From positions 1 to 50,659 of IMG/VR virus record IMGVR_UViG_3300022699_000112: a DNA stretch of 50,659 nucleotides. One strand, given 5' to 3'. This document shows positions 1 through 50,659 of this stretch, piece by piece (within the stretch, counting starts at the first letter, position 1; each line of letters begins with the position of its first letter). Both the position numbers and the translations under genes were made by a program. The notes below the pieces were generated by a model that was given only the letters and a program-made list of their open reading frames with translations, was not told where the DNA came from and ran no database searches. Source of the DNA: a virus.

Positions 1-99
1 CCTACGGCCACGCCATTGGTGGTGCCCACACCGACTGTTTCGAATTGCGTAACTGTGACGATATTGAAATCGTTGCTAACTATATCCACCACTGGAAAA
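1..99. repeat. Left copy of the 99-bp terminal duplication (assembly overlap)
   Basis: Bases 1-99 are identical to 50561-50659. The duplicated stretch lies inside one open reading frame, in the beta-helix part of the giant adhesin. The frame continues across the join with no phase change: 48388 to 50560, then 1 onward. A real direct terminal repeat of a T7-like phage would normally be longer and lie in noncoding DNA. I read this as the k-mer overlap left by circularising the assembly, giving a 50,560-bp unit genome. Confidence 0.93.
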
Positions 100-3000
100 G
101 TAATGCCGCTCTATTTATCAATGGTGGAGGTTATGGACGGGTCAACCGTTTGTTCATAGCCAACAATATCATGTATAATAATTGGGGTGCAGCCCACTGT
201 TTGCAGCTTCAGAATGTCGATACGGTCGAGGTTTATAACAATATTCTGTGGGGAAGTTCTTCTACCGTATGGGGTGAGTTCAGCGTCGCTCCTACGACCA
301 TGACAAACCTGACTCTCCGTAACAACATTATCGGGAGATTCTTCTTCGAACAACAGTCGTGGAATCCGGCTTGGGTAGCCGATCACAACTTCTATGTTAC
401 CGCTAATGGATACATTCCGGGCACAGGAGATATTCAAGGCACCGACCCGGGCTTCACTAATGTTCCAGCAGTTACCGCCACAGCAAACACGTCAGCTACC
501 ATAGCTGATTTCCAACCTCTGAATGAATCAGTAATCACTGTCGATGCCGGTACCACGATCACCAAGGTAGCTTATGATATCCGTCGTTTGGCTAGACCTC
601 AAGGGTCTTCGTATGACATCGGTCCTTTCGAGTACGGCGGCATAGCAGCTACCGGTGCTTGTTGTAACGAACTCACCGGTGAATGTAGTATCACCACCGA
701 AGCTAATTGCCAGCATACTTGGCTCGGAGCCGGAAGCACTTGTGCTGATTGTCACGTCGAAGAACCCACGCCTCTTGAGGGCCTCGTCGTCAGTTACAAC
801 TGTAACGAAGAAGCCACGGACTACACAGCTACAGATGCGTCCGGTCACGGAACCACCGGCTACCTCATCAACACCAATGCCGGATTTGGTGCCGGTCTTA
901 CACGTTTCGATGGTGAGGGTCGCGTATTTTTCGAAAACATCCATGATGGAATAGAGTTAGATACTACCGATATTCAGACAGAACGCGGAAGTATCTGTGC
1001 TGCTATTTTCCCGCAGGTCGTAACAGATACCGTCCAACCTGCCCGGTATGTCTTTGGTCACTCTGTCAATGCTTGGAGCCGCCGAATCCAGATATACATT
1101 CAGGATGGATATCTCCATGTCGGTATGGGCGACAACCACTCAGTCGGGGCCAACGCGTACGCCGTTTCTGTAGATACTTGGTATCATGTCTGCCTGACTT
1201 GGCTTGATAACGGAATTACTATCTCTGACGGGGCGGCTACTGGAACTCTTACCGGTTCGGGTACTTGGCAGTTCTATGTAAACGGAACTCTTGTAACCTC
1301 CGGCACTTATTCTGGTCTGGACTTCTTACAGGCCAAGGTCCGCTTCGGGAACACCGGACTCCAATCCGAACCTTACGATCAGGAAGCCTTTGACGGTTAT
1401 ATGGATAACCTCAAAGTATACGATGTCCCTCTATCGGCTTCACAGGTACTTACAGTAGCCACAAACGATACACCGACTATTGTTCCGGGACCCGAACCGA
1501 TTGAGGCCCCGACAATTACAAACGGGTCCGTATCAAATATCGGCACTACCACGGCCACAATAGCCGGGTCGGTAGTCGATACTGGCGGGGCTAATCCCAC
1601 GGCTATCCTCTATTACGGAACTTCTGATGAGGGGGAGGTAGCTGCTAATTGGGATAGCTCTATCAACTTAGGTACCCAACTCGGCTCTATTGAAGTCGCT
1701 CTCGGGCAGCTTGACCATAACACCACATATTATTTCCGATTCTATGCCTCCAACGAGGGCGGTGAAGATTGGGCAGACAGTACCTCTAGTTTTACTACAT
1801 TGGAGATCACTGCCCCGACCCTTACTCAAAATGCCGCCTCAGATATCGGTACCACCTCGGTAACTCTCTCGGGTACGATAACCGATGAGGGTAACGACAC
1901 GCCCCGCGTATACGTCTACTATGGCGAAACCGATGAGGGTACGGTGGGGGCAAATTGGGACAGTTTTGAACTGACTACATATAATGAATCGGATAACACC
2001 TTTACCATAACCTTAACGGGCCTGACCGCCGACACAACATACTACTTCCGCTTTTACGCGGTAAACGACATAGGTGGTACTTGGGGCAGCAGCACTCTTA
2101 CGTTTGATACGAATCCGTCAGGAGCACCTACTGTAACCAATGCAGTAGCTTCGGATATCGGAGCACATGAAGCCCGCATTGGCGGTACTGTTACAGATGT
2201 CGGTCTTGAGAATCCCACCGTAACGGTTTATTGGGGTACAGCCGATGGCGGGACTACTCCGGGGAATTGGGACAACTCCGCTGCTTTTGGAGTCCAAACC
2301 GGGGCGTTCAATACCCTGCTCACCAACCTCAATCTGGCGACCGTCTATTATTACCGGGCCTATGCAGAGAACAGCTATGGCTCTGATTGGGCTGATTCTA
2401 CGCAGTCATTCAGTACGCTGGAACAGGAACCGATCAGTCCAGACCCGAACGAAAAAGACGACGGTTTTATCTGGGGGTCTTATGATAATGCGTACGAAAT
2501 AGTCACCCCCTATTCATCCGATGAAGCTTTTGATCTGCACAAGGTTTCCCGAGGCGACGTAACCTATATCGCCCACGAAAACCACGCCCCTCGTAAGCTC
2601 ACCCGCTATGGGGATAAGAATTGGGTACTTGAGGTAGTCGATTTTACCGGCGGTCCTTTCCTCGACCTAAACCAAGACAGCACTAAAACGGTCCAATATG
2701 TCAACGGAACCGGAGGTACTTCAGGCAACTACTATACCATAGGCAACACGGGTACATTGGATGCCTCAGGCCATACTCCGTTCTTGGAACAGCATGTAGG
2801 GGCCTTGTGGGAAATCGAACACACCCGCAATGACAACTCCTTGGAGACACCCGACAATACTACCCATGCAACCCCCACGGGTTCAGGCATTAAGTGTAAG
2901 GGTCACTGGCAGTTCGACGTGTCGAATATGTCAGGTGGTACCCCGAACTACACCGCCAAAATCTGGCGTAAAGAGGGCAACGGTAGCTGGCAGGAATACC

Positions 3001-4487
3001 AGCACTACAGTGCCGCTACACTGGACAGCGGGGACGAAGAAGCTGAGGACGTTTACTACACGTTCACTACCAACCACGCCGATGTGAACGGGGTCTTTAC
3101 GGCCACGAATCAAACCAACAAAGGCATAGTAAAGATCACCTCTTATGTTTCGTCGGCACAAGTAGCGGTAGAAGTTATCTCTCCAATTTATCAAGAAAGC
3201 GGAACTTCATCGGCTACTCCTATGTGGGCTGAGGGTGCTTGGAGCGATTACCGAGGCTACCCTAAATCCGTAACATTCTTTGGAAATCGTCTCTGGTGGG
3301 CTGGGACGACAAACAACCCACAGACATTATGGGGTTCTAAAGTCGGTTATTATGAAGACCACACCAAGGGTGAAGCAGACGATGCAGCCGTAATCATAGG
3401 TATTTCTGATAACGATGTGTCTTCTATTGAGTGGATATCGGCCTCTCAGAACTTCATGGTGGGTTCTGCTCGCAAGGAGTATATTATCTCGGCGGCAGAC
3501 CGGAATGACCCGATCACCCCGGACGACAACATCGCCAAGCCCCACTCCACAAATGGTTCAATGCACATTCAGCCGGTGGAATTCGGTGGAGGCATGATGT
3601 ACGCTCAGCGGCTTGGTTACAAGATGCTAGTACTCCACTATAAGTATTTAGACGATGCCTACGATTCCGCAGATGCTACGCGACTGGCTTCACATATGTT
3701 CAAATATCTACCGGTCGATATATCGCGTCAGGGTACCCCAGAATCCATTATCTGGGTAAGCCGGGCCGATGGTACCCTCTGTTCATTTAGGTACGACAGA
3801 GACGAGGAAATCGCGGCGTGGAGCCGTATTGTGACTGGTGATGTTTCAGCCAGCCCCACACACGCCATACTGTCCTCGGCGGTCGTAGCCGGAACCCAAG
3901 AAGACAGAATCTGGACACAGGTTGAACGGTACGTCGATGGGGAATTCCGCTATTACATTGAGCGGTTCTCGAATCGCACATTTACCTCTCTTACCGAGGG
4001 TAACTATCTCGACAGCATCCGCACCAGAACTGCGGACAGTCTAGGTCGTCTTACTCGACTGTATGGCCTTGAGGGGCACACCACAACAGTAATGCAGGGG
4101 GCTACTAAGATCGGTACCTACACTGTTCAAGATGGAATGATTACAGGACTGACGGCTAACCAGACATATACAGTCGGTTTACCGTATTCGGCTCATCTAA
4201 AAACAATGCAGTTCGCTGTTCCCGGAGCCGTAGTAGAGGGCAACATTAAACGGATAACAAACATCCTTATTCGTTACGTCCAGACGGAGGGCGGGCAGGT
4301 CGGAGCCATATCCCACGGCCAGAATAATCTGGTTGATCTGGATGCTTCATTCTCTCTATCTTCGGACGATATTGAAGTGTTCTCCGGGGGAGGTTTTGAC
4401 AAGGACGGTCGTCTGGCCCTATACTTCACCGAACCTTACCCGGCTACAATACTGGCGGTCGTGTTTGAGATCGAGATCATTGCATGA
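1..4487 (+). CDS. Adhesin-nozzle fusion protein, residues about 725-2219 (gene begins at 48388)
   Basis: This is the 3' two-thirds of a 2219-aa gene that starts at 48388 and crosses the window ends in frame; base 1 is the second position of codon 725. Seen, in protein numbering: the rest of a right-handed beta-helix to about 937; a Cys-rich motif (GACC...C...C...CADC) about 943-975; a LamG/concanavalin-like domain about 985-1211; three FN3-like repeats of about 100 residues from about 1226, 1328 and 1433; then from about 1543 the C-terminal part of a tail nozzle (T7 gp12-like), with a YEIVTPY...DLHKV segment and a beta-propeller-like remainder. The nozzle N-terminus is a separate gene just upstream of the adhesin (47840-48388). 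The Cys-rich and FN3-like modules recall planctomycete surface proteins (family knowledge, not searched). I infer a polysaccharide-binding or -cleaving receptor-binding protein built into the tail tip. The next gene overlaps by ATGA. Confidence 0.85.
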   Translation, partial: YGHAIGGAHTDCFELRNCDDIEIVANYIHHWKSNAALFINGGGYGRVNRLFIANNIMYNNWGAAHCLQLQNVDTVEVYNNILWGSSSTVWGEFSVAPTTMTNLTLRNNIIGRFFFEQQSWNPAWVADHNFYVTANGYIPGTGDIQGTDPGFTNVPAVTATANTSATIADFQPLNESVITVDAGTTITKVAYDIRRLARPQGSSYDIGPFEYGGIAATGACCNELTGECSITTEANCQHTWLGAGSTCADCHVEEPTPLEGLVVSYNCNEEATDYTATDASGHGTTGYLINTNAGFGAGLTRFDGEGRVFFENIHDGIELDTTDIQTERGSICAAIFPQVVTDTVQPARYVFGHSVNAWSRRIQIYIQDGYLHVGMGDNHSVGANAYAVSVDTWYHVCLTWLDNGITISDGAATGTLTGSGTWQFYVNGTLVTSGTYSGLDFLQAKVRFGNTGLQSEPYDQEAFDGYMDNLKVYDVPLSASQVLTVATNDTPTIVPGPEPIEAPTITNGSVSNIGTTTATIAGSVVDTGGANPTAILYYGTSDEGEVAANWDSSINLGTQLGSIEVALGQLDHNTTYYFRFYASNEGGEDWADSTSSFTTLEITAPTLTQNAASDIGTTSVTLSGTITDEGNDTPRVYVYYGETDEGTVGANWDSFELTTYNESDNTFTITLTGLTADTTYYFRFYAVNDIGGTWGSSTLTFDTNPSGAPTVTNAVASDIGAHEARIGGTVTDVGLENPTVTVYWGTADGGTTPGNWDNSAAFGVQTGAFNTLLTNLNLATVYYYRAYAENSYGSDWADSTQSFSTLEQEPISPDPNEKDDGFIWGSYDNAYEIVTPYSSDEAFDLHKVSRGDVTYIAHENHAPRKLTRYGDKNWVLEVVDFTGGPFLDLNQDSTKTVQYVNGTGGTSGNYYTIGNTGTLDASGHTPFLEQHVGALWEIEHTRNDNSLETPDNTTHATPTGSGIKCKGHWQFDVSNMSGGTPNYTAKIWRKEGNGSWQEYQHYSAATLDSGDEEAEDVYYTFTTNHADVNGVFTATNQTNKGIVKITSYVSSAQVAVEVISPIYQESGTSSATPMWAEGAWSDYRGYPKSVTFFGNRLWWAGTTNNPQTLWGSKVGYYEDHTKGEADDAAVIIGISDNDVSSIEWISASQNFMVGSARKEYIISAADRNDPITPDDNIAKPHSTNGSMHIQPVEFGGGMMYAQRLGYKMLVLHYKYLDDAYDSADATRLASHMFKYLPVDISRQGTPESIIWVSRADGTLCSFRYDRDEEIAAWSRIVTGDVSASPTHAILSSAVVAGTQEDRIWTQVERYVDGEFRYYIERFSNRTFTSLTEGNYLDSIRTRTADSLGRLTRLYGLEGHTTTVMQGATKIGTYTVQDGMITGLTANQTYTVGLPYSAHLKTMQFAVPGAVVEGNIKRITNILIRYVQTEGGQVGAISHGQNNLVDLDASFSLSSDDIEVFSGGGFDKDGRLALYFTEPYPATILAVVFEIEIIA

Positions 4488-4954
4488 GATTAGAGAGATT
4501 TAAAGCCGAGCATTGGCATCTGGAAGACCCTTTTGAGGTCCTAGAAGCCCCTGACGACACAGGGGTTAAATTGGCTGAACAGGGTATAGCGTTTACCGCT
4601 TTTGACGGGGATACCCCGGTAGCATGTGGGGGATTCCTGTTCTGGGCTGAGAATGAGGCCGAGGCTTGGATTCGAATCTCAAAGCGAATAGGGGACAACC
4701 TTTATCCGGCATTAAAGGCTATTAGTGACGGACTAGCTATTTTGCGTCGTATATATGACGGACAAGTATTCTGCTGGGTCGATGATTCATGGCCCAAAGC
4801 CCAAAGGCTAGTCCAGTGGCTCGGTTTCAATAAGACCGATACCCAAAAAGAACATGACGGTACAATCTACTTTCTCTGGGAACTAAACAATGGCAGTAGC
4901 ACTTCTGGCAGCAGGGTTGGTAGCCACAGTAGCGGGCGGGATTCAACAGGCTAA
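4484..4954 (+). CDS. T7 gp13-like internal virion/assembly protein (GNAT-like fold)
   Basis: 156 aa; its ATG overlaps the stop of the adhesin-nozzle gene (ATGA). The pattern of an alternating strand with DGDTPVACGG, then EAWIRIS and a C-terminal AQRLVQWLGF helix resembles the small acetyltransferase-fold family that contains T7 gp13 and related podovirus proteins (DUF2833-like), which help virion assembly and are ejected with DNA. I see no clear acetyl-CoA loop, so an enzymatic role is unlikely. Its position, right after the nozzle and before three further internal-virion-type genes, matches T7 gene order. The C-terminal 20 or so residues (Ser/Gly-rich) are encoded in the 65-nt overlap with the next gene and may be poorly constrained. 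Confidence 0.6.
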   Translation: MRLERFKAEHWHLEDPFEVLEAPDDTGVKLAEQGIAFTAFDGDTPVACGGFLFWAENEAEAWIRISKRIGDNLYPALKAISDGLAILRRIYDGQVFCWVDDSWPKAQRLVQWLGFNKTDTQKEHDGTIYFLWELNNGSSTSGSRVGSHSSGRDSTG

Positions 4955-5387
4955 TCTTGCACGCCAGCAGGCTGAAGCCCAAGCGGAAATCTCCGAATAC
5001 AACGCCGACTGGAAAGAATACGAAGCAGCCCAAAATGTCGAGGGTGCAAAACTCGAAGAACAGCGTGTCGCTAGAATGGCCCGGCTGTTTAAGGGTCAGC
5101 AGCGAGCGGCTATAGGTGCTTCTGGTACAGAATTCACCGGTTCTAACATTGAAGTCCTCGGGGACATTGCATACCAAACACGCCTCGACCAAGACCTCAC
5201 TCTCCGCGAGGGCCTCTTGGCCGGTCAACGATCATCAGCCGAAGCCGATGCTTCCAAATTTGAAGCTCGATGGAGCCGTTTGTATGGTCGTCAAGCTCAG
5301 TCGTCTATCTTCATGGGTACCGCTGCACAGGGACTTGTCGGTGCTGGCAACCTGTGGGGAGCTTTGCCTATGGGTAGGAGATACTAA
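4890..5387 (+). CDS. Internal virion protein, T7 gp14-like
   Basis: 165 aa. An N-terminal hydrophobic Ala/Gly segment (residues about 3-18, LLAAGLVATVAGG) is followed by a long Gln/Glu/Ala-rich helical region, then a GASGTEFTGSN turn and a second helical stretch ending near a Gly-rich hydrophobic tail. This layout is typical of the small ejection protein (T7 gp14-like; often annotated internal virion protein B) that forms the outer-membrane part of the ejection channel. It begins 65 nt before the end of the gp13-like gene and ends in a TAATG overlap with the next, so the block is translationally coupled. The assignment rests on order, size and composition rather than specific motifs. Confidence 0.6.
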   Translation: MAVALLAAGLVATVAGGIQQANLARQQAEAQAEISEYNADWKEYEAAQNVEGAKLEEQRVARMARLFKGQQRAAIGASGTEFTGSNIEVLGDIAYQTRLDQDLTLREGLLAGQRSSAEADASKFEARWSRLYGRQAQSSIFMGTAAQGLVGAGNLWGALPMGRRY

Positions 5388-6874
5388 TGGCCGAACTCTA
5401 TCATTCCAAACAGAACATACCAGTAACCTCCGCACCTCAAATCAACCCCGGTGTGGCCCGTATGGTTACAGATACCGGTCTGGGGGATATCGGTAAGGCT
5501 CTGACTCAACTTGGCAACGACCTGCACCAAATCAACGTCGCCCGACAGACTGCTCGTGCTGTGGCCGCCTACAACACCAAAATGGCCGAGTTCAAACTTC
5601 GTATGCAAACCGCCGACCCCTCTAAGGTAAATTACGATGAGGAATGGAATAAGTTCGTAGCCCAGCAAAAATCTTTAAGCAAGGGCGTTTCTCGGGATGC
5701 AGCTGAAGCTATCGACCTGAAACTCACCGAGTACAACGCACATAACTATGCTGATATTAAAAAGATGGAACTCCAAAATACCCGGGATATGGTTATGGCT
5801 GAAGCCCCCGATGTAATGGAACAGTCCATCATGCAGCAGGTCAAAGCAGAATTTAACAAAGACCCCATGCGGGCTAAACAAGCTGAACGCAACTACCAGC
5901 AGTGGCTAGAGGGAGTCTCCCCCGCTCTTAAACCCGACGAGCGTAAAAAATTCCAGATGGCTTATAAAACCGCACTGGACGAGGGCCGGGCAGAGGAAGA
6001 AAAGCAGAGGGTCCACATGGCTATCATGGCCGACCCGGAGAAAGCTTTGGAGATTATTCCCCAGACAAAATACATGACCCCGGAAGACCAACTCTCCCTG
6101 ATGAAGTCGGCCAAAGCAACGATCTCCCACAAACAGCAGATGAGCGACCTACAACTGGACCAACTGGAAAACCAGCAAGCCGGGGGGGTTCTCGATGAGT
6201 ATCTCAACTCCGGTTCCGTTCCGGTCCAACAGAATGCCACAGAGGATGTCCAAACCCAGATCGACGCGTTAAACGATAAGGTGGCTTCTAAAACCGCTGA
6301 TATGGGCGGGGAACAACTCCACCCCATCTATTACCGGTATCAGGACCGCCTAGAGAAACTGGACACGCTTAGCCAGAAAGAACTCCTTGAAGCCGCTACC
6401 GTCCTGCCTAGAAATAAGGTACAGGAGCTTAGGGATGCCAGTAAGCTTAACGAAACTTTGCTCCCAAAACAGGCAGAGGTTAAGGATACCGTTAAACAAA
6501 TCAACACCGGCATGGGCCAGCTTATGGACGCAGCGGCTAATCTGGACGACCCTGAAACTGCCAAGGTCATGTTACAGGAACTCGAAGAAGAACGCAATCT
6601 TCTTATCAATGAATCCAAACAACGGTACGCCAAGGGAGATAACCGCGTAGACATTAACTCCGATCTAAACTCTGTATTCCAAGCCAAGACTGAGGGTGTT
6701 CTGGATGCGGGCTATCGTTTGCCATTCCGCAGAGGAACCAATCGATTCACCAAACAGCTTGAGGAAAATGCTTCAGAGCGAGAACGCCGCCACGCCCTTA
6801 TCAACCTCCTGATGGCAGGAGACTTTGAGAGAGAAATAGAAGCCGCCGTAGACGCAGGATGGTTCAATGAGTAG
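5387..6874 (+). CDS. Internal virion/ejection protein, T7 gp15-position
   Basis: 495 aa, starting in the TAATG overlap with the gp14-like gene and overlapping the next gene by 8 nt. The protein is almost wholly predicted helical, rich in Gln, Glu, Lys and Ala, with long heptad-like stretches (about 60-200 and 250-420) and no catalytic motif that I recognise. It is shorter than T7 gp15 (747 aa) but occupies the same slot between the gp14-like and very large gp16-like genes. I infer a structural component of the ejection apparatus (periplasmic tunnel or internal core). The start choice is supported by the stop-start overlap. Confidence 0.55.
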   Translation: MAELYHSKQNIPVTSAPQINPGVARMVTDTGLGDIGKALTQLGNDLHQINVARQTARAVAAYNTKMAEFKLRMQTADPSKVNYDEEWNKFVAQQKSLSKGVSRDAAEAIDLKLTEYNAHNYADIKKMELQNTRDMVMAEAPDVMEQSIMQQVKAEFNKDPMRAKQAERNYQQWLEGVSPALKPDERKKFQMAYKTALDEGRAEEEKQRVHMAIMADPEKALEIIPQTKYMTPEDQLSLMKSAKATISHKQQMSDLQLDQLENQQAGGVLDEYLNSGSVPVQQNATEDVQTQIDALNDKVASKTADMGGEQLHPIYYRYQDRLEKLDTLSQKELLEAATVLPRNKVQELRDASKLNETLLPKQAEVKDTVKQINTGMGQLMDAAANLDDPETAKVMLQELEEERNLLINESKQRYAKGDNRVDINSDLNSVFQAKTEGVLDAGYRLPFRRGTNRFTKQLEENASERERRHALINLLMAGDFEREIEAAVDAGWFNE

Positions 6875-9800
6875 ATACCTCGACCAACTGGCCGAACAGC
6901 AACAGGTAGAGCAAAAAGATAAAGTAGCCAAGCTCGACCAGAATATTCGTGCAGGAATCAAATCCGGTATGTCGGTACCGGAGGTCGTGGAGAATCTACA
7001 AATCCCAGATGATGTCAAAAACCCCAACCGGGCTGTAGCCTCTATCGCTATCGCCCAACATTATAATATTTCACCGGAGAGAGCTTATGGTATCTACCCG
7101 ATTTACAAACAGGGACTTTGGCCGGACATTTCTGATGAGGAAGTGGTAAACCGCCTTTATCAATCACCACCAGATCAATTACCCGAGTCTACTGTTACAG
7201 AACAAACTTATGAGCAAAAAGCTGAAGAAACTCTTAAAGATTTCCCTGTATATGCCCAAAAAAGGGAGAAAGCAGAGGAAAAAAATTATCCTAAACCCAC
7301 TGGCAAGAATATGCTTAAAAGCATTTTCATGCCTCCTGACCCAAAAGGGGTCGAGCAGGCTCAAGCAGCGGCACGGGAAAAGGCCCGACGAGCCTTGGAC
7401 GATGAATGGTTTGGAAAGGGCCGCAGTCGCGATCTGGCTCGCGAACAATACTACGATGCCTTGTTTGAAGCTAAGACCCCCGAAGAAAAAGAAACAGCTA
7501 CCCAACAGTACATAGAAGCTCTAAAGCAGCAGCACCAAAACCACCTTAAAGATATCGACCGTATAGAATACCAAATCCAAAACCATACGGAAGATGAGTC
7601 TTTCATGGAACGCAAAGCTCTCGCAGCCAAGCGAGCCGGTTATCGGGCTAAAGGTACTTGGGCTAACGTCCAGCAGCATCTTGCTAAAGGCAACCCGTTC
7701 TTCACTAAAGACAGAGAAAAAGAATTCATTAAAGAGCAACAAGACGCTCAACGGGAAGCCTATGCTAAAGCCAATGCTCCTGAACTCTGGCGGGCTGAAC
7801 TAAACTGGATAGACGGGGTATCGAACAGTATTATTGAAAACGCCCCCACTATGGCTATGGCGGCTGGTGCGGCGGCGGCTGGTGGGGCTGTGGGTGGTCC
7901 CGTAGGTGCCCGGGCTGGCCTCTGGGCGGTTACCTATTCAGCTGAAAGCAGCGAGATATATCAAAGTGCTTTGGAACGAGGTTTTTCGCCAGAAGAAGCC
8001 TCACGTCGAGCACACATGGGCGGGGTTATAAACGCCTCACTGGAAACAGCCGGTGGCGGTGTTACCAAGTACTCACCGTCTCCGGGACTCAAGGGGAAGA
8101 TTCTAAAATACGGAGGTAAACTTACCAAGAACCAACTCCGAGAAGTTCTCGTAGAAGAAGTGCCGCAGGAAGCTGTCAGCACGATTTTAAGCGGTAACGT
8201 ACCCTATGATGTAGATGGTACCGTTGACTACAGTGAGTTTACAAACCAGATGCTGTTGGTAGCCCGTGATGCAGCCTTTACTTCAGCTTTCTATTCTTCA
8301 GTACAGGCCGGGGCTTCTAATCTGGCCGCTATAAAAACGAAACAACAAACAGGATTTGATATCGACGACTTCACCAACTTCGATGATCTAATGAACGATG
8401 TGATAGCTAATGGACAAGAAAGAGACACCGATCTCCAAAGTAAAAAAGACGCTGGCGAATATGTTCCGGGCGAAGAAAAGTATCGTCTCGATAAAATAAT
8501 AGACCATGCCGTTAAGAAGTCTATTCAGATTCCCTCTCCCGACCTCAAAAAATATCCGTACATGCTGGTCCCTAATTCCCGGCTGGAAGAACAGGCTGAG
8601 GGATACACATGGCATATCAAAAACTTCACAGACCCGACCAACAACATCAAGTTTAAATCCTACAAAGAGGGTCTGGCTAAGATGCAGGAGCTTGTGCCGG
8701 AGCATGTCTGGAAAGCCCCTATCCTTGTAGACTTGGAACAAGGCCACCCCATCGAGATCGAAGAAGCCCACAAACAAATCCAAACACCTGACTACACCGA
8801 ACCCCTCGAAGATATCCTTAATGCTCACCGATATTATCTGGTAGACGAGGGAGGCAATAAATACGGCGTGCGTGATGCCGATACCAGTAAGCAGGTAACA
8901 ACCGGGGAAGAATTAGATAAGGCTACTCGTGTTAAAAACATGCGTAACCTTACCCAAGACAAGGGAGTGGTGTCCGACGACCCTCTGGTTCAGGTTCACA
9001 GGTTTACACGTTCACGATTCGATAATGGGGCAGTCCCAAACGTCTATGGTCCTATTTCCGACATGCTGCATCCGGGTGCGGACGAGACTGCCCGGAGTAC
9101 CGCTGCCGGGGCGCTTAACGAATATGTCACTGGACTCCATACCTCACTTGCCCAAGAATTCGGTCAGGTATTTGCAGACCAACAAATCCCACAAGAATTC
9201 AGGGATAGTATACTCTGGCTTCCCAATGAAGTAATTTACAAAAACAAAGACCAGTCTTCCGCAGATACTCTACGCCACATTATGCGTTTGGGGCAGCTTT
9301 ACGGCGAGGGTGCTCAGGCCGATCAATTTCGCAACTGGTCCCGAGACAAGATTAACAAGGTCAAAAAGAACAAACACCGGAAGCCTATTCTGTCCGAGAA
9401 AGACGCAGAACCCGGACTCTGGCATAAACTATGGGACCCCATTGGCGGCACGTCAAAAGACGACTTTGTTTCTTCATTGACCCATATTTTCGGCACGGGT
9501 CATGTTGACGTTTCAGAGCGGATAATGCAGGCCCGTACCCAGACCACTAAATACTTTCTGGGCATGAATGACATAGTTGATAAAATACAACAGGACCTCC
9601 AAATCACCAATCCCGAAAAAGCTGAATGGAGCACCGTTCTCGGTCGTAAGCCCAAACACATTCCAGTAATTGTTGACGGGCAGGAACGTAGTATGACGAT
9701 GGCCCAGCTAATATATCTGGACCTTGCTTCTCGTGACCCCTCCCTATATAACATAATCACGAACGAGGGCATCGCCTTTAAAAATCTCGATCTAGGCCCC

Positions 9801-11330
9801 CTCTCGGAAACTGAGATTGTAGACATCCACAATAAGGTAGCTGAGAATCAGAAGACCCTGCAACTAGCCAACCGGCTTGCTGAATTTTACCAACAGGACC
9901 GGGCTGAGATTGTAAACCAAGCTTCTCGCGATCTCAAAGGTTACGACGACGTAACAGCAGAACATTGGATGCCTCCTGCCCGAAAAGGTCAGAGTGGGCC
10001 GTTGCTGGTTCAGGATGTATTCGGTACTGTTTCTGAAGACATGCGTACGGCCGCTCACTATGCTGGTATCAAGCCGGTTATGCGGAATCTCCAAGCTCTG
10101 GTCAACAACAAAAACTTCCGTCGATCTGTTCAAAACGCCGGTAAGGGCCGCCACCTTAAACGCTTCCAAGAACAACTCGACGCAATGGACCGCAGCCGCC
10201 TGCGTATCGAATCCGATCTGGAAAAGGCCATCAGCCGCATCGGAGCCAATCGTGCCCGGGCAATTTTGTCTAATGGTCGAATCGCTATGCTACAGGCAGG
10301 TTCTTTTCAACTGTACCAGAACGAAACCGATACGCGATACATGCGTCCCGGCCATGTCCCCAAACAAATTTTTGACTCATGGGACCTGCTTCAGTTCAGG
10401 GAAAAGGGCCTCGGCTCTATCCACTCTGTAGTTTCGAAAAACACTATCCGCAAAACATGGAATGGTCGTGGGGCTGTTCTAGATTCCATTCTATGGCCCA
10501 TGCACAAGGTGGACCTTATGGTAGTACGTCAAGCAGCCCGCATTGCCTACCATGAAATGACCGACAAACACCTCGTAGGCAAAGCTCGGCGGTGGTGGGC
10601 TGGTTATGGTAAGGACCCGCATTCTCTCAAAATGATGAGTCCCGAGTTCGTAAAGGCTCTGCATGACCGGGCTACCTATCTGGCATACTCCACCCAGCCC
10701 ATGTTCTTCCCCGAGAGTCGTAACTACTACACCCAGCACGATAACGTGTTCCTCCGGGAAATGGCCCGCTTCCGCTCCTTTACCGATCAGCTTTTGAGGA
10801 ATATCGGCAGACAATATTCTCTCTGGCAAAGTGGCGAGATATCCAACCGCGAAGCAATGCTTAATATGGGCCGCACAATCATGTGGGCTACTATCTGGTA
10901 TAACGGACTCCGCTTTGCGTGGGACTCAATCTTCCACCCAGACGACGCTAAAGAAAAAGACTACTTGTTAGAGGCTATTCTGGGGCCGCTTTCTTGGATA
11001 CCTTTTATCGGCTGGCCTCTTAAAACCGGTGCCGCTTCTTTGGTATCTGATAAAGCCCAGCGGTATGGCCCAGCCAACTTCTCGACCATTACCTTTGACC
11101 AGCTTAACAGGTCAAAAGACACAGCGTTCACCTTAGGTCTGGCGATGAAATACAGCCTCAATGATGAGAAAGACTCGCGGGGCCGTTGGAAATCTGAAAA
11201 ATATTGGAAACGCGGTATTCGCGATGCAGTACGGGATTCTTTGATTTTGTTCTTCGGTCTTCCCGGCGACGCAGTGAATATCATAGAGGATGGAAAGGAC
11301 AAGGGAAAAATTGACATCACAATACGATAA
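6867..11330 (+). CDS. Giant internal virion protein, T7 gp16-position
   Basis: 1487 aa, in the place of T7 gp16 (1318 aa). Highly charged helical N-terminal third; a hydrophobic Ala/Gly stretch near residues 320-360 (MAMAAGAAAAGGAVGGPVG) that could insert in a membrane; a long central helical region with repeated Asp/Glu/Lys; and an aromatic C-terminal region (about 1290-1430, including MWATIWYNGLRFAWDSIF and LGPLSWIPFIGWPL) with membrane-active character. The C-terminal part resembles regions found at the ends of large phage polyvalent/internal core proteins. No lytic transglycosylase motif was recognised at the N-terminus, unlike T7 gp16. I infer that it is ejected into the host and spans the inner membrane during DNA entry. 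The last codons overlap the next small gene. Confidence 0.65.
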   Translation: MSRYLDQLAEQQQVEQKDKVAKLDQNIRAGIKSGMSVPEVVENLQIPDDVKNPNRAVASIAIAQHYNISPERAYGIYPIYKQGLWPDISDEEVVNRLYQSPPDQLPESTVTEQTYEQKAEETLKDFPVYAQKREKAEEKNYPKPTGKNMLKSIFMPPDPKGVEQAQAAAREKARRALDDEWFGKGRSRDLAREQYYDALFEAKTPEEKETATQQYIEALKQQHQNHLKDIDRIEYQIQNHTEDESFMERKALAAKRAGYRAKGTWANVQQHLAKGNPFFTKDREKEFIKEQQDAQREAYAKANAPELWRAELNWIDGVSNSIIENAPTMAMAAGAAAAGGAVGGPVGARAGLWAVTYSAESSEIYQSALERGFSPEEASRRAHMGGVINASLETAGGGVTKYSPSPGLKGKILKYGGKLTKNQLREVLVEEVPQEAVSTILSGNVPYDVDGTVDYSEFTNQMLLVARDAAFTSAFYSSVQAGASNLAAIKTKQQTGFDIDDFTNFDDLMNDVIANGQERDTDLQSKKDAGEYVPGEEKYRLDKIIDHAVKKSIQIPSPDLKKYPYMLVPNSRLEEQAEGYTWHIKNFTDPTNNIKFKSYKEGLAKMQELVPEHVWKAPILVDLEQGHPIEIEEAHKQIQTPDYTEPLEDILNAHRYYLVDEGGNKYGVRDADTSKQVTTGEELDKATRVKNMRNLTQDKGVVSDDPLVQVHRFTRSRFDNGAVPNVYGPISDMLHPGADETARSTAAGALNEYVTGLHTSLAQEFGQVFADQQIPQEFRDSILWLPNEVIYKNKDQSSADTLRHIMRLGQLYGEGAQADQFRNWSRDKINKVKKNKHRKPILSEKDAEPGLWHKLWDPIGGTSKDDFVSSLTHIFGTGHVDVSERIMQARTQTTKYFLGMNDIVDKIQQDLQITNPEKAEWSTVLGRKPKHIPVIVDGQERSMTMAQLIYLDLASRDPSLYNIITNEGIAFKNLDLGPLSETEIVDIHNKVAENQKTLQLANRLAEFYQQDRAEIVNQASRDLKGYDDVTAEHWMPPARKGQSGPLLVQDVFGTVSEDMRTAAHYAGIKPVMRNLQALVNNKNFRRSVQNAGKGRHLKRFQEQLDAMDRSRLRIESDLEKAISRIGANRARAILSNGRIAMLQAGSFQLYQNETDTRYMRPGHVPKQIFDSWDLLQFREKGLGSIHSVVSKNTIRKTWNGRGAVLDSILWPMHKVDLMVVRQAARIAYHEMTDKHLVGKARRWWAGYGKDPHSLKMMSPEFVKALHDRATYLAYSTQPMFFPESRNYYTQHDNVFLREMARFRSFTDQLLRNIGRQYSLWQSGEISNREAMLNMGRTIMWATIWYNGLRFAWDSIFHPDDAKEKDYLLEAILGPLSWIPFIGWPLKTGAASLVSDKAQRYGPANFSTITFDQLNRSKDTAFTLGLAMKYSLNDEKDSRGRWKSEKYWKRGIRDAVRDSLILFFGLPGDAVNIIEDGKDKGKIDITIR

Positions 11331-11505
11331 CATCTGTAAAGATCAGTTCCAATCTATCCATGATAAACTGGATGATATCCGAGATACTGTCCATAGAATA
11401 GACAAAAAGGCTTACCGGAACACGGTAATCATAAATGCTATGTTGTGGTGCTTTGGGGTACTTTTCACGGCGGTAGTCGGTATAGCTGCTGCTATCGTGC
11501 TATAA
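11311..11505 (+). CDS. Small coiled-coil/TM protein, XhlA- or holin-like
   Basis: 63 aa from TTG at 11311, preceded by AAGGGAAAAA. An upstream in-frame ATG at 11290 would add 7 residues but has GAGG directly against it. An amphipathic coiled-coil segment (QSIHDKLDDIRDTVHRIDKKAYRN in two parts) is followed by a single C-terminal transmembrane helix (about residues 38-60, ending AAAIVL). That plan is the one of XhlA-type hemolysin/holin accessory proteins. It is the last gene of the long structural transcription unit, where podoviruses often put lysis genes. No endolysin is next to it. The function is inferred from topology only. Confidence 0.55.
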   Translation: MTSQYDNICKDQFQSIHDKLDDIRDTVHRIDKKAYRNTVIINAMLWCFGVLFTAVVGIAAAIVL

Positions 11506-11553
11506 TAAGGACCGGACGCCACCTCGACATCCGGCCCCGACAGGAGGTTTACA

Positions 11554-11649
11554 ATGTACCGACGTTATTACCGCCACCATCGGCTGGGCGGGGTTTACCT
11601 AATCGGTTTGATCTGTTTGAGTAGCTCACGCACTTCAGACGTTTTATAA
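11554..11649 (+). CDS. Possible 31-aa peptide with strong SD at convergent junction
   Basis: An ATG follows a perfect SD (CAGGAGG, 6-nt spacer). The 31 codons give a Arg/Tyr/His-rich start and a short hydrophobic stretch ([13 protein letters not shown]). The reading frame runs antisense into the 3' end of the minus-strand gene that stops at 11595. Upstream, 11512-11534 forms a small CCGGA/TCCGG hairpin without a T-run. The only positive evidence is the SD quality; codon use cannot be judged at this length. Confidence 0.35.
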   Translation: MYRRYYRHHRLGGVYLIGLICLSSSRTSDVL

Positions 11650-11867
11650 GTCCAACCAAACAGAGTAATTGTGTCTCCTAATGAGAGGAATTCTTTTTTC
11701 TTGAAGACTTCGTAATCCCCGTCACAGTCACGAGTAAGCCAAATATCGTTGCTTTCAAACACCACGGTATAGGGCTTGAAAGCGTCTACTACATAACCGT
11801 CTGTCCTGTCTATAAAACCCGGGAATCTTTTTGGTTCACCATAGTCGCCTGCATACAAAGACATCAT
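11595..11867 (-). CDS. Hypothetical protein, paralog of the 13061-13459 product
   Basis: 90 aa; ATG preceded by AAAGGAAAT; the start overlaps the recA stop by 4 nt, so it is the last gene of the leftward operon. Its middle and end resemble the product of the gene at 13061-13459: [13 protein letters not shown] against VIFENDDIFVTE, followed in both by a D/W-V-F pair and a C-terminal Lys/Glu-rich helix ([10 protein letters not shown] against KVKDRIKELD). The pair therefore looks like an old duplication flanking recA. No known fold is recognised; the protein is small, beta-rich and cytoplasmic. Confidence 0.75.
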
Positions 11868-12814
11868 ATTTCCTTTCGTAATTGTTCGTACAATTCTTTA
11901 TCTAACAGAGCTTCTTTGACACTATTCTTTCCGTGCCACCGTTGCTCACCATAAGAGAACCAAGCACCTTTTTGCTCGATAATTCCCTTTTCAATCGCAA
12001 TGTCAAGAACATCAGCCTCCTTGCTGATTCCCCTATCAAACGTCAGGTCAAAATGAGCTTCCTTAAAGGGGGGTGCCACCTTGTTCTTGACGACTTTAAC
12101 CCTGACGCGGTTGGCTATCGACTCCCCCCCGTTATCCTTAATGGTCGATACCCGGCGTACATCCAATCGTACACTACTATAATATTTTAACGCATTACCC
12201 CCCGGTGTTGTTTCAGGATTTCCATACATTACTCCAATTTTCATTCGAAGTTGATTGATAAAAATAACAAGTGTGCGGGATGTATGGATTATACCAGAGA
12301 GCTTTCTCATGGCCTGACTCATCATCCGGGCTTGTAAACCAACGTGGCTCTGGCCCATGTCCCCCTGAAGTTCCACCTCGGGGATTAAAGCGGCCACAGA
12401 ATCTATCACCACCACATCAAGCATATTGGACTGAACCAGAAGTTCCACAATACCCAGAGCTTCTTCACCGGTGGTGGGCTGGCTAATCAATAGGTTGTCT
12501 ACATCTACTCCGATCTTTTTGGCCCACGAAATATCTAATGCGTGCTCTGCATCAACAAAGGCCGACTTCCTGCTATACTTCTGAGCCTCGGCTATAGTGT
12601 GGAGAGCCAGAGTAGTTTTGCCTGACGACTCCTTGCCGTAGATTTCAACGATACGTCCCCGGGGGAGTCCTTTACCCCCGAGAGCTATATCCAGCGATGG
12701 AGAACCGGTGCTGACACATTCAATACCCTTAACCGAATCAGACATCCTCATTACCGACCCGGCACCGTACTGCTTGTCAATCTTATCTAGGGCTTTTTGG
12801 AGATCATCACTCAT
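11864..12814 (-). CDS. recA: RecA recombinase
   Basis: 316 aa from the ATG at 12814 (SD-like GGAAAACTA). Upstream in-frame codons exist but lie inside the preceding gene. All RecA landmarks are visible: Walker [10 protein letters not shown], the AEHALD segment, Walker [13 protein letters not shown], the [22 protein letters not shown] region, the [22 protein letters not shown]2 region and [12 protein letters not shown]. Slightly shorter than bacterial RecA (about 350 aa), lacking part of the acidic C-terminal tail. It would catalyse ATP-dependent strand exchange, acting with the phage SSB and nuclease encoded upstream. A full bacterial-type RecA (rather than UvsX or Sak) in a genome this small is notable. 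The coupled start (8-nt overlap) puts it at the end of the replication operon. Confidence 0.97.
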
Positions 12815-13064
12815 TAGTTTTCCAATAAACTCGGCAGCCCCGAACAACAAACCTGTCGTCGGTCAAATCAAATCTCTGCAAGTTAGTTTTAAAAAAACGC
12901 ACATAATCTATTGGATAATACAGAGAGTTTTCATCCTGAGCAAACCTCTTGGCAAGCAAACAGTCTACGAAAATATCTATCGCATCAGTGGTCTCGGGTA
13001 CAGTTTCCCGGCAGACAAACTTTCCATTCAGATATAAAAGCACGTTTAAGCGTCTCTCACTCAT
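12807..13064 (-). CDS. Hypothetical protein upstream of recA
   Basis: 85 aa; the start is in a 4-nt overlap with the upstream gene and the end overlaps recA by 8 nt. It opens with a short beta hairpin ([14 protein letters not shown]) and is rich in aromatic residues and Asp/Arg; no motif, signal or membrane segment is seen. Conserved spacing on both sides suggests co-translation with recA, but no function can be assigned. Confidence 0.7.
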
Positions 13065-13459
13065 TCAAGATGGTCCAGTTCTTTAATACGGTCCTTGACT
13101 TTCTCTAGATCGTATATTTTACCGTCTATTTCAACCACCGGCATCCGTTTGTCGAAAACTGCCTTATCCCAAACAACTCTAGTTGGCTGGTCGTCTAGTG
13201 TTTCCGTTACGAATATATCGTCATTTTCGAAAATCACCTTGAGCTTGCTACAGCTTACAACAGTTTTATGCGAGCGAGATATAGTACCGTCGATTATCTC
13301 CAATGGGGTAAAATCCCAATAACCCGCATTTAGAAAATCGGCACGACGACTTGAAAAATACACCTGATTTTCAGTGACATAATAAGCCATACCCCACAGC
13401 ACGATACCCGTCTCTTTATTTACAGCCTTAAATTTATCGCCGGTTTTAATTCTTATCAT
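13061..13459 (-). CDS. Hypothetical beta-rich protein (paralog of last operon gene)
   Basis: 132 aa; ATG preceded by AAAGGATTAAACG. It begins with a small barrel-like segment (IRIKTGDKFKAV...TGIVLWG), and its C-terminal half matches the 90-aa product at 11595-11867 (VIFENDDIFVTE; a final Lys/Glu helix after an I-Y-D-L strand). The two genes bracket recA and the 85-aa gene. Could be a small modulator of a shared partner; this is inference only. Confidence 0.75.
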   Translation of the reverse strand: MIRIKTGDKFKAVNKETGIVLWGMAYYVTENQVYFSSRRADFLNAGYWDFTPLEIIDGTISRSHKTVVSCSKLKVIFENDDIFVTETLDDQPTRVVWDKAVFDKRMPVVEIDGKIYDLEKVKDRIKELDHLE

Positions 13460-13739
13460 CGTTTAATCCTTTTCTTGTAATTTCGCTATCTTTTTTAGCC
13501 ACTTCTGTTTCAACATTTTTCTTAGCCTTGGCAATTTCACAAGCCTTAGCCCGCCAGTGCTCAGCTTCTGTCCGCAATTCATCACACCGGACACTTAGCT
13601 TTTGACATTCTTCTTCCAACGAATCAATTTTTGCTATAACCCCCTCAACAAAAGTAGCAGGAGCAAAACTTATTTGTGCGTGACCAAAGGGCAGTTTGTC
13701 CGCTAATTTGCCCAGAGCCTCATCGAGTTTTTTGTCCAT
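13446..13739 (-). CDS. Coiled-coil protein
   Basis: 97 aa; SD AAGGAAAAAT before the ATG. After an N-terminal amphipathic helix (LDEALGKLADKL), residues 35-85 form a heptad-patterned, Glu/Lys/Ala-rich coiled coil containing two Cys. Overlaps its neighbours by 14 and 20 nt. Role unknown; perhaps an oligomerising partner in the replication operon. Confidence 0.7.
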   Translation of the reverse strand: MDKKLDEALGKLADKLPFGHAQISFAPATFVEGVIAKIDSLEEECQKLSVRCDELRTEAEHWRAKACEIAKAKKNVETEVAKKDSEITRKGLNDDKN

Positions 13740-13866
13740 ATTTTTCCTTTTCTTGTTCTCTTATACGAGGAAGACAACACTTTTTAAACTTCTTCCCACT
13801 ACGACACGGGCACGGTTGGTTCCGGCCCACTTTAATTATACCAAACTTGCCCCATTTAATCTTCAT
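13720..13866 (-). CDS. SEC-C motif zinc-binding protein
   Basis: 48 aa from the ATG at 13866 (GTGGAAGC just upstream); a GTG at 13914 would extend it by 16 residues. The core is a canonical SEC-C motif, VGRNQPCPCRSGKKFKKCC, the zinc-binding module first seen at the SecA C-terminus and used as a docking or nucleic-acid-binding add-on. Basic tail. Here it stands alone. It overlaps the upstream 57-aa gene by 11 nt and the downstream coiled-coil gene by 20 nt. Confidence 0.75.
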   Translation of the reverse strand: MKIKWGKFGIIKVGRNQPCPCRSGKKFKKCCLPRIREQEKEKYGQKTR

Positions 13867-14029
13867 GCTTCCACCACTTTCCCAAATGTTTTCCACAGCG
13901 AAGACAAGTCTCACTTGATATTTTAGTGGTTTCCCGCCAGAAAAAGCCGGGCATATCGGCGGGGGTGATTTTGGTTGTTATAGACCACCTTTTGTGTCCA
14001 AATATCAAACAAATCAACTTCTGAATCAT
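13856..14029 (-). CDS. 57-aa Trp-rich protein with C-terminal CxxC
   Basis: ATG overlaps the HU stop as ATGA. 57 residues, Trp- and Lys-rich, ending with a CLRCGKH...W...HED pattern, a half zinc ribbon of a type common in small phage proteins. The stop overlaps the SEC-C gene start. The ATGA coupling and the CxxC motif make it a convincing gene despite its size. A loosely similar basic CxxC protein is encoded at 26081-26374. Confidence 0.65.
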   Translation of the reverse strand: MIQKLICLIFGHKRWSITTKITPADMPGFFWRETTKISSETCLRCGKHLGKWWKHED

Positions 14030-14301
14030 ATCTCCAACAACCTTTCTCGAATAACTTTCGCCGGTCTGAAATACACCCGTCTTTTGGGCGGCACATGAAC
14101 CGGCTCCATCGTTTTAGGATTGTGGGCTTCTCTACTAGGTTTATGTTTTACCCGAAACGTACCCAGCCCGTGTAGCTCCAAGCACCCTTGGTTAATCCCC
14201 TCTTGCATTGCAACAAGGGCAATATCAAAAGCCTTTTTTGCTTTATCGTGAGTCAAGCCGGTACCGTCAGCTATACGCCGGGTTATATCCAATTTATTCA
14301 T
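14026..14301 (-). CDS. HU/IHF-family DNA-binding protein
   Basis: 91 aa. Two N-terminal helices (DITRRIADGTGL...AKKAFDIALVAMQEGI), then the signature LHGLGTFRVKHKPSREAHNPKT and PPKRRVYFRPAK arm region of HU/IHF proteins; the NPKT position carries the intercalating Pro. It bends and compacts DNA as a dimer and can assist replication initiation, recombination or terminase action. ATGA-type overlap with the metallophosphoesterase gene upstream and the 57-aa gene downstream. Confidence 0.93.
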   Translation of the reverse strand: MNKLDITRRIADGTGLTHDKAKKAFDIALVAMQEGINQGCLELHGLGTFRVKHKPSREAHNPKTMEPVHVPPKRRVYFRPAKVIRERLLEI

Positions 14302-15197
14302 ATCTCATAATTCTCCACTTTTTGAGTCCACTCATTCTTATAGATAAGTTTGCCCCATTGAAGTGTGTCTATCGTATCGTCTGGGCAAATGTTGAACCAT
14401 GTCAACCCTGTTGCTACGATGCCAGAGCATTGACGTTCACCATACTTTGACCCCCAATCAGTTAAACACGGCAAAGAAACAGCCATCCAATCTACCCCGG
14501 AACACTCACGAAAGTCATGGACATGCCCGCGAAGAATCACATGAGCTTTGGGTTGGGAGTCGTTGTGGTCGTGCCAGTATAAATTCCATGTCTGTTCTTT
14601 TGCCAGTGGGGTGTATCGGCCATAGGGGGTCGATGAACCGCCTACCTTGTGTTTAATATCGAATTGGACCCCATTTATTACCGGAAATTCGTGGCTGCCG
14701 ATAACAACCTCAACTCCCTCTTTTTGGAGATTATTAGCAATTACGTTCTCGTGATCTCCCCCATCCTCACCTCCGGCTGTATGGTATGGGGTGCCGTAAA
14801 CCATAACTACTTTCTTAGCCCCTGTAGCAAGAATACATTGGGTTGCCATATCGGTCTGTTGTTGCCAAGTACGGACTAACAACTCACTGCCCCCTGACCT
14901 TTTGCCCATTCCCTCGGTTAAATCTCCACCGCAAATAAGGATATCGGGTCTATAAAGATGGACCCACTCGGTATACCAACACCAAAGCTCATCAGGAATA
15001 GTGGTCCAACCCGGGGGGGTCAGACCACTACGATGCCCACAATGCAGATCACTAATCACCAAGACTTTCTTCATCTTCTGGTTCAGGACCCGTCCAGTTG
15101 AGTCGGTCGAAATCTTCAGATACGTCGCTATATCCGTCTGTTTCATTCCCATCTGGGCCATCAGCCTTACTTTCTGTTTGAGTTCGGGTGTGAGCAT
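14298..15197 (-). CDS. Metallophosphoesterase with N-terminal helix-turn-helix
   Basis: 299 aa. Calcineurin-like phosphoesterase motifs are visible: VISDLHCGH (D50, H52), ICGGDL (G91-D92), YGTPYH in the place of GNHD/E, and RGHVH (224-227). Residues 1-40 form a helix-turn-helix (KQTDIATYLKIST) preceding the catalytic domain. The long start at 15197 has a good SD (GAGGA, 8-nt spacer) but overlaps the upstream gene by 146 nt; a shorter start at 15074 (overlap 23 nt) would give only the catalytic domain. I favour the long form because the HTH is recognisable. Substrate unknown; such phage enzymes may act on nucleotides, RNA caps or DNA ends. The unusual GNHD replacement may alter metal binding. 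Confidence 0.85.
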   Translation of the reverse strand: MLTPELKQKVRLMAQMGMKQTDIATYLKISTDSTGRVLNQKMKKVLVISDLHCGHRSGLTPPGWTTIPDELWCWYTEWVHLYRPDILICGGDLTEGMGKRSGGSELLVRTWQQQTDMATQCILATGAKKVVMVYGTPYHTAGGEDGGDHENVIANNLQKEGVEVVIGSHEFPVINGVQFDIKHKVGGSSTPYGRYTPLAKEQTWNLYWHDHNDSQPKAHVILRGHVHDFRECSGVDWMAVSLPCLTDWGSKYGERQCSGIVATGLTWFNICPDDTIDTLQWGKLIYKNEWTQKVENYEI

Positions 15198-15567
15198 CTA
15201 CAAGGTCCTCGATCTGATTCCGGCGTGCGATCATCGTCTTCAGTATAATCAAATAGGCGATGATATCATCTATTTTCTCTACCCACTGATTATAAGGTCT
15301 ACGGCCCTCTGTGTCCAGTTCATTTACGAACTTTCGTACCGAAATGATGTGTTTCAGCATGAAAAACCACAGAATACGTTCAGGCGGCAAATCTTCAATG
15401 GCCGACCCGTCATTGAAGTTTTCCACCCGATTGTTATCGCTGCTATACTCGTTCCCTTTTGTACCCAGCAGTTGAGTCACGCGGGAAAAAGTCACGTTTT
15501 TAATCGTGTCGATCAGGTCGCTATTGGCAACCATACACTGACGCACATAATATTCCTTATTATTCAT
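15052..15567 (-). CDS. Phage nucleotide-modification-associated protein (DUF1599/Nmad1-like)
   Basis: 171 aa; SD AAGGATGCGTA. The all-helical core, with GTKGNEYSS...NRVENF, then MLKHIISVRKF and a final KIDDIIAYLIILKTM helix, matches the family of phage proteins related to thymidylate synthase-associated/DUF1599 (Nmad1) proteins of base-modification pathways. The tail after residue 125 is Asp/Glu/Thr-rich and disordered, and the same DNA encodes the HTH of the downstream gene in another frame. Whether the phage modifies its DNA cannot be told from this gene alone; no modified-base synthase or methylase was recognised. Confidence 0.7.
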   Translation of the reverse strand: MNNKEYYVRQCMVANSDLIDTIKNVTFSRVTQLLGTKGNEYSSDNNRVENFNDGSAIEDLPPERILWFFMLKHIISVRKFVNELDTEGRRPYNQWVEKIDDIIAYLIILKTMIARRNQIEDLVDAHTRTQTESKADGPDGNETDGYSDVSEDFDRLNWTGPEPEDEESLGD

Positions 15568-15970
15568 TACGCATCCTTTCTATCTTTTCTTTCATCTCCT
15601 CTTGGACCTTTTGGCAATCCGATAGATGCTGAGATCGGCAGAATAAACCTATATCTCGTAGACCCTGCAAAACAGGTATTCCGCGTTTCTTTGCGGCTTC
15701 GATTTCCATTCGAGTTCCCTTACTGCTCTCCCAACCGGGAACAAGTGCTACGGCGTCACACCGAAACATTATTTCCAGATTAGTTCCCATGTAATCGTGG
15801 AGCGTAAGGTCCCCGCACACTAGACCTTTAATAATATCCAGACATGGAATAGCGGTAAACACGCCAAATTCCTCGATCTGCCGGGCATACTTAATCATGC
15901 GGTGCATATTGTGGATGTACCCCTCGGGGCCATCAGTGAGCTTACCAGCGACATAGATGAGTTTGTTCAT
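15560..15970 (-). CDS. Nucleoside 2-deoxyribosyltransferase-like (DUF4406)
   Basis: 136 aa from the ATG at 15970 (an in-frame upstream codon at 16009 lies in the preceding gene). The Rossmann-like start IYVAGKLTDG, the central HDYMGTNLEIMFRCDAVALVPGW and the SKGTRMEIEAAKKRGIPV segment are typical of DUF4406 and nucleoside 2-deoxyribosyltransferase-like proteins; the Glu in RMEIEAA is the likely catalytic or ribose-binding residue. Probable role in nucleotide salvage or turnover. Overlaps both neighbours by a few bases. Confidence 0.8.
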   Translation of the reverse strand: MNKLIYVAGKLTDGPEGYIHNMHRMIKYARQIEEFGVFTAIPCLDIIKGLVCGDLTLHDYMGTNLEIMFRCDAVALVPGWESSKGTRMEIEAAKKRGIPVLQGLRDIGLFCRSQHLSDCQKVQEEMKEKIERMRNE

Positions 15971-16470
15971 TGCTGATTCCTTGGCATTAAAGTGTACTGT
16001 CGTCCGCATCGCTTACATCGAACAATGCGGGGTTGTGTAAGAAAATCATCCCCCGTATCCACTTTGTGAAAAGTATCACAAGTCGCATGGGGGTCCGCAT
16101 TATCGTTCACAGGATTACATACTGCGGGACAAACCCACATCACATAGTGCCCCTGCTGCCATGCTATTTCGGGGTATATGCCCTCAATTTCACAGGTCAT
16201 ATCCTCTGGACCGCACATGTCCCCCAACCCCGGACCTGCGGCATACTCCGCATCCACAAAGAAAAATGTTTGCACGGTCCAGCGTCCTTTCGGTCCCCGG
16301 CGTTTAGTCTGGATTTCCCGCACATCTATTCCCTGTTGGTTAAGAATATGTACTACGTCGGTAGGGACCCGAATGTCAAACATATCCCTTAAATCCCGCC
16401 CGGTAAAACCCAACCCGGCTTTCATCAAATCCGCTGCTTCTTCTAAGTGTGAATTATACCTTATTGCCAT
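15967..16470 (-). CDS. Zinc-ribbon hypothetical protein
   Basis: 167 aa from the ATG at 16470 (SD GGGAG), overlapping the polymerase stop by 17 nt. The N-terminal 60 residues are helical with a HILNQQGIDVREIQ segment; the C-terminal half holds Cys clusters (CPAVC, CDTFH, and a final RCKRCGRQYTL ribbon). Likely zinc-binding and nucleic-acid-associated, but no named family is recognised. Position directly after DNA polymerase suggests a replication accessory role. Confidence 0.7.
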   Translation of the reverse strand: MAIRYNSHLEEAADLMKAGLGFTGRDLRDMFDIRVPTDVVHILNQQGIDVREIQTKRRGPKGRWTVQTFFFVDAEYAAGPGLGDMCGPEDMTCEIEGIYPEIAWQQGHYVMWVCPAVCNPVNDNADPHATCDTFHKVDTGDDFLTQPRIVRCKRCGRQYTLMPRNQQ

Positions 16471-18835
16471 CGCTCGGCTCCCACGGAATAATAAGACCAC
16501 ATTCATCGTATACTGGCTCGGCTTCTTTGTACCAACGCCGCATAACTGCTGACTCAACACGAGCCGCTACATCGGGGGTAACTTCCCGCATACTAGCAAC
16601 CATTAGGTTCTCTACAATCTCTATGCGAGCATCCAATTTGTGGTCATGGGGGCACTCCCACAAAATCTCATCATGGATAAAATTGATCGGCAGAACACCA
16701 TACAGTAGGTGTCCGGGGTCCTCCCTCACAGTCCAGCAAGCTTTCTGAACCTGATAGAGTCCGTCCAATGCCCCCTCTGCCGCAAATGCTTGCAGGGCTG
16801 CTCCATTAGCTGCTTCGCAATAACTACACCGGGCACGGTGCATCCCTCTCGGCGTATCGTACGCATAAAACCCTTTATTGTACGGGTCCTTGCAGCAGGT
16901 ATTAACCCAATCCAAATAGGCTTCCATTTCAGGGTATGTTTTTTTCCAAATACTGCGGAGACGACGAGCCAAATCTTCGGATAAGTCTACCTTGTATGTT
17001 CCTTTTGCATAGACTACCATAGTCGCAGGCCCTAGACCGCCCGGAAAGCCCAGCCCTGTCGGTTTCGCCAACCGTCGATAATACTTGAAGAAATCGCCCC
17101 AAGTCATTTCATCGTCGAACTCTTTATCATGTTCGGCAAGATACTGCTGCTTAAAACTCAACGCCGTTTGCGGTACATATTTTTCACACGGGGTCTCTTT
17201 TCCTTTGCAGGCTTGGAATGCTTTGTATACTGAATCGGTATCTTCGTGCAGGTTTCTTTGGGCCAAAAGAATTCGGAAACCCTCATCCAAAGACATCGCA
17301 ATCTGGGCACCCAAATATGCGTGGACATCTTCCCCGGCGTTAATCTTATCCCCCAAAACACTCTCATGGAATAGGTTGTAGCATTTCTGGGCTAGTGTCG
17401 CAAGCTCCATACCCGAATAATCAGACGAAACCAGCACATTGCCTTGTCGGGGAATGGTACACGGACGCACTCGGGGGTCTACATTTTGCTGATTCCGGGA
17501 GGGATAACAGGCCGACGCTTTGCAACTTGACCGGCCTGTAAGAACCAACGGCGAGTAGCTTCCCCGCATAACCCCCGCAGGCACCTTAACCCCATCTACT
17601 TCACGATAAAACTTCGGGAGATAGTCCGTTACTATTTTCCGCAATGCCTTGCGTTCTGACCACAATTTCAAAAGTCGGTCCTTATCTGCAAACCGGGCAA
17701 TCCATTCTTCATCTGTTTGCAGGTTAATAAAATCTGGTATTTCGTGGTGGGCCTCTATATACTCGGCAGTAAACTTTCTATCATCTGCGGTAACAGGATA
17801 TCCTGTGTCCGGTAGCTTTTCTAAAGTCTTTTCCGTAGGCCACGCCTCCACAATACCTTGGCGGGCGAGGTCCCAGATATACTGTTGCAACACCTTGGTG
17901 GGCATTTTGTCGCTGGTACCCTTTTTCATCTTAGGAGGACAGTCACACCTCTGGGGTCGACCAGCTTTATATTCTGGGTGGTTTTTATGGTGGACACAAG
18001 ATTCCCGGTGTTCCTTTGTACCTTTAGCGTATGGTTGCGGCGGTTGACCGGGCACCAGAAGACCGCTCTCCACAAGAGGCTCCACCAACTCAGGCTTGTT
18101 GTAGGCTTCTTCGTACTGTTTCGTAACCTCAATCACCTTATTAGGGTCCAGCCGCTCTCCCACGGCTTCCAACAGCCGCAAGCCCCATGCCACACGAGTC
18201 CGGAATGTAGATACCTTGAGGGGGTCTATACCCTCGTGTTCAACGCTGAAATGTCGGACAGCTTCCTCTTGGCGGCGAAATATCACAAGGGTGTTGACCG
18301 CATCGGCCTGCGAGTACTCGACAAACTCATCCGGCCAATCGCATACCGGTAAACCGATCACTTGCTCAAAATTATACCGAACAGAGTCTTTATCCTTTTT
18401 AATCGCAGACCGATCAATACCCAGATATTTCTTTTCCAGATCAGCCAAACTATATCCCAACTTAACATTGCGGCCCCCGGTATGTAATACGTTAAAATCG
18501 CCATTGGACGCTAAAATATGAAGCCGTTCTCGAATCATAGTATCGTGAATACGATCTTGGTCCAATGCACGAAAAACATCTGCTACGATATCGCAAGAAT
18601 CACCATACATCCAGCACAACACCGAAAGGTCAAAAGCAATATTATGCCCCACAATATGCACATCAGGATTTCGCAGATGCTTAATGACAAACTCCGGCAA
18701 CCCGTTCCCCCACGGTACCAAAATCCCGTGTTCTTCTCCCTCAAGATCATAGCTCATACAGATAAGTTCCGGTACCGGCCGGGCGTATGATATCGGTCGT
18801 GTTTCTACATCAATCGCAAGAATCTTCTTCGACAT
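16454..18835 (-). CDS. polA: Family A DNA polymerase with 3'-5' exonuclease
   Basis: 793 aa; SD AAAGGGAAGCT. Exonuclease residues: D9/E11 (AIDVET), D69 (HNIAFDL), D98 (HDTM) and D178 (YSQADA). Polymerase: TGRSS near 434; motif A D472 (SSDYSGMEL); motif B R587-K591 with Leu595 where E. coli Pol I has Phe762, and Gly599 in place of Tyr766; motif C H721-D722-E723. A Cys/His-rich insertion at 280-299 (ESCVHH...CDC) could bind zinc. No 5'-3' nuclease domain, as in T7. It replicates the genome with the primase-helicase and SSB of the same operon. Leu at 762-equivalent is a known viral subtype, reported to associate with slower replication or a less strictly virulent lifestyle. Confidence 0.97.
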   Translation of the reverse strand: MSKKILAIDVETRPISYARPVPELICMSYDLEGEEHGILVPWGNGLPEFVIKHLRNPDVHIVGHNIAFDLSVLCWMYGDSCDIVADVFRALDQDRIHDTMIRERLHILASNGDFNVLHTGGRNVKLGYSLADLEKKYLGIDRSAIKKDKDSVRYNFEQVIGLPVCDWPDEFVEYSQADAVNTLVIFRRQEEAVRHFSVEHEGIDPLKVSTFRTRVAWGLRLLEAVGERLDPNKVIEVTKQYEEAYNKPELVEPLVESGLLVPGQPPQPYAKGTKEHRESCVHHKNHPEYKAGRPQRCDCPPKMKKGTSDKMPTKVLQQYIWDLARQGIVEAWPTEKTLEKLPDTGYPVTADDRKFTAEYIEAHHEIPDFINLQTDEEWIARFADKDRLLKLWSERKALRKIVTDYLPKFYREVDGVKVPAGVMRGSYSPLVLTGRSSCKASACYPSRNQQNVDPRVRPCTIPRQGNVLVSSDYSGMELATLAQKCYNLFHESVLGDKINAGEDVHAYLGAQIAMSLDEGFRILLAQRNLHEDTDSVYKAFQACKGKETPCEKYVPQTALSFKQQYLAEHDKEFDDEMTWGDFFKYYRRLAKPTGLGFPGGLGPATMVVYAKGTYKVDLSEDLARRLRSIWKKTYPEMEAYLDWVNTCCKDPYNKGFYAYDTPRGMHRARCSYCEAANGAALQAFAAEGALDGLYQVQKACWTVREDPGHLLYGVLPINFIHDEILWECPHDHKLDARIEIVENLMVASMREVTPDVAARVESAVMRRWYKEAEPVYDECGLIIPWEPSDGNKV

Positions 18836-18852
18836 AGCTTCCCTTTATAGAC

Positions 18853-18891
18853 GCGATAGGGATGTCCACTTCTATCCGCTGTCCCTATCGC
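18853..18891 (-). promoter_or_regulatory. Perfect 10-bp hairpin upstream of DNA polymerase
   Basis: GCGATAGGGA (18853-18862) and its exact complement TCCCTATCGC (18882-18891) flank a 19-nt loop, ending 18 nt before the polymerase ATG. A second, weaker C5/G5 hairpin lies next to it (18900-18925). No T-run follows on either strand, so it is not a classical terminator. It could be an mRNA processing or stability element, a translational control hairpin, or a protein-binding operator. This 98-bp gap is the largest within an operon that otherwise overlaps almost everywhere. Confidence 0.6.
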
Positions 18892-18933
18892 TCAGATTCC
18901 CCCTAGCGGGCCGGTGAACGGGGGACGACTCTT

Positions 18934-19440
18934 TTACTGCTTAGCTCGGTATTCCTCGATTATGGCCTCGATTATAGCCAACGCTTCTGGACCTACCTTA
19001 TCTAACAGTTCTTTACGGAGATTGTCTTTGAGAGCGTCCCAATCTGTAGGATTCGTCCCTTTAAATTGCTCAATAGCATGGACAACGGCCTTTGTTACAT
19101 TAGCGTACTGATCGGCCCTTTGTTCCTCGGCTACCAGCTTTGGCCGGTATTTCTTATAAGCTGCCGTAAAGGCCCCGATAGAGCCAGCAATTATGCCCAA
19201 GGCGCCCGCAGCGGCAGGAAAGGCTACCGCAGCCCCCCCAAGACCCGTTTGGACAGCAGGGGCTAATTCTGTGGCTTTATCCAGTACGTCGGTGGTATCC
19301 TCAGATAGCCGTGTGACCTTTTCTCCCTGTGCGTTCTTGTACGTCTCGCATCCTTGCACCGACACTACGGTGGCAATTAGCCCGGTTATGATTATCGCAT
19401 AGATAATCAGTACCCAATAATTCTTGAAAAACTTACTCAT
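18934..19440 (-). CDS. Membrane protein with TM anchor and hydrophobic hairpin
   Basis: 168 aa, starting at 19440 in a TAATG overlap. One N-terminal TM helix (about 8-27) ends with VVSVQGC, which resembles a lipobox cysteine. A second hydrophobic Ala/Gly segment lies at about 65-90 (GGAAVAFPAAAGALGIIAG), followed by a charged helical tail. Could be a holin, spanin-like or superinfection-exclusion protein. It is coupled to the 52-aa two-TM protein just upstream, and the pair sits between the MazG-like and polymerase genes. Confidence 0.65.
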   Translation of the reverse strand: MSKFFKNYWVLIIYAIIITGLIATVVSVQGCETYKNAQGEKVTRLSEDTTDVLDKATELAPAVQTGLGGAAVAFPAAAGALGIIAGSIGAFTAAYKKYRPKLVAEEQRADQYANVTKAVVHAIEQFKGTNPTDWDALKDNLRKELLDKVGPEALAIIEAIIEEYRAKQ

Positions 19441-19598
19441 TACAGTACCCCTAGATACAAAAAACAAGCGACTATATCAGCAATCGCTAAAACAAAAAAC
19501 CCGCCACACTTATACCACTCTCTGCAAAAAGCACAGTCAAGAGCCACCACCCCACAAAAGAGAGCTAGTATAATGCTAAGAATAGCTAATACCACCAT
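19440..19598 (-). CDS. 52-aa two-TM membrane protein
   Basis: The ATG at 19598 lies 2 nt after the MazG-like stop with AGAGA upstream; the TAA shares its last base with the ATG of the next gene. Two hydrophobic helices (LAILSIILALFCGVVAL and FFVLAIADIVACFLYL) are separated by a short Cys-rich charged loop (CAFCREWYKC). Size and topology are those of a class II holin or small membrane partner. The double coupling makes a real gene likely. Confidence 0.6.
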   Translation of the reverse strand: MVVLAILSIILALFCGVVALDCAFCREWYKCGGFFVLAIADIVACFLYLGVL

Positions 19599-19600
19599 TT

Positions 19601-19987
19601 TTAAAATCTCTTTCCGTGTTTATAATCTCGTCTTGCGTTATATTCGTGCTTGTCAAACAAAGCACCCGGTATATCCCAACCCATTTGAACCGCCAAATCC
19701 AAAATTCGGATTATGGCATCCGCTAATTCCACTTCTACGTTCAAATAGTCCGGGCAGTGCTCGTCCTTGCCCTCCGGGTCTGCTCGCCACTGCTCTATCG
19801 CTTCGGATACCTCAGTCATTATCAGGGCCAGTTTTTCAGTCACCAAAGCTCTTTTGGCTATCTCGGCTGTCTGAACCGGGTGCTGTTCGCAGTAAAGAAA
19901 ATCATCCCAAAACCCTTTACTGTTGGCTAAATCATTGACCTCAAAAGCAATTTCGATCAAACCGTCTATTGATTCTGGCATAAGCAT
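19601..19987 (-). CDS. MazG-like nucleotide pyrophosphohydrolase
   Basis: 128 aa; SD GGAG with an 8-nt spacer. All-alpha NTP-PPase signature: EKLALIMTEVSEAIEQWR (the E..E metal-binding helix), then EVELADAIIRILDLA (E..D) and the terminal HKHEYN-like DKHEYNARRDYKHGKRF. The family hydrolyses non-canonical or stress nucleotides (for example (p)ppGpp-related or dUTP/dCTP-type substrates). In phages it is thought to maintain nucleotide pools during infection. It overlaps the preceding small gene by 22 nt. Confidence 0.88.
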   Translation of the reverse strand: MLMPESIDGLIEIAFEVNDLANSKGFWDDFLYCEQHPVQTAEIAKRALVTEKLALIMTEVSEAIEQWRADPEGKDEHCPDYLNVEVELADAIIRILDLAVQMGWDIPGALFDKHEYNARRDYKHGKRF

Positions 19988-20166
19988 GTTATAGTCTCCA
20001 CCGGGTTTTTGACCCGCAAAAAGAATTTTTCATCTGGTTTGAGGTGGCTCATAGTCCTCAAAAGAGCCATAGCGTCACACTGTTCATCATCTTTGTACTG
20101 GACCAACAATTTAAACAAGGGTTCTTTTGTCAGATTAGTCGGTTCGTAGTGGTAAATTTCAATCAA
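19966..20166 (-). CDS. Hypothetical 66-aa protein (TTG start)
   Basis: The best start is TTG at 20166, since it follows AAAGGAG with a 6-nt spacer and overlaps the upstream stop as TTGA, copying the ATGA couplings elsewhere. A longer frame from 20193 exists but has no SD. The protein is short, with a beta start (IEIYHYE) and a final KNPVETITCLCQNQ. No family recognised. Confidence 0.6.
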   Translation of the reverse strand: MIEIYHYEPTNLTKEPLFKLLVQYKDDEQCDAMALLRTMSHLKPDEKFFLRVKNPVETITCLCQNQ

Positions 20167-20654
20167 GTGTCGCTCCTTTCCGGGGCGGCCCAATGGCTTT
20201 GACCCTCACCCAAATCACACTCATCCTTGTCCGGAGGGTATTCGCCAAACTCTTGTTTACAATAGCCTTTAACGTCCTTGATAAAGGCTTCCCATTTATC
20301 CCGAGGACTTCTGGGGTCTTCTTCTGCAATGACATTCAGGGTATTAGAGAAGCTCGGAATCTTCCCGTCTGGGGTTGTCCCTATAAACAGGGCCTTGAAT
20401 TTAGCTTTCCACTGTTCTCTGAATGCTGGCAGGCCCCTTTGCCGGTGCCAATCCACAACCCAATCTAAAAGAGGCCCGTGAAAATAGCGGTTCATAGCAT
20501 AGAAATCAAACTCGGGGCGAGGCCGAACAACTAAGTGCATTTTAGTGCCCGGCCCCATGGTCCCAAGGTAAAATAACAAGTCCGCTACATTTAATCCGGC
20601 AAGGGCTGTTTCCAGAGAGTCAGTGTCGCCTACATGGAAACAGTACTTTTTCAT
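20163..20654 (-). CDS. Conserved phage protein, possibly NinB/recombination-related
   Basis: 163 aa, start in a TAATG overlap with the SSB gene. A beta-rich N-terminus (residues 1-55, ending HLVVRPRPEF) is followed by helices beginning NRYFHGPLLDWVVDW and a segment KALFIGTT...PSFSNTLNV and DKWEAFIKDVKGYC. The RYFHGPLL helix plus later short helices recalls NinB/Orf-type recombination mediators encoded next to phage SSBs, but this is a weak visual resemblance. The position between SSB and MazG-like genes suggests DNA metabolism. Confidence 0.6.
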   Translation of the reverse strand: MKKYCFHVGDTDSLETALAGLNVADLLFYLGTMGPGTKMHLVVRPRPEFDFYAMNRYFHGPLLDWVVDWHRQRGLPAFREQWKAKFKALFIGTTPDGKIPSFSNTLNVIAEEDPRSPRDKWEAFIKDVKGYCKQEFGEYPPDKDECDLGEGQSHWAAPERSDT

Positions 20655-21232
20655 TAGAACGGAATATCCTCAAAGTCGTCCTCATATTCCGTTTCCCCTA
20701 CTTCGGGAACGTCTTCGTATTCATCGGGTACTGGCTCGGGCCTTTTAGGAAACTCCCCGGTTTCGAGATACTGCTCGAATTCTTTGGCCGCTAACCGTAT
20801 CTGGCCGAGATTGATTACACCGGCCACAGCAAGGTCTTTGGCATACGACAGAGCGAACCCTCGGACATTACCTGACCGTCCACCACCGCCAGATTGACCC
20901 CCACTGGAATCGGCCTTAGGCTTGCGTCCTTGCACCTCTTTCGGTAGATCATCCCGGGAATTGAAGAAGCCCGCAAATTTGATCTCTCCGTTCTTCGTCT
21001 GGCCGGATAGAGCAAACATACTCACCGACCCTACATCATCCCTGTTCGGACGCTTCTTGCCCCGAATCAGGGCCACGATATCCTTTGATCGGAAATCCCG
21101 CAGCCCAACCAGTGTATAACTCTTTTCGACTTTGACGATCTTTGTTATCTGGGCGGGAATTGATTCCGTTTCAAGATATCCAGTATCGTTATCTTCAACA
21201 TCGACCGGGATATCACTAAAAAACTTAACCAT
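20654..21232 (-). CDS. ssb: Single-stranded DNA-binding protein with acidic C-terminal tip
   Basis: 192 aa from the ATG at 21232 (SD AAAGGT, 7-nt spacer; the nuclease stop lies 1 nt upstream). A beta-rich N-terminal part (about 1-110) fits an OB-like fold. A Gly/Ser linker follows (SSGGQSGGGGRSG), then a helix and a strongly acidic tail ending DDFEDIPF. That last motif is the classical SSB tip which recruits polymerase, primase and nucleases. The OB part does not closely match E. coli SSB by eye, so the call rests on the tip, acidity and operon position. The extra helix between linker and tail is unusual. Confidence 0.78.
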   Translation of the reverse strand: MVKFFSDIPVDVEDNDTGYLETESIPAQITKIVKVEKSYTLVGLRDFRSKDIVALIRGKKRPNRDDVGSVSMFALSGQTKNGEIKFAGFFNSRDDLPKEVQGRKPKADSSGGQSGGGGRSGNVRGFALSYAKDLAVAGVINLGQIRLAAKEFEQYLETGEFPKRPEPVPDEYEDVPEVGETEYEDDFEDIPF

Positions 21233-21233
21233 T

Positions 21234-22076
21234 TTAGTTACCTTTCTTTTGAACATTTTTCTTGTCGATACTTGCTTTACTTTGTCGTCTACGCTCTTGT
21301 TCTAATTTTTCCAGCATATCTGCAAAATTGTGGGTAAAAATTTCATTCGCCAACACAAAGGTGTGCAGAGCATGGCTGTATTCATCTGTGTAATCCTTAA
21401 TATTTAAGGACCCCGTATTCTTGCTGAACCGCCCAATAAGCATCGCTTCAGGCTCATAACCATAGTTTCTCAAAAGACTAAAGTAAGCGGCTAATTTCAC
21501 CGGCATGTCCTCGTAATACCCTGCTGCTACTTTCCAGTCGACAAGGGCCTTAACCCGCCGTTTGGGTCGCGGGAAATCCAGTCCTCTTTGGGTGCACCAA
21601 CGCTTTGTTTCAAAAGCCGTGCTGTCCAGTTCACAGAACAGATCAATCGTACCCCCATACTTGGGGCTGGTCATGGCCGCCTCCACCAGAATAGGCTCCA
21701 CGTTGTGTTTCTCACACCATTTTCTGGCTCTGGATAACATTGTTCTGTAGATGTGCCCATCAAGATACGGAGCATCCAAAGGTGCAGGAGTAATAATCTT
21801 TTCTTTGAAGTACGCTTCCATTGACTCATGTACGGCGGTCCCTAATGCGGCTGCTTCATCCATATACCGGGCAGCATCACCTACAGCATCATCACAAATA
21901 TCTTCAATGTCAATTCCGTCAGGGTCCAGCCCGTACATTTTAACAAAGTCCATAGCACGTTTCGCAGGCCAGTCAAAAGGAATCCCATTCCTGAATATTT
22001 TAGTGATAGTTGATACACTTGGTACAGGTTTATCTTCATGCCAGTATATCCTCGGTTCTCCCATGCCGAATCTCAT
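21234..22076 (-). CDS. PD-(D/E)XK exonuclease (Cas4/RecB-like)
   Basis: 280 aa; SD GAGGG; ATGA overlap with the gene before. Catalytic positions visible in order: H83 in GTAVHESMEAYF, E132, D145 in GGTIDLF, D180-x-K182 in LVDWKVA, and Y198 in AAYFSLL. This is the arrangement of phage RecB/Cas4-type exonucleases, which resect ends or degrade host DNA and feed recombination. The stop lies directly before ssb. With SSB and RecA in the same operon, an end-resection and strand-exchange pathway is a reasonable inference. Basic, Gln/Lys-rich tail. Confidence 0.88.
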   Translation of the reverse strand: MRFGMGEPRIYWHEDKPVPSVSTITKIFRNGIPFDWPAKRAMDFVKMYGLDPDGIDIEDICDDAVGDAARYMDEAAALGTAVHESMEAYFKEKIITPAPLDAPYLDGHIYRTMLSRARKWCEKHNVEPILVEAAMTSPKYGGTIDLFCELDSTAFETKRWCTQRGLDFPRPKRRVKALVDWKVAAGYYEDMPVKLAAYFSLLRNYGYEPEAMLIGRFSKNTGSLNIKDYTDEYSHALHTFVLANEIFTHNFADMLEKLEQERRRQSKASIDKKNVQKKGN

Positions 22077-22357
22077 TTTGTACCCTCTTTTTTGGGAAGC
22101 AAATCCAGAATACTCTCTTTGCTGTTTTCCGTCGCATTAACAAAACAAGCCCACGCATCTTCGGTGCTGAGTAACCCACTTTGCCGGGCCATGTTATCCA
22201 GTATGGCGTACACCCCAAGCACAAGCAGACCCATACCATCGGAGAATTGCATCTGCCCTTGTATCTGAATTGATACACCCTGTTCATCGCACGACCTGAT
22301 AACGAACCCGCCCTTAGGCAACTCAGTCGAGGAATTGTTTAAATTCTCCATATTCAT
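22073..22357 (-). CDS. Hypothetical 94-aa protein
   Basis: Starts within the primase-helicase 3' end (35-nt overlap) and ends in an ATGA overlap with the nuclease gene. Contains a beta segment (GVSIQIQGQMQF), a hydrophobic helix (MGLLVLGVYAILDNMA) and a charged tail. No family recognised. The helix may be core rather than membrane. Confidence 0.65.
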   Translation of the reverse strand: MNMENLNNSSTELPKGGFVIRSCDEQGVSIQIQGQMQFSDGMGLLVLGVYAILDNMARQSGLLSTEDAWACFVNATENSKESILDLLPKKEGTK

Positions 22358-23987
22358 GTAACTTTAGACCTTTCGTTAAAGAATAAGCTAAAATACCCGA
22401 CTGCATTTCTTCAGCATTGCGGGCTTTCAAAATGTGGATACGTCTGTTTATACGGCACCTCTCACCATCTTCCAATTCACAATATCTTAATTGGACCCGT
22501 TCTAGCCAAAAAACATTTTGGACAAATTGTTGATAAGCTGCACCACCTCGCAGGTTGTTCAAATGTGGTGTTGAGTCGTCCTTTTTTGGGTGAGTTACAA
22601 ATACGAGACTCACCTGATACTTATCTGCTACTTTTTTGGCTGCCAGAACAAACTGTTCGTCAGCCTCCCAAATATTCTTGCCCCTGCCCGCTGCCGTAAT
22701 CGGGTCGATAGCTATCACCCTACACCCAGCCCGGCATTGGTCTTTAATCCAGTGCAACATCTCGGCTTGAGTTTGCTGTCTGGTAGGCAAAGCATACAGG
22801 TGTTTGCCGGTGTTGTCAAGGAATTTTTTATTTTTTTCCCACGCCTGTCGAACCTCGTCGGGGTGAGCACGCACCCAATCACACCGAGTGAGGTTAGAAA
22901 GCCCGGTCTGTTGGGCCAACGCCCTCAAAAGGTGGAAAGTTTTATTTTCTTCCAACGCGTACAGAGCAACCCGCTCGCCCCGCTCAAGCCAGAACGCTAG
23001 TGCTTCCGTTAACATAAAGCTCTTTGAACACCCGCCGGTCCCGCAGATAACCGTAATCGCCCCGGGCAACAAGGCTTGTGTATACCGATGTAGCAAGGGC
23101 CACGGCCATTCGACTGCTCGGATTTCCCCGGAGATCATGCCCTCGATGTATTCGCGGACTCCGGCTGCCGGTGTTTCCTTGCAGGCGTTATTGAGGACTT
23201 GCCGGATATCCTCTTTGCCGTGCCCCCGTTCCATGTAATCGACAACATCTTCTTTTTCGGCCAGTCCCAGCCCGCCCGGTTCTACCAAACTGACAGTACA
23301 GAAAGGCAATAATGCCTGTTCCGCATCCGTCGCGTAGTCCCGGCCCGGTTGGTCGTTATCAGGCCAGATCACAACCCGCTTACCGTGCAAAGGCGTCCAG
23401 TCTGTATCTTTGGCCATTGAAGACCCTAGACAGGTTGTTGCCGGAATGCCTAGCTCGTTTAGAGCATCAGCACACTTCTCACCCTCCACTAAGACCACGT
23501 TTTTAGCTTTTTCGATGGTGGGAATCGCATAAAGAGGATATGGGGGGCGGGGACACTCCCGAACAAACCCCCCATAGTACGGAGATACCATTCCGTAGGA
23601 CTTCCTCCGTTTGGTGGTAGCTCCATAACGAGCCTTTACCACCAACAGATTGCCCTCACTATCGGTATATTGGTGTATAGAAACGGGGTTGTGTCCTATC
23701 GCCTCGTCCAGCGTTGGAAATACATCCCGTACTTTTTCTTCTGGTGGCTCCATGCGTAGGGTATCCGCTATATCCAGATTTTCTCTTTTGGCTATTATGT
23801 CGTAATAGTCTAACGTAAGGCGACAAGTGAAGCACCGAAACCGCCAATGACCCCCCGACTCGAAGATGCCAGCCGAGGGATTGCGGTCATTATGGAAAGG
23901 GCAGGTACACTTATAGCCATCAAAAACTGCACCTGCCTGCTCCAAAAGAGAAATCAGTGCTTCTCTATCTTCTATTTTCGAGAACAT
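22323..23987 (-). CDS. Primase-helicase (CHC2 zinc finger, TOPRIM, AAA/RepA-like)
   Basis: 554 aa. Residues 27-55 carry the CHC2-type zinc finger (CTCPFHNDRNPSAG...CFTC). TOPRIM core: LVEGEKCADAL at 166-175 with E168, and D210/D212 in VVIWPDNDQ. C-terminal P-loop ATPase: Walker A GTGGCSKS at 316-323, Walker B AIDPITAA near 426-433, and a sensor VFVTHPKKD at 463-470. The helicase part looks like the AAA_25/RepA type rather than the T7 gp4 DnaB type. It unwinds DNA and primes lagging strands for the phage polymerase. The P-loop has Ser321 where Gly is usual before Lys. Its start overlaps the upstream gene by 16 nt. Confidence 0.93.
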   Translation of the reverse strand: MFSKIEDREALISLLEQAGAVFDGYKCTCPFHNDRNPSAGIFESGGHWRFRCFTCRLTLDYYDIIAKRENLDIADTLRMEPPEEKVRDVFPTLDEAIGHNPVSIHQYTDSEGNLLVVKARYGATTKRRKSYGMVSPYYGGFVRECPRPPYPLYAIPTIEKAKNVVLVEGEKCADALNELGIPATTCLGSSMAKDTDWTPLHGKRVVIWPDNDQPGRDYATDAEQALLPFCTVSLVEPGGLGLAEKEDVVDYMERGHGKEDIRQVLNNACKETPAAGVREYIEGMISGEIRAVEWPWPLLHRYTQALLPGAITVICGTGGCSKSFMLTEALAFWLERGERVALYALEENKTFHLLRALAQQTGLSNLTRCDWVRAHPDEVRQAWEKNKKFLDNTGKHLYALPTRQQTQAEMLHWIKDQCRAGCRVIAIDPITAAGRGKNIWEADEQFVLAAKKVADKYQVSLVFVTHPKKDDSTPHLNNLRGGAAYQQFVQNVFWLERVQLRYCELEDGERCRINRRIHILKARNAEEMQSGILAYSLTKGLKLHEYGEFKQFLD

Positions 23988-24547
23988 GCTTCAACGTGCT
24001 GAAGGAACTGCTGAATTATGAATTGGTCTATTCCATAAAGTGGACGAATTTCTCGATCTGCCAAGTACTGCCACCACAAACAGACTCTGGCCCTCCTAGT
24101 GAGATTGAACTGGTCAATAGCTCGTCGCAAAGCTAATTTTTCGCCTGTAAGGAAGTCAAATTTATCTGACTCAGAGCAACGGGCTATCCCAATTCGAACT
24201 GTTTTCCCTAGCCGTAGTCGGCATTCTGTATACATTACCTCTTGAGGAACCATTACAAAGGTGATTTCTATTGCATCACTGCCAGTATAAATCTGGCTCC
24301 CCTTAAAATCGTCCTTAGTGCGGACAAAATACCCGAGATTTGTGCAATCTGTTACGCGGCCAAACTCCTCGTCGGATAAGCTCGGAGTGTGCGGTGGGAA
24401 TTGTACCGGCTCCTCCCATGCGATACCGCGCTCCAAAGCAATTAGGCTCCACTCAGAGAAATCCCCTCTGTGGTTACAGGTGAGCATAAACAGGTCCGCA
24501 TCCCCAAGGGAACCATAAAACTTATAAATGTTACCCGGTTCGTGCAT
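23972..24547 (-). CDS. Hypothetical protein, first gene of the leftward operon
   Basis: 191 aa from the ATG at 24547 (SD GAGAGG, 7-nt spacer; a TTG 15 nt upstream is less likely). Mixed alpha/beta with an aromatic N-terminus (NIYKFYGSLGDADLFMLTC), an EIGITF-type central strand region and a C-terminal helical part (ALRRAIDQFNLTRRARVCLWW). No family recognised. As the promoter-proximal gene before the primase-helicase it could be a replication initiation or regulatory protein; this is inference. Confidence 0.75.
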   Translation of the reverse strand: MHEPGNIYKFYGSLGDADLFMLTCNHRGDFSEWSLIALERGIAWEEPVQFPPHTPSLSDEEFGRVTDCTNLGYFVRTKDDFKGSQIYTGSDAIEITFVMVPQEVMYTECRLRLGKTVRIGIARCSESDKFDFLTGEKLALRRAIDQFNLTRRARVCLWWQYLADREIRPLYGIDQFIIQQFLQHVEACSRK

Positions 24548-24585
24548 TATTTTACCTCTCAAAAAAGTTTAAAATTTCAAAATGG

Positions 24586-24601
24586 GCCGGTCTCTCCCGG
24601 C
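24586..24601 (-). promoter_or_regulatory. GC hairpin between the tRNA-like gene and the leftward operon
   Basis: GCCGG and CCGGC flank a 6-nt loop on the leftward transcript, 41 nt downstream of the tRNA-like gene and 38 nt before the first ATG. No clear U-run follows, so it may be a processing hairpin or a weak terminator for the tRNA-like RNA. Confidence 0.4.
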
Positions 24602-24642
24602 TGTCACGCCTGTTTTTGTACTAAGTCTGGCGTTCGACTCAG

Positions 24643-24743
24643 TGCCCCGGCAGGACTCGAACCTGCATACACGGGCTGGACTCAAACCAGATTATCCGAT
24701 GCTCTTACCGACAGGCGTCCCTGTGCTTTAGAGCTACGAGGCA
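24643..24743 (-). tRNA. Atypical tRNA-like gene with expanded D region (candidate anticodon UGA)
   Basis: 101 nt on the minus strand. Acceptor TGCCTCG pairs with CGGGGCA (7 bp, one G-U). The T arm GCAGG-TTCGAGT-CCTGC is perfect. GCTC...GAGC can form the D stem, but the D loop is 26 nt and contains its own hairpin (ACAGG-GACG-CCTGT). Nine bases separate the D arm from a 4-5 bp stem CTGG-TTTGAGT-CCAG, whose loop would give anticodon UGA. The variable region is short, unlike bacterial tRNA-Ser. Either a degenerate tRNA, a misread class II fold, or a tRNA mimic. No CCA is encoded. Lies between the divergent promoters. Confidence 0.6.
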
Positions 24744-24829
24744 TAAGACGGGGACCGGGCAAAGGAGAATGAAAATCCCGGCCCCCTTGGTTAAAGCATA
24801 AAAAAGTTATCTTTTTTCAGAAAACATCC

Positions 24830-24858
24830 TTGACTTCCTTTAATTGTACTGGTATAAT
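24830..24858 (+). promoter_or_regulatory. Consensus sigma-70 promoter with extended -10
   Basis: TTGACT (24830-24835), 17-bp spacer, TATAAT (24853-24858) preceded by TGG, giving an extended -10. It is the best promoter seen in the window. The ATG of the next gene (24865) lies 6 nt after the -10, so transcription should start at or next to the ATG. An A/T-rich palindrome (AAAAAAGTTATCTTTTTT, about 24801-24818) lies just upstream. Confidence 0.88.
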
Positions 24859-24864
24859 ACAAAC

Positions 24865-25140
24865 ATGTTCAAAAGTCAAGATAAAAATTTAAAAAATATT
24901 CTCGATCACATCGAAGAAGTCGCCGGTTGGAAGATACGCAAATTCCCCAAGCATGTTCAGGAAGATGCTCTGCATGAAGCGGTAGTTGCGTACCTTGAGG
25001 GAAAAGACATTGTCGAGCATCTTGTCCTTTGGCGTAGAGCGGAACGCCGATACCAAAAGAAAGTGCTGGCTTTTACGCGAGCCAGACCTTTAAAGAGGGA
25101 CAAGGAACAGATCATCGACATTTCCAAGGATTACAAATAA
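24865..25140 (+). CDS. Small protein with sigma region 2-like look, leaderless start
   Basis: 91 aa. The ATG at 24865 coincides with the expected transcription start of the consensus promoter, and no SD is present; an upstream TTG at 24844 would lie inside the promoter. Helical protein; FPKHVQEDALHEAVVAYLEGKD followed by LWRRAERRYQKK resembles sigma-70 region 2 fragments seen in some phage and ECF-like proteins (weak, by eye). Basic C-terminus. As the first gene of the rightward early unit it could be a transcription modulator. It ends in a TAATG overlap with the HNH gene. Confidence 0.75.
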   Translation: MFKSQDKNLKNILDHIEEVAGWKIRKFPKHVQEDALHEAVVAYLEGKDIVEHLVLWRRAERRYQKKVLAFTRARPLKRDKEQIIDISKDYK

Positions 25141-25592
25141 TGGGTAGGCGAAAGAAAAACAAGACCGTTAATTGGAAGAAACGTGCCGACGAGAATTGGA
25201 GTCTGGCTATCCGGTTGCTCCATCAGAAGTGTGAAATCTGCGGCAAGCCCGGCACTTTCCTTAAATCTGGATACAAAATCGGAGGTTTAAACGCCCATCA
25301 TCTTATCGGCAGGAGTCACTACAAGTTCCGGCATGACCTGAACAACGGCGTTTGCCTGTGTGTTCATTGCCACCACTTCAGAAAAGACCTTAGCCCACAT
25401 GCTGGGTCCATTATTGGTGTAACCAACTTCATCGAGTGGATGGCAAAGAATAAACCGGCACAGTGGGCTTGGTTTCTCCACTATAAGGACTCTCCTAAAG
25501 GTAAACCTGACCTGACCTACGAAGAAATATTTGTTTTTCTGCAATATGCTATTGACAACGGGTTCGTTCCCGACTACAATACCGATTACTAA
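25140..25592 (+). CDS. HNH endonuclease
   Basis: 150 aa; TAATG overlap with the gene before. A very basic N-terminus, then CEICGKPG, then GLNAHHLIGRSHYKFRHDLNNG and CLCVHCHHFRKD, which supply the two CxxC zinc pairs and the H-N-H catalytic triad (AHH...N...H) in a treble-clef fold. It resembles stand-alone phage HNH nucleases and NinG-type enzymes. Possible roles are host DNA nicking, packaging-associated cleavage or recombination; it is not adjacent to the terminase genes. The C-terminal 60 residues are aromatic and of unknown role. Confidence 0.88.
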   Translation: MGRRKKNKTVNWKKRADENWSLAIRLLHQKCEICGKPGTFLKSGYKIGGLNAHHLIGRSHYKFRHDLNNGVCLCVHCHHFRKDLSPHAGSIIGVTNFIEWMAKNKPAQWAWFLHYKDSPKGKPDLTYEEIFVFLQYAIDNGFVPDYNTDY

Positions 25593-25619
25593 TCCTGAAA
25601 ATGGTCTGTGGTAGACGTT

Positions 25620-25748
25620 ATGGGAAAAAGCTCAAACGAGGTTGTACCTGTCAGCGGGGTACATGAGCCGGGGAAAACTGGATGGCGAAAGCTACTCCCC
25701 TCACATAATATAACTATCGAAGATATAAGGTTGGACAATAGCCATTAA
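25620..25748 (+). CDS. Possible 42-aa ORF in a 269-bp gap
   Basis: A 42-codon frame (MGKSSNEVVPVSG...) has no convincing SD. The rest of the gap (25749-25861) is A/T-rich with a near-palindrome AACCTAGGGTT (25748-25758), TATATATAAG and several -10-like motifs, so it probably holds a promoter or operator for the next gene. Two shorter overlapping frames also occur. I would not rely on any of them. Confidence 0.25.
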   Translation: MGKSSNEVVPVSGVHEPGKTGWRKLLPSHNITIEDIRLDNSH

Positions 25749-25861
25749 CCTAGGGTTATTAACTGATTGCTATATATAAGAGTATATTATTCTTTAATCT
25801 ATATGCTCTAAAATATACATCCAGTAAAGAACTCGGTCTATTTATTTTTAAGGAAAACACT

Positions 25862-26056
25862 ATGGATTCAGGTATTTCAATCACCAACGGATTAAATTTT
25901 GTAGAGTTTTTGGCCCTACTGCTTTTTATTCTGGTGGTGGCTATCTCGGTGGTAGTAGGCATAGTCTTACTTGTAATATTTCTTCCTCTGCTTCTCCTTT
26001 TGGAGGGGGTTGGCAAGATATTTCGGTTTTTCCAGAAAATGTTCTTGACTCGTTGA
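25862..26056 (+). CDS. Small hydrophobic membrane protein
   Basis: 64 aa; AAGGAAAACACT precedes the ATG. Residues 12-50 are continuously hydrophobic (FVEFLALLLFILVVAISVV, then GIVLLVIFLPLLLLL), long enough for a helical hairpin, with a basic C-terminus (KIFRFFQKMFLTR). Could be an early membrane-acting protein, such as a superinfection-exclusion or holin-like factor. No family recognised. Confidence 0.65.
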   Translation: MDSGISITNGLNFVEFLALLLFILVVAISVVVGIVLLVIFLPLLLLLEGVGKIFRFFQKMFLTR

Positions 26057-26073
26057 GCGAAAGTTGTTATTAT
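26045..26073 (+). promoter_or_regulatory. Second sigma-70 promoter with start on the ATG
   Basis: TTGACT (26045-26050), 17-bp spacer, TATTAT (26068-26073). The ATG at 26081 is 7 nt after the -10, the same geometry as at 24830-24865. The -35 lies inside the end of the membrane-protein gene. Confidence 0.8.
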
Positions 26074-26080
26074 GCCCTCA

Positions 26081-26374
26081 ATGAAAACCTTATTGGAAAA
26101 TGTCGTTACTATAGGCTGGGTAAATCAGGTGACTAAAGAACACAAACTAACACAGGACGAACGTATTAAGGCCCTAGAGCGGGATGTAGATTATCTCGAA
26201 GATAAAGTACACTGCCTTGTACACGGCCACTGGTTTGAAACTATCGGGCTTTATGGTCTGCATCAGGTTGTGGAGCAGTGTCAGACCTGCGGGAAAGAAC
26301 GTAAGAGAAAGCTTAAATGGTACGAACGCAAGGCTATCCGTACTTTGGGTCTACCTTACCGTTGGAGGGAATAA
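26081..26374 (+). CDS. Basic zinc-motif protein, leaderless start
   Basis: 97 aa from the ATG at 26081 (MKTLLENVV...). An ATG at 26072 overlaps the -10 and cannot be in the transcript. No SD is present. After a short coiled-coil segment (RIKALERDVDYLEDKV) comes C-x3-H-x1-H, then QCQTCGKERKRKLKWYERKA, giving a putative zinc site with a basic tail. It resembles the plan of the 57-aa CxxC protein at 13856-14029. Likely nucleic-acid binding. Confidence 0.75.
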   Translation: MKTLLENVVTIGWVNQVTKEHKLTQDERIKALERDVDYLEDKVHCLVHGHWFETIGLYGLHQVVEQCQTCGKERKRKLKWYERKAIRTLGLPYRWRE

Positions 26375-26377
26375 CTC

Positions 26378-26431
26378 ATGCGTGAAGTGGCTCGGTGGCG
26401 GGTTCGCAGAAAGCCTAAACGAAAGGGATAA
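26378..26431 (+). CDS. Possible 17-aa Arg-rich peptide
   Basis: The ATG at 26378 is preceded by GGAGGG (9-nt spacer); 17 codons encode an Arg/Lys-rich peptide (MREVARWRVRRKPKRKG) that stops 2 nt before the next ATG. It may only couple translation to the next gene. Confidence 0.3.
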   Translation: MREVARWRVRRKPKRKG

Positions 26432-26433
26432 TA

Positions 26434-27006
26434 ATGTGTTTGACACGACACCACAAACAGGCTTGTTACATTAACCTCGACGATGTTCCAGAGGTATTTA
26501 CGGCATATAAAGTCGTCATAGCTAGGCGTGCCCAGTTCTGGCCTATGATATGGACAACAGAAAGGCCGTTTGAAGAAGTGAACCGTACGCCCGAAGAACC
26601 GGGGTATTTTTGCTTTTTGCTCGCCGAAGACGCGTTGGCAATACAGCGACAAATAGGGTTTATAACGGCAGTGCTGATGGTCACGGTACACAAAGCGGAT
26701 ATTATGCTGATAGGCTGGGACACGCTAAGAGATGGCTCGCCCGTAGTTACGCTAAGCCGACTTGATCTTAATATGAAAGACTTGGGCAATAATGTCTTTC
26801 GTGATCTTAGGACAGACCGGAGCGCCCTCCCCTTGCCAGAATGCTTGGCACGGGAGCTTATGGGTCGCGTAATAGACAATCGGGAGGCATTGAGGCAAGA
26901 GTGGAAAACCACGGCAAAACTAGCTGGTTTTATTAGAGAACCAGAGCCGCCACGCCCCCTATTAGAGCAGTGCCAAGAACACCGCAAATCCACAACAGGG
27001 CATTAA
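26434..27006 (+). CDS. Hypothetical early protein
   Basis: 190 aa; AAAGGG lies 6 nt before the ATG. Mixed fold with a hydrophobic central segment (IGFITAVLMVTVHKADIMLIGW) and a charged C-terminal helix with Pro-rich end. The segment after residue 20 (VPEVFTAYKVVIARRAQFWPMIWT) reads as a beta structure. No family recognised; cytoplasmic or membrane-associated cannot be decided. Confidence 0.65.
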   Translation: MCLTRHHKQACYINLDDVPEVFTAYKVVIARRAQFWPMIWTTERPFEEVNRTPEEPGYFCFLLAEDALAIQRQIGFITAVLMVTVHKADIMLIGWDTLRDGSPVVTLSRLDLNMKDLGNNVFRDLRTDRSALPLPECLARELMGRVIDNREALRQEWKTTAKLAGFIREPEPPRPLLEQCQEHRKSTTGH

Positions 27007-27068
27007 GAATTAAGGGGCAGATTATAAACTTTGCGATGAATTGAACCAAAAAACACTTTTGAAATGAA

Positions 27069-27317
27069 ATGGTACAGATAATGGCTTTTAGAGACGCTAA
27101 TCCTGATGAATATACTTTTGACCGTGGGATTTTTGTCGGCCTGCGGGGGCAGACGACTATAGATTTAATGTATATGGGACATCAGGAAATGTCGCAGGCA
27201 GACCTGAGATTTGCTGCCGCTTATATCCTAAATGCTGTGTGTACCGAGAGTGAGCTACCTTGGCATGAAGAAATGGAGTTTGTAGAGGAACAAGCGAAGA
27301 TGCTGGGGGATATATGA
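27069..27317 (+). CDS. Hypothetical early protein
   Basis: 82 aa from 27069; a second ATG at 27081 is equally possible and neither has a clear SD. Acidic, helical, with no motif recognised. The 62-bp gap before it contains TTATAAAC, which may be part of a promoter. Confidence 0.55.
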   Translation: MVQIMAFRDANPDEYTFDRGIFVGLRGQTTIDLMYMGHQEMSQADLRFAAAYILNAVCTESELPWHEEMEFVEEQAKMLGDI

Positions 27318-27357
27318 GGACCCATGCGTGGGGGACGAACAGATCGGAGAAAAAATA

Positions 27358-27558
27358 ATGAAATTTACTGATGAAAATGGGAAAGTAAAGTCCATTGCTC
27401 TGTTGCTGACACTGATTAAGGCCCTACAGCTATTGGACGAGGTAAGCGGGATAGCGACTGATTCGGTTGAGTACAGTGATTGGCCGGAACTGCAAAAGGC
27501 CGTAGAGGAAGCGGAATTGTTTGCCAATGAGGCTCATCGAGCCATAGATGATATGTAA
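27358..27558 (+). CDS. Hypothetical acidic helical protein
   Basis: 66 aa from the ATG at 27358 (GGAGA upstream). The sequence has an N-terminal strand (MKFTDENGKVKSIALLLTLI) and acidic helices ending EANRAIDDM-like. No motif or family is seen. A hairpin terminator or attenuator follows its stop. Confidence 0.6.
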   Translation: MKFTDENGKVKSIALLLTLIKALQLLDEVSGIATDSVEYSDWPELQKAVEEAELFANEAHRAIDDM

Positions 27559-27571
27559 AAGGCTATTAGTG

Positions 27572-27633
27572 GCAGAGCGGGGATGCCTCTGCTTTTCTCC
27601 TGAGAGTAAGCACACTTTCCCCGCTGTTTTTTT
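27572..27633 (+). terminator. Terminator with competing upstream hairpin (attenuator-like)
   Basis: AGCGGGGA (27576-27583) pairs perfectly with TCCCCGCT (27618-27625), followed by GTTTTTTT, an intrinsic terminator. GCAGAG (27572-27577) pairs with CTCTGC (27587-27592), and this stem shares bases with the 5' arm of the terminator, so the two structures exclude each other. The layout is that of an attenuator, or of a small RNA 3' end. It separates the gene ending at 27558 from that starting at 27665. Confidence 0.7.
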
Positions 27634-27664
27634 GTAGGCGATAATCTGTGGAAGGAATCTAAGG

Positions 27665-27913
27665 ATGAAAGCTGAGACCCCACAAGACCCAACCTCCAAA
27701 GAAGCGAATCGCCTTATTAGGAGGCAGGCTATACGAGAAGCATGCGACCGTACTGCAAATTTCGTAGAGCAAGATACAGTAAAAAGTATCTTTGATTTAA
27801 TGACATACGACGAACAGAGGAGTTGTTTTATTTTGCCGATTGATCGGCTTCTTGGCGACAAAAGGATGTCTAGGGCGTACCATTTGTGGAGGGAATTTAA
27901 AGCTGGAGGCTGA
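27665..27913 (+). CDS. Hypothetical early protein
   Basis: 82 aa; a GGAATCTAAGG stretch precedes the ATG. Helical with many Arg/Glu, one HLWREF C-terminal segment and two Cys. The stop is followed at once by GTG of the small frame with a GGAGG just upstream. No family recognised. Confidence 0.6.
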   Translation: MKAETPQDPTSKEANRLIRRQAIREACDRTANFVEQDTVKSIFDLMTYDEQRSCFILPIDRLLGDKRMSRAYHLWREFKAGG

Positions 27914-27973
27914 GTGCAACCTGCGGACATTGTAATGGAACACGCACAATTCGATATAAGGAATATGTTATGA
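27914..27973 (+). pseudogene. C-terminal remnant homologous to the 31292-31504 gene
   Basis: A 19-codon frame from GTG (GGAGG upstream) ends DIVMEHAQFDIRNML, almost the same as the last 15 residues, DIVMEHSHFDIRNLL, of the zinc-binding protein encoded on the other strand at 31292-31504. Over 48 nt (27926-27973 against the complement of 31292-31339) I count 40 identities. It overlaps the next ATG as ATGA. Either a duplicated fragment left by recombination or a leader peptide that keeps coupling to the next gene. Confidence 0.5.
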
Positions 27974-28299
27974 ACGCTTTTGACGAGCTACAACTTCAAC
28001 TTCAAGACAATGAACACGTCGAGGGAATAGTTTTCGGTACATTCGGCTGGAATAGTTGGTGCCACGATGCACAGATAGTGCCAACCAACAAACAAGGGAT
28101 ACTAATGTCACTGGACAAAGCAAAGCCGTACCTTGAGCAATTCAAATTCCGTGGGGGGTATGGTTCACCGGACACGCACGCCGTTTATATTTGGACTAAT
28201 CTCTCGGTTTTCTTTGTGTCGATGTACGACGGAGCTACGGCCTTAGAACGCATACCCCGCAACCCAATGAACTGTATGCCAGAAAAATTTGGGGGTTAG
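27970..28299 (+). CDS. Conserved phage hypothetical protein
   Basis: 109 aa; ATGA-coupled to the preceding short frame. The pattern GIVFGTFGWNSW, the central LDKAKPYLEQF, GGYGSPDTHAVYIWT, FFVSMYDGATALERIPRNP and a final GG is one I recognise from small conserved proteins of many phages; its function is unknown. The PRNP and YDG segments are the best conserved parts in that family. It is the last protein gene before tRNA-Tyr. Confidence 0.75.
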   Translation: MNAFDELQLQLQDNEHVEGIVFGTFGWNSWCHDAQIVPTNKQGILMSLDKAKPYLEQFKFRGGYGSPDTHAVYIWTNLSVFFVSMYDGATALERIPRNPMNCMPEKFGG

Positions 28300-28401
28300 A
28301 CTTACGCCTGCCACCAAAATATCAAAAAAGCTAATCAAGGTTTGCGTGCTGCCAATGTGTCAAAAAGCACGTCGCGGGAGTTTTCGAGCTTTCTCCCAAA
28401 T

Positions 28402-28485
28402 GGCGGTACAGCGGATACGGCAAGCCGCAGCGGTCTGTAAAACCGTTCCCTGACCGGTGTGTGGGTTCGACTCCCTCTGCCGCCA
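28402..28485 (+). tRNA. tRNA-Tyr (GTA)
   Basis: 84 nt. Acceptor GGCGGTA pairs with TGCCGCC (one G-U); D arm GCGG-loop-CCGC; anticodon arm GCGGT-CTGTAAA-ACCGT gives anticodon GUA; a long variable arm, as expected for bacterial tRNA-Tyr; T arm GTGGG-TTCGACT-CCCTC with one mismatch. Discriminator A; CCA is not encoded beyond it. It probably supplements host Tyr decoding. Confidence 0.92.
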
Positions 28486-28528
28486 GAGTTCTTTTAAAAG
28501 TTGATATGCCTTTCTTATATGGGGGAAA

Positions 28529-28566
28529 GGGGGGATAGGCCGCACGAGACCTACCCCCCATCTTTT
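28529..28566 (+). terminator. Terminator closing the rightward early unit
   Basis: GGGGGGATAGG and CCTACCCCCC form a GC-rich stem (one bulged A) with a 10-nt loop, followed by TCTTTT. It lies between tRNA-Tyr and the end of the converging minus-strand gene at 28572. Confidence 0.75.
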
Positions 28567-28571
28567 AATAT

Positions 28572-29012
28572 TTAGGAAAAAAACCGGTTAATATCTCCTG
28601 TAAAGTATACTGAATATGTGTTGTCGTGATCTTGCTGTTCCAACACTTCCATTTCACATATCCCCCCGGCACCGAGACTTAGCGTGTACCAGTAGCTCGG
28701 GTATCTGATAGGGGTCAGTGTGGCCGTATAAATCGGGTCTAATGAGACACTTAAAGCAGAGCCGACCTCGTAGACAGTGTTCATACCCAGCGATTTAGCC
28801 GCTGAAATCTGCCGTTGGAGTTCGACCCCCAGAGCTTCGGGATTGCCCTTGGTCCTGACCGCAAGTTCTATACAATCCGTATCGTGTTCCAGCATGGATA
28901 CCACACGAATCATCGCGGATACCCCTTTTGGTTCCTTTACTTGAGGATGCAGTTCTCGTATCAGGGCTTCCAGTGATGTTAGTCGTTGCAGAATGTCCCT
29001 GTTTGAGTCCAT
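28572..29012 (-). CDS. Hypothetical protein, last gene of the small-gene island
   Basis: 146 aa; SD GAGAGG before the ATG. The N-terminal 30 residues form a coiled-coil-like helix (RDILQRLTSLEALIREL), followed by a mixed central region (SMLEHDTDCIELAVRT) and a beta-rich C-terminus with YPSYWYTLSLGAGG. No known family. It may be a structural or host-modifying factor. Confidence 0.65.
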   Translation of the reverse strand: MDSNRDILQRLTSLEALIRELHPQVKEPKGVSAMIRVVSMLEHDTDCIELAVRTKGNPEALGVELQRQISAAKSLGMNTVYEVGSALSVSLDPIYTATLTPIRYPSYWYTLSLGAGGICEMEVLEQQDHDNTYSVYFTGDINRFFS

Positions 29013-29014
29013 AA

Positions 29015-29221
29015 TTATTCCTCTCTAGCCTGTTCTAAAACAGACATAAGTTGTTTTAATTCATCCCGGCTGAACATAAAGTCCCGCAATGTCGGGTCGA
29101 AACCCGCTATCATCGAGATTATATCCTCAGCGGCTTTCTTTAGTGTGGGTTGCAGCTTCTCGCGGCGTGCGTCCCTCATAGCTTGTTCGTTCATACTGAT
29201 AATGGTTTCTAATCCAAACAT
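29015..29221 (-). CDS. Hypothetical helical protein
   Basis: 68 aa from the ATG at 29221 (AAGGGAAACACTT upstream); the frame is open 114 nt further up but without an SD. Charged helices (NEQAMRDARREKLQPTLKKAAEDII) and a C-terminal SRDELKQLMSVLEQAREE. No family recognised. Confidence 0.6.
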   Translation of the reverse strand: MFGLETIISMNEQAMRDARREKLQPTLKKAAEDIISMIAGFDPTLRDFMFSRDELKQLMSVLEQAREE

Positions 29222-29264
29222 AAGTGTTTCCCTTTTCAAAAAGATGTTAATAAAGCTAAATATT

Positions 29265-29549
29265 CTACGACTCGTCGGAGTCCGGTGTTTCGGTGTCTTT
29301 CCAGAATTCGATAATTGTTTTACTTTCTTCGACATTGTTCTGAATCATTGACTCCAAACCCGCTTTAAGGAGTTTAACCCCCTCGGCCATTGCCAACGCA
29401 TCGGGGGCTATTTGGCGTATTTCCACGAAGCAGCGGTTTATCAAGACTTCGGCAATGTCGATATAGTCCATCGGGTCTAGGTCGATTCCCTCGCCCTGAA
29501 CATCGAAACTATCGTCTTCGCGGTGTAATTCAATTACTAGTTTTTTCAT
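29265..29549 (-). CDS. Hypothetical acidic protein
   Basis: 94 aa; start overlaps the end of the kinase-like gene by 20 nt. It begins with a strand (MKKLVIELHRED) and is otherwise helical and strongly acidic, ending TETPDSDES. Acidity is compatible with a DNA-mimic or regulator role, but that is speculation. Confidence 0.6.
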   Translation of the reverse strand: MKKLVIELHREDDSFDVQGEGIDLDPMDYIDIAEVLINRCFVEIRQIAPDALAMAEGVKLLKAGLESMIQNNVEESKTIIEFWKDTETPDSDES

Positions 29550-30069
29550 AAACTGATATCCAATCTCTAGGGGTTGTGGAGTTTTCTCCGAAATCTACAA
29601 CTACCAGTCTACCCCGCAGGCGGCCGATATTATTGCAATGCATATCGTTCAAGGGATATGATAGCATAGTACGGGCGTGTCGAACAAATGCTTGCCGTTC
29701 GCCTCTGACGATAAACTCCATGTCGGCTATTTCAGTGTAGTAACCATACCCCCGCCTTTCCGGGCAGTGGTATAAAAACGTCCTGTATCTCGTCATAAGT
29801 TCTTCAAAGTTTTGTCTAGGGAATTCCAACTCTACCATATCTCCTATTACTTGGGGGCCGAAACCCTTTTCGTAGGCTTCTTGTTGTGCGGCAAAGGCAC
29901 GTTGACATGAATCTTTGTCGGCGTATAATTTGAGTCCTACCGTGTCGGAGACAGGGATGAAAAAAGCCTCAATTCCAGCTTTAATTGAATCCCGGTCTTT
30001 GTATACGGCCTGTTTGTGAATAAATGTTTTTGAGTCCCCGTTCCGTTCTAAATAATGTAGAATCATCAT
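29530..30069 (-). CDS. Kinase-like fold protein (minimal)
   Basis: 179 aa; SD AAAGGAGAT. Kinase-type landmarks: GLKLY with K47 at the ATP-lysine position; a helix AYEKGFGPQV like the alpha-C/hinge entry of phage kinase-like proteins; ND-x-HCNNIG at 141-148 in the catalytic-loop position, with H144 and N146/N147; and VVVDFG (D159-F-G161) for metal binding. Very short compared with true kinases (over 250 aa). The order of motifs matches small phage aminoglycoside-phosphotransferase/RIO-like proteins. An active kinase is uncertain, since the usual catalytic Asp position is shifted. Could phosphorylate a host factor during takeover. Confidence 0.6.
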   Translation of the reverse strand: MMILHYLERNGDSKTFIHKQAVYKDRDSIKAGIEAFFIPVSDTVGLKLYADKDSCQRAFAAQQEAYEKGFGPQVIGDMVELEFPRQNFEELMTRYRTFLYHCPERRGYGYYTEIADMEFIVRGERQAFVRHARTMLSYPLNDMHCNNIGRLRGRLVVVDFGENSTTPRDWISVYEKTSN

Positions 30070-30113
30070 ATCTCCTTTGATTGGTTTCTATTCTTGGCAT
30101 TATTCACCGCCTT

Positions 30114-30245
30114 TCACGATATGCTTATGCTGACATGGTTAATCAGCCAAACTATTACCTCTATTAGCTTCCAAACCCCCAATGGAAATGAAATGCACAG
30201 TAGAATAAATCCCACCATTATAACGCTGTACAAATCATCAAACAT
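30114..30245 (-). CDS. 43-aa single-TM protein
   Basis: The ATG at 30245 follows the YopX-like gene's stop by 2 nt, with GGTGAG upstream. The product is mostly hydrophobic (SVIMVGFILLCISFPLGVWK, then EVIVWLINH): one or two membrane helices. The 3' side (30069-30113) is a short leader for the kinase-like gene with its strong SD. Confidence 0.55.
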   Translation of the reverse strand: MFDDLYSVIMVGFILLCISFPLGVWKLIEVIVWLINHVSISIS

Positions 30246-30247
30246 AA

Positions 30248-30661
30248 TCACTCACCGCCTTTCGCCAGTTCGGGGTTGTCGTGGCCATTTCCTATGACTG
30301 AAAAATACTTACAATTACCAGCCACCAACATTGCTCCGCTGCCTGTAAAACATAGGCCGCCGTTCTTGTATTCAACAAGCCTCGTGTAAGAAATACACTC
30401 GCCGTAAATGTCTTTCCCATAGTCCACGAAAACCACATCCCCCTCGTAAATCTCCCTGCCGTTCCTGTCTATCAGGCCCGTGAACTCGCCGACTGTTTCG
30501 GGGCCGACTTCATAAGCCTCAAAAACGGTATTAGGACTTGATGTGTCTAATGGCTGGCCTGAGTTCTGTACAAATCTCCTCCCGTCATATGTTTTTATAA
30601 GCGAGCCGTACCTCCATTTACCAGCCTCAATATCTTTACCCCTAAACTTTATCTCACGCAT
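30248..30661 (-). CDS. YopX-family protein
   Basis: 137 aa from the ATG at 30661 (AAAGGAGATCGCA upstream); an earlier in-frame codon at 30721 is inside the preceding gene. The start MREIKFRGKD, a W-R-YGSLI strand, TVGEFTGLIDRNGREIYEGDVV and a final VIGNGHDNPEL are hallmarks of YopX proteins (beta barrel) widespread in phages and prophages of unknown function. Good match over the whole length. Confidence 0.88.
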   Translation of the reverse strand: MREIKFRGKDIEAGKWRYGSLIKTYDGRRFVQNSGQPLDTSSPNTVFEAYEVGPETVGEFTGLIDRNGREIYEGDVVFVDYGKDIYGECISYTRLVEYKNGGLCFTGSGAMLVAGNCKYFSVIGNGHDNPELAKGGE

Positions 30662-30908
30662 TGCGATCTCCTTTCGGCCTCCGGTGTATGTTACCTTTAG
30701 TGTCGATTTCGTCGCCCTCATAAATAAAATAAAGGGTTATTTTGTCGTATTTCTGAAAGAGTTTCTCGGCCCAACCCTTTTTCCGATAGAATTTTACGCA
30801 TTCTGGAAACGTCCCGTACATAGCTGGTAATCGAAAACGACCATCATTACACAAAAGTGCACCAGTACCGTCTTGTTTAACTATTATTGCTTTGAATTGT
30901 CTTGACAT
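30654..30908 (-). CDS. Hypothetical protein
   Basis: 84 aa; GGAGCCTGTCC before the ATG; overlaps the YopX-like gene by 8 nt and the previous gene by 25 nt. Beta start (QFKAIIVKQDGTGALL), a basic FYRKKGWAEKL helix, and a basic tail. No family recognised. Confidence 0.6.
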   Translation of the reverse strand: MSRQFKAIIVKQDGTGALLCNDGRFRLPAMYGTFPECVKFYRKKGWAEKLFQKYDKITLYFIYEGDEIDTKGNIHRRPKGDRNA

Positions 30909-31132
30909 GGACAGGCTCCTGTATATTGTTTAACGGTCCACAAATACAAATAAAAGTCACCGAGCCGTAACCCCCCGCCGTATGGGGTTTTGGGCACCAG
31001 ATAATGTTCTGCACCGATTGAATCCACATAGGCGATCTCGGTCACAATACCATTAGTATTTACGTTGAAACGAATATTATGCTCCAAACAGTATTGACAA
31101 AAAAGCACAATATTCTTATTTATGTTGGTCAT
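30884..31132 (-). CDS. Hypothetical protein with Cys pairs
   Basis: 82 aa; ATGA overlap with the gene before. Contains CQYC near the N-terminus and CPCQ near the end, which may bind a metal together, and an aromatic RLGDFYLYLW segment. No family recognised. Confidence 0.6.
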   Translation of the reverse strand: MTNINKNIVLFCQYCLEHNIRFNVNTNGIVTEIAYVDSIGAEHYLVPKTPYGGGLRLGDFYLYLWTVKQYTGACPCQDNSKQ

Positions 31133-31290
31133 TTTTGCACCTCACGTTTCTCTACATCCCATTTAGGACCTAAAAAGTATTGATATTCGTGCACCAGATG
31201 TCTCGCTTCGCCTTTTGAGTAGACGAGAGCCAGCAATTTAGTGCGTTTCTTTTTTCTTCTTTGGCGTTTTGTTCCAATTACTTCCCACAT
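31129..31290 (-). CDS. 53-aa basic protein
   Basis: The ATG at 31290 is 1 nt after the upstream stop and the TGA overlaps the next ATG (ATGA). N-terminal stretch very rich in Lys/Arg (TKRQRRKKKRTK), then a mixed segment ending KREVQK. Probably nucleic-acid-binding or an anti-host factor. The double coupling supports a real gene. Confidence 0.6.
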   Translation of the reverse strand: MWEVIGTKRQRRKKKRTKLLALVYSKGEARHLVHEYQYFLGPKWDVEKREVQK

Positions 31291-31291
31291 T

Positions 31292-31504
31292 TTATAAGAG
31301 ATTCCTTATATCAAAATGTGAATGTTCCATTACTATGTCGTAACAATCAGGACAAGCTAAGTGTCCTCGCGGGGTTATCAGCGAACACTCCACGCATATT
31401 TGCCGGTGGCACATGATACAGTAGAAGTATTTGGACACAATAGCTTCACAATAAGTGCATCGTTTACTTTGTAGGACTCGATTAGCTTTATACCCGGGAA
31501 CCAT
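31292..31504 (-). CDS. Four-CxxC zinc-binding protein
   Basis: 70 aa from the ATG at 31504 (GGAGGAAAC immediately upstream). Four CxxC-type pairs (CTYC, CIMC, CVEC, CPDC) spaced like a RING/B-box or treble-clef cross-brace; the fold would bind two zinc ions. Possible protein-protein or nucleic-acid adaptor. Its C-terminal 15 residues recur in a remnant on the plus strand at 27926-27973. It overlaps the metalloprotease gene by 17 nt. Confidence 0.75.
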   Translation of the reverse strand: MVPGYKANRVLQSKRCTYCEAIVSKYFYCIMCHRQICVECSLITPRGHLACPDCYDIVMEHSHFDIRNLL

Positions 31505-31901
31505 GTTTCCTCCGCATAGCCATAAGTTGAGCACGTCCAGTTTTATATTCCTGCTCAATCGCTAAGTCCATAACCCCGTATTTCAGATACAGTTTACCAG
31601 CAATTTTCCAGAACTCTCTGTTGTGGACTTCTCGCCGTTTACCCGGTACTCGCGGGGTAAGTGTATCTCTTTTAGTTTGGTACTGGATAGCATGAGCCAA
31701 TTCATGCAAGAGAATCCACGTTGCAAGGTCAGACCGAACGTGATGATTATTAAAGGTCAGGTGAATCATATTCGTTCCAGACCTATAAAATCCACGATAG
31801 TAGTCCTCGACTTTGTGTGTTCGCAGCTTCAAGGTTGCCAGTGTGAACCCGTGGCTCGTTTGCACCTCGTCGACTATTTGATTTATCCATTGTGGAAACA
31901 T
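31488..31901 (-). CDS. SprT-like zinc metalloprotease
   Basis: 137 aa; ATG at 31901 in a TAATG overlap with GGGGGAT upstream (a start at 31913 is possible). HELAH at 66-70 with the third ligand probably H93 in VHNREFW, the SprT/Spartan arrangement. The C-terminal zinc ribbon of cellular SprT is missing. In cells such proteases cleave DNA-protein crosslinks. In phages they are scattered, and could clear proteins from DNA or attack host factors. The predicted substrate cannot be read from sequence. Confidence 0.85.
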   Translation of the reverse strand: MFPQWINQIVDEVQTSHGFTLATLKLRTHKVEDYYRGFYRSGTNMIHLTFNNHHVRSDLATWILLHELAHAIQYQTKRDTLTPRVPGKRREVHNREFWKIAGKLYLKYGVMDLAIEQEYKTGRAQLMAMRRKHGSRV

Positions 31902-32104
31902 TATATCCCCCATTCTTCCAGTGCGTCCTCGTTTATTTCGCCGTTGTTCGATATGTAACCCGCTTCGATTAAGGCTGCGGCCTGTCGACCGTAACAGCCC
32001 TGCAAAGACCAAGCCTTACCATTCTCGATTAACTCGGCAAACAATTCAACCATTTCCCGCAGTTCAAGCTCGCCGTTTTCCCAAGCCATCATTTTGTCGA
32101 TCAT
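31901..32104 (-). CDS. Conserved small phage protein
   Basis: 67 aa; SD AAAGGAGATAAAC. The pattern AWENGELELREMVELFAELIENG, WSLQGCYGRQAAALIEAGYI is that of a widespread small phage family of unknown function, usually annotated only as hypothetical. The QGxYGR core is its best-conserved part. Coupled to the SprT-like gene by TAATG. Confidence 0.75.
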   Translation of the reverse strand: MIDKMMAWENGELELREMVELFAELIENGKAWSLQGCYGRQAAALIEAGYISNNGEINEDALEEWGI

Positions 32105-32258
32105 GTTTATCTCCTTTGATAAAGGTTGTTATTTCGTCTCCGTTGTGGAGAACTATACGCCTGATTGTAATCCGGCCCGCTTTCTGTAGTATTATACGCA
32201 CCGGCTCGCGTGCAGGTTTAGTGTTACCAAAAAGTATTTCAAACAAATGTACGTTCAT
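32064..32258 (-). CDS. Hypothetical basic protein
   Basis: 64 aa; ATGA overlap upstream and a 41-nt overlap downstream. Beta-rich and basic (NTKPAREPVRIILQKAGRITIRRIVL), with a His/Lys/Arg-rich tail. No family recognised. Confidence 0.6.
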   Translation of the reverse strand: MNVHLFEILFGNTKPAREPVRIILQKAGRITIRRIVLHNGDEITTFIKGDKHDRQNDGLGKRRA

Positions 32259-32449
32259 CGAGTTTCGTCCACCATAATATATAGTACTTTGTCGATATCT
32301 ATTTCCAGCATATCTTCCTCGCCGGTGATCTTCTCGATATGAACATAAAGAAGACCTCGATTGACCGCTGACCGTCCGATACTCCGTACGTTGCGGATTG
32401 TTTCACCGCCGAGAAGCCTAACACACATAAACCGATGTTGTTTAGCCAT
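32255..32449 (-). CDS. Hypothetical protein
   Basis: 64 aa; TAATG overlap with the upstream gene and AAGGAACCTATA upstream. Basic first half (RFMCVRLLGGETIRNVRSIG) and acidic second half (EEDMLEIDIDKVLYIMVDET). May be a small beta domain. No family recognised. Confidence 0.6.
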   Translation of the reverse strand: MAKQHRFMCVRLLGGETIRNVRSIGRSAVNRGLLYVHIEKITGEEDMLEIDIDKVLYIMVDETR

Positions 32450-32643
32450 TATAGGTTCCTTGCGTCCTGTCCCGGGTTATCAAGACATCTTTGTACTATT
32501 CTATCGGCGGCTCGCCTTGCTTCATCTTTGGATATATATCCCATAGATATACTTCCACTTGAGAGCCATTTTATCGCATACATAGGCCCCTCGTAAACAA
32601 GGTACTCGCGGATAATGTAATATTCTGTTTCATATTTACCCAT
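32449..32643 (-). CDS. Hypothetical protein
   Basis: 64 aa; overlaps the preceding zinc-ribbon gene by 8 nt. Aromatic beta start (ETEYYIIREYLVYEG) then a helix with SKDEARRAADRIVQRCL. No family recognised. Confidence 0.6.
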   Translation of the reverse strand: MGKYETEYYIIREYLVYEGPMYAIKWLSSGSISMGYISKDEARRAADRIVQRCLDNPGQDARNL

Positions 32644-32812
32644 CTTGGGCCTCGACTTTCTTGTATTCGTGCCTCTCCTTATGACCGCACAGGATACAGG
32701 TTACAATGTTAACAATGTGGGTATATCCTACCCACAACTCGCTTTGGCGCTTTCCGAGACACCCACATTTAGGACAAATCAATACCCGATAATCTTCAAT
32801 CTTTACGTTCAT
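32636..32812 (-). CDS. 58-aa zinc-ribbon protein
   Basis: ATG at 32812, overlapping the upstream stop, with GGAGGC 6 nt before. Two Cys pairs, CPKC(GC) at 13-18 and CILC at 39-42, make a compact zinc ribbon, with a charged His/Lys/Glu tail. Overlaps on both sides and the spacing of the Cys pairs support a real gene. Likely nucleic-acid or protein binding. Confidence 0.65.
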   Translation of the reverse strand: MNVKIEDYRVLICPKCGCLGKRQSELWVGYTHIVNIVTCILCGHKERHEYKKVEAQDG

Positions 32813-33321
32813 AATGCCTCCTGTAATGAGTATTTGCGTTTATACGATTTACCAGCGATACCTTTCTTGCGTGAAATAGTCCAGATTATCGCCTGATATT
32901 CTGCCGGGGCCAAACCACGACGAGAAGCATTGTGGATAATCTGTTGCTCCAATCGTTCACGCTGCCGAGGCGTCGGTTTTTTGCCGTGTTTGAAGTATCT
33001 ACAAATCCATACGTCAATTACAACAGCACGTTCGTCCCCTAGTATTGCATCGGCAAAAGCAGATACTTTTGGTCCTGAGAGCGGCTCGCCTGCCAGCACC
33101 CTGTCAACATTCTTGATATGAATTGGCAACATACCCACCCTGCTGTATTCACGACCTGCTTTATAGCTTTCATAAATCCGATGTGCCAGATTCAGATTGG
33201 GTCGTAATTGTTTGCGGGGTGATGTTGCTGCGATCAACCTAGTGACCAACACCCAATCAGGACCATATTTCTCCTGAAGATATTCTCTAGTGTTTTTGTA
33301 CCAATCTTTTGCCGGGTGCAT
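32809..33321 (-). CDS. Conserved phage protein, HhH-GPD glycosylase-like helical fold
   Basis: 170 aa; SD GGGGAGAAATAAA. Helical, with WYKNTREYLQEKYG, a LIAATSPRKQ segment, PLSGPKVSAFADAILGDERAVVIDVWICRYF and a C-terminal EYQAIIWTISRK. This matches a family found in many phages; the LSGPKVSAFA...VVIDVW pattern resembles the helix-hairpin and catalytic Asp region of HhH-GPD glycosylases (D in VIDVW). Glycosylase activity is an inference. Confidence 0.65.
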   Translation of the reverse strand: MHPAKDWYKNTREYLQEKYGPDWVLVTRLIAATSPRKQLRPNLNLAHRIYESYKAGREYSRVGMLPIHIKNVDRVLAGEPLSGPKVSAFADAILGDERAVVIDVWICRYFKHGKKPTPRQRERLEQQIIHNASRRGLAPAEYQAIIWTISRKKGIAGKSYKRKYSLQEAL

Positions 33322-33322
33322 T

Positions 33323-33583
33323 TTATTTCTCCCCTATTGATATTAGGTAGTAATCCAAAGCCAGTTCAAGGCGATAAATAGTGTCTCCATATCTAAAATG
33401 GGCTGATAATATTCGCTGGCCTGTCATACATTTCTCGCGGAGGTAGACCCGATAGACCTCGAATTCATATTGCTGGCGGGTGATTGTTAGGTTATTGGTA
33501 CCGATAGCATTGTCAAGCACCTTTTCAGGTCCACTAAGTATTGTCCAACCGTCCGCTTTGAGTGATTCTATTATTTCGTACAT
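33323..33583 (-). CDS. Hypothetical protein
   Basis: 86 aa; overlaps the upstream gene by 13 nt. Mixed alpha/beta with YEFEVYRVYLREKCMTGQ and a C-terminal DTIYRLELALDYYL helix. No family recognised. Confidence 0.6.
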   Translation of the reverse strand: MYEIIESLKADGWTILSGPEKVLDNAIGTNNLTITRQQYEFEVYRVYLREKCMTGQRILSAHFRYGDTIYRLELALDYYLISIGEK

Positions 33584-33981
33584 AATTTTTCTGCTTTCTC
33601 GAAATACCCTACTATTGTGTGGAATAAGGTCGGGTATGTATCATTTAGTGTACCACGTTTAACGGCGGCAATATGTCGCCAGCCTAACAACAATATAGTT
33701 TTATGCTCAGGATACTCGTTTTTTTCTCGGATATCGACAAAATTCCAACCCCGCTTGAGAAGATATTTAAAGACAAAATCCCTTGAGATACCCTTTTCTG
33801 TATCGCGGCCGCCGCTGATATCAGACCATTGATTAAGATGAGCTTCGATATCTTTTTTGACTTCAAGATAATCCCGGTCTTCAGCAATCGCAACGGCTCG
33901 CGTTACACAATCGCCCACGTCTTTTGTTTTGTAGTATTTACTACGCCCTCCGTCGGAATAAGTCCATTGCTCAAAACGCAT
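33571..33981 (-). CDS. Papain-like cysteine peptidase fold (conserved phage protein)
   Basis: 136 aa; SD AAAGGGGATATC. C25 in VGDCVTRAVAIA, H103 in GWRHIAAVKRG and D114 in LNDTYP have the order and spacing of a compact papain/NlpC-like catalytic triad, and the DGGR...GDCVTRA start is a familiar small phage family of unknown target. Possibly a deubiquitinase-like or peptidoglycan-active enzyme; the absence of export signals argues for a cytoplasmic host target. Confidence 0.7.
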   Translation of the reverse strand: MRFEQWTYSDGGRSKYYKTKDVGDCVTRAVAIAEDRDYLEVKKDIEAHLNQWSDISGGRDTEKGISRDFVFKYLLKRGWNFVDIREKNEYPEHKTILLLGWRHIAAVKRGTLNDTYPTLFHTIVGYFEKAEKLCTK

Positions 33982-33991
33982 GATATCCCCT

Positions 33992-34210
33992 TTACTGGTA
34001 TTTGTCGAGTGTCTTTTTTACTATTTTTAAGGCGTCCGGTTCGTCAATCCGAGCAAAGCGACCACCCAGATCGACAACCCGCTGCATATTGTGACCGTCG
34101 AGAAACCAAATTTCTTGTATCTCCATTGATTCATTAACCGCAAACCCTAATTCACTGTTTTCGCAGAAACTCATAAATTCGAGTACTGTTATCGCTTTCG
34201 TGTATTCCAC
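33992..34210 (-). CDS. Hypothetical protein (GTG start)
   Basis: 72 aa from GTG at 34210 with a G-rich SD (GGGGG) upstream. Helical start, then a strand region (QEIWFLDGHNMQRVVDLGG) and a Lys-rich end. No family recognised. Confidence 0.55.
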   Translation of the reverse strand: MEYTKAITVLEFMSFCENSELGFAVNESMEIQEIWFLDGHNMQRVVDLGGRFARIDEPDALKIVKKTLDKYQ

Positions 34211-34224
34211 AACAACCCCCTTTT

Positions 34225-34491
34225 CTAGAATTCTATCCTACAGAAGCCCATAAAATGGACCATTACCGATTCTTGCTGGAGTTCACTCTTTAAATGGTCG
34301 GCAAAAGCCCGTACAGCATGATCTTGATTCTGGGCACAGAATATCTCAATTACCAGTGAGTATTCCGTATCACCTTTCCAGATACCTATTGTCTCGTATA
34401 TCGTAGCTCCGTCGAATCCGTACCGATCAAGAGCATTTACGACAATACCCATATCTTTATTTTCAGTATAAACTTTGTAACCAAACATCAT
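34225..34491 (-). CDS. Hypothetical protein
   Basis: 88 aa; the ATG at 34491 shares its A with the upstream TAA; AGGAG lies 4 nt before, so the second ATG at 34488 may be the true one. Alternating strands and helices (FGYKVYTENKDMGIVVNAL, YSLVIEIFCA, DHAVRAFADHLK). No family recognised. Confidence 0.6.
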   Translation of the reverse strand: MMFGYKVYTENKDMGIVVNALDRYGFDGATIYETIGIWKGDTEYSLVIEIFCAQNQDHAVRAFADHLKSELQQESVMVHFMGFCRIEF

Positions 34492-34667
34492 TAATCTCCT
34501 TTTCCATATCCGATGCACTCAAGCTCACCGTTGTGCTTTGTGTGGATATAATAGAAAGTATCAGTTATTTGCTCTGCAACGATTGCGGCTTCGATCATGT
34601 CTTCAGCGAATATTTCAGCCTCGGCAATCTTGCCCGTATTATCTGTAATTACTACTTTGAATGTCAT
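34491..34667 (-). CDS. 58-aa protein, first gene of the small-gene island
   Basis: ATG at 34667 with a strong SD (AAGGAGATTAAAA). A strand (MTFKVVITDN), a helix rich in Ala/Glu/Ile (IAEAEIFAEDMIEAAIVAEQI) and a final strand pair. Ends TAATG into the next gene. As the first gene after the divergent promoter it should be expressed early. Confidence 0.65.
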   Translation of the reverse strand: MTFKVVITDNTGKIAEAEIFAEDMIEAAIVAEQITDTFYYIHTKHNGELECIGYGKGD

Positions 34668-34812
34668 TTTTAATCTCCTTTAGTACTCTAGGTGTTATCT
34701 TTAACCATAACTCATACGGTCAAAAGGCTATTATAGGGGGGACGAAAATTAAAAATAAAACAATAATTTCATGTCCAGAATACATCTGGCCCGATTCAAT
34801 ACAGGATAAACC
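34668..34812. promoter_or_regulatory. Divergent control region between small-gene island and terS
   Basis: 145 bp. On the minus strand TTGACC with an 18-bp spacer to GATAAC is a fair sigma-70-like candidate for the leftward island. For the rightward side I see only a weak TTATAG and a TTTAACC box; terS has its own SD (AGGATAAACC). The stretch is A/T-rich with a G-run (TAGGGGGGAC). Confidence 0.5.
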
Positions 34813-35304
34813 ATGCAAGAAATAGATTTAGATAAAGTCATATTTAAAGACATCAAGAGCAATAAGCAGAAAATGTTCATCCAGTATTACTGCAATCCAG
34901 AGTCTTCAACATACGACAATGGCACACAATCCTATAAAAGAAGCTATACAAGCAATGATGATAATGTTTGTGCAGTAGAGGCACATCGGTTACTAAGCAA
35001 TCCTAAGATTCAGGATGCTATAAGTTGTTATAGGGCTTATATCCATGAACAGAACGCATTTGAGCTTGATTGGCTTGATAATAACTTGAGAAATCTTTAT
35101 TACAGAGCTATAGAGTCTGAAGATATCAATGCTCAGCACCGTATTTTAAGGACAATAGGCGATAGAATAGGTGCATTCTCCGATGTTAAGCCTGCTGAGG
35201 GTAAAATGATACCTATGACGGAAGAGCAGATGAAGATAGCTACGCGGGTAATGCAGGATATTATGGCTGAGTCCAATAGGAACAAGATAAAAAAGGTAGA
35301 TTAG
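34813..35304 (+). CDS. terS: Terminase small subunit
   Basis: 163 aa; SD AGGA, 6-nt spacer. Helical N-terminus, then KMFIQYYCNPESS, NGTQSYKRSYTSN, a VEAHRLLSNPKIQDAI segment and a C-terminal coiled region: the terminase_2-type small subunit pattern (helix-turn-helix followed by oligomerisation helices). It recognises the packaging site and delivers DNA to TerL. TerL lies 4.6 kb further on, an unusual separation. Acidic/basic tail ending NKIKKVD. Confidence 0.85.
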   Translation: MQEIDLDKVIFKDIKSNKQKMFIQYYCNPESSTYDNGTQSYKRSYTSNDDNVCAVEAHRLLSNPKIQDAISCYRAYIHEQNAFELDWLDNNLRNLYYRAIESEDINAQHRILRTIGDRIGAFSDVKPAEGKMIPMTEEQMKIATRVMQDIMAESNRNKIKKVD

Positions 35305-35456
35305 TACCGGCCATAACTATCTGCTTTTTCGGGTAAATACAAAATGAACACAGATTTATACGAACATACACTAGAGACATACAGGCCAATACCTTGTTCA
35401 GTATATTCCGTGTTCATTGTACAATATCATTGGGTATCAAGAGTTATATAGATGTA

Positions 35457-35537
35457 TAATATCCAGAATTGCCCCCTTCCCTATTTATGTACTCTATATT
35501 ACTAATGAGGTAATGTATGTTTAATATCCAGAATCGC
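35457..35537 (+). repeat. 16-bp direct repeats TAATATCCAGAAT(T/C)GC, 65 bp apart
   Basis: Copies at 35457-35472 and 35522-35537 differ at one base; each follows ATGTAT a few bases earlier. A partial copy (TGTCCAGAATAC) occurs at 34773, before terS. Repeat function unknown; perhaps a terminase or regulator binding site, or promoter duplicates. Confidence 0.75.
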
Positions 35538-35576
35538 TTTGGCTTATGGGGAGAAAGAAGTAATTTAGTAAAAGTA

Positions 35577-35668
35577 GACCCCCACCCTCGGGAACGCCCC
35601 CCTCATGGGTCTTGTAGGGACCCCCGTCAAATAAAAATTTTCAATTTTATAGATTAAGTGGACCCCCC
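35577..35668 (+). repeat. Three GACCCCC boxes at exact 42-bp spacing
   Basis: GACCCCC begins at 35577, 35619 and 35661 (the last with six C). Both intervals are 42 bp, about four helical turns at 10.5 bp per turn, so the boxes would lie on the same DNA face. The segment between the second and third is A/T-rich. Arrays of this kind are expected for a ring-shaped TerS, for HU/IHF-assisted complexes or for initiator binding. Confidence 0.8.
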
Positions 35669-35680
35669 GCGTCGGTTATT

Positions 35681-35956
35681 ATGTTTGATATCTTCTGCCA
35701 CAAGATTTACTTCAAGATAAAAGGGAATCAGTTCGACATCACCCTTGCTGATCTGGTCGACCACATTGTTCGTGGAATCGCTTCGTCAGGCTTTACTGAG
35801 GGCACGAACGTCAATGACCCGGACCTACGGGTACCCCCTGACCCTAAAACGTCTCAGAATGGAAATATGGGGGCAGGCATGGAGGCCGAGTTTAAAAGAG
35901 AGGTATATCGTCTAGCCAAGGATTATTATGAAAGAATGCACAAAGAAACACCTTGA
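35681..35956 (+). CDS. Hypothetical protein downstream of terS region
   Basis: 91 aa; no clear SD. Aromatic N-terminus with a strand (HKIYFKIKGNQFDITL), a helix (DLVDHIVRGIA), a Pro/Gly/Asn-rich middle, then a charged helix. Not a recognised family. Start is uncertain; the GACCCCC array reaches within 13 bp of it. Confidence 0.6.
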   Translation: MFDIFCHKIYFKIKGNQFDITLADLVDHIVRGIASSGFTEGTNVNDPDLRVPPDPKTSQNGNMGAGMEAEFKREVYRLAKDYYERMHKETP

Positions 35957-36071
35957 GGCCAAGATCGTGTCCTACCAACAGGCTATTAGGGAAAGATTTG
36001 ACCAAATTGCCTACTTAAAGGGGCTTATCGCCCAAATCGAAAAACAAATGGAGCAAGACCATGATAAGTAA
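35928..36071 (+). CDS. 47-aa coiled-coil protein
   Basis: ATG at 35928 (AAGGATTATT upstream), overlapping the previous gene by 29 nt and the next by 11 nt. Charged helix with Gln/Glu/Lys heptads (AKIVSYQQAIRERFDQIAYL) ending MEQDHDK. Plausible small structural or chaperone-like gene. Confidence 0.5.
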   Translation: MKECTKKHLEAKIVSYQQAIRERFDQIAYLKGLIAQIEKQMEQDHDK

Positions 36072-36459
36072 CTTCAAGACGCTAAATGGTACTGAATGCC
36101 TCTACTGGAATGGGGGTGTGTTCATGTTGACTCCACACGGCTGCTGTTCATTCTGTGCAACAAAAGTCCAACGGCATGATGTGATCGCGGGTACGCGGCG
36201 TGTCGAACTGGACATATACGATACCAAAACAGGCTACGGGGCGGTAGTTCTCGAACTATACCCCTCTACTTTTGATGATCTCGAAATCCTGCACCGGTGG
36301 TTCTTTGGGTCCCATGCTTGTGATTGTGAACGCGGAAAGAGACTTTACCCCGATGAAGACGGTTTTGACTGCAACAAATACGGCGAGAGAAATCGGTTTA
36401 TTTTGAGGAAATTGACTATTAACAGTAACCTTGAGGTGTGTTTTAGGACCTATGTTTAA
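36061..36459 (+). CDS. Cys-rich hypothetical protein
   Basis: 132 aa. Beta-rich start (NFKTLNGTECLYWNGGVFML), CCSFC and HACDCERGK Cys clusters that might bind metal, and a Lys/Arg-rich C-terminus. Overlaps its neighbours by 11 and 8 nt. Possibly a virion or assembly protein given its place among structural genes. No family recognised. Confidence 0.6.
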   Translation: MISNFKTLNGTECLYWNGGVFMLTPHGCCSFCATKVQRHDVIAGTRRVELDIYDTKTGYGAVVLELYPSTFDDLEILHRWFFGSHACDCERGKRLYPDEDGFDCNKYGERNRFILRKLTINSNLEVCFRTYV

Positions 36460-36637
36460 ACTTAGAAAACTGCTTCGAAATATCCGGAATATCTTCACCC
36501 ACGAGCTAGAACGAGAATTATCGGATTTGGCTATTGATTATTTCCGTATAGCTGATGAACTAGAAGAAGAAAAAGAAAATCTCCTACTCCGAATTGATTC
36601 TGATTCCCCAATCCGATCTCGTGAAAGGTACTCCTAA
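36452..36637 (+). CDS. Small coiled-coil protein
   Basis: 61 aa from the ATG at 36452 (TTAGGACCT upstream). A basic amphipathic helix (KLRKLLRNIRNIF) is followed by an acidic coiled coil (ADELEEEKENLLLRID). Stop-start TAATG with the next gene. Likely assembly-associated; no family recognised. Confidence 0.55.
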   Translation: MFKLRKLLRNIRNIFTHELERELSDLAIDYFRIADELEEEKENLLLRIDSDSPIRSRERYS

Positions 36638-36912
36638 TGGGAACATGGACAGTAGAAATAACCATTTTTGATGAGGCAACCCAGACTGCTAACGTCCGGG
36701 CTGTCCGGGTAGACAGTGCTACGGACGAAAAGTTTGTCTATGAGTGTCGAGCTATTATCTCTACCCCTGAACAGCGTAGTGCTCTCTTGCAACGCATCAA
36801 AGACAAATTCATTGAAGACGAAGCCCGGCAGGGGAGGATTGAAAATATTCTCGCAGGTCTGGCTGATACCGCAACAAACGCACTAAATAATTGGGAGGCC
36901 ACCAATGGCTAA
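36637..36912 (+). CDS. Hypothetical virion-region protein
   Basis: 91 aa; TAATG overlap. Beta start (TWTVEITIFDEATQTANV) with a Val/Asp-rich strand pair, then helices with STPEQRSALLQRIKDKF. Probably a small tail or head component. No family recognised. Confidence 0.6.
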   Translation: MGTWTVEITIFDEATQTANVRAVRVDSATDEKFVYECRAIISTPEQRSALLQRIKDKFIEDEARQGRIENILAGLADTATNALNNWEATNG

Positions 36913-37321
36913 TACTGGATATACTTGGGGGTCTTGGGCCTTTGTTCAAAAAGGGGCGGGAAACTGGTCCGCTGACGACTTGGCTGATGCGGCTACCGAA
37001 ACGGGGGATGCTACCTCGATAGACGGTAAAGCGGCTGCTCTAGTCTCGGTTACGGCTGTGGAAGACAATACCGGTGCTATAGACGGTGAGGTGACGGTTT
37101 ATATCCTTGGGGACATAGACGGCACTAATTATGAAGAAACCACCATAGGCAACCCCTATAAGGTTACTTTCACCCCCGTACAGAACGATACCGTCCGAGT
37201 TATCATTCCTGTCGACCCTAGAGTTTATAAGAACTTCAAGGTAGCTATCGAGAATCAGGGGGGCCAGACCCTCGCAATGTCCGTCAGACTCATCACCGCA
37301 GATATCCCGGCAGCTTCATAA
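36905..37321 (+). CDS. Small beta-rich virion protein
   Basis: 138 aa; overlaps the previous gene by 8 nt and the next by 1 (TAATG). Beta-rich with Gly/Asp/Thr turns; strands such as AALVSVTAVEDNTG, EVTVYILGDIDGTNY and VRVIIPVDPRVYKNFKVAI give an Ig-like or jelly-roll look. A surface or decoration role is plausible. No family recognised. Confidence 0.6.
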   Translation: MANTGYTWGSWAFVQKGAGNWSADDLADAATETGDATSIDGKAAALVSVTAVEDNTGAIDGEVTVYILGDIDGTNYEETTIGNPYKVTFTPVQNDTVRVIIPVDPRVYKNFKVAIENQGGQTLAMSVRLITADIPAAS

Positions 37322-38229
37322 TGATTGAACTTCTAACCAAACCACATCTTGGTTTTCTCCAATCCAACGACTGGAAACAACACCCCGTCTTTCACGGGCT
37401 GATCGGTTGCTGGCCTATGGTCGAGGGCGGTGGGAATCGCCTTACCGATATTTCAGGCTACATGAACCACGGCACAATCAATGGTGCAACATGGGTCGGG
37501 ACTCCTTGGGGTCCGGGCCTTTCTTTTGACGGGTCTGATGATTATGTAAACTGCGGGGCTATGCACGCTTGGGGCGTGGCGAACACAAAAACCTCCGACC
37601 CCCCACCTCAATTTACCGGACACTTGGGGTTTTCGGTAGTAGCGTGGTGTCGAACCAGTTCAAGTTCCCGGCAGGCAATTCTGGCCTCAGACTGCTTGGG
37701 GTTTAGTGACGAACCCGAAATCGGGCTTCTCTTAAACCATACCTCTACCGGCTGGGGTGAATCGACAGGGAACCATTGGGGCGGGTCGATTCTTTACACC
37801 AACAAGGACCGGGTAGCTACAGTTTCCAGTAATTCCACCCCCTATAACGGGGAATGGCACATGATAGGTTGTGCGAACGCGGGGGAGCGGAATGACCTAC
37901 TGGCCTTTTATCTCGACGGAGAGGATGTAACAGCAGCCACCACGACCGATACTTATGGGTATGGGGAATGGGAAATTCAATCCTATGTAGCAATTGGGGC
38001 CACTTCTGACACCGCCGGGGGTACTCCGACCTACTTCTTCAACGGACAAATGACCCTCGTGATGATGTGGAATCGAGCCATTACCGCCGATGAGGCCGCA
38101 ATGTTATACAGGTTGGGACCGGGTGGAATTTTCCGAAATGAGTTCAACCCGGGCTATTATGGGGCGATAAATCTCGGAACCCCTGACTTTAATCCCGCAT
38201 GGACTATTAACTGTAATCAGGTACTATAA
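37321..38229 (+). CDS. LamG/concanavalin A-like virion protein
   Basis: 302 aa. The segment GLIGCWPMVEGGGNRLTDISG...NHGTINGATWV, then GLSFDGSDDYVNC, and EWHMIGCANAGERNDLLAFYLDGE...ATT and ITADEAAMLYR are the LamG/concanavalin lectin-glucanase pattern. Binds or cleaves polysaccharide, probably as a surface-exposed fibre or decoration protein. A second LamG domain lies in the giant adhesin. Location between the small and large terminase genes is unusual for a receptor-binding gene. Confidence 0.8.
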   Translation: MIELLTKPHLGFLQSNDWKQHPVFHGLIGCWPMVEGGGNRLTDISGYMNHGTINGATWVGTPWGPGLSFDGSDDYVNCGAMHAWGVANTKTSDPPPQFTGHLGFSVVAWCRTSSSSRQAILASDCLGFSDEPEIGLLLNHTSTGWGESTGNHWGGSILYTNKDRVATVSSNSTPYNGEWHMIGCANAGERNDLLAFYLDGEDVTAATTTDTYGYGEWEIQSYVAIGATSDTAGGTPTYFFNGQMTLVMMWNRAITADEAAMLYRLGPGGIFRNEFNPGYYGAINLGTPDFNPAWTINCNQVL

Positions 38230-39677
38230 TGCTTAAAAAGAACACCACAGGACAATTTTTATACTTTGGACTGGTCAGTACGGTTGATGGGTCCGCAGTT
38301 ACCGGAGCTTCGCCCTCTGGTTATGTGTCTCTCGACGGAGCCGCTCAGGGGGCAGTCGGGGGAAGTATTACCGAAGTCGGTAACGGTCAATATAAGCTGG
38401 CCTGCAATGCTGGCGACCTCAATGGGGACGAATGTGGTTTCCTTTTCACCGCCGCCGGAGCGGTACCAGTCAGTCTCACAGTTACTACGGAAACGAAGAA
38501 AATGGCCGATCTCAATGATCTGGCTGCTGGGGCATTGATGGGCTTAGCCAATGACGCTATTACCGCCGCCAAATTCGATGAGAGTACAGCATTCCCCCTT
38601 AAATCCGCTGATACCGGGGCTACACAGATCGCTCGTACGGGTGCTGATGGAGATACTTTGGAGTCTCTCTCTGACCAGATCGACGGACTCCCCACCGATG
38701 CTGACGTAAATGCTGCTTGTGACACGGCTTTGGCCGATATTCACCTTGACCATCTTCTGGGCACTGCTTACGCTGGTGAGGGAACTGCCGGGTCCATTCT
38801 CAAAGACCTCTTGGAAGATGATGGAGGTACCTATCGGTTCACGTCTAACGCCCTTGAACAAGGTCCTGCGGCTACTGCTGACGCGACCGAAGCTAACCAG
38901 ACGACAATTATTAACCACCTTACGGACATTAAAGGAACTGGTTTTGTTAAAGATACGGACTCAATGGTGGATTTGGCCCATATTGGTGCAGACGGAGACA
39001 CCCTCGAAACCCTTTCGGACCAACTGGATGCCATCCCCGATGCCGCCGCAATCAACGCCGAAGTGGACACGGCCCTTGCCGACATACACCTTGACCACCT
39101 CTTGGCAGCAGACTATGACCCAAGTTCCAAACCCGGAGTGGCAACAGCTTTACTGAATGAAATTATAGAGAACGATGGTGGAGTTTCTCGATTCACCGCT
39201 AACGCTCTGGAACAGGCACCCGGGGCAACAGGTGATGCTTCGGAGGCGAATCAGACTACCATCATCAATCATCTTACGGATATCAAGGGTACCGGGTTCG
39301 TTAAAGATACCGATTCGTTGGTGGACCTCGCACACATTGGGGCTGACTCGGATACCCTTGAAACTTTAAGCGATCAGTTGGATGCTATGGACACCAAGAT
39401 CGACACCATTGACGGTATTGTAGATGATATCCTTACAGATACTGGAACTACGCTTGATGGTAAGATCGACACTGCCGACGCGGTTGCGGACTCTATTCTG
39501 GCTATCCTCCAAGGCGACCACGAGATCAACACTGCCACCTCTCCTTGGAGGCAACTTATCAAGGACAAGACAACCAGTTCTACGCTGGTGGAAAAGGAAA
39601 TGTTTGAGGAAGATGGGTCTACGGGTGTAACGGCTACGACTCAAGTTGTGGGTGCTCTCAAGGAGCCGAGTGCTTAA
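38229..39677 (+). CDS. Fibre-like protein with tandem repeats
   Basis: 482 aa. An N-terminal beta domain (about 1-90; GLVSTVDGSAVTGASPSGYVSL and GQYKLACNAGDLNGDECGFLF) of a type found at the base of phage fibres is followed by long repeats of about 115-118 residues: GADGDTLESLSDQ, then an ALADIHLDHLL helix, an E/D-DGG-x-x-RFT loop, NQTTIINHLTDIKGTGFVKDTDS, then GADGDTLETLSDQ again and a third partial unit. Repeat starts at 38640, 38985 and 39339. It would be an extended trimeric fibre or a tape-like spacer. C-terminus is short and charged. Confidence 0.7.
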   Translation: MLKKNTTGQFLYFGLVSTVDGSAVTGASPSGYVSLDGAAQGAVGGSITEVGNGQYKLACNAGDLNGDECGFLFTAAGAVPVSLTVTTETKKMADLNDLAAGALMGLANDAITAAKFDESTAFPLKSADTGATQIARTGADGDTLESLSDQIDGLPTDADVNAACDTALADIHLDHLLGTAYAGEGTAGSILKDLLEDDGGTYRFTSNALEQGPAATADATEANQTTIINHLTDIKGTGFVKDTDSMVDLAHIGADGDTLETLSDQLDAIPDAAAINAEVDTALADIHLDHLLAADYDPSSKPGVATALLNEIIENDGGVSRFTANALEQAPGATGDASEANQTTIINHLTDIKGTGFVKDTDSLVDLAHIGADSDTLETLSDQLDAMDTKIDTIDGIVDDILTDTGTTLDGKIDTADAVADSILAILQGDHEINTATSPWRQLIKDKTTSSTLVEKEMFEEDGSTGVTATTQVVGALKEPSA

Positions 39678-39700
39678 TCCTCATTGGAACGGAAATAACT

Positions 39701-39919
39701 ATGTTTGGAAGTATGTTTACAAATTTTGGGGCCGCCGGTGACTTCCCTGACCGAAGCAACGTACTCGTGGACGATACGGTAAACGGCCTTGCTGGGCTGT
39801 TCCAAAACATCGCAGAGGGGTACGTCAAAGCCGGGGAACAGTGGGGCAATGGTGGTACGGAATTTACCGGCACGGCTGAACTATCCGGGCAGACTTTATT
39901 CTTTTTGAATCGGCGTTAA
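39701..39919 (+). CDS. Small virion-region protein
   Basis: 72 aa; SD GGAACGGAAATAACT. Gly/Phe/Asn-rich, with a helix (VNGLAGLFQNIAEGY) and a final QTLFFLNRR. TAATG overlap with terL. Probably a minor virion component; no family recognised. Confidence 0.6.
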   Translation: MFGSMFTNFGAAGDFPDRSNVLVDDTVNGLAGLFQNIAEGYVKAGEQWGNGGTEFTGTAELSGQTLFFLNRR

Positions 39920-41550
39920 TGGAACTGACCCAAGAACAACTATGTGCCGCTTCTGCTGCTGCATGGGCACACTACACCAGTTTGAATCTTGATGGGCACA
40001 AATTCGAGCTTGAAACTAGGGCATACCAGCAGGAGCTACTCTCGTTCTACACAATGGACGGAAAAACCAAATACAATGAGGTAATCCAGACAGGTTCTCA
40101 GGTAGGTAAAACAATGGGTAAGGTTATTGAGGCTACTCATGGGGCCATTTATAACCGATACCCACAGGGGATTATTTTCTACTTCCCACAGAGGACTGGT
40201 GTAGATGTATTCTCTGCTGGGCGATTCCAGTACTTCATCGACGATAACCCCCAGATTAAACAGTATCTCGGTAAGACCAACCGAAACGACTGTAGACGAC
40301 TCGGCAAGGTCAATATTTACTTCTTCGGGGCCGGGGCAGGTTTGAGAGTAGGCGGTGAAGCCAAGGACTCGTCCAGTGCCCGATCTACCCCTGCCGACTG
40401 GATTATCCTTGACGAGCGAGCTATCTTTGACGAAGCTATGGCTTCCCAGCTTAACCAGCGTCTAGGTAACTCCAAGATCGCCAGACGTACCGATGTTGGT
40501 ACACCCAAGATTCCCGGGGATGGGCTGGATACCATCTACCAAGCCTCCGATCAACGGAACTGGCATATCAAATGTGAGCATTGCGGGAAATACACCTGTG
40601 CTGAACTGGAATTCCTCAATGATGCTGAAAAAGCTATCCAAGTAGACAAGGACGGAGTAGGCCATCTTGTTTGTAAACATTGTAGACGTTTTATCGTTCC
40701 TTATTCCCCCGGTTCTTTGTGGGTACCCGCATATCCTGATCGACCTGTTATTGGTTATTGGGTATCTCAAATGCTTAACCCGAACCGGAATCTCGAACTT
40801 CTTCTAAGACAGTGGCATGACCCCGAGGGCCATCAATGGACCCTTGAGGAATTCTACCGTACTGTACTCGGGATGCCCTATATTTCGGCAGAGAATAAGC
40901 TGAGTATGCAGGACGTTTATGTCTGTTGTGGGATGCACCCACAGGCGGGACACTCCAAACCTCCGACAGTCATGGGCGTGGACGTTGGTAAAGTCCTCCA
41001 CTATGTTATTGGCATCAAGGTAGCCAATGACAACTACGAAATCCTCAAAGTAGGCCGTGCTGAAAACCAGTATGAACTCCACGATGTCGCAGAACGGATG
41101 AATGTCCGCTTCGCTGTTATTGACCATGACCCGGAAATCCACATGGTCGAGGAATTCCAGAAAGTGGAGCCGTATGGTATCTTTTTGAATCGCTACTCCG
41201 ACCACATGAGAAGTCCGGCTGTTTGGAACGACAAAGGTACTGTCCAATCCCCCCGGACAAAATGGTGCGATAAAACCCACGATGCTATTAGTGAGAGGCA
41301 GATAAGTCTTCCTAGGCGGTGTCCAGAGATTGATGAGTACGCTTACGAAATGACCAACACAGTCAAGATTTTTGAGAAAGACGAAAAAACCGGACTAGGG
41401 AAGTTCAGATACCGCCAGTTGGCAAACAAACCGGACCACTACTTCCATGCCACTCTGTATTTTCTACTAGCTTGTACTAGAACCGCTCCGGTCCGTCGGG
41501 ACTCAATGGTTAATTCTTGTCCACAACCGAAAAACGAATTCTATCTATAG
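39919..41550 (+). CDS. terL: Terminase large subunit (GpA-like)
   Basis: 543 aa; TAATG start overlap. Walker A TGSQVGKT (58-65) and Walker B WIILDE (161-166) for the packaging ATPase; an internal zinc finger with CEHCGKYTC (219-227) and CKHC (252-255), typical of the GpA/DUF264-like clade; then nuclease residues D355 (MGVDVGK) and D402 (AVIDHD). It translocates and cuts DNA into procapsids. GpA-type terminases often make cohesive ends, which gives weight to a cos-type site near the 42-bp array. TerL precedes portal here, unlike T7, where gene 19 is at the far end. Confidence 0.92.
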   Translation: MELTQEQLCAASAAAWAHYTSLNLDGHKFELETRAYQQELLSFYTMDGKTKYNEVIQTGSQVGKTMGKVIEATHGAIYNRYPQGIIFYFPQRTGVDVFSAGRFQYFIDDNPQIKQYLGKTNRNDCRRLGKVNIYFFGAGAGLRVGGEAKDSSSARSTPADWIILDERAIFDEAMASQLNQRLGNSKIARRTDVGTPKIPGDGLDTIYQASDQRNWHIKCEHCGKYTCAELEFLNDAEKAIQVDKDGVGHLVCKHCRRFIVPYSPGSLWVPAYPDRPVIGYWVSQMLNPNRNLELLLRQWHDPEGHQWTLEEFYRTVLGMPYISAENKLSMQDVYVCCGMHPQAGHSKPPTVMGVDVGKVLHYVIGIKVANDNYEILKVGRAENQYELHDVAERMNVRFAVIDHDPEIHMVEEFQKVEPYGIFLNRYSDHMRSPAVWNDKGTVQSPRTKWCDKTHDAISERQISLPRRCPEIDEYAYEMTNTVKIFEKDEKTGLGKFRYRQLANKPDHYFHATLYFLLACTRTAPVRRDSMVNSCPQPKNEFYL

Positions 41551-41558
41551 GAGTTAAA

Positions 41559-42068
41559 ATGGGTTATTATGCTTTTGGTGCCCACGACGAGCTAGTCGAT
41601 GGCAGCACCCTTGAAGTCAGCAATGAAACAGTGCGAGTCAAAGACTCGGGTATTACCCCGGCTAAACTTCGCCAAGATGTACGGAATGTCGAATCAACCG
41701 ATACCGGAGCTTCGGGTACCTATTACCCGAACTGCATGGTGGGCTGTACCGTCAATACAAAGACGATGGCTGATACCGACAATGACGATGTTGCTCTTGG
41801 TCAGGTCTGCGTTGCCTCTGGGAACACGGTCGAGGGTGTTATTGGCGATATTGCCTCAGCCACCGTGGGTCGAAAGACCTGTATCGTCAACCGTTCCGGC
41901 GGTACCTTGCTCTGTACGGTAACGGACGAATCCAACACCAAGATCAACGAACTTGGCAAACGGCTATCAATCGCTGACCGAGGTTATTGCGTTCTGATGG
42001 AAGCGGCCAACGACAAATTTACAGTCATTGAAGCCGCTGGCGTAAGTCTCGTAGCCTATGCCGCGTAA
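41559..42068 (+). CDS. Small virion/decoration protein
   Basis: 169 aa from the ATG at 41559 (TAGGAG, 5-nt spacer). Beta-rich with Gly/Thr/Asp; segments GYYAFGAHDELVDGSTLEVS and VCVASGNTVEGVIGDIASA have the look of small capsid decoration proteins that bind procapsids after expansion. Sits between TerL and portal. No family recognised. Confidence 0.6.
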   Translation: MGYYAFGAHDELVDGSTLEVSNETVRVKDSGITPAKLRQDVRNVESTDTGASGTYYPNCMVGCTVNTKTMADTDNDDVALGQVCVASGNTVEGVIGDIASATVGRKTCIVNRSGGTLLCTVTDESNTKINELGKRLSIADRGYCVLMEAANDKFTVIEAAGVSLVAYAA

Positions 42069-42078
42069 GGAGTAGAGT

Positions 42079-42288
42079 ATGTCTAGTTTATTTGGCGGTG
42101 GGTCGTCGAAACCTAAACCGCCCAAACCGGCCCCTGAACCACAGCGGCCCAAAGAGGAATCTCGTCGAATTGTGGAGGGAGCCGATAAAGCCCGACAAGA
42201 CGAGGTACGCAAGCGTATCCCCCCGGGCCGAAAAGCTACCTTGTTCGCTGGACTGGAAAAAGCTCTTAAAGATCGACTAGGGCAATAA
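42079..42288 (+). CDS. Pro-rich small protein upstream of portal
   Basis: 69 aa. A SSLFGGGSSKPKPPKPAPEPQ low-complexity start, then a charged helix. Such Gly/Pro-start small genes often precede podovirus portal genes; role unknown. TAATG overlap with portal. Confidence 0.6.
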   Translation: MSSLFGGGSSKPKPPKPAPEPQRPKEESRRIVEGADKARQDEVRKRIPPGRKATLFAGLEKALKDRLGQ

Positions 42289-43901
42289 TGTTTGTACGCG
42301 AAAGACGAAAACCCGTAGACGAGTTGCTGGCTCGGCATACTGATGCTATGACTCAAAAAGCACAGTATTCCCCGGTATTGCAGGAAATTGGCAAGTACAT
42401 CATGCCTGCCGCTCAGGATATTGTCAGCACATATCCCACCTCCCAAGGGCAGGTTAGGACCGTCAATACCTACACTTCCATGCCCGCGATGGCTTGCTAC
42501 CGCATGGGGGCGGGTGTCTTCGCGTATCTTATGCCTGTAGGTCAACACTGGTTTATTGCTCGGGCCGATGATGAAGAACTCAACGAACGCACCGATATCA
42601 AACGATGGCTTGGAGAATACCGTGTTCAGGTCCACCAAGCCCTCTGGGACAGTAACTTCCAGCGGGAAATGTTTGCCTGCATTCGGACCCTTTGTGCTTT
42701 TGGTACCGCGTGCCTGTCTGTTATGTGGGATGGTGGGTTGGTATTTGAAAACCACCACATGCGGGATATTGCGTTTGAAGTAAACCACCGGGGTGAAATT
42801 GACACCGTATTCAAGACCAAATGGATGAACGTCCGGCAGGCCGAGCAGATGTTTGGCGAGGGCAAAGCTCTGGGCAAATCCATAGACGAAGAACGCCAAA
42901 ATAACCCATACTCCAATAAGCAATTCGAATTCATCCACTGCGTCTACCCCAATTCCAAACATGACCGATTCAAGGTAGGGTCATTCCCCTTTGTCTCCGC
43001 ATGGGTCAATAAATCCGACCGTAAGGTCGTTAAAGTCGGTGGTTACTACGAGCAGCCTTATATTGTTGTTCGTTTCTTTACTGTACCGGGTGAGATTTAT
43101 GGCCGTTCTCCCTCGCACGATCTTCTTCCTGAAATTAAAATGTACGACCGGATGCGGAGGACGTTCATCGAAAGTGCAGAGAGAGCACAGAATCCTCCGT
43201 GGTGGCTTACCTCCGAAAGTGTTATGGGTCAGCCTATCACTTCGCCCGGAGCACTTATTTATGGACACCCGGGGTCCCAGCCGCCACAGCCAATCATCAC
43301 CGGGGTTAATGCCCAGCTTAATGACGCGTCACTGGCTCAGGTAGAAGACATTATTCAAAGGGGTTACTTTAATGACCTCTTTGATGTTCTTGCCCAATAC
43401 CGAAACATGACCGCCACCGAAGTAACTGCCCGTATCGAGGAAAAAATGGTTCTTCTTTCTCCTGCTATCAACGGGCAGAAAGGCGAACTGACAGACCCAG
43501 TTATCGCCCGATCTGGGAACCTCTTGATGCGGCACGGCTATTTACGGGCAAAACCTAAAAATCTCAAAACCAACATAATCTACACAGGTCGTCTAGCTAT
43601 CGCAATGGGCATTATGCAATCTAATGCTCTGGGTATTGTGATGAGTAAATGGGCACCTTATCAGCAGGTCCACCCGGTCTATGACAATGTGGACTTGGAT
43701 AGAGCGTTTAGGGAAGACCTCCGGGCACATGGAGTGTCTGAAAAGGTCTTCATGGATGAAGATAGACGTGACCAGAACAGGCAGGTCCGTGAACAGATGC
43801 AGATGGCCCAGCCGGGTGCCGAGATCATGGAAAAGGCAGCGGTGGCTTTCAAAAATGTTCAGGATGCCGGTGGTATGGAACAACTTGAGGGACTCGTGTA
43901 A
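42288..43901 (+). CDS. Portal (head-tail connector) protein, T7 gp8-like
   Basis: 537 aa (T7 gp8: 536). Strong match to the podovirus head-tail connector: the N-terminal YRMGAGVFAYLMPVGQHWF, a central AALCAFGTACLSVMWDG-like stretch (RTLCAFGTACLSVMWDG), FFTVPGEIYGRSPSHDLLPEIK and MTATEVTARIEEKMVLLSP. Forms the dodecameric portal for packaging and tail attachment. The gene order portal - Bbp19-like - scaffold - capsid is podovirus-typical. Confidence 0.92.
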   Translation: MFVRERRKPVDELLARHTDAMTQKAQYSPVLQEIGKYIMPAAQDIVSTYPTSQGQVRTVNTYTSMPAMACYRMGAGVFAYLMPVGQHWFIARADDEELNERTDIKRWLGEYRVQVHQALWDSNFQREMFACIRTLCAFGTACLSVMWDGGLVFENHHMRDIAFEVNHRGEIDTVFKTKWMNVRQAEQMFGEGKALGKSIDEERQNNPYSNKQFEFIHCVYPNSKHDRFKVGSFPFVSAWVNKSDRKVVKVGGYYEQPYIVVRFFTVPGEIYGRSPSHDLLPEIKMYDRMRRTFIESAERAQNPPWWLTSESVMGQPITSPGALIYGHPGSQPPQPIITGVNAQLNDASLAQVEDIIQRGYFNDLFDVLAQYRNMTATEVTARIEEKMVLLSPAINGQKGELTDPVIARSGNLLMRHGYLRAKPKNLKTNIIYTGRLAIAMGIMQSNALGIVMSKWAPYQQVHPVYDNVDLDRAFREDLRAHGVSEKVFMDEDRRDQNRQVREQMQMAQPGAEIMEKAAVAFKNVQDAGGMEQLEGLV

Positions 43902-44182
43902 TGCACCCAGACGATCAGAGAAAGACCGAAGAACTAACCAGAAAAATTCAAGAGGAAAACGAGAAACTTGCTCTGGCCTATGGAGAGATATTCCGTTCAG
44001 AGGCAGGGAAGCTAGTACTGAAAGATTTGCGATCACGGTGTAACGTGGACAACTGTAGCGTACGACAACCCAATAATCCTGACCCAAATTCTGTATTATT
44101 TGAGGAAGGAAAGCGGGCCGTATGGAACCACATAATGCTATTTTTGAGGCACGATAATGAACGGCGAAAATCCAGAAACTAA
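43901..44182 (+). CDS. Bbp19-like phage protein
   Basis: 93 aa; TAATG-coupled to the portal gene. A helical start is followed by FRSEAGKLVLKDLRSRC and VLFEEGKRAVWNHIMLFL, the pattern of the small Bbp19 family (named in Bordetella phage BPP-1) found near portal genes. Exact role unknown; overlaps the scaffold start by 26 nt. Confidence 0.7.
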   Translation: MHPDDQRKTEELTRKIQEENEKLALAYGEIFRSEAGKLVLKDLRSRCNVDNCSVRQPNNPDPNSVLFEEGKRAVWNHIMLFLRHDNERRKSRN

Positions 44183-45005
44183 TGTAGGCAACGAACCCAC
44201 TCCGCAAAATCCGTCGACGGGGGAAAGCCAAGGTACCGAGGTAAGTTGGATAAATCCTGACGGTACCTTTGGCGACCTCTCACAAGCCCCGGAAGATGTG
44301 CGAAGCTTTATCGAAACCAAGGGCTACAAGGCTATTGACGGGATGATTAAGTCCCAAAAAGAGCTTGAAAGTTTTGTGGGTCAGAGAGATCAGCTTATCA
44401 CAATCCCGGACGAGAACGACACAGAGGGCTGGAATGAAGTCCATACTAAGCTGGGTCGTCCGGCAAAACCCGAGGACTACAAGTTTGAACCCTCTGAAGA
44501 AGAAAAAAATCTGGTAAATGAAAATCTGTTGGGGCTATTTAAGGAGTACGCCCATCAACAAGGTATGAACCAGAAAGCCTTTGAAAACACCGTGCGGTTC
44601 CAGCTTGACGCGACTAAGGCCGAGATGCAGGCTTATGCTGAGGAACAAAATAACGCACAAAAGGCTATTAGGGAGAGATTTAATACGGAAGATGAATACA
44701 ACCAGTTCACCCAGAAAGCTCTGGGGTTTGCTGAGGGCTTCAAGCTCGATGATGGAAAAAGCGTCGCAGACGTTATCGAGAATTATGGCCTAGCACATGA
44801 CCCGGTGGTTCTGGATATGCTGGGGCAACTTGCTGATCGAGTAGCTGAGGACCCCCTCCCAACAGGTGAGACAAGGGTACCCCAATCCCAGCCGGATAAG
44901 CTTAAAGCGATCAAAGAGAACCCGGCATTTACGAACGCGGCCCATCCTGACCATGAAAAGGTCATGCAGGAATATTGGGGGTTGTTTCTACATAAAGAGG
45001 GATAA
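44157..45005 (+). CDS. Scaffolding protein
   Basis: 282 aa; GAGG-type SD. Acidic, Glu/Gln/Asn-rich, low in Cys and aromatic residues, N-terminal disorder (ETNVGNEPTPQNPSTGES), long central helices (MNQKAFENTVRFQLDATKAEMQAYAEEQ) and position between portal and major capsid define a podovirus scaffold (T7 gp9-like). Directs procapsid assembly and leaves before maturation. Confidence 0.85.
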   Translation: MNGENPETNVGNEPTPQNPSTGESQGTEVSWINPDGTFGDLSQAPEDVRSFIETKGYKAIDGMIKSQKELESFVGQRDQLITIPDENDTEGWNEVHTKLGRPAKPEDYKFEPSEEEKNLVNENLLGLFKEYAHQQGMNQKAFENTVRFQLDATKAEMQAYAEEQNNAQKAIRERFNTEDEYNQFTQKALGFAEGFKLDDGKSVADVIENYGLAHDPVVLDMLGQLADRVAEDPLPTGETRVPQSQPDKLKAIKENPAFTNAAHPDHEKVMQEYWGLFLHKEG

Positions 45006-45110
45006 GCCAAGGCCCCCTCAAGCTGTAGCCCGGCTTTAAGGGTAAGAGGCCCGAAAGGACAACCTCGTAGTAGATGTTAAAACAAAAAACTGATTTTATG
45101 GAGTTAAAAA
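45006..45110 (+). promoter_or_regulatory. 105-bp leader before the capsid gene
   Basis: Contains short G/C-rich inverted repeats (for example GAGG...CCTC) and then an A-rich stretch and a strong SD (TGGAGTTAAAA) in front of the capsid ATG. It may boost capsid translation or process mRNA. No promoter recognised. Confidence 0.4.
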
Positions 45111-46082
45111 ATGGGCACTTTTTACGGTAATACCAACGATACCCGTGGGTATACCGAGGCATTCATCAATGCTTACACTCCGGGCTACGAGCACGTTCTT
45201 CAGGAAATGGACGACGTGTACGGTGGAAAAACCCGGGTGGACTCCATCATGGGTGAGCACAAAGCTTATGATTTCCTTGGCACGATTGACCTGAAGAAAA
45301 AGGTTTCTCGGTTTGAGGACATCCCCATTGATGATATGGTCCACAACCGTAGGTGGATGTTCCCCGAATGGTACCGCAAGGGTATCTTCGTGGATAAAGA
45401 AGATGATATCCTCATGCACGCCGACCCCGCGGGTGACTACATCAAGGCTCTGGCTAATGGTGTTGTACGTCTAAAGAATGACGTTGTTCATAACGCTTTC
45501 TTCGCTGACGTTAAAGGCGGCAAAAACCCGGGTGATGATACTTACTCGTTCAACGCAGACACTTTCAGTTCAGCTTCTGAGGGTGGTAGGGTAATCCCTC
45601 ACGACTGTGCGGATGAAGATTTCGCCAAGGGTGGCACTTCTAGTGGTCTGACCCTGAACAAACTTCAGATGGCTACACGAGCCTTTGGAGAACTCAAGGT
45701 CAACCTGAATGGTCCGCGTTATATCGCTTGTACCCACAAGCACATTAACGACCTTATCTTCGAGGCTAAAACCCAGTCTCTGGATACGAGTCCGCTTCAA
45801 TCTCTCGCTCTCGGTAATATCCGTCAGTGGGGTGGCTGGACGTTTATAATTGACTACAATATCACCAAGGGTACGAATAACGACCTCGACAGTGATACCA
45901 GCGTCTATAAACTTCCGGTGTGGGTACCGCAGGGTATGTTGTTTGCACAGCACAACGTCCCGCAGTTCTCGATTGACCGTATCCCCCGCAAGGGTCTGTA
46001 CGTCTTTCAGATTGCGGCTCAGTGCGGTATGAACGCTATCCGCATGGACGAAGACCGCGTACTGCAAATCGAAACTATCTAA
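45111..46082 (+). CDS. Major capsid protein
   Basis: 323 aa; SD TGGAG, 6-nt spacer. Fits the HK97-fold podovirus capsid (T7 gp10-like), from its position directly after the scaffold gene and its own strong SD. An N-terminal helix is followed by EMDDVYGGKTRVDSIMG, a central RLKNDVVHNAFFAD, and a C-terminal FQIAAQCGMNAIRMDEDRVL strand. It is shorter than T7 gp10 (345), with no C-terminal extension domain. Confidence 0.9.
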   Translation: MGTFYGNTNDTRGYTEAFINAYTPGYEHVLQEMDDVYGGKTRVDSIMGEHKAYDFLGTIDLKKKVSRFEDIPIDDMVHNRRWMFPEWYRKGIFVDKEDDILMHADPAGDYIKALANGVVRLKNDVVHNAFFADVKGGKNPGDDTYSFNADTFSSASEGGRVIPHDCADEDFAKGGTSSGLTLNKLQMATRAFGELKVNLNGPRYIACTHKHINDLIFEAKTQSLDTSPLQSLALGNIRQWGGWTFIIDYNITKGTNNDLDSDTSVYKLPVWVPQGMLFAQHNVPQFSIDRIPRKGLYVFQIAAQCGMNAIRMDEDRVLQIETI

Positions 46083-46094
46083 TCGGAGGCTCCT

Positions 46095-46556
46095 ATGGCT
46101 GCTAGTACAACGCTAAAGGGCAACTTTACCACCAAGATTTATAACATCTTGGCCGGTACTGCGGGTGCCGCTGATTTCCCGAATGCCAGTGAGTTTTATG
46201 GTACGAAGCTTCGGAGTATGACTGATTACTTCGAAAGTACCACGGCTTACGACGCAGGCTCGGAAATCAAAATGGGTTATGTGCCCAAGGGTGCCCATAT
46301 TGTTGGTTTCGTAGTCGCGAATGAGGCCGTGGGTGCGGCTGTCACTGCGGATATCAAGGTTGGAAGTACCGCTGCTACGGCTGCGGAGGCTTGGACGGAT
46401 ATGACTTCTGCTAACCAGCAGTTCATACCGGCTGTCGAAGCTGTCCGTAATGCGGCTCTGACTGCGGATTCGTATGTAACGGTTGTCACCGCTGCTGCAA
46501 CTCTGGCTGCGAACAAACGTATCAGGGTAACTACTCTGTACGAAATCGAAGACTAA
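46095..46556 (+). CDS. Capsid-associated/decoration protein
   Basis: 153 aa; GGAGGCTCCT precedes the ATG. Ala/Thr/Gly-rich beta protein with repeated Thr-Ala strands (AAVTADIKVGSTAATAAEAW and SYVTVVTAAATLAANKRIRV). Directly follows the capsid gene and precedes the terminator, the usual place for a head decoration or fibre protein. No specific family recognised. Confidence 0.7.
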   Translation: MAASTTLKGNFTTKIYNILAGTAGAADFPNASEFYGTKLRSMTDYFESTTAYDAGSEIKMGYVPKGAHIVGFVVANEAVGAAVTADIKVGSTAATAAEAWTDMTSANQQFIPAVEAVRNAALTADSYVTVVTAAATLAANKRIRVTTLYEIED

Positions 46557-46558
46557 GG

Positions 46559-46598
46559 TAAGGGGGCGATGCAGTCTGTGACGGTCGCCCCTTATTTT
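46559..46598 (+). terminator. Intrinsic terminator after the capsid genes
   Basis: TAAGGGGGCGA and TCGCCCCTTA form a long stem (one bulge) with a 15-nt loop, followed by TTTTACTTT. Placed as T7's T-phi is, after the capsid gene, so it probably sets a high head-to-tail expression ratio. Confidence 0.82.
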
Positions 46599-46630
46599 AC
46601 TTTAGGCCCGGAAACTAAAATACAGTTTTT

Positions 46631-46636
46631 TATATT
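46631..46636 (+). promoter_or_regulatory. Possible -10 element before the tail module
   Basis: TATATT lies 8 nt before the ATG at 46645, which has no SD; no good -35 is present. Together with the terminator just upstream this suggests a weak promoter restarting transcription, possibly leaderless as at 24865 and 26081. Confidence 0.4.
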
Positions 46637-46644
46637 TTACTTTT

Positions 46645-47373
46645 ATGGCTTTATCTACAGTCGAACAGGTATATCAAGAAGCAGTGGACCTCATTGGCGA
46701 GCACCAGCTTACCGACACCAGCCCAACTGGACAGAAACCTTATTCGACTTGTGCCATCCACTATCCTAGAGCACGGGATGAAATCATTCGGGGTTATGCT
46801 TGGAATGAAGCAACCGAACTGGCCCTGTGTCTTCAGGATTCCACCACACCGGCCCACACATGGACCTATCGCTTTCTTAAACCCAGCGATTGTCTACGCA
46901 TAATTACTACTTCTCGCCCTAAACAAAAGTGGCGTGTTATTGGCAATTACATCTACACCGACTATAAGTATACCCCCGGTTCATACACTGTGGGTACATC
47001 GTATACGGCAGGTCAGTATCTTTCATACAGCAGCGTCACCTACCAAGTCACGGCGGCCTTTACAGCTACTTCTTGGGCTGCTGACGCATCTAAATGTACT
47101 TCCAAGGGCGGGGATTATGGCTACATCGAAGTCGAGTACGCCAAACAACTAAGCGACCCCACCACATGGTCTGCCCAGCTTCGGCAAGCTATCGTTCTCA
47201 ACCTTGCCACCAAAATCGTTATCCCGATCACCAGCGACTACCAGCGGCGAACGTCTCTATTGGAAGAACTTTGGAAGATGGTTCTGCCCCATGCGTTTGC
47301 TTTGGATGCTATTGAGGGGAAACCCAAACAATTTTTCTATTCTGATTTTATTGATTCACGCGGAGAAGCATAA
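46645..47373 (+). CDS. Tail tubular protein A (adaptor, T7 gp11-like)
   Basis: 242 aa; no SD. N-terminal VEQVYQEAVDLIGEHQLTD helix pair and YPRARDEIIRGYAWNEATELALC match the T7 gp11 family that joins portal to nozzle. Contains an insertion of about 40 residues (GTSYTAGQYLSYSSVTYQV...) not usual in T7 gp11, which looks like a small carbohydrate- or fibre-contact module. Followed in the operon by a small beta protein and the nozzle. Confidence 0.85.
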   Translation: MALSTVEQVYQEAVDLIGEHQLTDTSPTGQKPYSTCAIHYPRARDEIIRGYAWNEATELALCLQDSTTPAHTWTYRFLKPSDCLRIITTSRPKQKWRVIGNYIYTDYKYTPGSYTVGTSYTAGQYLSYSSVTYQVTAAFTATSWAADASKCTSKGGDYGYIEVEYAKQLSDPTTWSAQLRQAIVLNLATKIVIPITSDYQRRTSLLEELWKMVLPHAFALDAIEGKPKQFFYSDFIDSRGEA

Positions 47374-47840
47374 TGGTAACTGAAACTGTTCGCATGGGTT
47401 GGTCCGACCCCAGAGGGGCCATAGCTACGGATGATACTCTAGTATCGGCTGCTGTCGGTACCATGAAATTTGCCAACGTACCGGCTCACGCGTACAAACC
47501 GGATACTCGACAGAATGCCCTTGAAGTCGCATTTACTATGGACGCTGACGGGTCCGCCTGCGTTGCCTATCTTTTCGCGGCCCGGGAGAACGGGGATATT
47601 GTACTGGTATGGACTGGTACTTTGACAGCCGGAACCCAGCAGGCCACTGATGGCGGGACTTGGGTAGACACTTTCGGTTCTACCACCGATAACTGGATTA
47701 CCACGATCAAGGAAGTGGATGCCGGAGGAAACAACCGCATGGCCCGACTCGTGCTCGATACCTGCGGCTACAAATACTTCTTCTGTCAGTATACCGGACT
47801 GTCCAGCGAAACCGTAAAGGCATTCTTCTCAGGATTCTAA
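47373..47840 (+). CDS. Small tail protein
   Basis: 155 aa; TAATG overlaps on both sides. Beta-rich; ALEVAFTMDADGSACVAYLFAA and VLVWTGTLTAGTQQ strands, and a CGYKYFFCQYTGLSSETVKAF end. Position between adaptor and nozzle suggests a tail accessory or fibre-attachment protein. No specific family recognised. Confidence 0.65.
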   Translation: MVTETVRMGWSDPRGAIATDDTLVSAAVGTMKFANVPAHAYKPDTRQNALEVAFTMDADGSACVAYLFAARENGDIVLVWTGTLTAGTQQATDGGTWVDTFGSTTDNWITTIKEVDAGGNNRMARLVLDTCGYKYFFCQYTGLSSETVKAFFSGF

Positions 47841-48388
47841 TGGCTGCCAAGAAATTTATTCAAACGTCATTCAACGCCGGTGAATTGTCGGAGACAATGG
47901 CCGGTCGTGTTGATTTTCAGAAATACTTTAACGGTGTCGCTGAAATGGTCAACATGATTCCTCTTAAACAGGGGGGTGCCACCAAACGCCCCGGTCTGGA
48001 ATTTGTGGCCGAGACAAAGGGTAAGGCAAAGCTCCTGCCCTTTGAATTTTCTGTAGAAGACACCGTAGTTCTGGAAATGGGCGAGTACTATCTCCGTTTT
48101 TACACGGAGGCAGGGCCGGTACAAGTAGATAACCCGACACCGGATACCAATTTTGTTCAGCTAGGGACCTACAAATGGTATGAGTCTTCTTCTGGTTATG
48201 ATGAATATTACGCCGCCACACCCAGCGGTACTGACCCGTCTATCACCAAACCGGACAAACTGTTCGAACGGTCTATCCGCATGACCGAGGGGACTCTTGG
48301 CTCTCTTGCACGGGGCGAATGGGCTTATGGGGATAATGACTCTCTAGGCTTCAACACAATATATGTACGACTTACTCTGAGGGCGTAA
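47840..48388 (+). CDS. Nozzle N-terminal part (tail tubular B, T7 gp12-like)
   Basis: 182 aa. The start SFNAGELSETMAGRVDFQKY, VNMIPLKQGGATKRPGLEFV and LPFEFSVEDTVVLEMGEYYL is the classical opening of podovirus nozzle (tail stabilisation) proteins, which normally run on to about 800 aa. Here the gene stops after a GDNDSLGFNTIYVRL motif, and the expected C-terminal part follows only in the next gene, after a large adhesin. Its TAA overlaps the next ATG (TAATG), so the two parts are made in sequence and must assemble together. No frameshift signal is seen. Confidence 0.85.
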   Translation: MAAKKFIQTSFNAGELSETMAGRVDFQKYFNGVAEMVNMIPLKQGGATKRPGLEFVAETKGKAKLLPFEFSVEDTVVLEMGEYYLRFYTEAGPVQVDNPTPDTNFVQLGTYKWYESSSGYDEYYAATPSGTDPSITKPDKLFERSIRMTEGTLGSLARGEWAYGDNDSLGFNTIYVRLTLRA

Positions 48389-50659
48389 TGGCTAATTCCT
48401 TAACCCGGAATAACATCACTTGGGTATTTGATAAGGAGATCACCCTCTCAGGGGCAGGTGGTACTTATCAGTACGGGCAATATTGTACCGGCGATTACTG
48501 GATTGTAGGACCAGTAACAATCACCAGTATACCCGGAGTCAACGGGGCAGAGATTAACCCAATAGCTGATGGAATACATCAGGGATTAGCAGCATCCGGG
48601 GCGGCTCAGTATTCCAGTTCTCGCGATGTGACTACGAGCATTCCGCTGACGATTCAGCCCGGGTCTTCTCTCATTACAGCAGCAGGTACTGGAAATTGCG
48701 GAACTTATGAGGGGGACCGTTGTGATATTACTTACTGTTCAGTTTTGACGGTGGTAACTTCGCCTCCCCCAACAGGCAGTTTCCGTCCCGGCTATGCTGG
48801 GTCTAATAAAACCATAATGGGGAATGAAAGCGATATCCGTTATGACCGCCTAGGCCGCGTTAATATTATCACTGGCGGCGAATCTATAACAGGACATGCT
48901 AACCGCTGGCGACATTGTAAACCCTCTCACCAAGGGGAGCACTACTACCCGGATACCACACCTTGTGGACATGATTTTGATTGTTATGGCACTGTTCTCG
49001 CTAGTCAGCTTGGCGAGGCTGTCCTTACGGCAAACTGCAACTACACACAGGCTGAAAAACGTGATCTGGTCGTAGGGCTGGTTCAGCACGGCATAGATGT
49101 CTACAGCGTAATCCAAGCCCGAACTCCCGGGTCCGCCTGTTGGAATCCCAATGGCGGCCATATATATTTTTCGGGCTTGGCGGCCATGTTTGCAGGGGCA
49201 CTCTTAGACAATGCCGATATTCTTGGTGTATTTCAAAAAACAGGGGTCTATCTTTATACAGGTGCCTACGGAGCGGGAAATCCCCCACCGGATTATTGGG
49301 GTTGTATAAACAATCAGGTCTTTTACGTCAAACAAGAAGATATTGACCGAGGTGTAGGATATACAGAAACCCACCGGGGTATGCCGGAATGGGGTATTAA
49401 CCACTCCAAAGCTCCGGCTGGACGCAACCCGGATACCCCCTCATGGACGGCTCCCTACCGCCAGAATTCCAGTGCTTCTGGTTGGGGTGCTGGCATACTG
49501 GCTATGCACATTATGTCCGGCCAAGGATTCAATGTCCGTAGCCTCTGGAATAACTATGCCGTATTCGATTACCAAGATCGGTTTGTTGCTATAGAGGGTC
49601 CGAGTAACGACTTCTTTCGCCACCGAAACGCCTCTTGGGTACGATCTATGTGGAACACTTATCGCTCCGCATACCCCCCGGTATGGCCTGCATCTGGGTC
49701 CACAGATACTACCCCACCTCTAGCTCCGTCGAGTCTGATATCTCCGCAACAATCGGACACAACAATCTCCCTTAGCTGGACTGCGGCAGGTCAGGCTGCT
49801 GACGGTGATTACCCGGTTGGCTATCGAATCTATCGAGACTCTGTGTTGATTGATTCTGTCACGGGCACAACCTATACTGATTCCGGTCTTACTGCCTCCA
49901 CATCGTACGACTATGAAATCTATTCTTACGATGATGCCAACCTTGAATCTTCCTCGGCAGCTACGGGTACGTTCTCCACAGAAGCATCTGCCCCTGCCGT
50001 AACAGCCGTATACATCAATGGTGCTGGTAGCGACTCCAATGACGGTTCTTCTTGGACACAGGCACTCCGTAATCTTCCGGCTACTCTAGTCCGGGGTACT
50101 ACCTACTACATTGGGTCGGGTGTATTTAGTTCTTATAATTTCAATGATGCCGCCGGAGCCGAATGGATTAACATTAAAAAAGCTACCCTCACCAGCCACG
50201 GAACCGAAACCGGTTGGAATACCGCATACGCTTCCCGGGCACAGTTTGGTAACTTGACATTTACCAGCACCTCCAATATCCTTATCGACGGTATGGACAG
50301 AAACCTGCTTATTCAGCATGTCTCGGGAACTACCAAGCTGATAAGCTTCTCGGGTACCAGTTCTTATATCACAGTCCAGAATTGTGAACTCAACGGCATG
50401 AATGGCGGTACTTCAGTGATGTCTGATGCCCTCGTGTATACCGCAGGTGGCGTGGGAACTTATGTCTCATTCCTAAACAACTACATGCACGACTTTGGGG
50501 ATGATGGTCTTTATATCGGGGAGAATTGCCATCACTGGTACGTCCGCTTCAATGAAATAGCCTACGGCCACGCCATTGGTGGTGCCCACACCGACTGTTT
50601 CGAATTGCGTAACTGTGACGATATTGAAATCGTTGCTAACTATATCCACCACTGGAAAA
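48388..50659 (+). CDS. Adhesin-nozzle fusion protein, N-terminal part (continues at 1)
   Basis: 5' third of the 2219-aa gene (continuing from base 1 to 4487). Starts in the TAATG overlap with the nozzle N-terminus. Residues 1-130 are beta-rich (NNITWVFDKE..., GDYWIVGPVTITSI), residues about 150-435 look like an alpha/alpha-barrel polysaccharide lyase or glycosidase-type domain (AEKRDLVVGLVQHGIDVYSV, GGHIYFSGLAAMFAGALL), about 442-530 is an FN3 domain (APSSLISPQ...YRIYRDSVLIDSV) and from about 538 a right-handed beta-helix begins (VYINGAGSDSNDGSSW). I infer a host-polysaccharide-binding or depolymerising adhesin. No signal peptide is present, as expected of a virion protein. The domain set looks unlike ordinary podovirus fibres and more like a secreted bacterial enzyme. 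Confidence 0.85.
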   Translation, partial: MANSLTRNNITWVFDKEITLSGAGGTYQYGQYCTGDYWIVGPVTITSIPGVNGAEINPIADGIHQGLAASGAAQYSSSRDVTTSIPLTIQPGSSLITAAGTGNCGTYEGDRCDITYCSVLTVVTSPPPTGSFRPGYAGSNKTIMGNESDIRYDRLGRVNIITGGESITGHANRWRHCKPSHQGEHYYPDTTPCGHDFDCYGTVLASQLGEAVLTANCNYTQAEKRDLVVGLVQHGIDVYSVIQARTPGSACWNPNGGHIYFSGLAAMFAGALLDNADILGVFQKTGVYLYTGAYGAGNPPPDYWGCINNQVFYVKQEDIDRGVGYTETHRGMPEWGINHSKAPAGRNPDTPSWTAPYRQNSSASGWGAGILAMHIMSGQGFNVRSLWNNYAVFDYQDRFVAIEGPSNDFFRHRNASWVRSMWNTYRSAYPPVWPASGSTDTTPPLAPSSLISPQQSDTTISLSWTAAGQAADGDYPVGYRIYRDSVLIDSVTGTTYTDSGLTASTSYDYEIYSYDDANLESSSAATGTFSTEASAPAVTAVYINGAGSDSNDGSSWTQALRNLPATLVRGTTYYIGSGVFSSYNFNDAAGAEWINIKKATLTSHGTETGWNTAYASRAQFGNLTFTSTSNILIDGMDRNLLIQHVSGTTKLISFSGTSSYITVQNCELNGMNGGTSVMSDALVYTAGGVGTYVSFLNNYMHDFGDDGLYIGENCHHWYVRFNEIAYGHAIGGAHTDCFELRNCDDIEIVANYIHHWK
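50561..50659. repeat. Right copy of the 99-bp terminal duplication
   Basis: Identical to 1-99; the reading frame of the giant adhesin passes through it unbroken. See the left copy. Confidence 0.93.

Follow-up and report, generated by a model that had tools for sequence, protein, structure and literature searches.

A non-coding gap downstream of terS as a candidate terminase recognition and cleavage region in a phage with T7-like late genes

We propose, with somewhat better than even confidence, that the 376-bp gap following the terminase small-subunit gene (terS) in the window, the whole stretch of 50,659 nucleotides analysed here, is where the terminase of this phage, whose late genes are T7-like, recognizes and cleaves the DNA, and that the binding array there is formed by GAACA/TGTTC dyad half-sites. 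The site would be multipartite and of the pac/cos type, and is probably a terminal-repeat boundary. Its elements and the two terminase genes are as follows.

34813..35304, + strand: terS, terminase small subunit, 163 amino acids (PF03592 Terminase_2; phrog_51; 81% identity in L002)
35305..35680, no strand assigned: 376-bp gap from terS to the next ORF, in which every module of the candidate packaging region lies
35346..35415, no strand assigned: candidate TerS-binding dyad array with four half-sites, two GAACA (35346, 35362) and two TGTTC (35395, 35411)
35452..35537, + strand: ATGTWTAATATCCAGAATYGC, present twice at a distance of 65 bp; L008 has a comparable pair (209, 285)
35577..35595, + strand: box 1, GACCCCCACCCTCGGGAAC (also written CCCCCACCCTCGGGAAC), similar to left termini of the Andromedavirus group and to a site in L053
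35595..35602, + strand: additional C-run CGCCCCCC between boxes 1 and 2, outside the 42-bp register and missed in the initial annotation
35619..35650, + strand: box 2 with A/T tract, GACCCCCGTCAAATAAAAATTTTCAATTTTAT, a module kept in L019 and L008
35661..35668, + strand: box 3, GACCCCCC; CCCCCC lies nearby in L008 and only GGGACTCC in L019
39919..41550, + strand: terL, terminase large subunit (phrog_675; GpA_ATPase)

The limits of the gap ignore an unsupported ORF of 46 amino acids (35517-35657) that overlaps boxes 1 and 2. On the + strand, the late genes encode TerS, TerL, a head-tail adaptor, the major head protein and tail proteins (phrog_332, phrog_3437, phrog_394, phrog_376), in an order like that of T7-type phages; the early genes on the opposite strand encode a DNA polymerase, a primase-helicase, a UvsX/RecA-like recombinase and an HU-like protein (phrog_379). 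The assignment of TerS is based on Pfam PF03592 (Terminase_2; 32.7 bits, cut-off 26.1) and phrog_51 (E 2e-10). Between the gap and the gene at 35928 lies an ORF of 91 amino acids (35681-35956) that has no detectable relative and is missing at that place in L019, and which therefore may be a recent insertion. The 50,659-bp virus record carries a 99-bp repeat at both ends, which we rejected as a direct terminal repeat because it lies inside a long ORF and resembles the assembly overlap of a circular map. Searches of the 'phages' collection yielded neither a DNA match to the terS stretch nor a protein match to TerS, a 161-bp element searched at E values up to 10 gave short matches only (best E 0.1), and no relative was found in the genome contigs collection.

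Five relatives have contigs that extend to the place after terS: L019 (on one contig with L002 and L006; TerS 81%, TerL 82%), L008 (TerL 76%; its contig begins after terS), L020 (on one contig with L007; TerL 75%), L023 (on one contig with L052; TerL 47-48%) and L053 (TerL 77% to L023). The other relatives' loci beyond L006-L008 share the gene at 36905 and no more than portions of two or three adjacent genes, with L013, on the L003 contig, additionally sharing terL; as they gave no terS match, we left them out of the gap comparison. L021 and L022 also stop short of terS. The gene order from terS to terL is the same in L019, and conserved non-coding modules immediately follow terS in L019 and occupy the equivalent position in L008. 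Gap alignments of L019 with L008 and of the window with L019 scored above all of 300 shuffles; that of the window with L008 was within chance (p 0.12), and L020 has only 31 bp after terS, with neither gap nor module. The terS of L023 showed no detectable similarity to window TerS. Upstream of terS, the window and L019 share a single TCCAGAA as well as a conserved TATTATAGGGGGG followed by an A-rich tract (window 34731-34770; L019 1630-1670), which may mark the start of a promoter or a second site related to the terminase. Shortly after its C-run and A/T module, L008 carries genes for tRNA-Glu and tRNA-Asn (512-658); no tRNA genes were found in L019, L020 or L003.

The strongest block shared by the window and L019 spans ∼94 bp at about 35345-35437, away from the boxes, and exceeds 300 shuffles. 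It contains the dyad array, GAACA-N11-GAACA / TGTTC-N11-TGTTC, whose spacing of 16/33/16 is the same in the window and in L019 (half-sites at 2303, 2319, 2352 and 2368); only three occurrences of GAACA-N11-GAACA or its complement exist in the window, two of them in the array. The array offers repeated half-sites with conserved spacing adjoining terS. This geometry is absent from L008, L020, L023 and L053. L008 has five GAACA/TGTTC sites within its first 190 bases, and repeats of its own (ACTACATATAGTGTG), with a different spacing; such variation between relatives in repeats adjacent to terS would be expected of TerS-specific binding sites. The dyad array, which the initial annotation did not list, is a better candidate for a protein-binding array than the boxes. 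LexA-type boxes have the spacing GAAC-N4-GTTC; by eye this spacing is absent, and a LexA-type box was rejected.

The dyad could instead bind an initiator or a regulator in a replication origin or transcription control region, with the A/T tract serving as the unwinding element and the C-runs being incidental. The dyad half-sites do adjoin an A/T tract, the repeats with TATAAT or TTTAAT (35452, 35517) could be promoters, gene direction flips near 34.7 kb, and the cumulative GC skew reaches its minimum at 34-35 kb. This minimum, however, follows from gene orientation, which counts against an origin; the polymerase, primase-helicase and recombinase genes lie at 11.9-24 kb on the other strand; and the corresponding place in Andromedaviruses is a terminus rather than a known origin. 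A sigma-70 scan of 34600-35800 found no + strand promoter, promoter-like sites numbering 1 compared with 5.0 in shuffles. We regard an origin or control region as unlikely.

The GACCCCC boxes start exactly where the initial annotation had placed them, at 35577, 35619 and 35661 on the + strand with a start-to-start step of 42 bp (intervals between boxes, 35 bp). They sit in the 376-bp gap adjoining terS, whose identity is backed by both Pfam and PHROG, and the A/T-rich stretch described between two of them was found between boxes 2 and 3. The presence of three copies in this gap is poorly explained by chance: none of 20,000 dinucleotide-preserving gap shuffles contained three (mean 0.089), none of 3,000 contained any 7-mer three times at equal spacing, and only 3 of 535 overlapping 376-bp windows along the record had such a triplet, all three covering the box site. 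That there should be three boxes is nevertheless a selection, as the gap contains five C-runs of four or more, two of them outside the 42-bp register (GCCCCCC at 35595-35602 and TGCCCCC at 35470).

The expected conservation of the boxes in related phages was not borne out: GACCCCC occurs in one of the five relatives' gaps (one copy, in L053) and is missing from L019, L008, L020 and L023, and the 42-bp array is found in none of the five. The proposal that a phased, same-face array of three identical boxes is bound by a protein ring is accordingly not supported, since in addition to the missing array the C-run spacing changes (35 bp in L008 compared with 42 bp between boxes 2 and 3 of the window). 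Where the window has box 2, L019 and L008 retain C5 followed by a few bases and an A/T tract of TGTAAATTTTTT type. At about the place of the box 1 C-run, L019 and L008 have G-runs (GGGGGTGGGG and GGGGGGGCATCGGGG, respectively), and the candidate cut site is therefore not kept among close kin. A match between the window and L053 over box 1 (p 0.017) would fail correction for nine comparisons and overlaps an ORF of 77 amino acids in L053.

These observations also bear on the possibility that the boxes form a local repeat and have no function in common, in which case C-runs arose by slippage or short duplication in a gap unconstrained by coding and the 42-bp step is accidental. Their patchy occurrence among relatives and the five C-runs would fit such an origin, as would the abundance of GACCCCC throughout the record (17 copies on both strands compared with 8.06 expected; none of 100 shuffles reached 17). 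Against it stand the outcome of the 20,000 shuffles and the retention of the box 2 module in L019 and L008, and we consider a purely local repeat rather doubtful, slightly more so than an origin. That the terS transcript carries a structured RNA or a terminator is highly improbable, and this reading was rejected on folding and Rfam results: a G5/C5 stem can be folded in L019 and one terminator-like match exists on the minus strand (35595-35578), but folds in three sequences were not clearly better than shuffles (z +2.03, +0.56 and −0.66), 199 of 200 shuffles folded at least as well as the window, and the sole Rfam match in 34600-35800, to a nematode family, was below the gathering score and outside the gap.

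The reading of the gap as a terminase site draws further on the Bacillus Andromedaviruses, whose TerL belongs to the same family as that of the window (both phrog_675; hhalign E 8e-13, 27% over 456 columns). Three of their records annotate identical terminal repeats of 829-851 bp containing the first gene. End-to-end comparison of six phages (Andromeda, Glittering, Riggi, Blastoid, Finn and Taylor) revealed in all six a terminal repeat of 829-852 bp that includes the gene at the terS position and has its end in G-rich DNA 90-113 bp past that gene. In phage Bolokhovo the gene carries the annotation 'putative terminase small subunit', though no function is assigned to its PHROG. At the left end the sequence is GG(A/G)TCA, then CCCCCACCCCGATGAGG, and at the right end GGCG, then GTGGGTGTGG, or GGCGG, then TGGGTGTGG; the left end begins with a C-run, and the right end finishes in G-rich DNA. 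As in the window, the terS-position gene is followed by a non-coding GC-rich and A/T-rich stretch, and the left end CCCCCACCCC resembles box 1. A 16-position matrix built from three left-end types (Andromeda, 056SW001B and Jayan, the record starts of the latter two being taken as ends without annotation) placed 35580, in box 1, at rank 4 of 101,288 positions, with three better positions elsewhere in the window; by our arithmetic the chance of so good a rank anywhere in the gap is about 0.03. Box 2 (35621) ranked 7,873 and box 3 (35663) ranked 13,571.

The two systems differ in several respects. In Andromedaviruses the left end is situated upstream of the terS-position gene, and the site that follows this gene is G-rich on the + strand, whereas the window has a C-rich site after terS; its GC-rich C-run lies 274 bp after terS (35578), compared with 90-113 bp in Andromedaviruses, which like L019 have G-runs there. 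Window TerS showed no detectable similarity to the terS-position gene of Andromeda, and the window gap did not align beyond chance with four of five Andromedavirus-group gaps (p 0.73, 0.52, 0.39 and 0.43; p 0.03 for the fifth, vB_BpsS-36). No C-run was found upstream of terS as a second, opposite-orientation site bounding a repeat, and a right-end matrix revealed no distinctive site over the window (the best match, 42114 on the minus strand, overlaps a + strand ORF; 37423 was third). The link to Andromedaviruses therefore consists of position, TerL family and one short terminus-like word, which is suggestive, not proof. In L023, GGTGGGTGTG at 3132, ∼148 bp after terS, comprises the same ten bases as the Andromeda right repeat boundary; the accompanying gap alignment gave p 0.09.

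If the Andromedavirus analogy holds, the polarity of the window site is opposite to that of its close kin. One version of this, which we consider improbable, is that the cut site is strand-switched (C-run compared with the G-run of L019 and L008) and the packaged end reversed, such that the chromosome would begin just after terS, with terS at its far right; this would be unlike Andromedaviruses, in which terS lies inside the terminal repeat. In all six Andromedavirus records, imperfect tandem repeats of the type CTMAARGGG, mostly 12-15 bp apart, adjoin the left repeat boundary within the last ∼90 bp before it (L039, L040, L042, L043, L045 and L047, right parts of the records). By its sequence pattern this looks like a candidate terminase-binding array; the available portions of PMC4197329 and PMC6375668 do not mention it.

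Taken together, the evidence for a terminase site suggests a scheme in which the dyad array at 35346-35415 would serve as the binding site of TerS, the A/T tract following box 2 would be bent, perhaps with the help of the phage HU (14026-14301), and cleavage by TerL would fall in or close to the G/C-homopolymer DNA at 35577-35602, with box 1 as the most likely end. In this scheme the modules, their partial conservation, the identities of terS and terL and the repeat geometry of the Andromedavirus records are observed, whereas all protein-DNA contacts, the position of the cut and the packaging mode are inferred. The initial suggestion of TerS acting at a pac/cos site hence survives in part: the modules after terS in L019 and L008, the Andromedavirus repeat boundary and the likeness of box 1 make it plausible, but the phased-box mechanism is not retained.

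In phage lambda, the cos site next to terS is multipartite, comprising repeats for binding, a bend and a site of nicking, and it lies upstream of the lambda terS gene. The window resembles it in that a multipartite candidate region adjoins terS and TerL has a GpA_ATPase domain, and differs in that the candidate site is downstream of terS. The parts of lambda cos are cosQ, cosN and cosB (abstract of PMC4669245). In the accessible passages of PMC4197329, cluster H terminases are described as weakly similar to SPO1, and Andromedavirus-type terminases group weakly with SPO1-type direct terminal repeats (also PMC6375668, for vB_BpsS-36). SPO1-like and Bacillus cereus-group phages with direct terminal repeats have sequence-specific ends with inverted motifs, as stated in the available part of PMC5418689. 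They are similar to the window in TerL grouping; unlike the window site, the ends given there (AGGT..., ...ACCT) are not C-rich. The SPO1 record starts with GTCCCGCCCCC, which is the start of the record and not necessarily a physical end.

A scan of viral contigs for GGGACCCCC-N0-10-AAAAATTTT yielded six loci, two of which (L024 and L026, near copies) have the motif ∼550 bp before an ORF resembling, by eye, a terminase large subunit; with a terminase-like ORF nearby in just two of the six, we claim no general motif. To our knowledge, packaging sites have been determined experimentally for few phages and for hardly any uncultured ones. If a terminus region follows terS throughout this terminase family, sequence alone could suffice to predict genome ends, and the fast-changing arrays beside terS would reveal how TerS and its site change together.

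Follow-up and report, generated by a model that had tools for sequence, protein, structure and literature searches.

The locus described here raises the question of whether the nozzle, which is the most conserved part of the short phage tail and closes the DNA channel, can be divided between two genes, with a giant adhesin fused ahead of its second part. The window analysed is the whole stretch of 50,659 nucleotides in the IMG/VR record IMGVR_UViG_3300022699_000112. Its bases 1-99 are the same as bases 50561-50659, so that the window represents a circular phage genome with a 99-bp terminal repeat. The parts of the locus described below are on the plus strand. Gene 1 (47840..48388) encodes 182 aa. 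Gene 2 starts at 48388 and reaches the end of the window (48388..50659), its first 724 codons lying up to 50560, where the repeat begins, and when the ends are joined in frame it continues through 1..4487 as a single ORF (48388..50560|1..4487) of exactly 2219 aa, the length on which an earlier, sequence-only reading of this DNA had based its residue numbers.

The two gene products match adjoining parts of a single nozzle family, and likewise of a single solved nozzle chain, as is expected if a nozzle has been divided between them. Residues 1-97 of gene 1, which keep the N-terminal residues conserved in this family, match positions 1-100 of the 712-position phrog_376 profile (E 5.6e-32), and in a single-sequence phmmer search gene 1 aligns to residues 9-104 of the Carin-1 nozzle chain 8ck1_A (E 1.1e-14). 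The end of gene 2 (residues ~1550-2217; 2475..4487), which corresponds to the rest of the propeller and the platform half, matches profile positions 99-709 of 712 (E 3.1e-115) and, by the same single-sequence search, residues 110-822 of 8ck1_A (E 2.6e-42). The AlphaFold model of this region has the nozzle fold (propeller plus platform) and matches 8ck1_A (E 3.7e-40, TM 0.72) as well as the LME-1 nozzle and the T7 nozzle 9jyz_P (E 3.9e-17, Foldseek), in agreement with the structural outcome anticipated for residues 1543-2219. The full-length match to phrog_376 extends over two ORFs in different frames, in place of the single continuous chain of the family.

This nozzle is of the epsilon15/Carin-1 type with a T7 gp12 fold, and it is not T7 gp12 proper. 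The related nozzles of known phages (viz. Carin-1 8ck1 chain A, epsilon15 gp12, BPP-1 Bbp13, and HTVC010P tail tubular protein B) belong to phrog_376 over their whole length and have the same neighbours, with an adaptor before and internal virion proteins after, but each of them is encoded by one gene. The same gene order, matching epsilon15, is present in the window, where an adaptor of the tail tubular protein A type lies upstream (46645..47373; phrog_394, E 2.6e-26), two internal virion protein genes follow in the epsilon15 gp13-gp14 order (4484..5387; phrog_4177/308 and phrog_418), and an extra gene of 155 aa stands between adaptor and nozzle. T7 gp12 shares the fold, including a platform built from N- plus C-terminal strands (PMC6702177) and a fibre dock ahead of the C-terminal platform, but it has no usable sequence similarity, is one chain, and carries its fibres as separate gp17 trimers. 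Sequence searches of the PDB returned no T7 nozzle chain, the likeness being by fold alone, and identity with the T7 gp12 nozzle was rejected because of this absence of sequence homology. The 182-aa product, earlier described as a T7 gp12-type nozzle N-terminus, is thus a nozzle N-terminus of a different, epsilon15/Carin-1-like subfamily.

The giant protein might alternatively be a separate tailspike that keeps the nozzle C-terminal part as a docking domain, with gene 1 being a degenerate or auxiliary remnant. An adhesin-first, anchor-last arrangement would be a usable tailspike design and gene 1 is indeed short, but no second nozzle was found elsewhere in the genome, as the division of a single nozzle predicts, and the nozzle is the tail gate in known podoviruses. 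In addition, the C-terminal part is conserved along its whole length (profile 99-709), and gene 1 retains the conserved residues of the family, and we consider this explanation to be quite improbable.

The break between the two genes has a defined position. Residues 98-182 of gene 1 are not nozzle core; they constitute an inserted module of ~85 aa (KW..GEWAYGDNDSLGFNTIYVRL, referred to here as KW..YVRL; 48131..48385), which lies in a nozzle loop and ends four residues past YVRL. Homologues of this module are present as in-frame inserts in the nozzles of three relatives (L003, L004, and L235) and also in a tail spike of L005 (59% identity). The tail of the split module (SPDPNEKDDGF..; 2436..2474) is, by alignment, the counterpart of DGTDPDTKAVGY in the unsplit relatives. 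The break hence sits inside a module that stays continuous in L003, L004, and L235: once the last strand of the module has been encoded, gene 1 ends at the TAATG, and the gene that opens there encodes an adhesin of 1.5 kilo-residues in fusion with the remaining nozzle. The nozzle had been thought to resume at residue ~1543 of the next gene; the points of resumption are instead ~1528 for the module tail and ~1550 for the nozzle core. Likewise, the adhesin has been inserted into the nozzle at the gene level, but the site lies within a mobile module of small size, in a loop known for insertions, and not in the bare nozzle.

The junction itself (48379..48390) consists of a Shine-Dalgarno-like GAGGG, correctly spaced ahead of the gene 2 ATG, and an overlapping stop/start TAATG, and the same TAATG coupling is found at the neighbouring junctions at 47373 and 47840. 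These characteristics support the view that translation stops and restarts at this point. A different possibility is that one polypeptide of ~2,400 aa is made, through a -1 slip before the stop or because of a wrong base in the assembly, similar to the in-frame LamG inserts of relatives. The frame of gene 2 has no stop in the 16 codons that precede its ATG, and the other nozzles with a first-loop insert that can be read through are one ORF each, the exception being L106, in which the candidate gene boundary proved to be a TAG codon lying within the frame of a LamG insert. However, no slippery heptamer was seen by eye near the end of gene 1, which disfavours a programmed -1 frameshift, and the spacing of GAGGG, the identity of the TAATG with those of the neighbouring junctions, the opening of the adhesin at a natural domain start, and the real split nozzles with similar couplings in relatives (discussed below) also speak against a single polypeptide, making it unlikely.

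The adhesin portion of gene 2 is composed of several domains. Its N-terminal domain (residues 1-444; 48388..49719), modelled as a beta-sandwich plus an alpha-helical part (pLDDT 65, pTM 0.75), matches phrog_34846 (E 7.7e-26) and is shared with gp45 of mycobacteriophage Halley, a minor tail protein (28% identity), and with a 'carbohydrate esterase' of Microcystis phage Mwe-JY25 (26% identity), which differ in not being fused to a nozzle. The domain begins at the point equal to Halley gp45 residue 237, and this alignment places the start of the adhesin at a natural domain boundary. Residues 1-444 matched no family in Pfam or NCBIfam, and a fold search of the PDB gave no significant match (alginate lyases were among the hits, all with E above 0.6), for which reason the label "lyase" was dropped. 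This domain is followed by a fibronectin type III (FN3) domain (49708..49998; chitinase A1 FN3 1k85_A, E 1.7e-9; Pfam fn3 at 24.4 bits, just below the cut-off of 25), a right-handed beta-helix-like region (50008..50560, continuing at 1..662; Pfam Beta_helix E 0.0015, below cut-off, with choice-of-anchor Q, choice_anch_Q, above cut-off at 480-635), a LamG/ConA-like lectin domain (945..1448; PF13385 E 2e-9, above cut-off), and three FN3-like repeats (1500..2402; PF16656 E 1.6e-9 and PF00041 E 6.3e-6, both above cut-off). The domains originally listed for the adhesin are accordingly retained for FN3 and LamG and, indirectly, for the beta-helix, while the lyase-like domain is without a significant match. 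Single-sequence scans of viral and genome contigs revealed no close relatives of the giant protein, and the relatives otherwise encountered were tail proteins of phages, all of them distant. Processing is sometimes seen in large tail proteins of phages, and the adhesin could in principle be clipped off by a protease after assembly and dock elsewhere, leaving a two-piece nozzle; however, its linkers are FN3-like repeats, and we regard such clipping as very unlikely.

We assign a still lower probability to a misassembly in which a nozzle gene and an adhesin gene of unrelated origin were brought together. The window is a metagenomic contig and the giant gene contains its circular join, the 99-bp repeat, but this join is in frame and within the beta-helix region, not at the nozzle boundary, and both break points lie within one conserved module. 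Codon use and GC content are uniform across the composition check, which also gave no signal of the giant segment being a recent foreign insert, and analogous inserts and splits occur in relatives.

The first loop, in which the break occurs, is by comparison among relatives an insertion hot spot. It contains nothing, Ig/FCCH-like domains, the KW..YVRL module, or 1-3 LamG domains, in a single reading frame, and these in-frame inserts (LamG, FCCH-like or module) reach 553 aa. No insert is present at this loop in epsilon15, BPP-1, or 8ck1, and HTVC010P has only an Ig/FCCH-like insert. Among the loci compared, the window has the only clean gene break at the first loop and the largest insert, and no second independent clean break was found there; an apparent first-loop split in L158 is artefactual, being due to Ns. 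SU10 (gp17) and crAss001 (gp44 muzzle) also have propeller nozzles in which additional domains have been inserted at blades 1-3; in SU10 the fibre dock loop is on blade 1, and blades 2 and 3 flank the nozzle domains (PMC9509320). These proteins are, however, one chain each, and what their inserts build is the tip of the nozzle rather than an adhesin of 1.5 kilo-residues.

The layout had been thought to be without a described counterpart. Our search of the open-access literature found no described split nozzle. The arrangement is not isolated. At least six relatives have a nozzle divided at a second loop (profile ~592-599; L018, L053, L184, L205, L218, and L235, and also L186 and L190), at about the position of the T7 fibre dock, with fibre- or tailspike-like genes standing between the nozzle halves and with gene couplings similar to those of the window. 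These split nozzles belong to the clade of the window (support 100/100), but they differ in the loop that is broken and in that the inserted genes are separate, unfused ORFs. In nozzle-2a of L062 and L215 the second gene, as in the window, consists of an insert (propeller- or GLUG-like) plus the nozzle C-terminal part; it differs in its break at the second loop (~575), its smaller insert, and an extra nozzle-2b copy without the insert. In our analysis, a split-nozzle group was defined by a two-gene nozzle whose break holds a gene or domain for host binding, and the window shows both. As a separate observation, a TGA stands in frame in L185 at a position that is Trp in relatives.

The homology of both products, the position of the break, the single nozzle copy, the synteny, and the recurrence of inserts and splits lead us to conclude that the locus probably encodes a two-gene, two-chain tail nozzle displaying a giant adhesin. 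An ancestral nozzle gene of the epsilon15/Carin-1 type would have carried a small beta-module in an outer loop past the first propeller strands (residue ~97), and an adhesin segment of ~1,520 residues would have entered this module after the last strand (TIYVRL) and ahead of the tail (DPNEKDDGF), bringing a stop and a new start. Gene 1 would then supply the N-terminal strands of the platform, the first strands of the propeller, and the greater part of the module. Through coupled re-initiation at the TAATG, gene 2 would be translated into the adhesin and, after it, the rest of the nozzle. The two chains would be predicted to pair non-covalently, sharing the platform barrel and the module, and to assemble as a hexamer beneath the adaptor, so that up to six adhesins would be held by the nozzle rather than docked as separate fibres; the earlier figure of six or more adhesins in the tail tube is, similarly, an inference by analogy with the T7 and SU10 hexamers. 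The putative role of the adhesin is to bind, and perhaps degrade, cell-surface polysaccharide, and its binding could pass straight to the DNA gate. The broader proposal that this podovirus clade has a nozzle of two separately encoded chains, with the break (at either of two loops) serving as a cassette site for nesting or exchanging receptor-binding domains or fibre/tailspike genes, and with the adhesin here being covalently part of the DNA gate, is in our judgement evenly balanced.

These observations suggest that the opening of a core tail protein may be a means by which phages exchange the parts that recognise the host. The split nozzles in several relatives, at two loops and with the break occupied by adhesins or fibre genes, would represent a swapping route that standard annotation misses, where gene 1 resembles a short tail protein and gene 2 a hypothetical giant. 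In one phage the host range has been altered by mutation of a tail tubular protein B (PMC10904470), and in another a protein of this type bound a host receptor (PMC7241545). If the adhesin is covalently in the DNA gate, the gate could respond to receptor binding with no fibre-to-nozzle joint involved, and the old question of how receptor binding leads to the gate would become testable in a minimal case, with natural break points provided for a two-part nozzle. Other possible adhesin genes are present in the genome at 37321-38229 (LamG) and 38229-39677, and the fusion therefore need not be the sole receptor-binding protein of this phage.

Our analyses indicate that the nozzle, the end-piece of the short phage tail, is encoded here by two consecutive genes. 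In a PHROGs search the 182 aa product of 47840-48388 matches tail family phrog_376, with residues 1-97 covering profile positions 1-100 of 712 (E 5.6e-32), and the end of the following giant product matches positions 99-709 of the same profile (E 3.1e-115), the two stretches adjoining without a gap. When the raw sequences were compared with the PDB using phmmer, the small product aligned to residues 9-104 (E 1.1e-14) of 8ck1_A, from the tail of phage Carin-1, and the end of the giant to residues 110-822 of that chain (E 2.6e-42). These consecutive matches bear out the divided nozzle proposed in the sequence-only reading, and the nozzle fold of the giant's end is likewise supported: an AlphaFold model of residues 1547-2219 (mean pLDDT 76, pTM 0.65) has fold matches to 8ck1_A (E 3.7e-40), to the tail of LME-1 (8.7e-26) and to the nozzles of HRP29, T7 (3.9e-17), Kp7 and SU10. 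No further nozzle-like ORF, complete or otherwise, was found in the whole genome of the window.

The window is a circular phage contig, since bases 1-99 recur as a direct repeat at 50561-50659 of its 50,659 bases; its record is classed as virus and holds no further contig. The gene leaving the right end resumes at base 1, and joining the ends in frame (48388..50560 then 1..4487) gives a giant product of exactly 2219 residues. This is the length in the sequence-only reading, which had therefore closed the circle without saying so.

The junction of the two genes looks like a gene boundary in terms of its sequence. As that reading had described for a stop and restart, the stop of the first gene and the start of the giant overlap as TAATG (likewise at 47373 and 47840), and GAGGG lies a few bases upstream of the giant's ATG, ahead of which the frame is open for 16 codons only. 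The first domain of the giant starts at Met1; the same domain opens a gene in another locus, L102, and is found from residue 237 of Halley gp45, after a LamG-like region. GC content and codon use are even over the nozzle parts and the insert.

The break falls inside a module within an insertion loop that is shared across the family. In an alignment that took in epsilon15, BPP-1, BcepC6B, HTVC010P and other annotated phages, some have no insert in the loop that follows residue ~97 and others carry an Ig/FCCH-like one. In three metagenomic nozzles (L003, L004 and L235) this loop is filled by a continuous module, KW..GEWAYGDNDSLGYDTIYVRL..DGTDPDTKAVGY, which corresponds to residues 98-182 of the small product, ending four residues past YVRL; the absent tail of the module (SPDPNEKDDGF) sits at giant residue ~1528, immediately before the nozzle resumes. 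This module, which is covered by no Pfam family, is mobile, since another phage (L005) also carries it, at 59% identity, within a beta-helix-like spike (3569-6295).

Scans returning nozzle homologues, together with annotated phages, provided 239 loci with nozzle matches, window included, several of which are overlapping or duplicate contigs. Among the first 170 loci other than the window, 166 have a single ORF for both the N- and the C-part, with loops of 0-20 aa (82), 21-60 aa (6), 61-110 aa (64), 111-200 aa (5) and >200 aa (9). The biggest first-loop inserts among these relatives, at 490 and 553 aa, consist of LamG arrays. The window has 85 residues, a stop and then ~1,549 residues, and is the sole clean split at this loop among the surveyed loci. 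In L106 (9004-10320) a TAG lies in frame within the LamG insert of the nozzle and the frame goes on, which may represent a nonsense mutation, recoding or an error; the nozzle of L185 (3786-7580) has an in-frame TGA at the position of a Trp in relatives.

The insert is, by its architecture, a putative adhesin or polysaccharide-active protein. Residues 1-444 of the giant belong to phrog_34846 (PHROGs search) and also group with mycobacteriophage and Microcystis phage tail proteins; their model consists of a beta-sandwich and a helical part. A PDB fold search with this model gave no significant match, alginate lyases recurring among the insignificant hits only, and the lyase-like domain earlier placed at this position is thus not borne out. 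The FN3 domain, Cys-rich stretch, LamG domain and three FN3-like repeats that had been read from the sequence were all found in that order, and the beta-helix, lying after the FN3 domain, is retained as a beta-helix-like region that includes a choice-of-anchor Q element.

Splits of the nozzle recur at a second loop. In six loci (viz. L018 4814-8137, L053 7933-12035, L184 9326-12811, L205 9476-13256, L218 9503-13130 and L235 9422-13243; L053 and L182 are the same contig), the first nozzle gene ends at profile ~592-599 and is followed by at least one small gene, and the remainder (profile ~595-756) is a separate gene, with a TAATG start in several. The intervening genes are fibre-like, coil or other small genes, those of L218 and L235 including matches to tail fibre families phrog_3484 (E 8.8e-13) and phrog_1396 (E 4.7e-8), respectively. 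L186 shows the same pattern as far as the contig end. Directly after the first nozzle gene of L190 lies a tailspike gene (3678-4341), which opens with WPANG..DWNTKM, resembling the genes at this place in L053, L184, L205 and L235; the rest of this gene encodes a pectate-lyase-like spike (PF12708, E 3e-16). The second nozzle gene of L190 would be located past the end of its contig. In L062 (8491-13051) and L215 (9482-14242), the second gene has an insert (propeller DUF5122-like, GLUG) of ~430 and ~350 aa, respectively, fused ahead of the nozzle C-part, and a second copy of the C-part follows; these tandem copies are possibly alternative nozzle ends. In a maximum-likelihood tree the window groups with the six split loci and eight others in one clade (support 100/100), within which split and unsplit members are intermixed. 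The nozzle is unbroken in L183, L188, L189 and L191. The nearest row to the window in the tree alignment is L184 (46% identity).

Domain inserts in nozzles are already known; a search of an open-access library gave no description of a nozzle made from two genes, or of fibre or adhesin genes lying within one.

In T7, strands of the first 45 residues form the platform barrel together with the C-terminal domain; on the outside, the propeller end is joined to the platform by the fibre dock (PMC6702177). From its sequence position, the second break would lie at about this fibre-dock link. The first break lies ~100 residues in, within early propeller strands, and hence an insert there could plausibly face outwards. 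The fibre dock loop of SU10 belongs to propeller blade 1, its blades 1-3 point away from the channel and its nozzle domains are inserted between blades 2 and 3 (PMC9509320); Ig domains are present at blades 2-3 of the crAss001 muzzle (PMC10172136). We propose that translation re-initiates at the TAATG and that the two nozzle chains may pair non-covalently, in which case the nozzle hexamer could bear up to six adhesins; these would bind surface polysaccharide, and binding might couple directly to the gate. Host contact by nozzle-family proteins is supported in other phages (PMC7241545; PMC10904470).

The gene neighborhood is syntenic with other phages, with an adaptor (phrog_394) upstream of the nozzle and internal virion proteins downstream in the same order as in epsilon15. 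Two large genes in the internal virion protein position (6867-11330, 1487 aa; 5387-6874, 495 aa) gave no family match. Upstream of the large terminase, a LamG-like gene (37321-38229; PF13385, E 1e-10) and a 482 aa gene (38229-39677) are possible further adhesins. The phage also carries a tRNA-Tyr gene (GTA) at 28401-28486.
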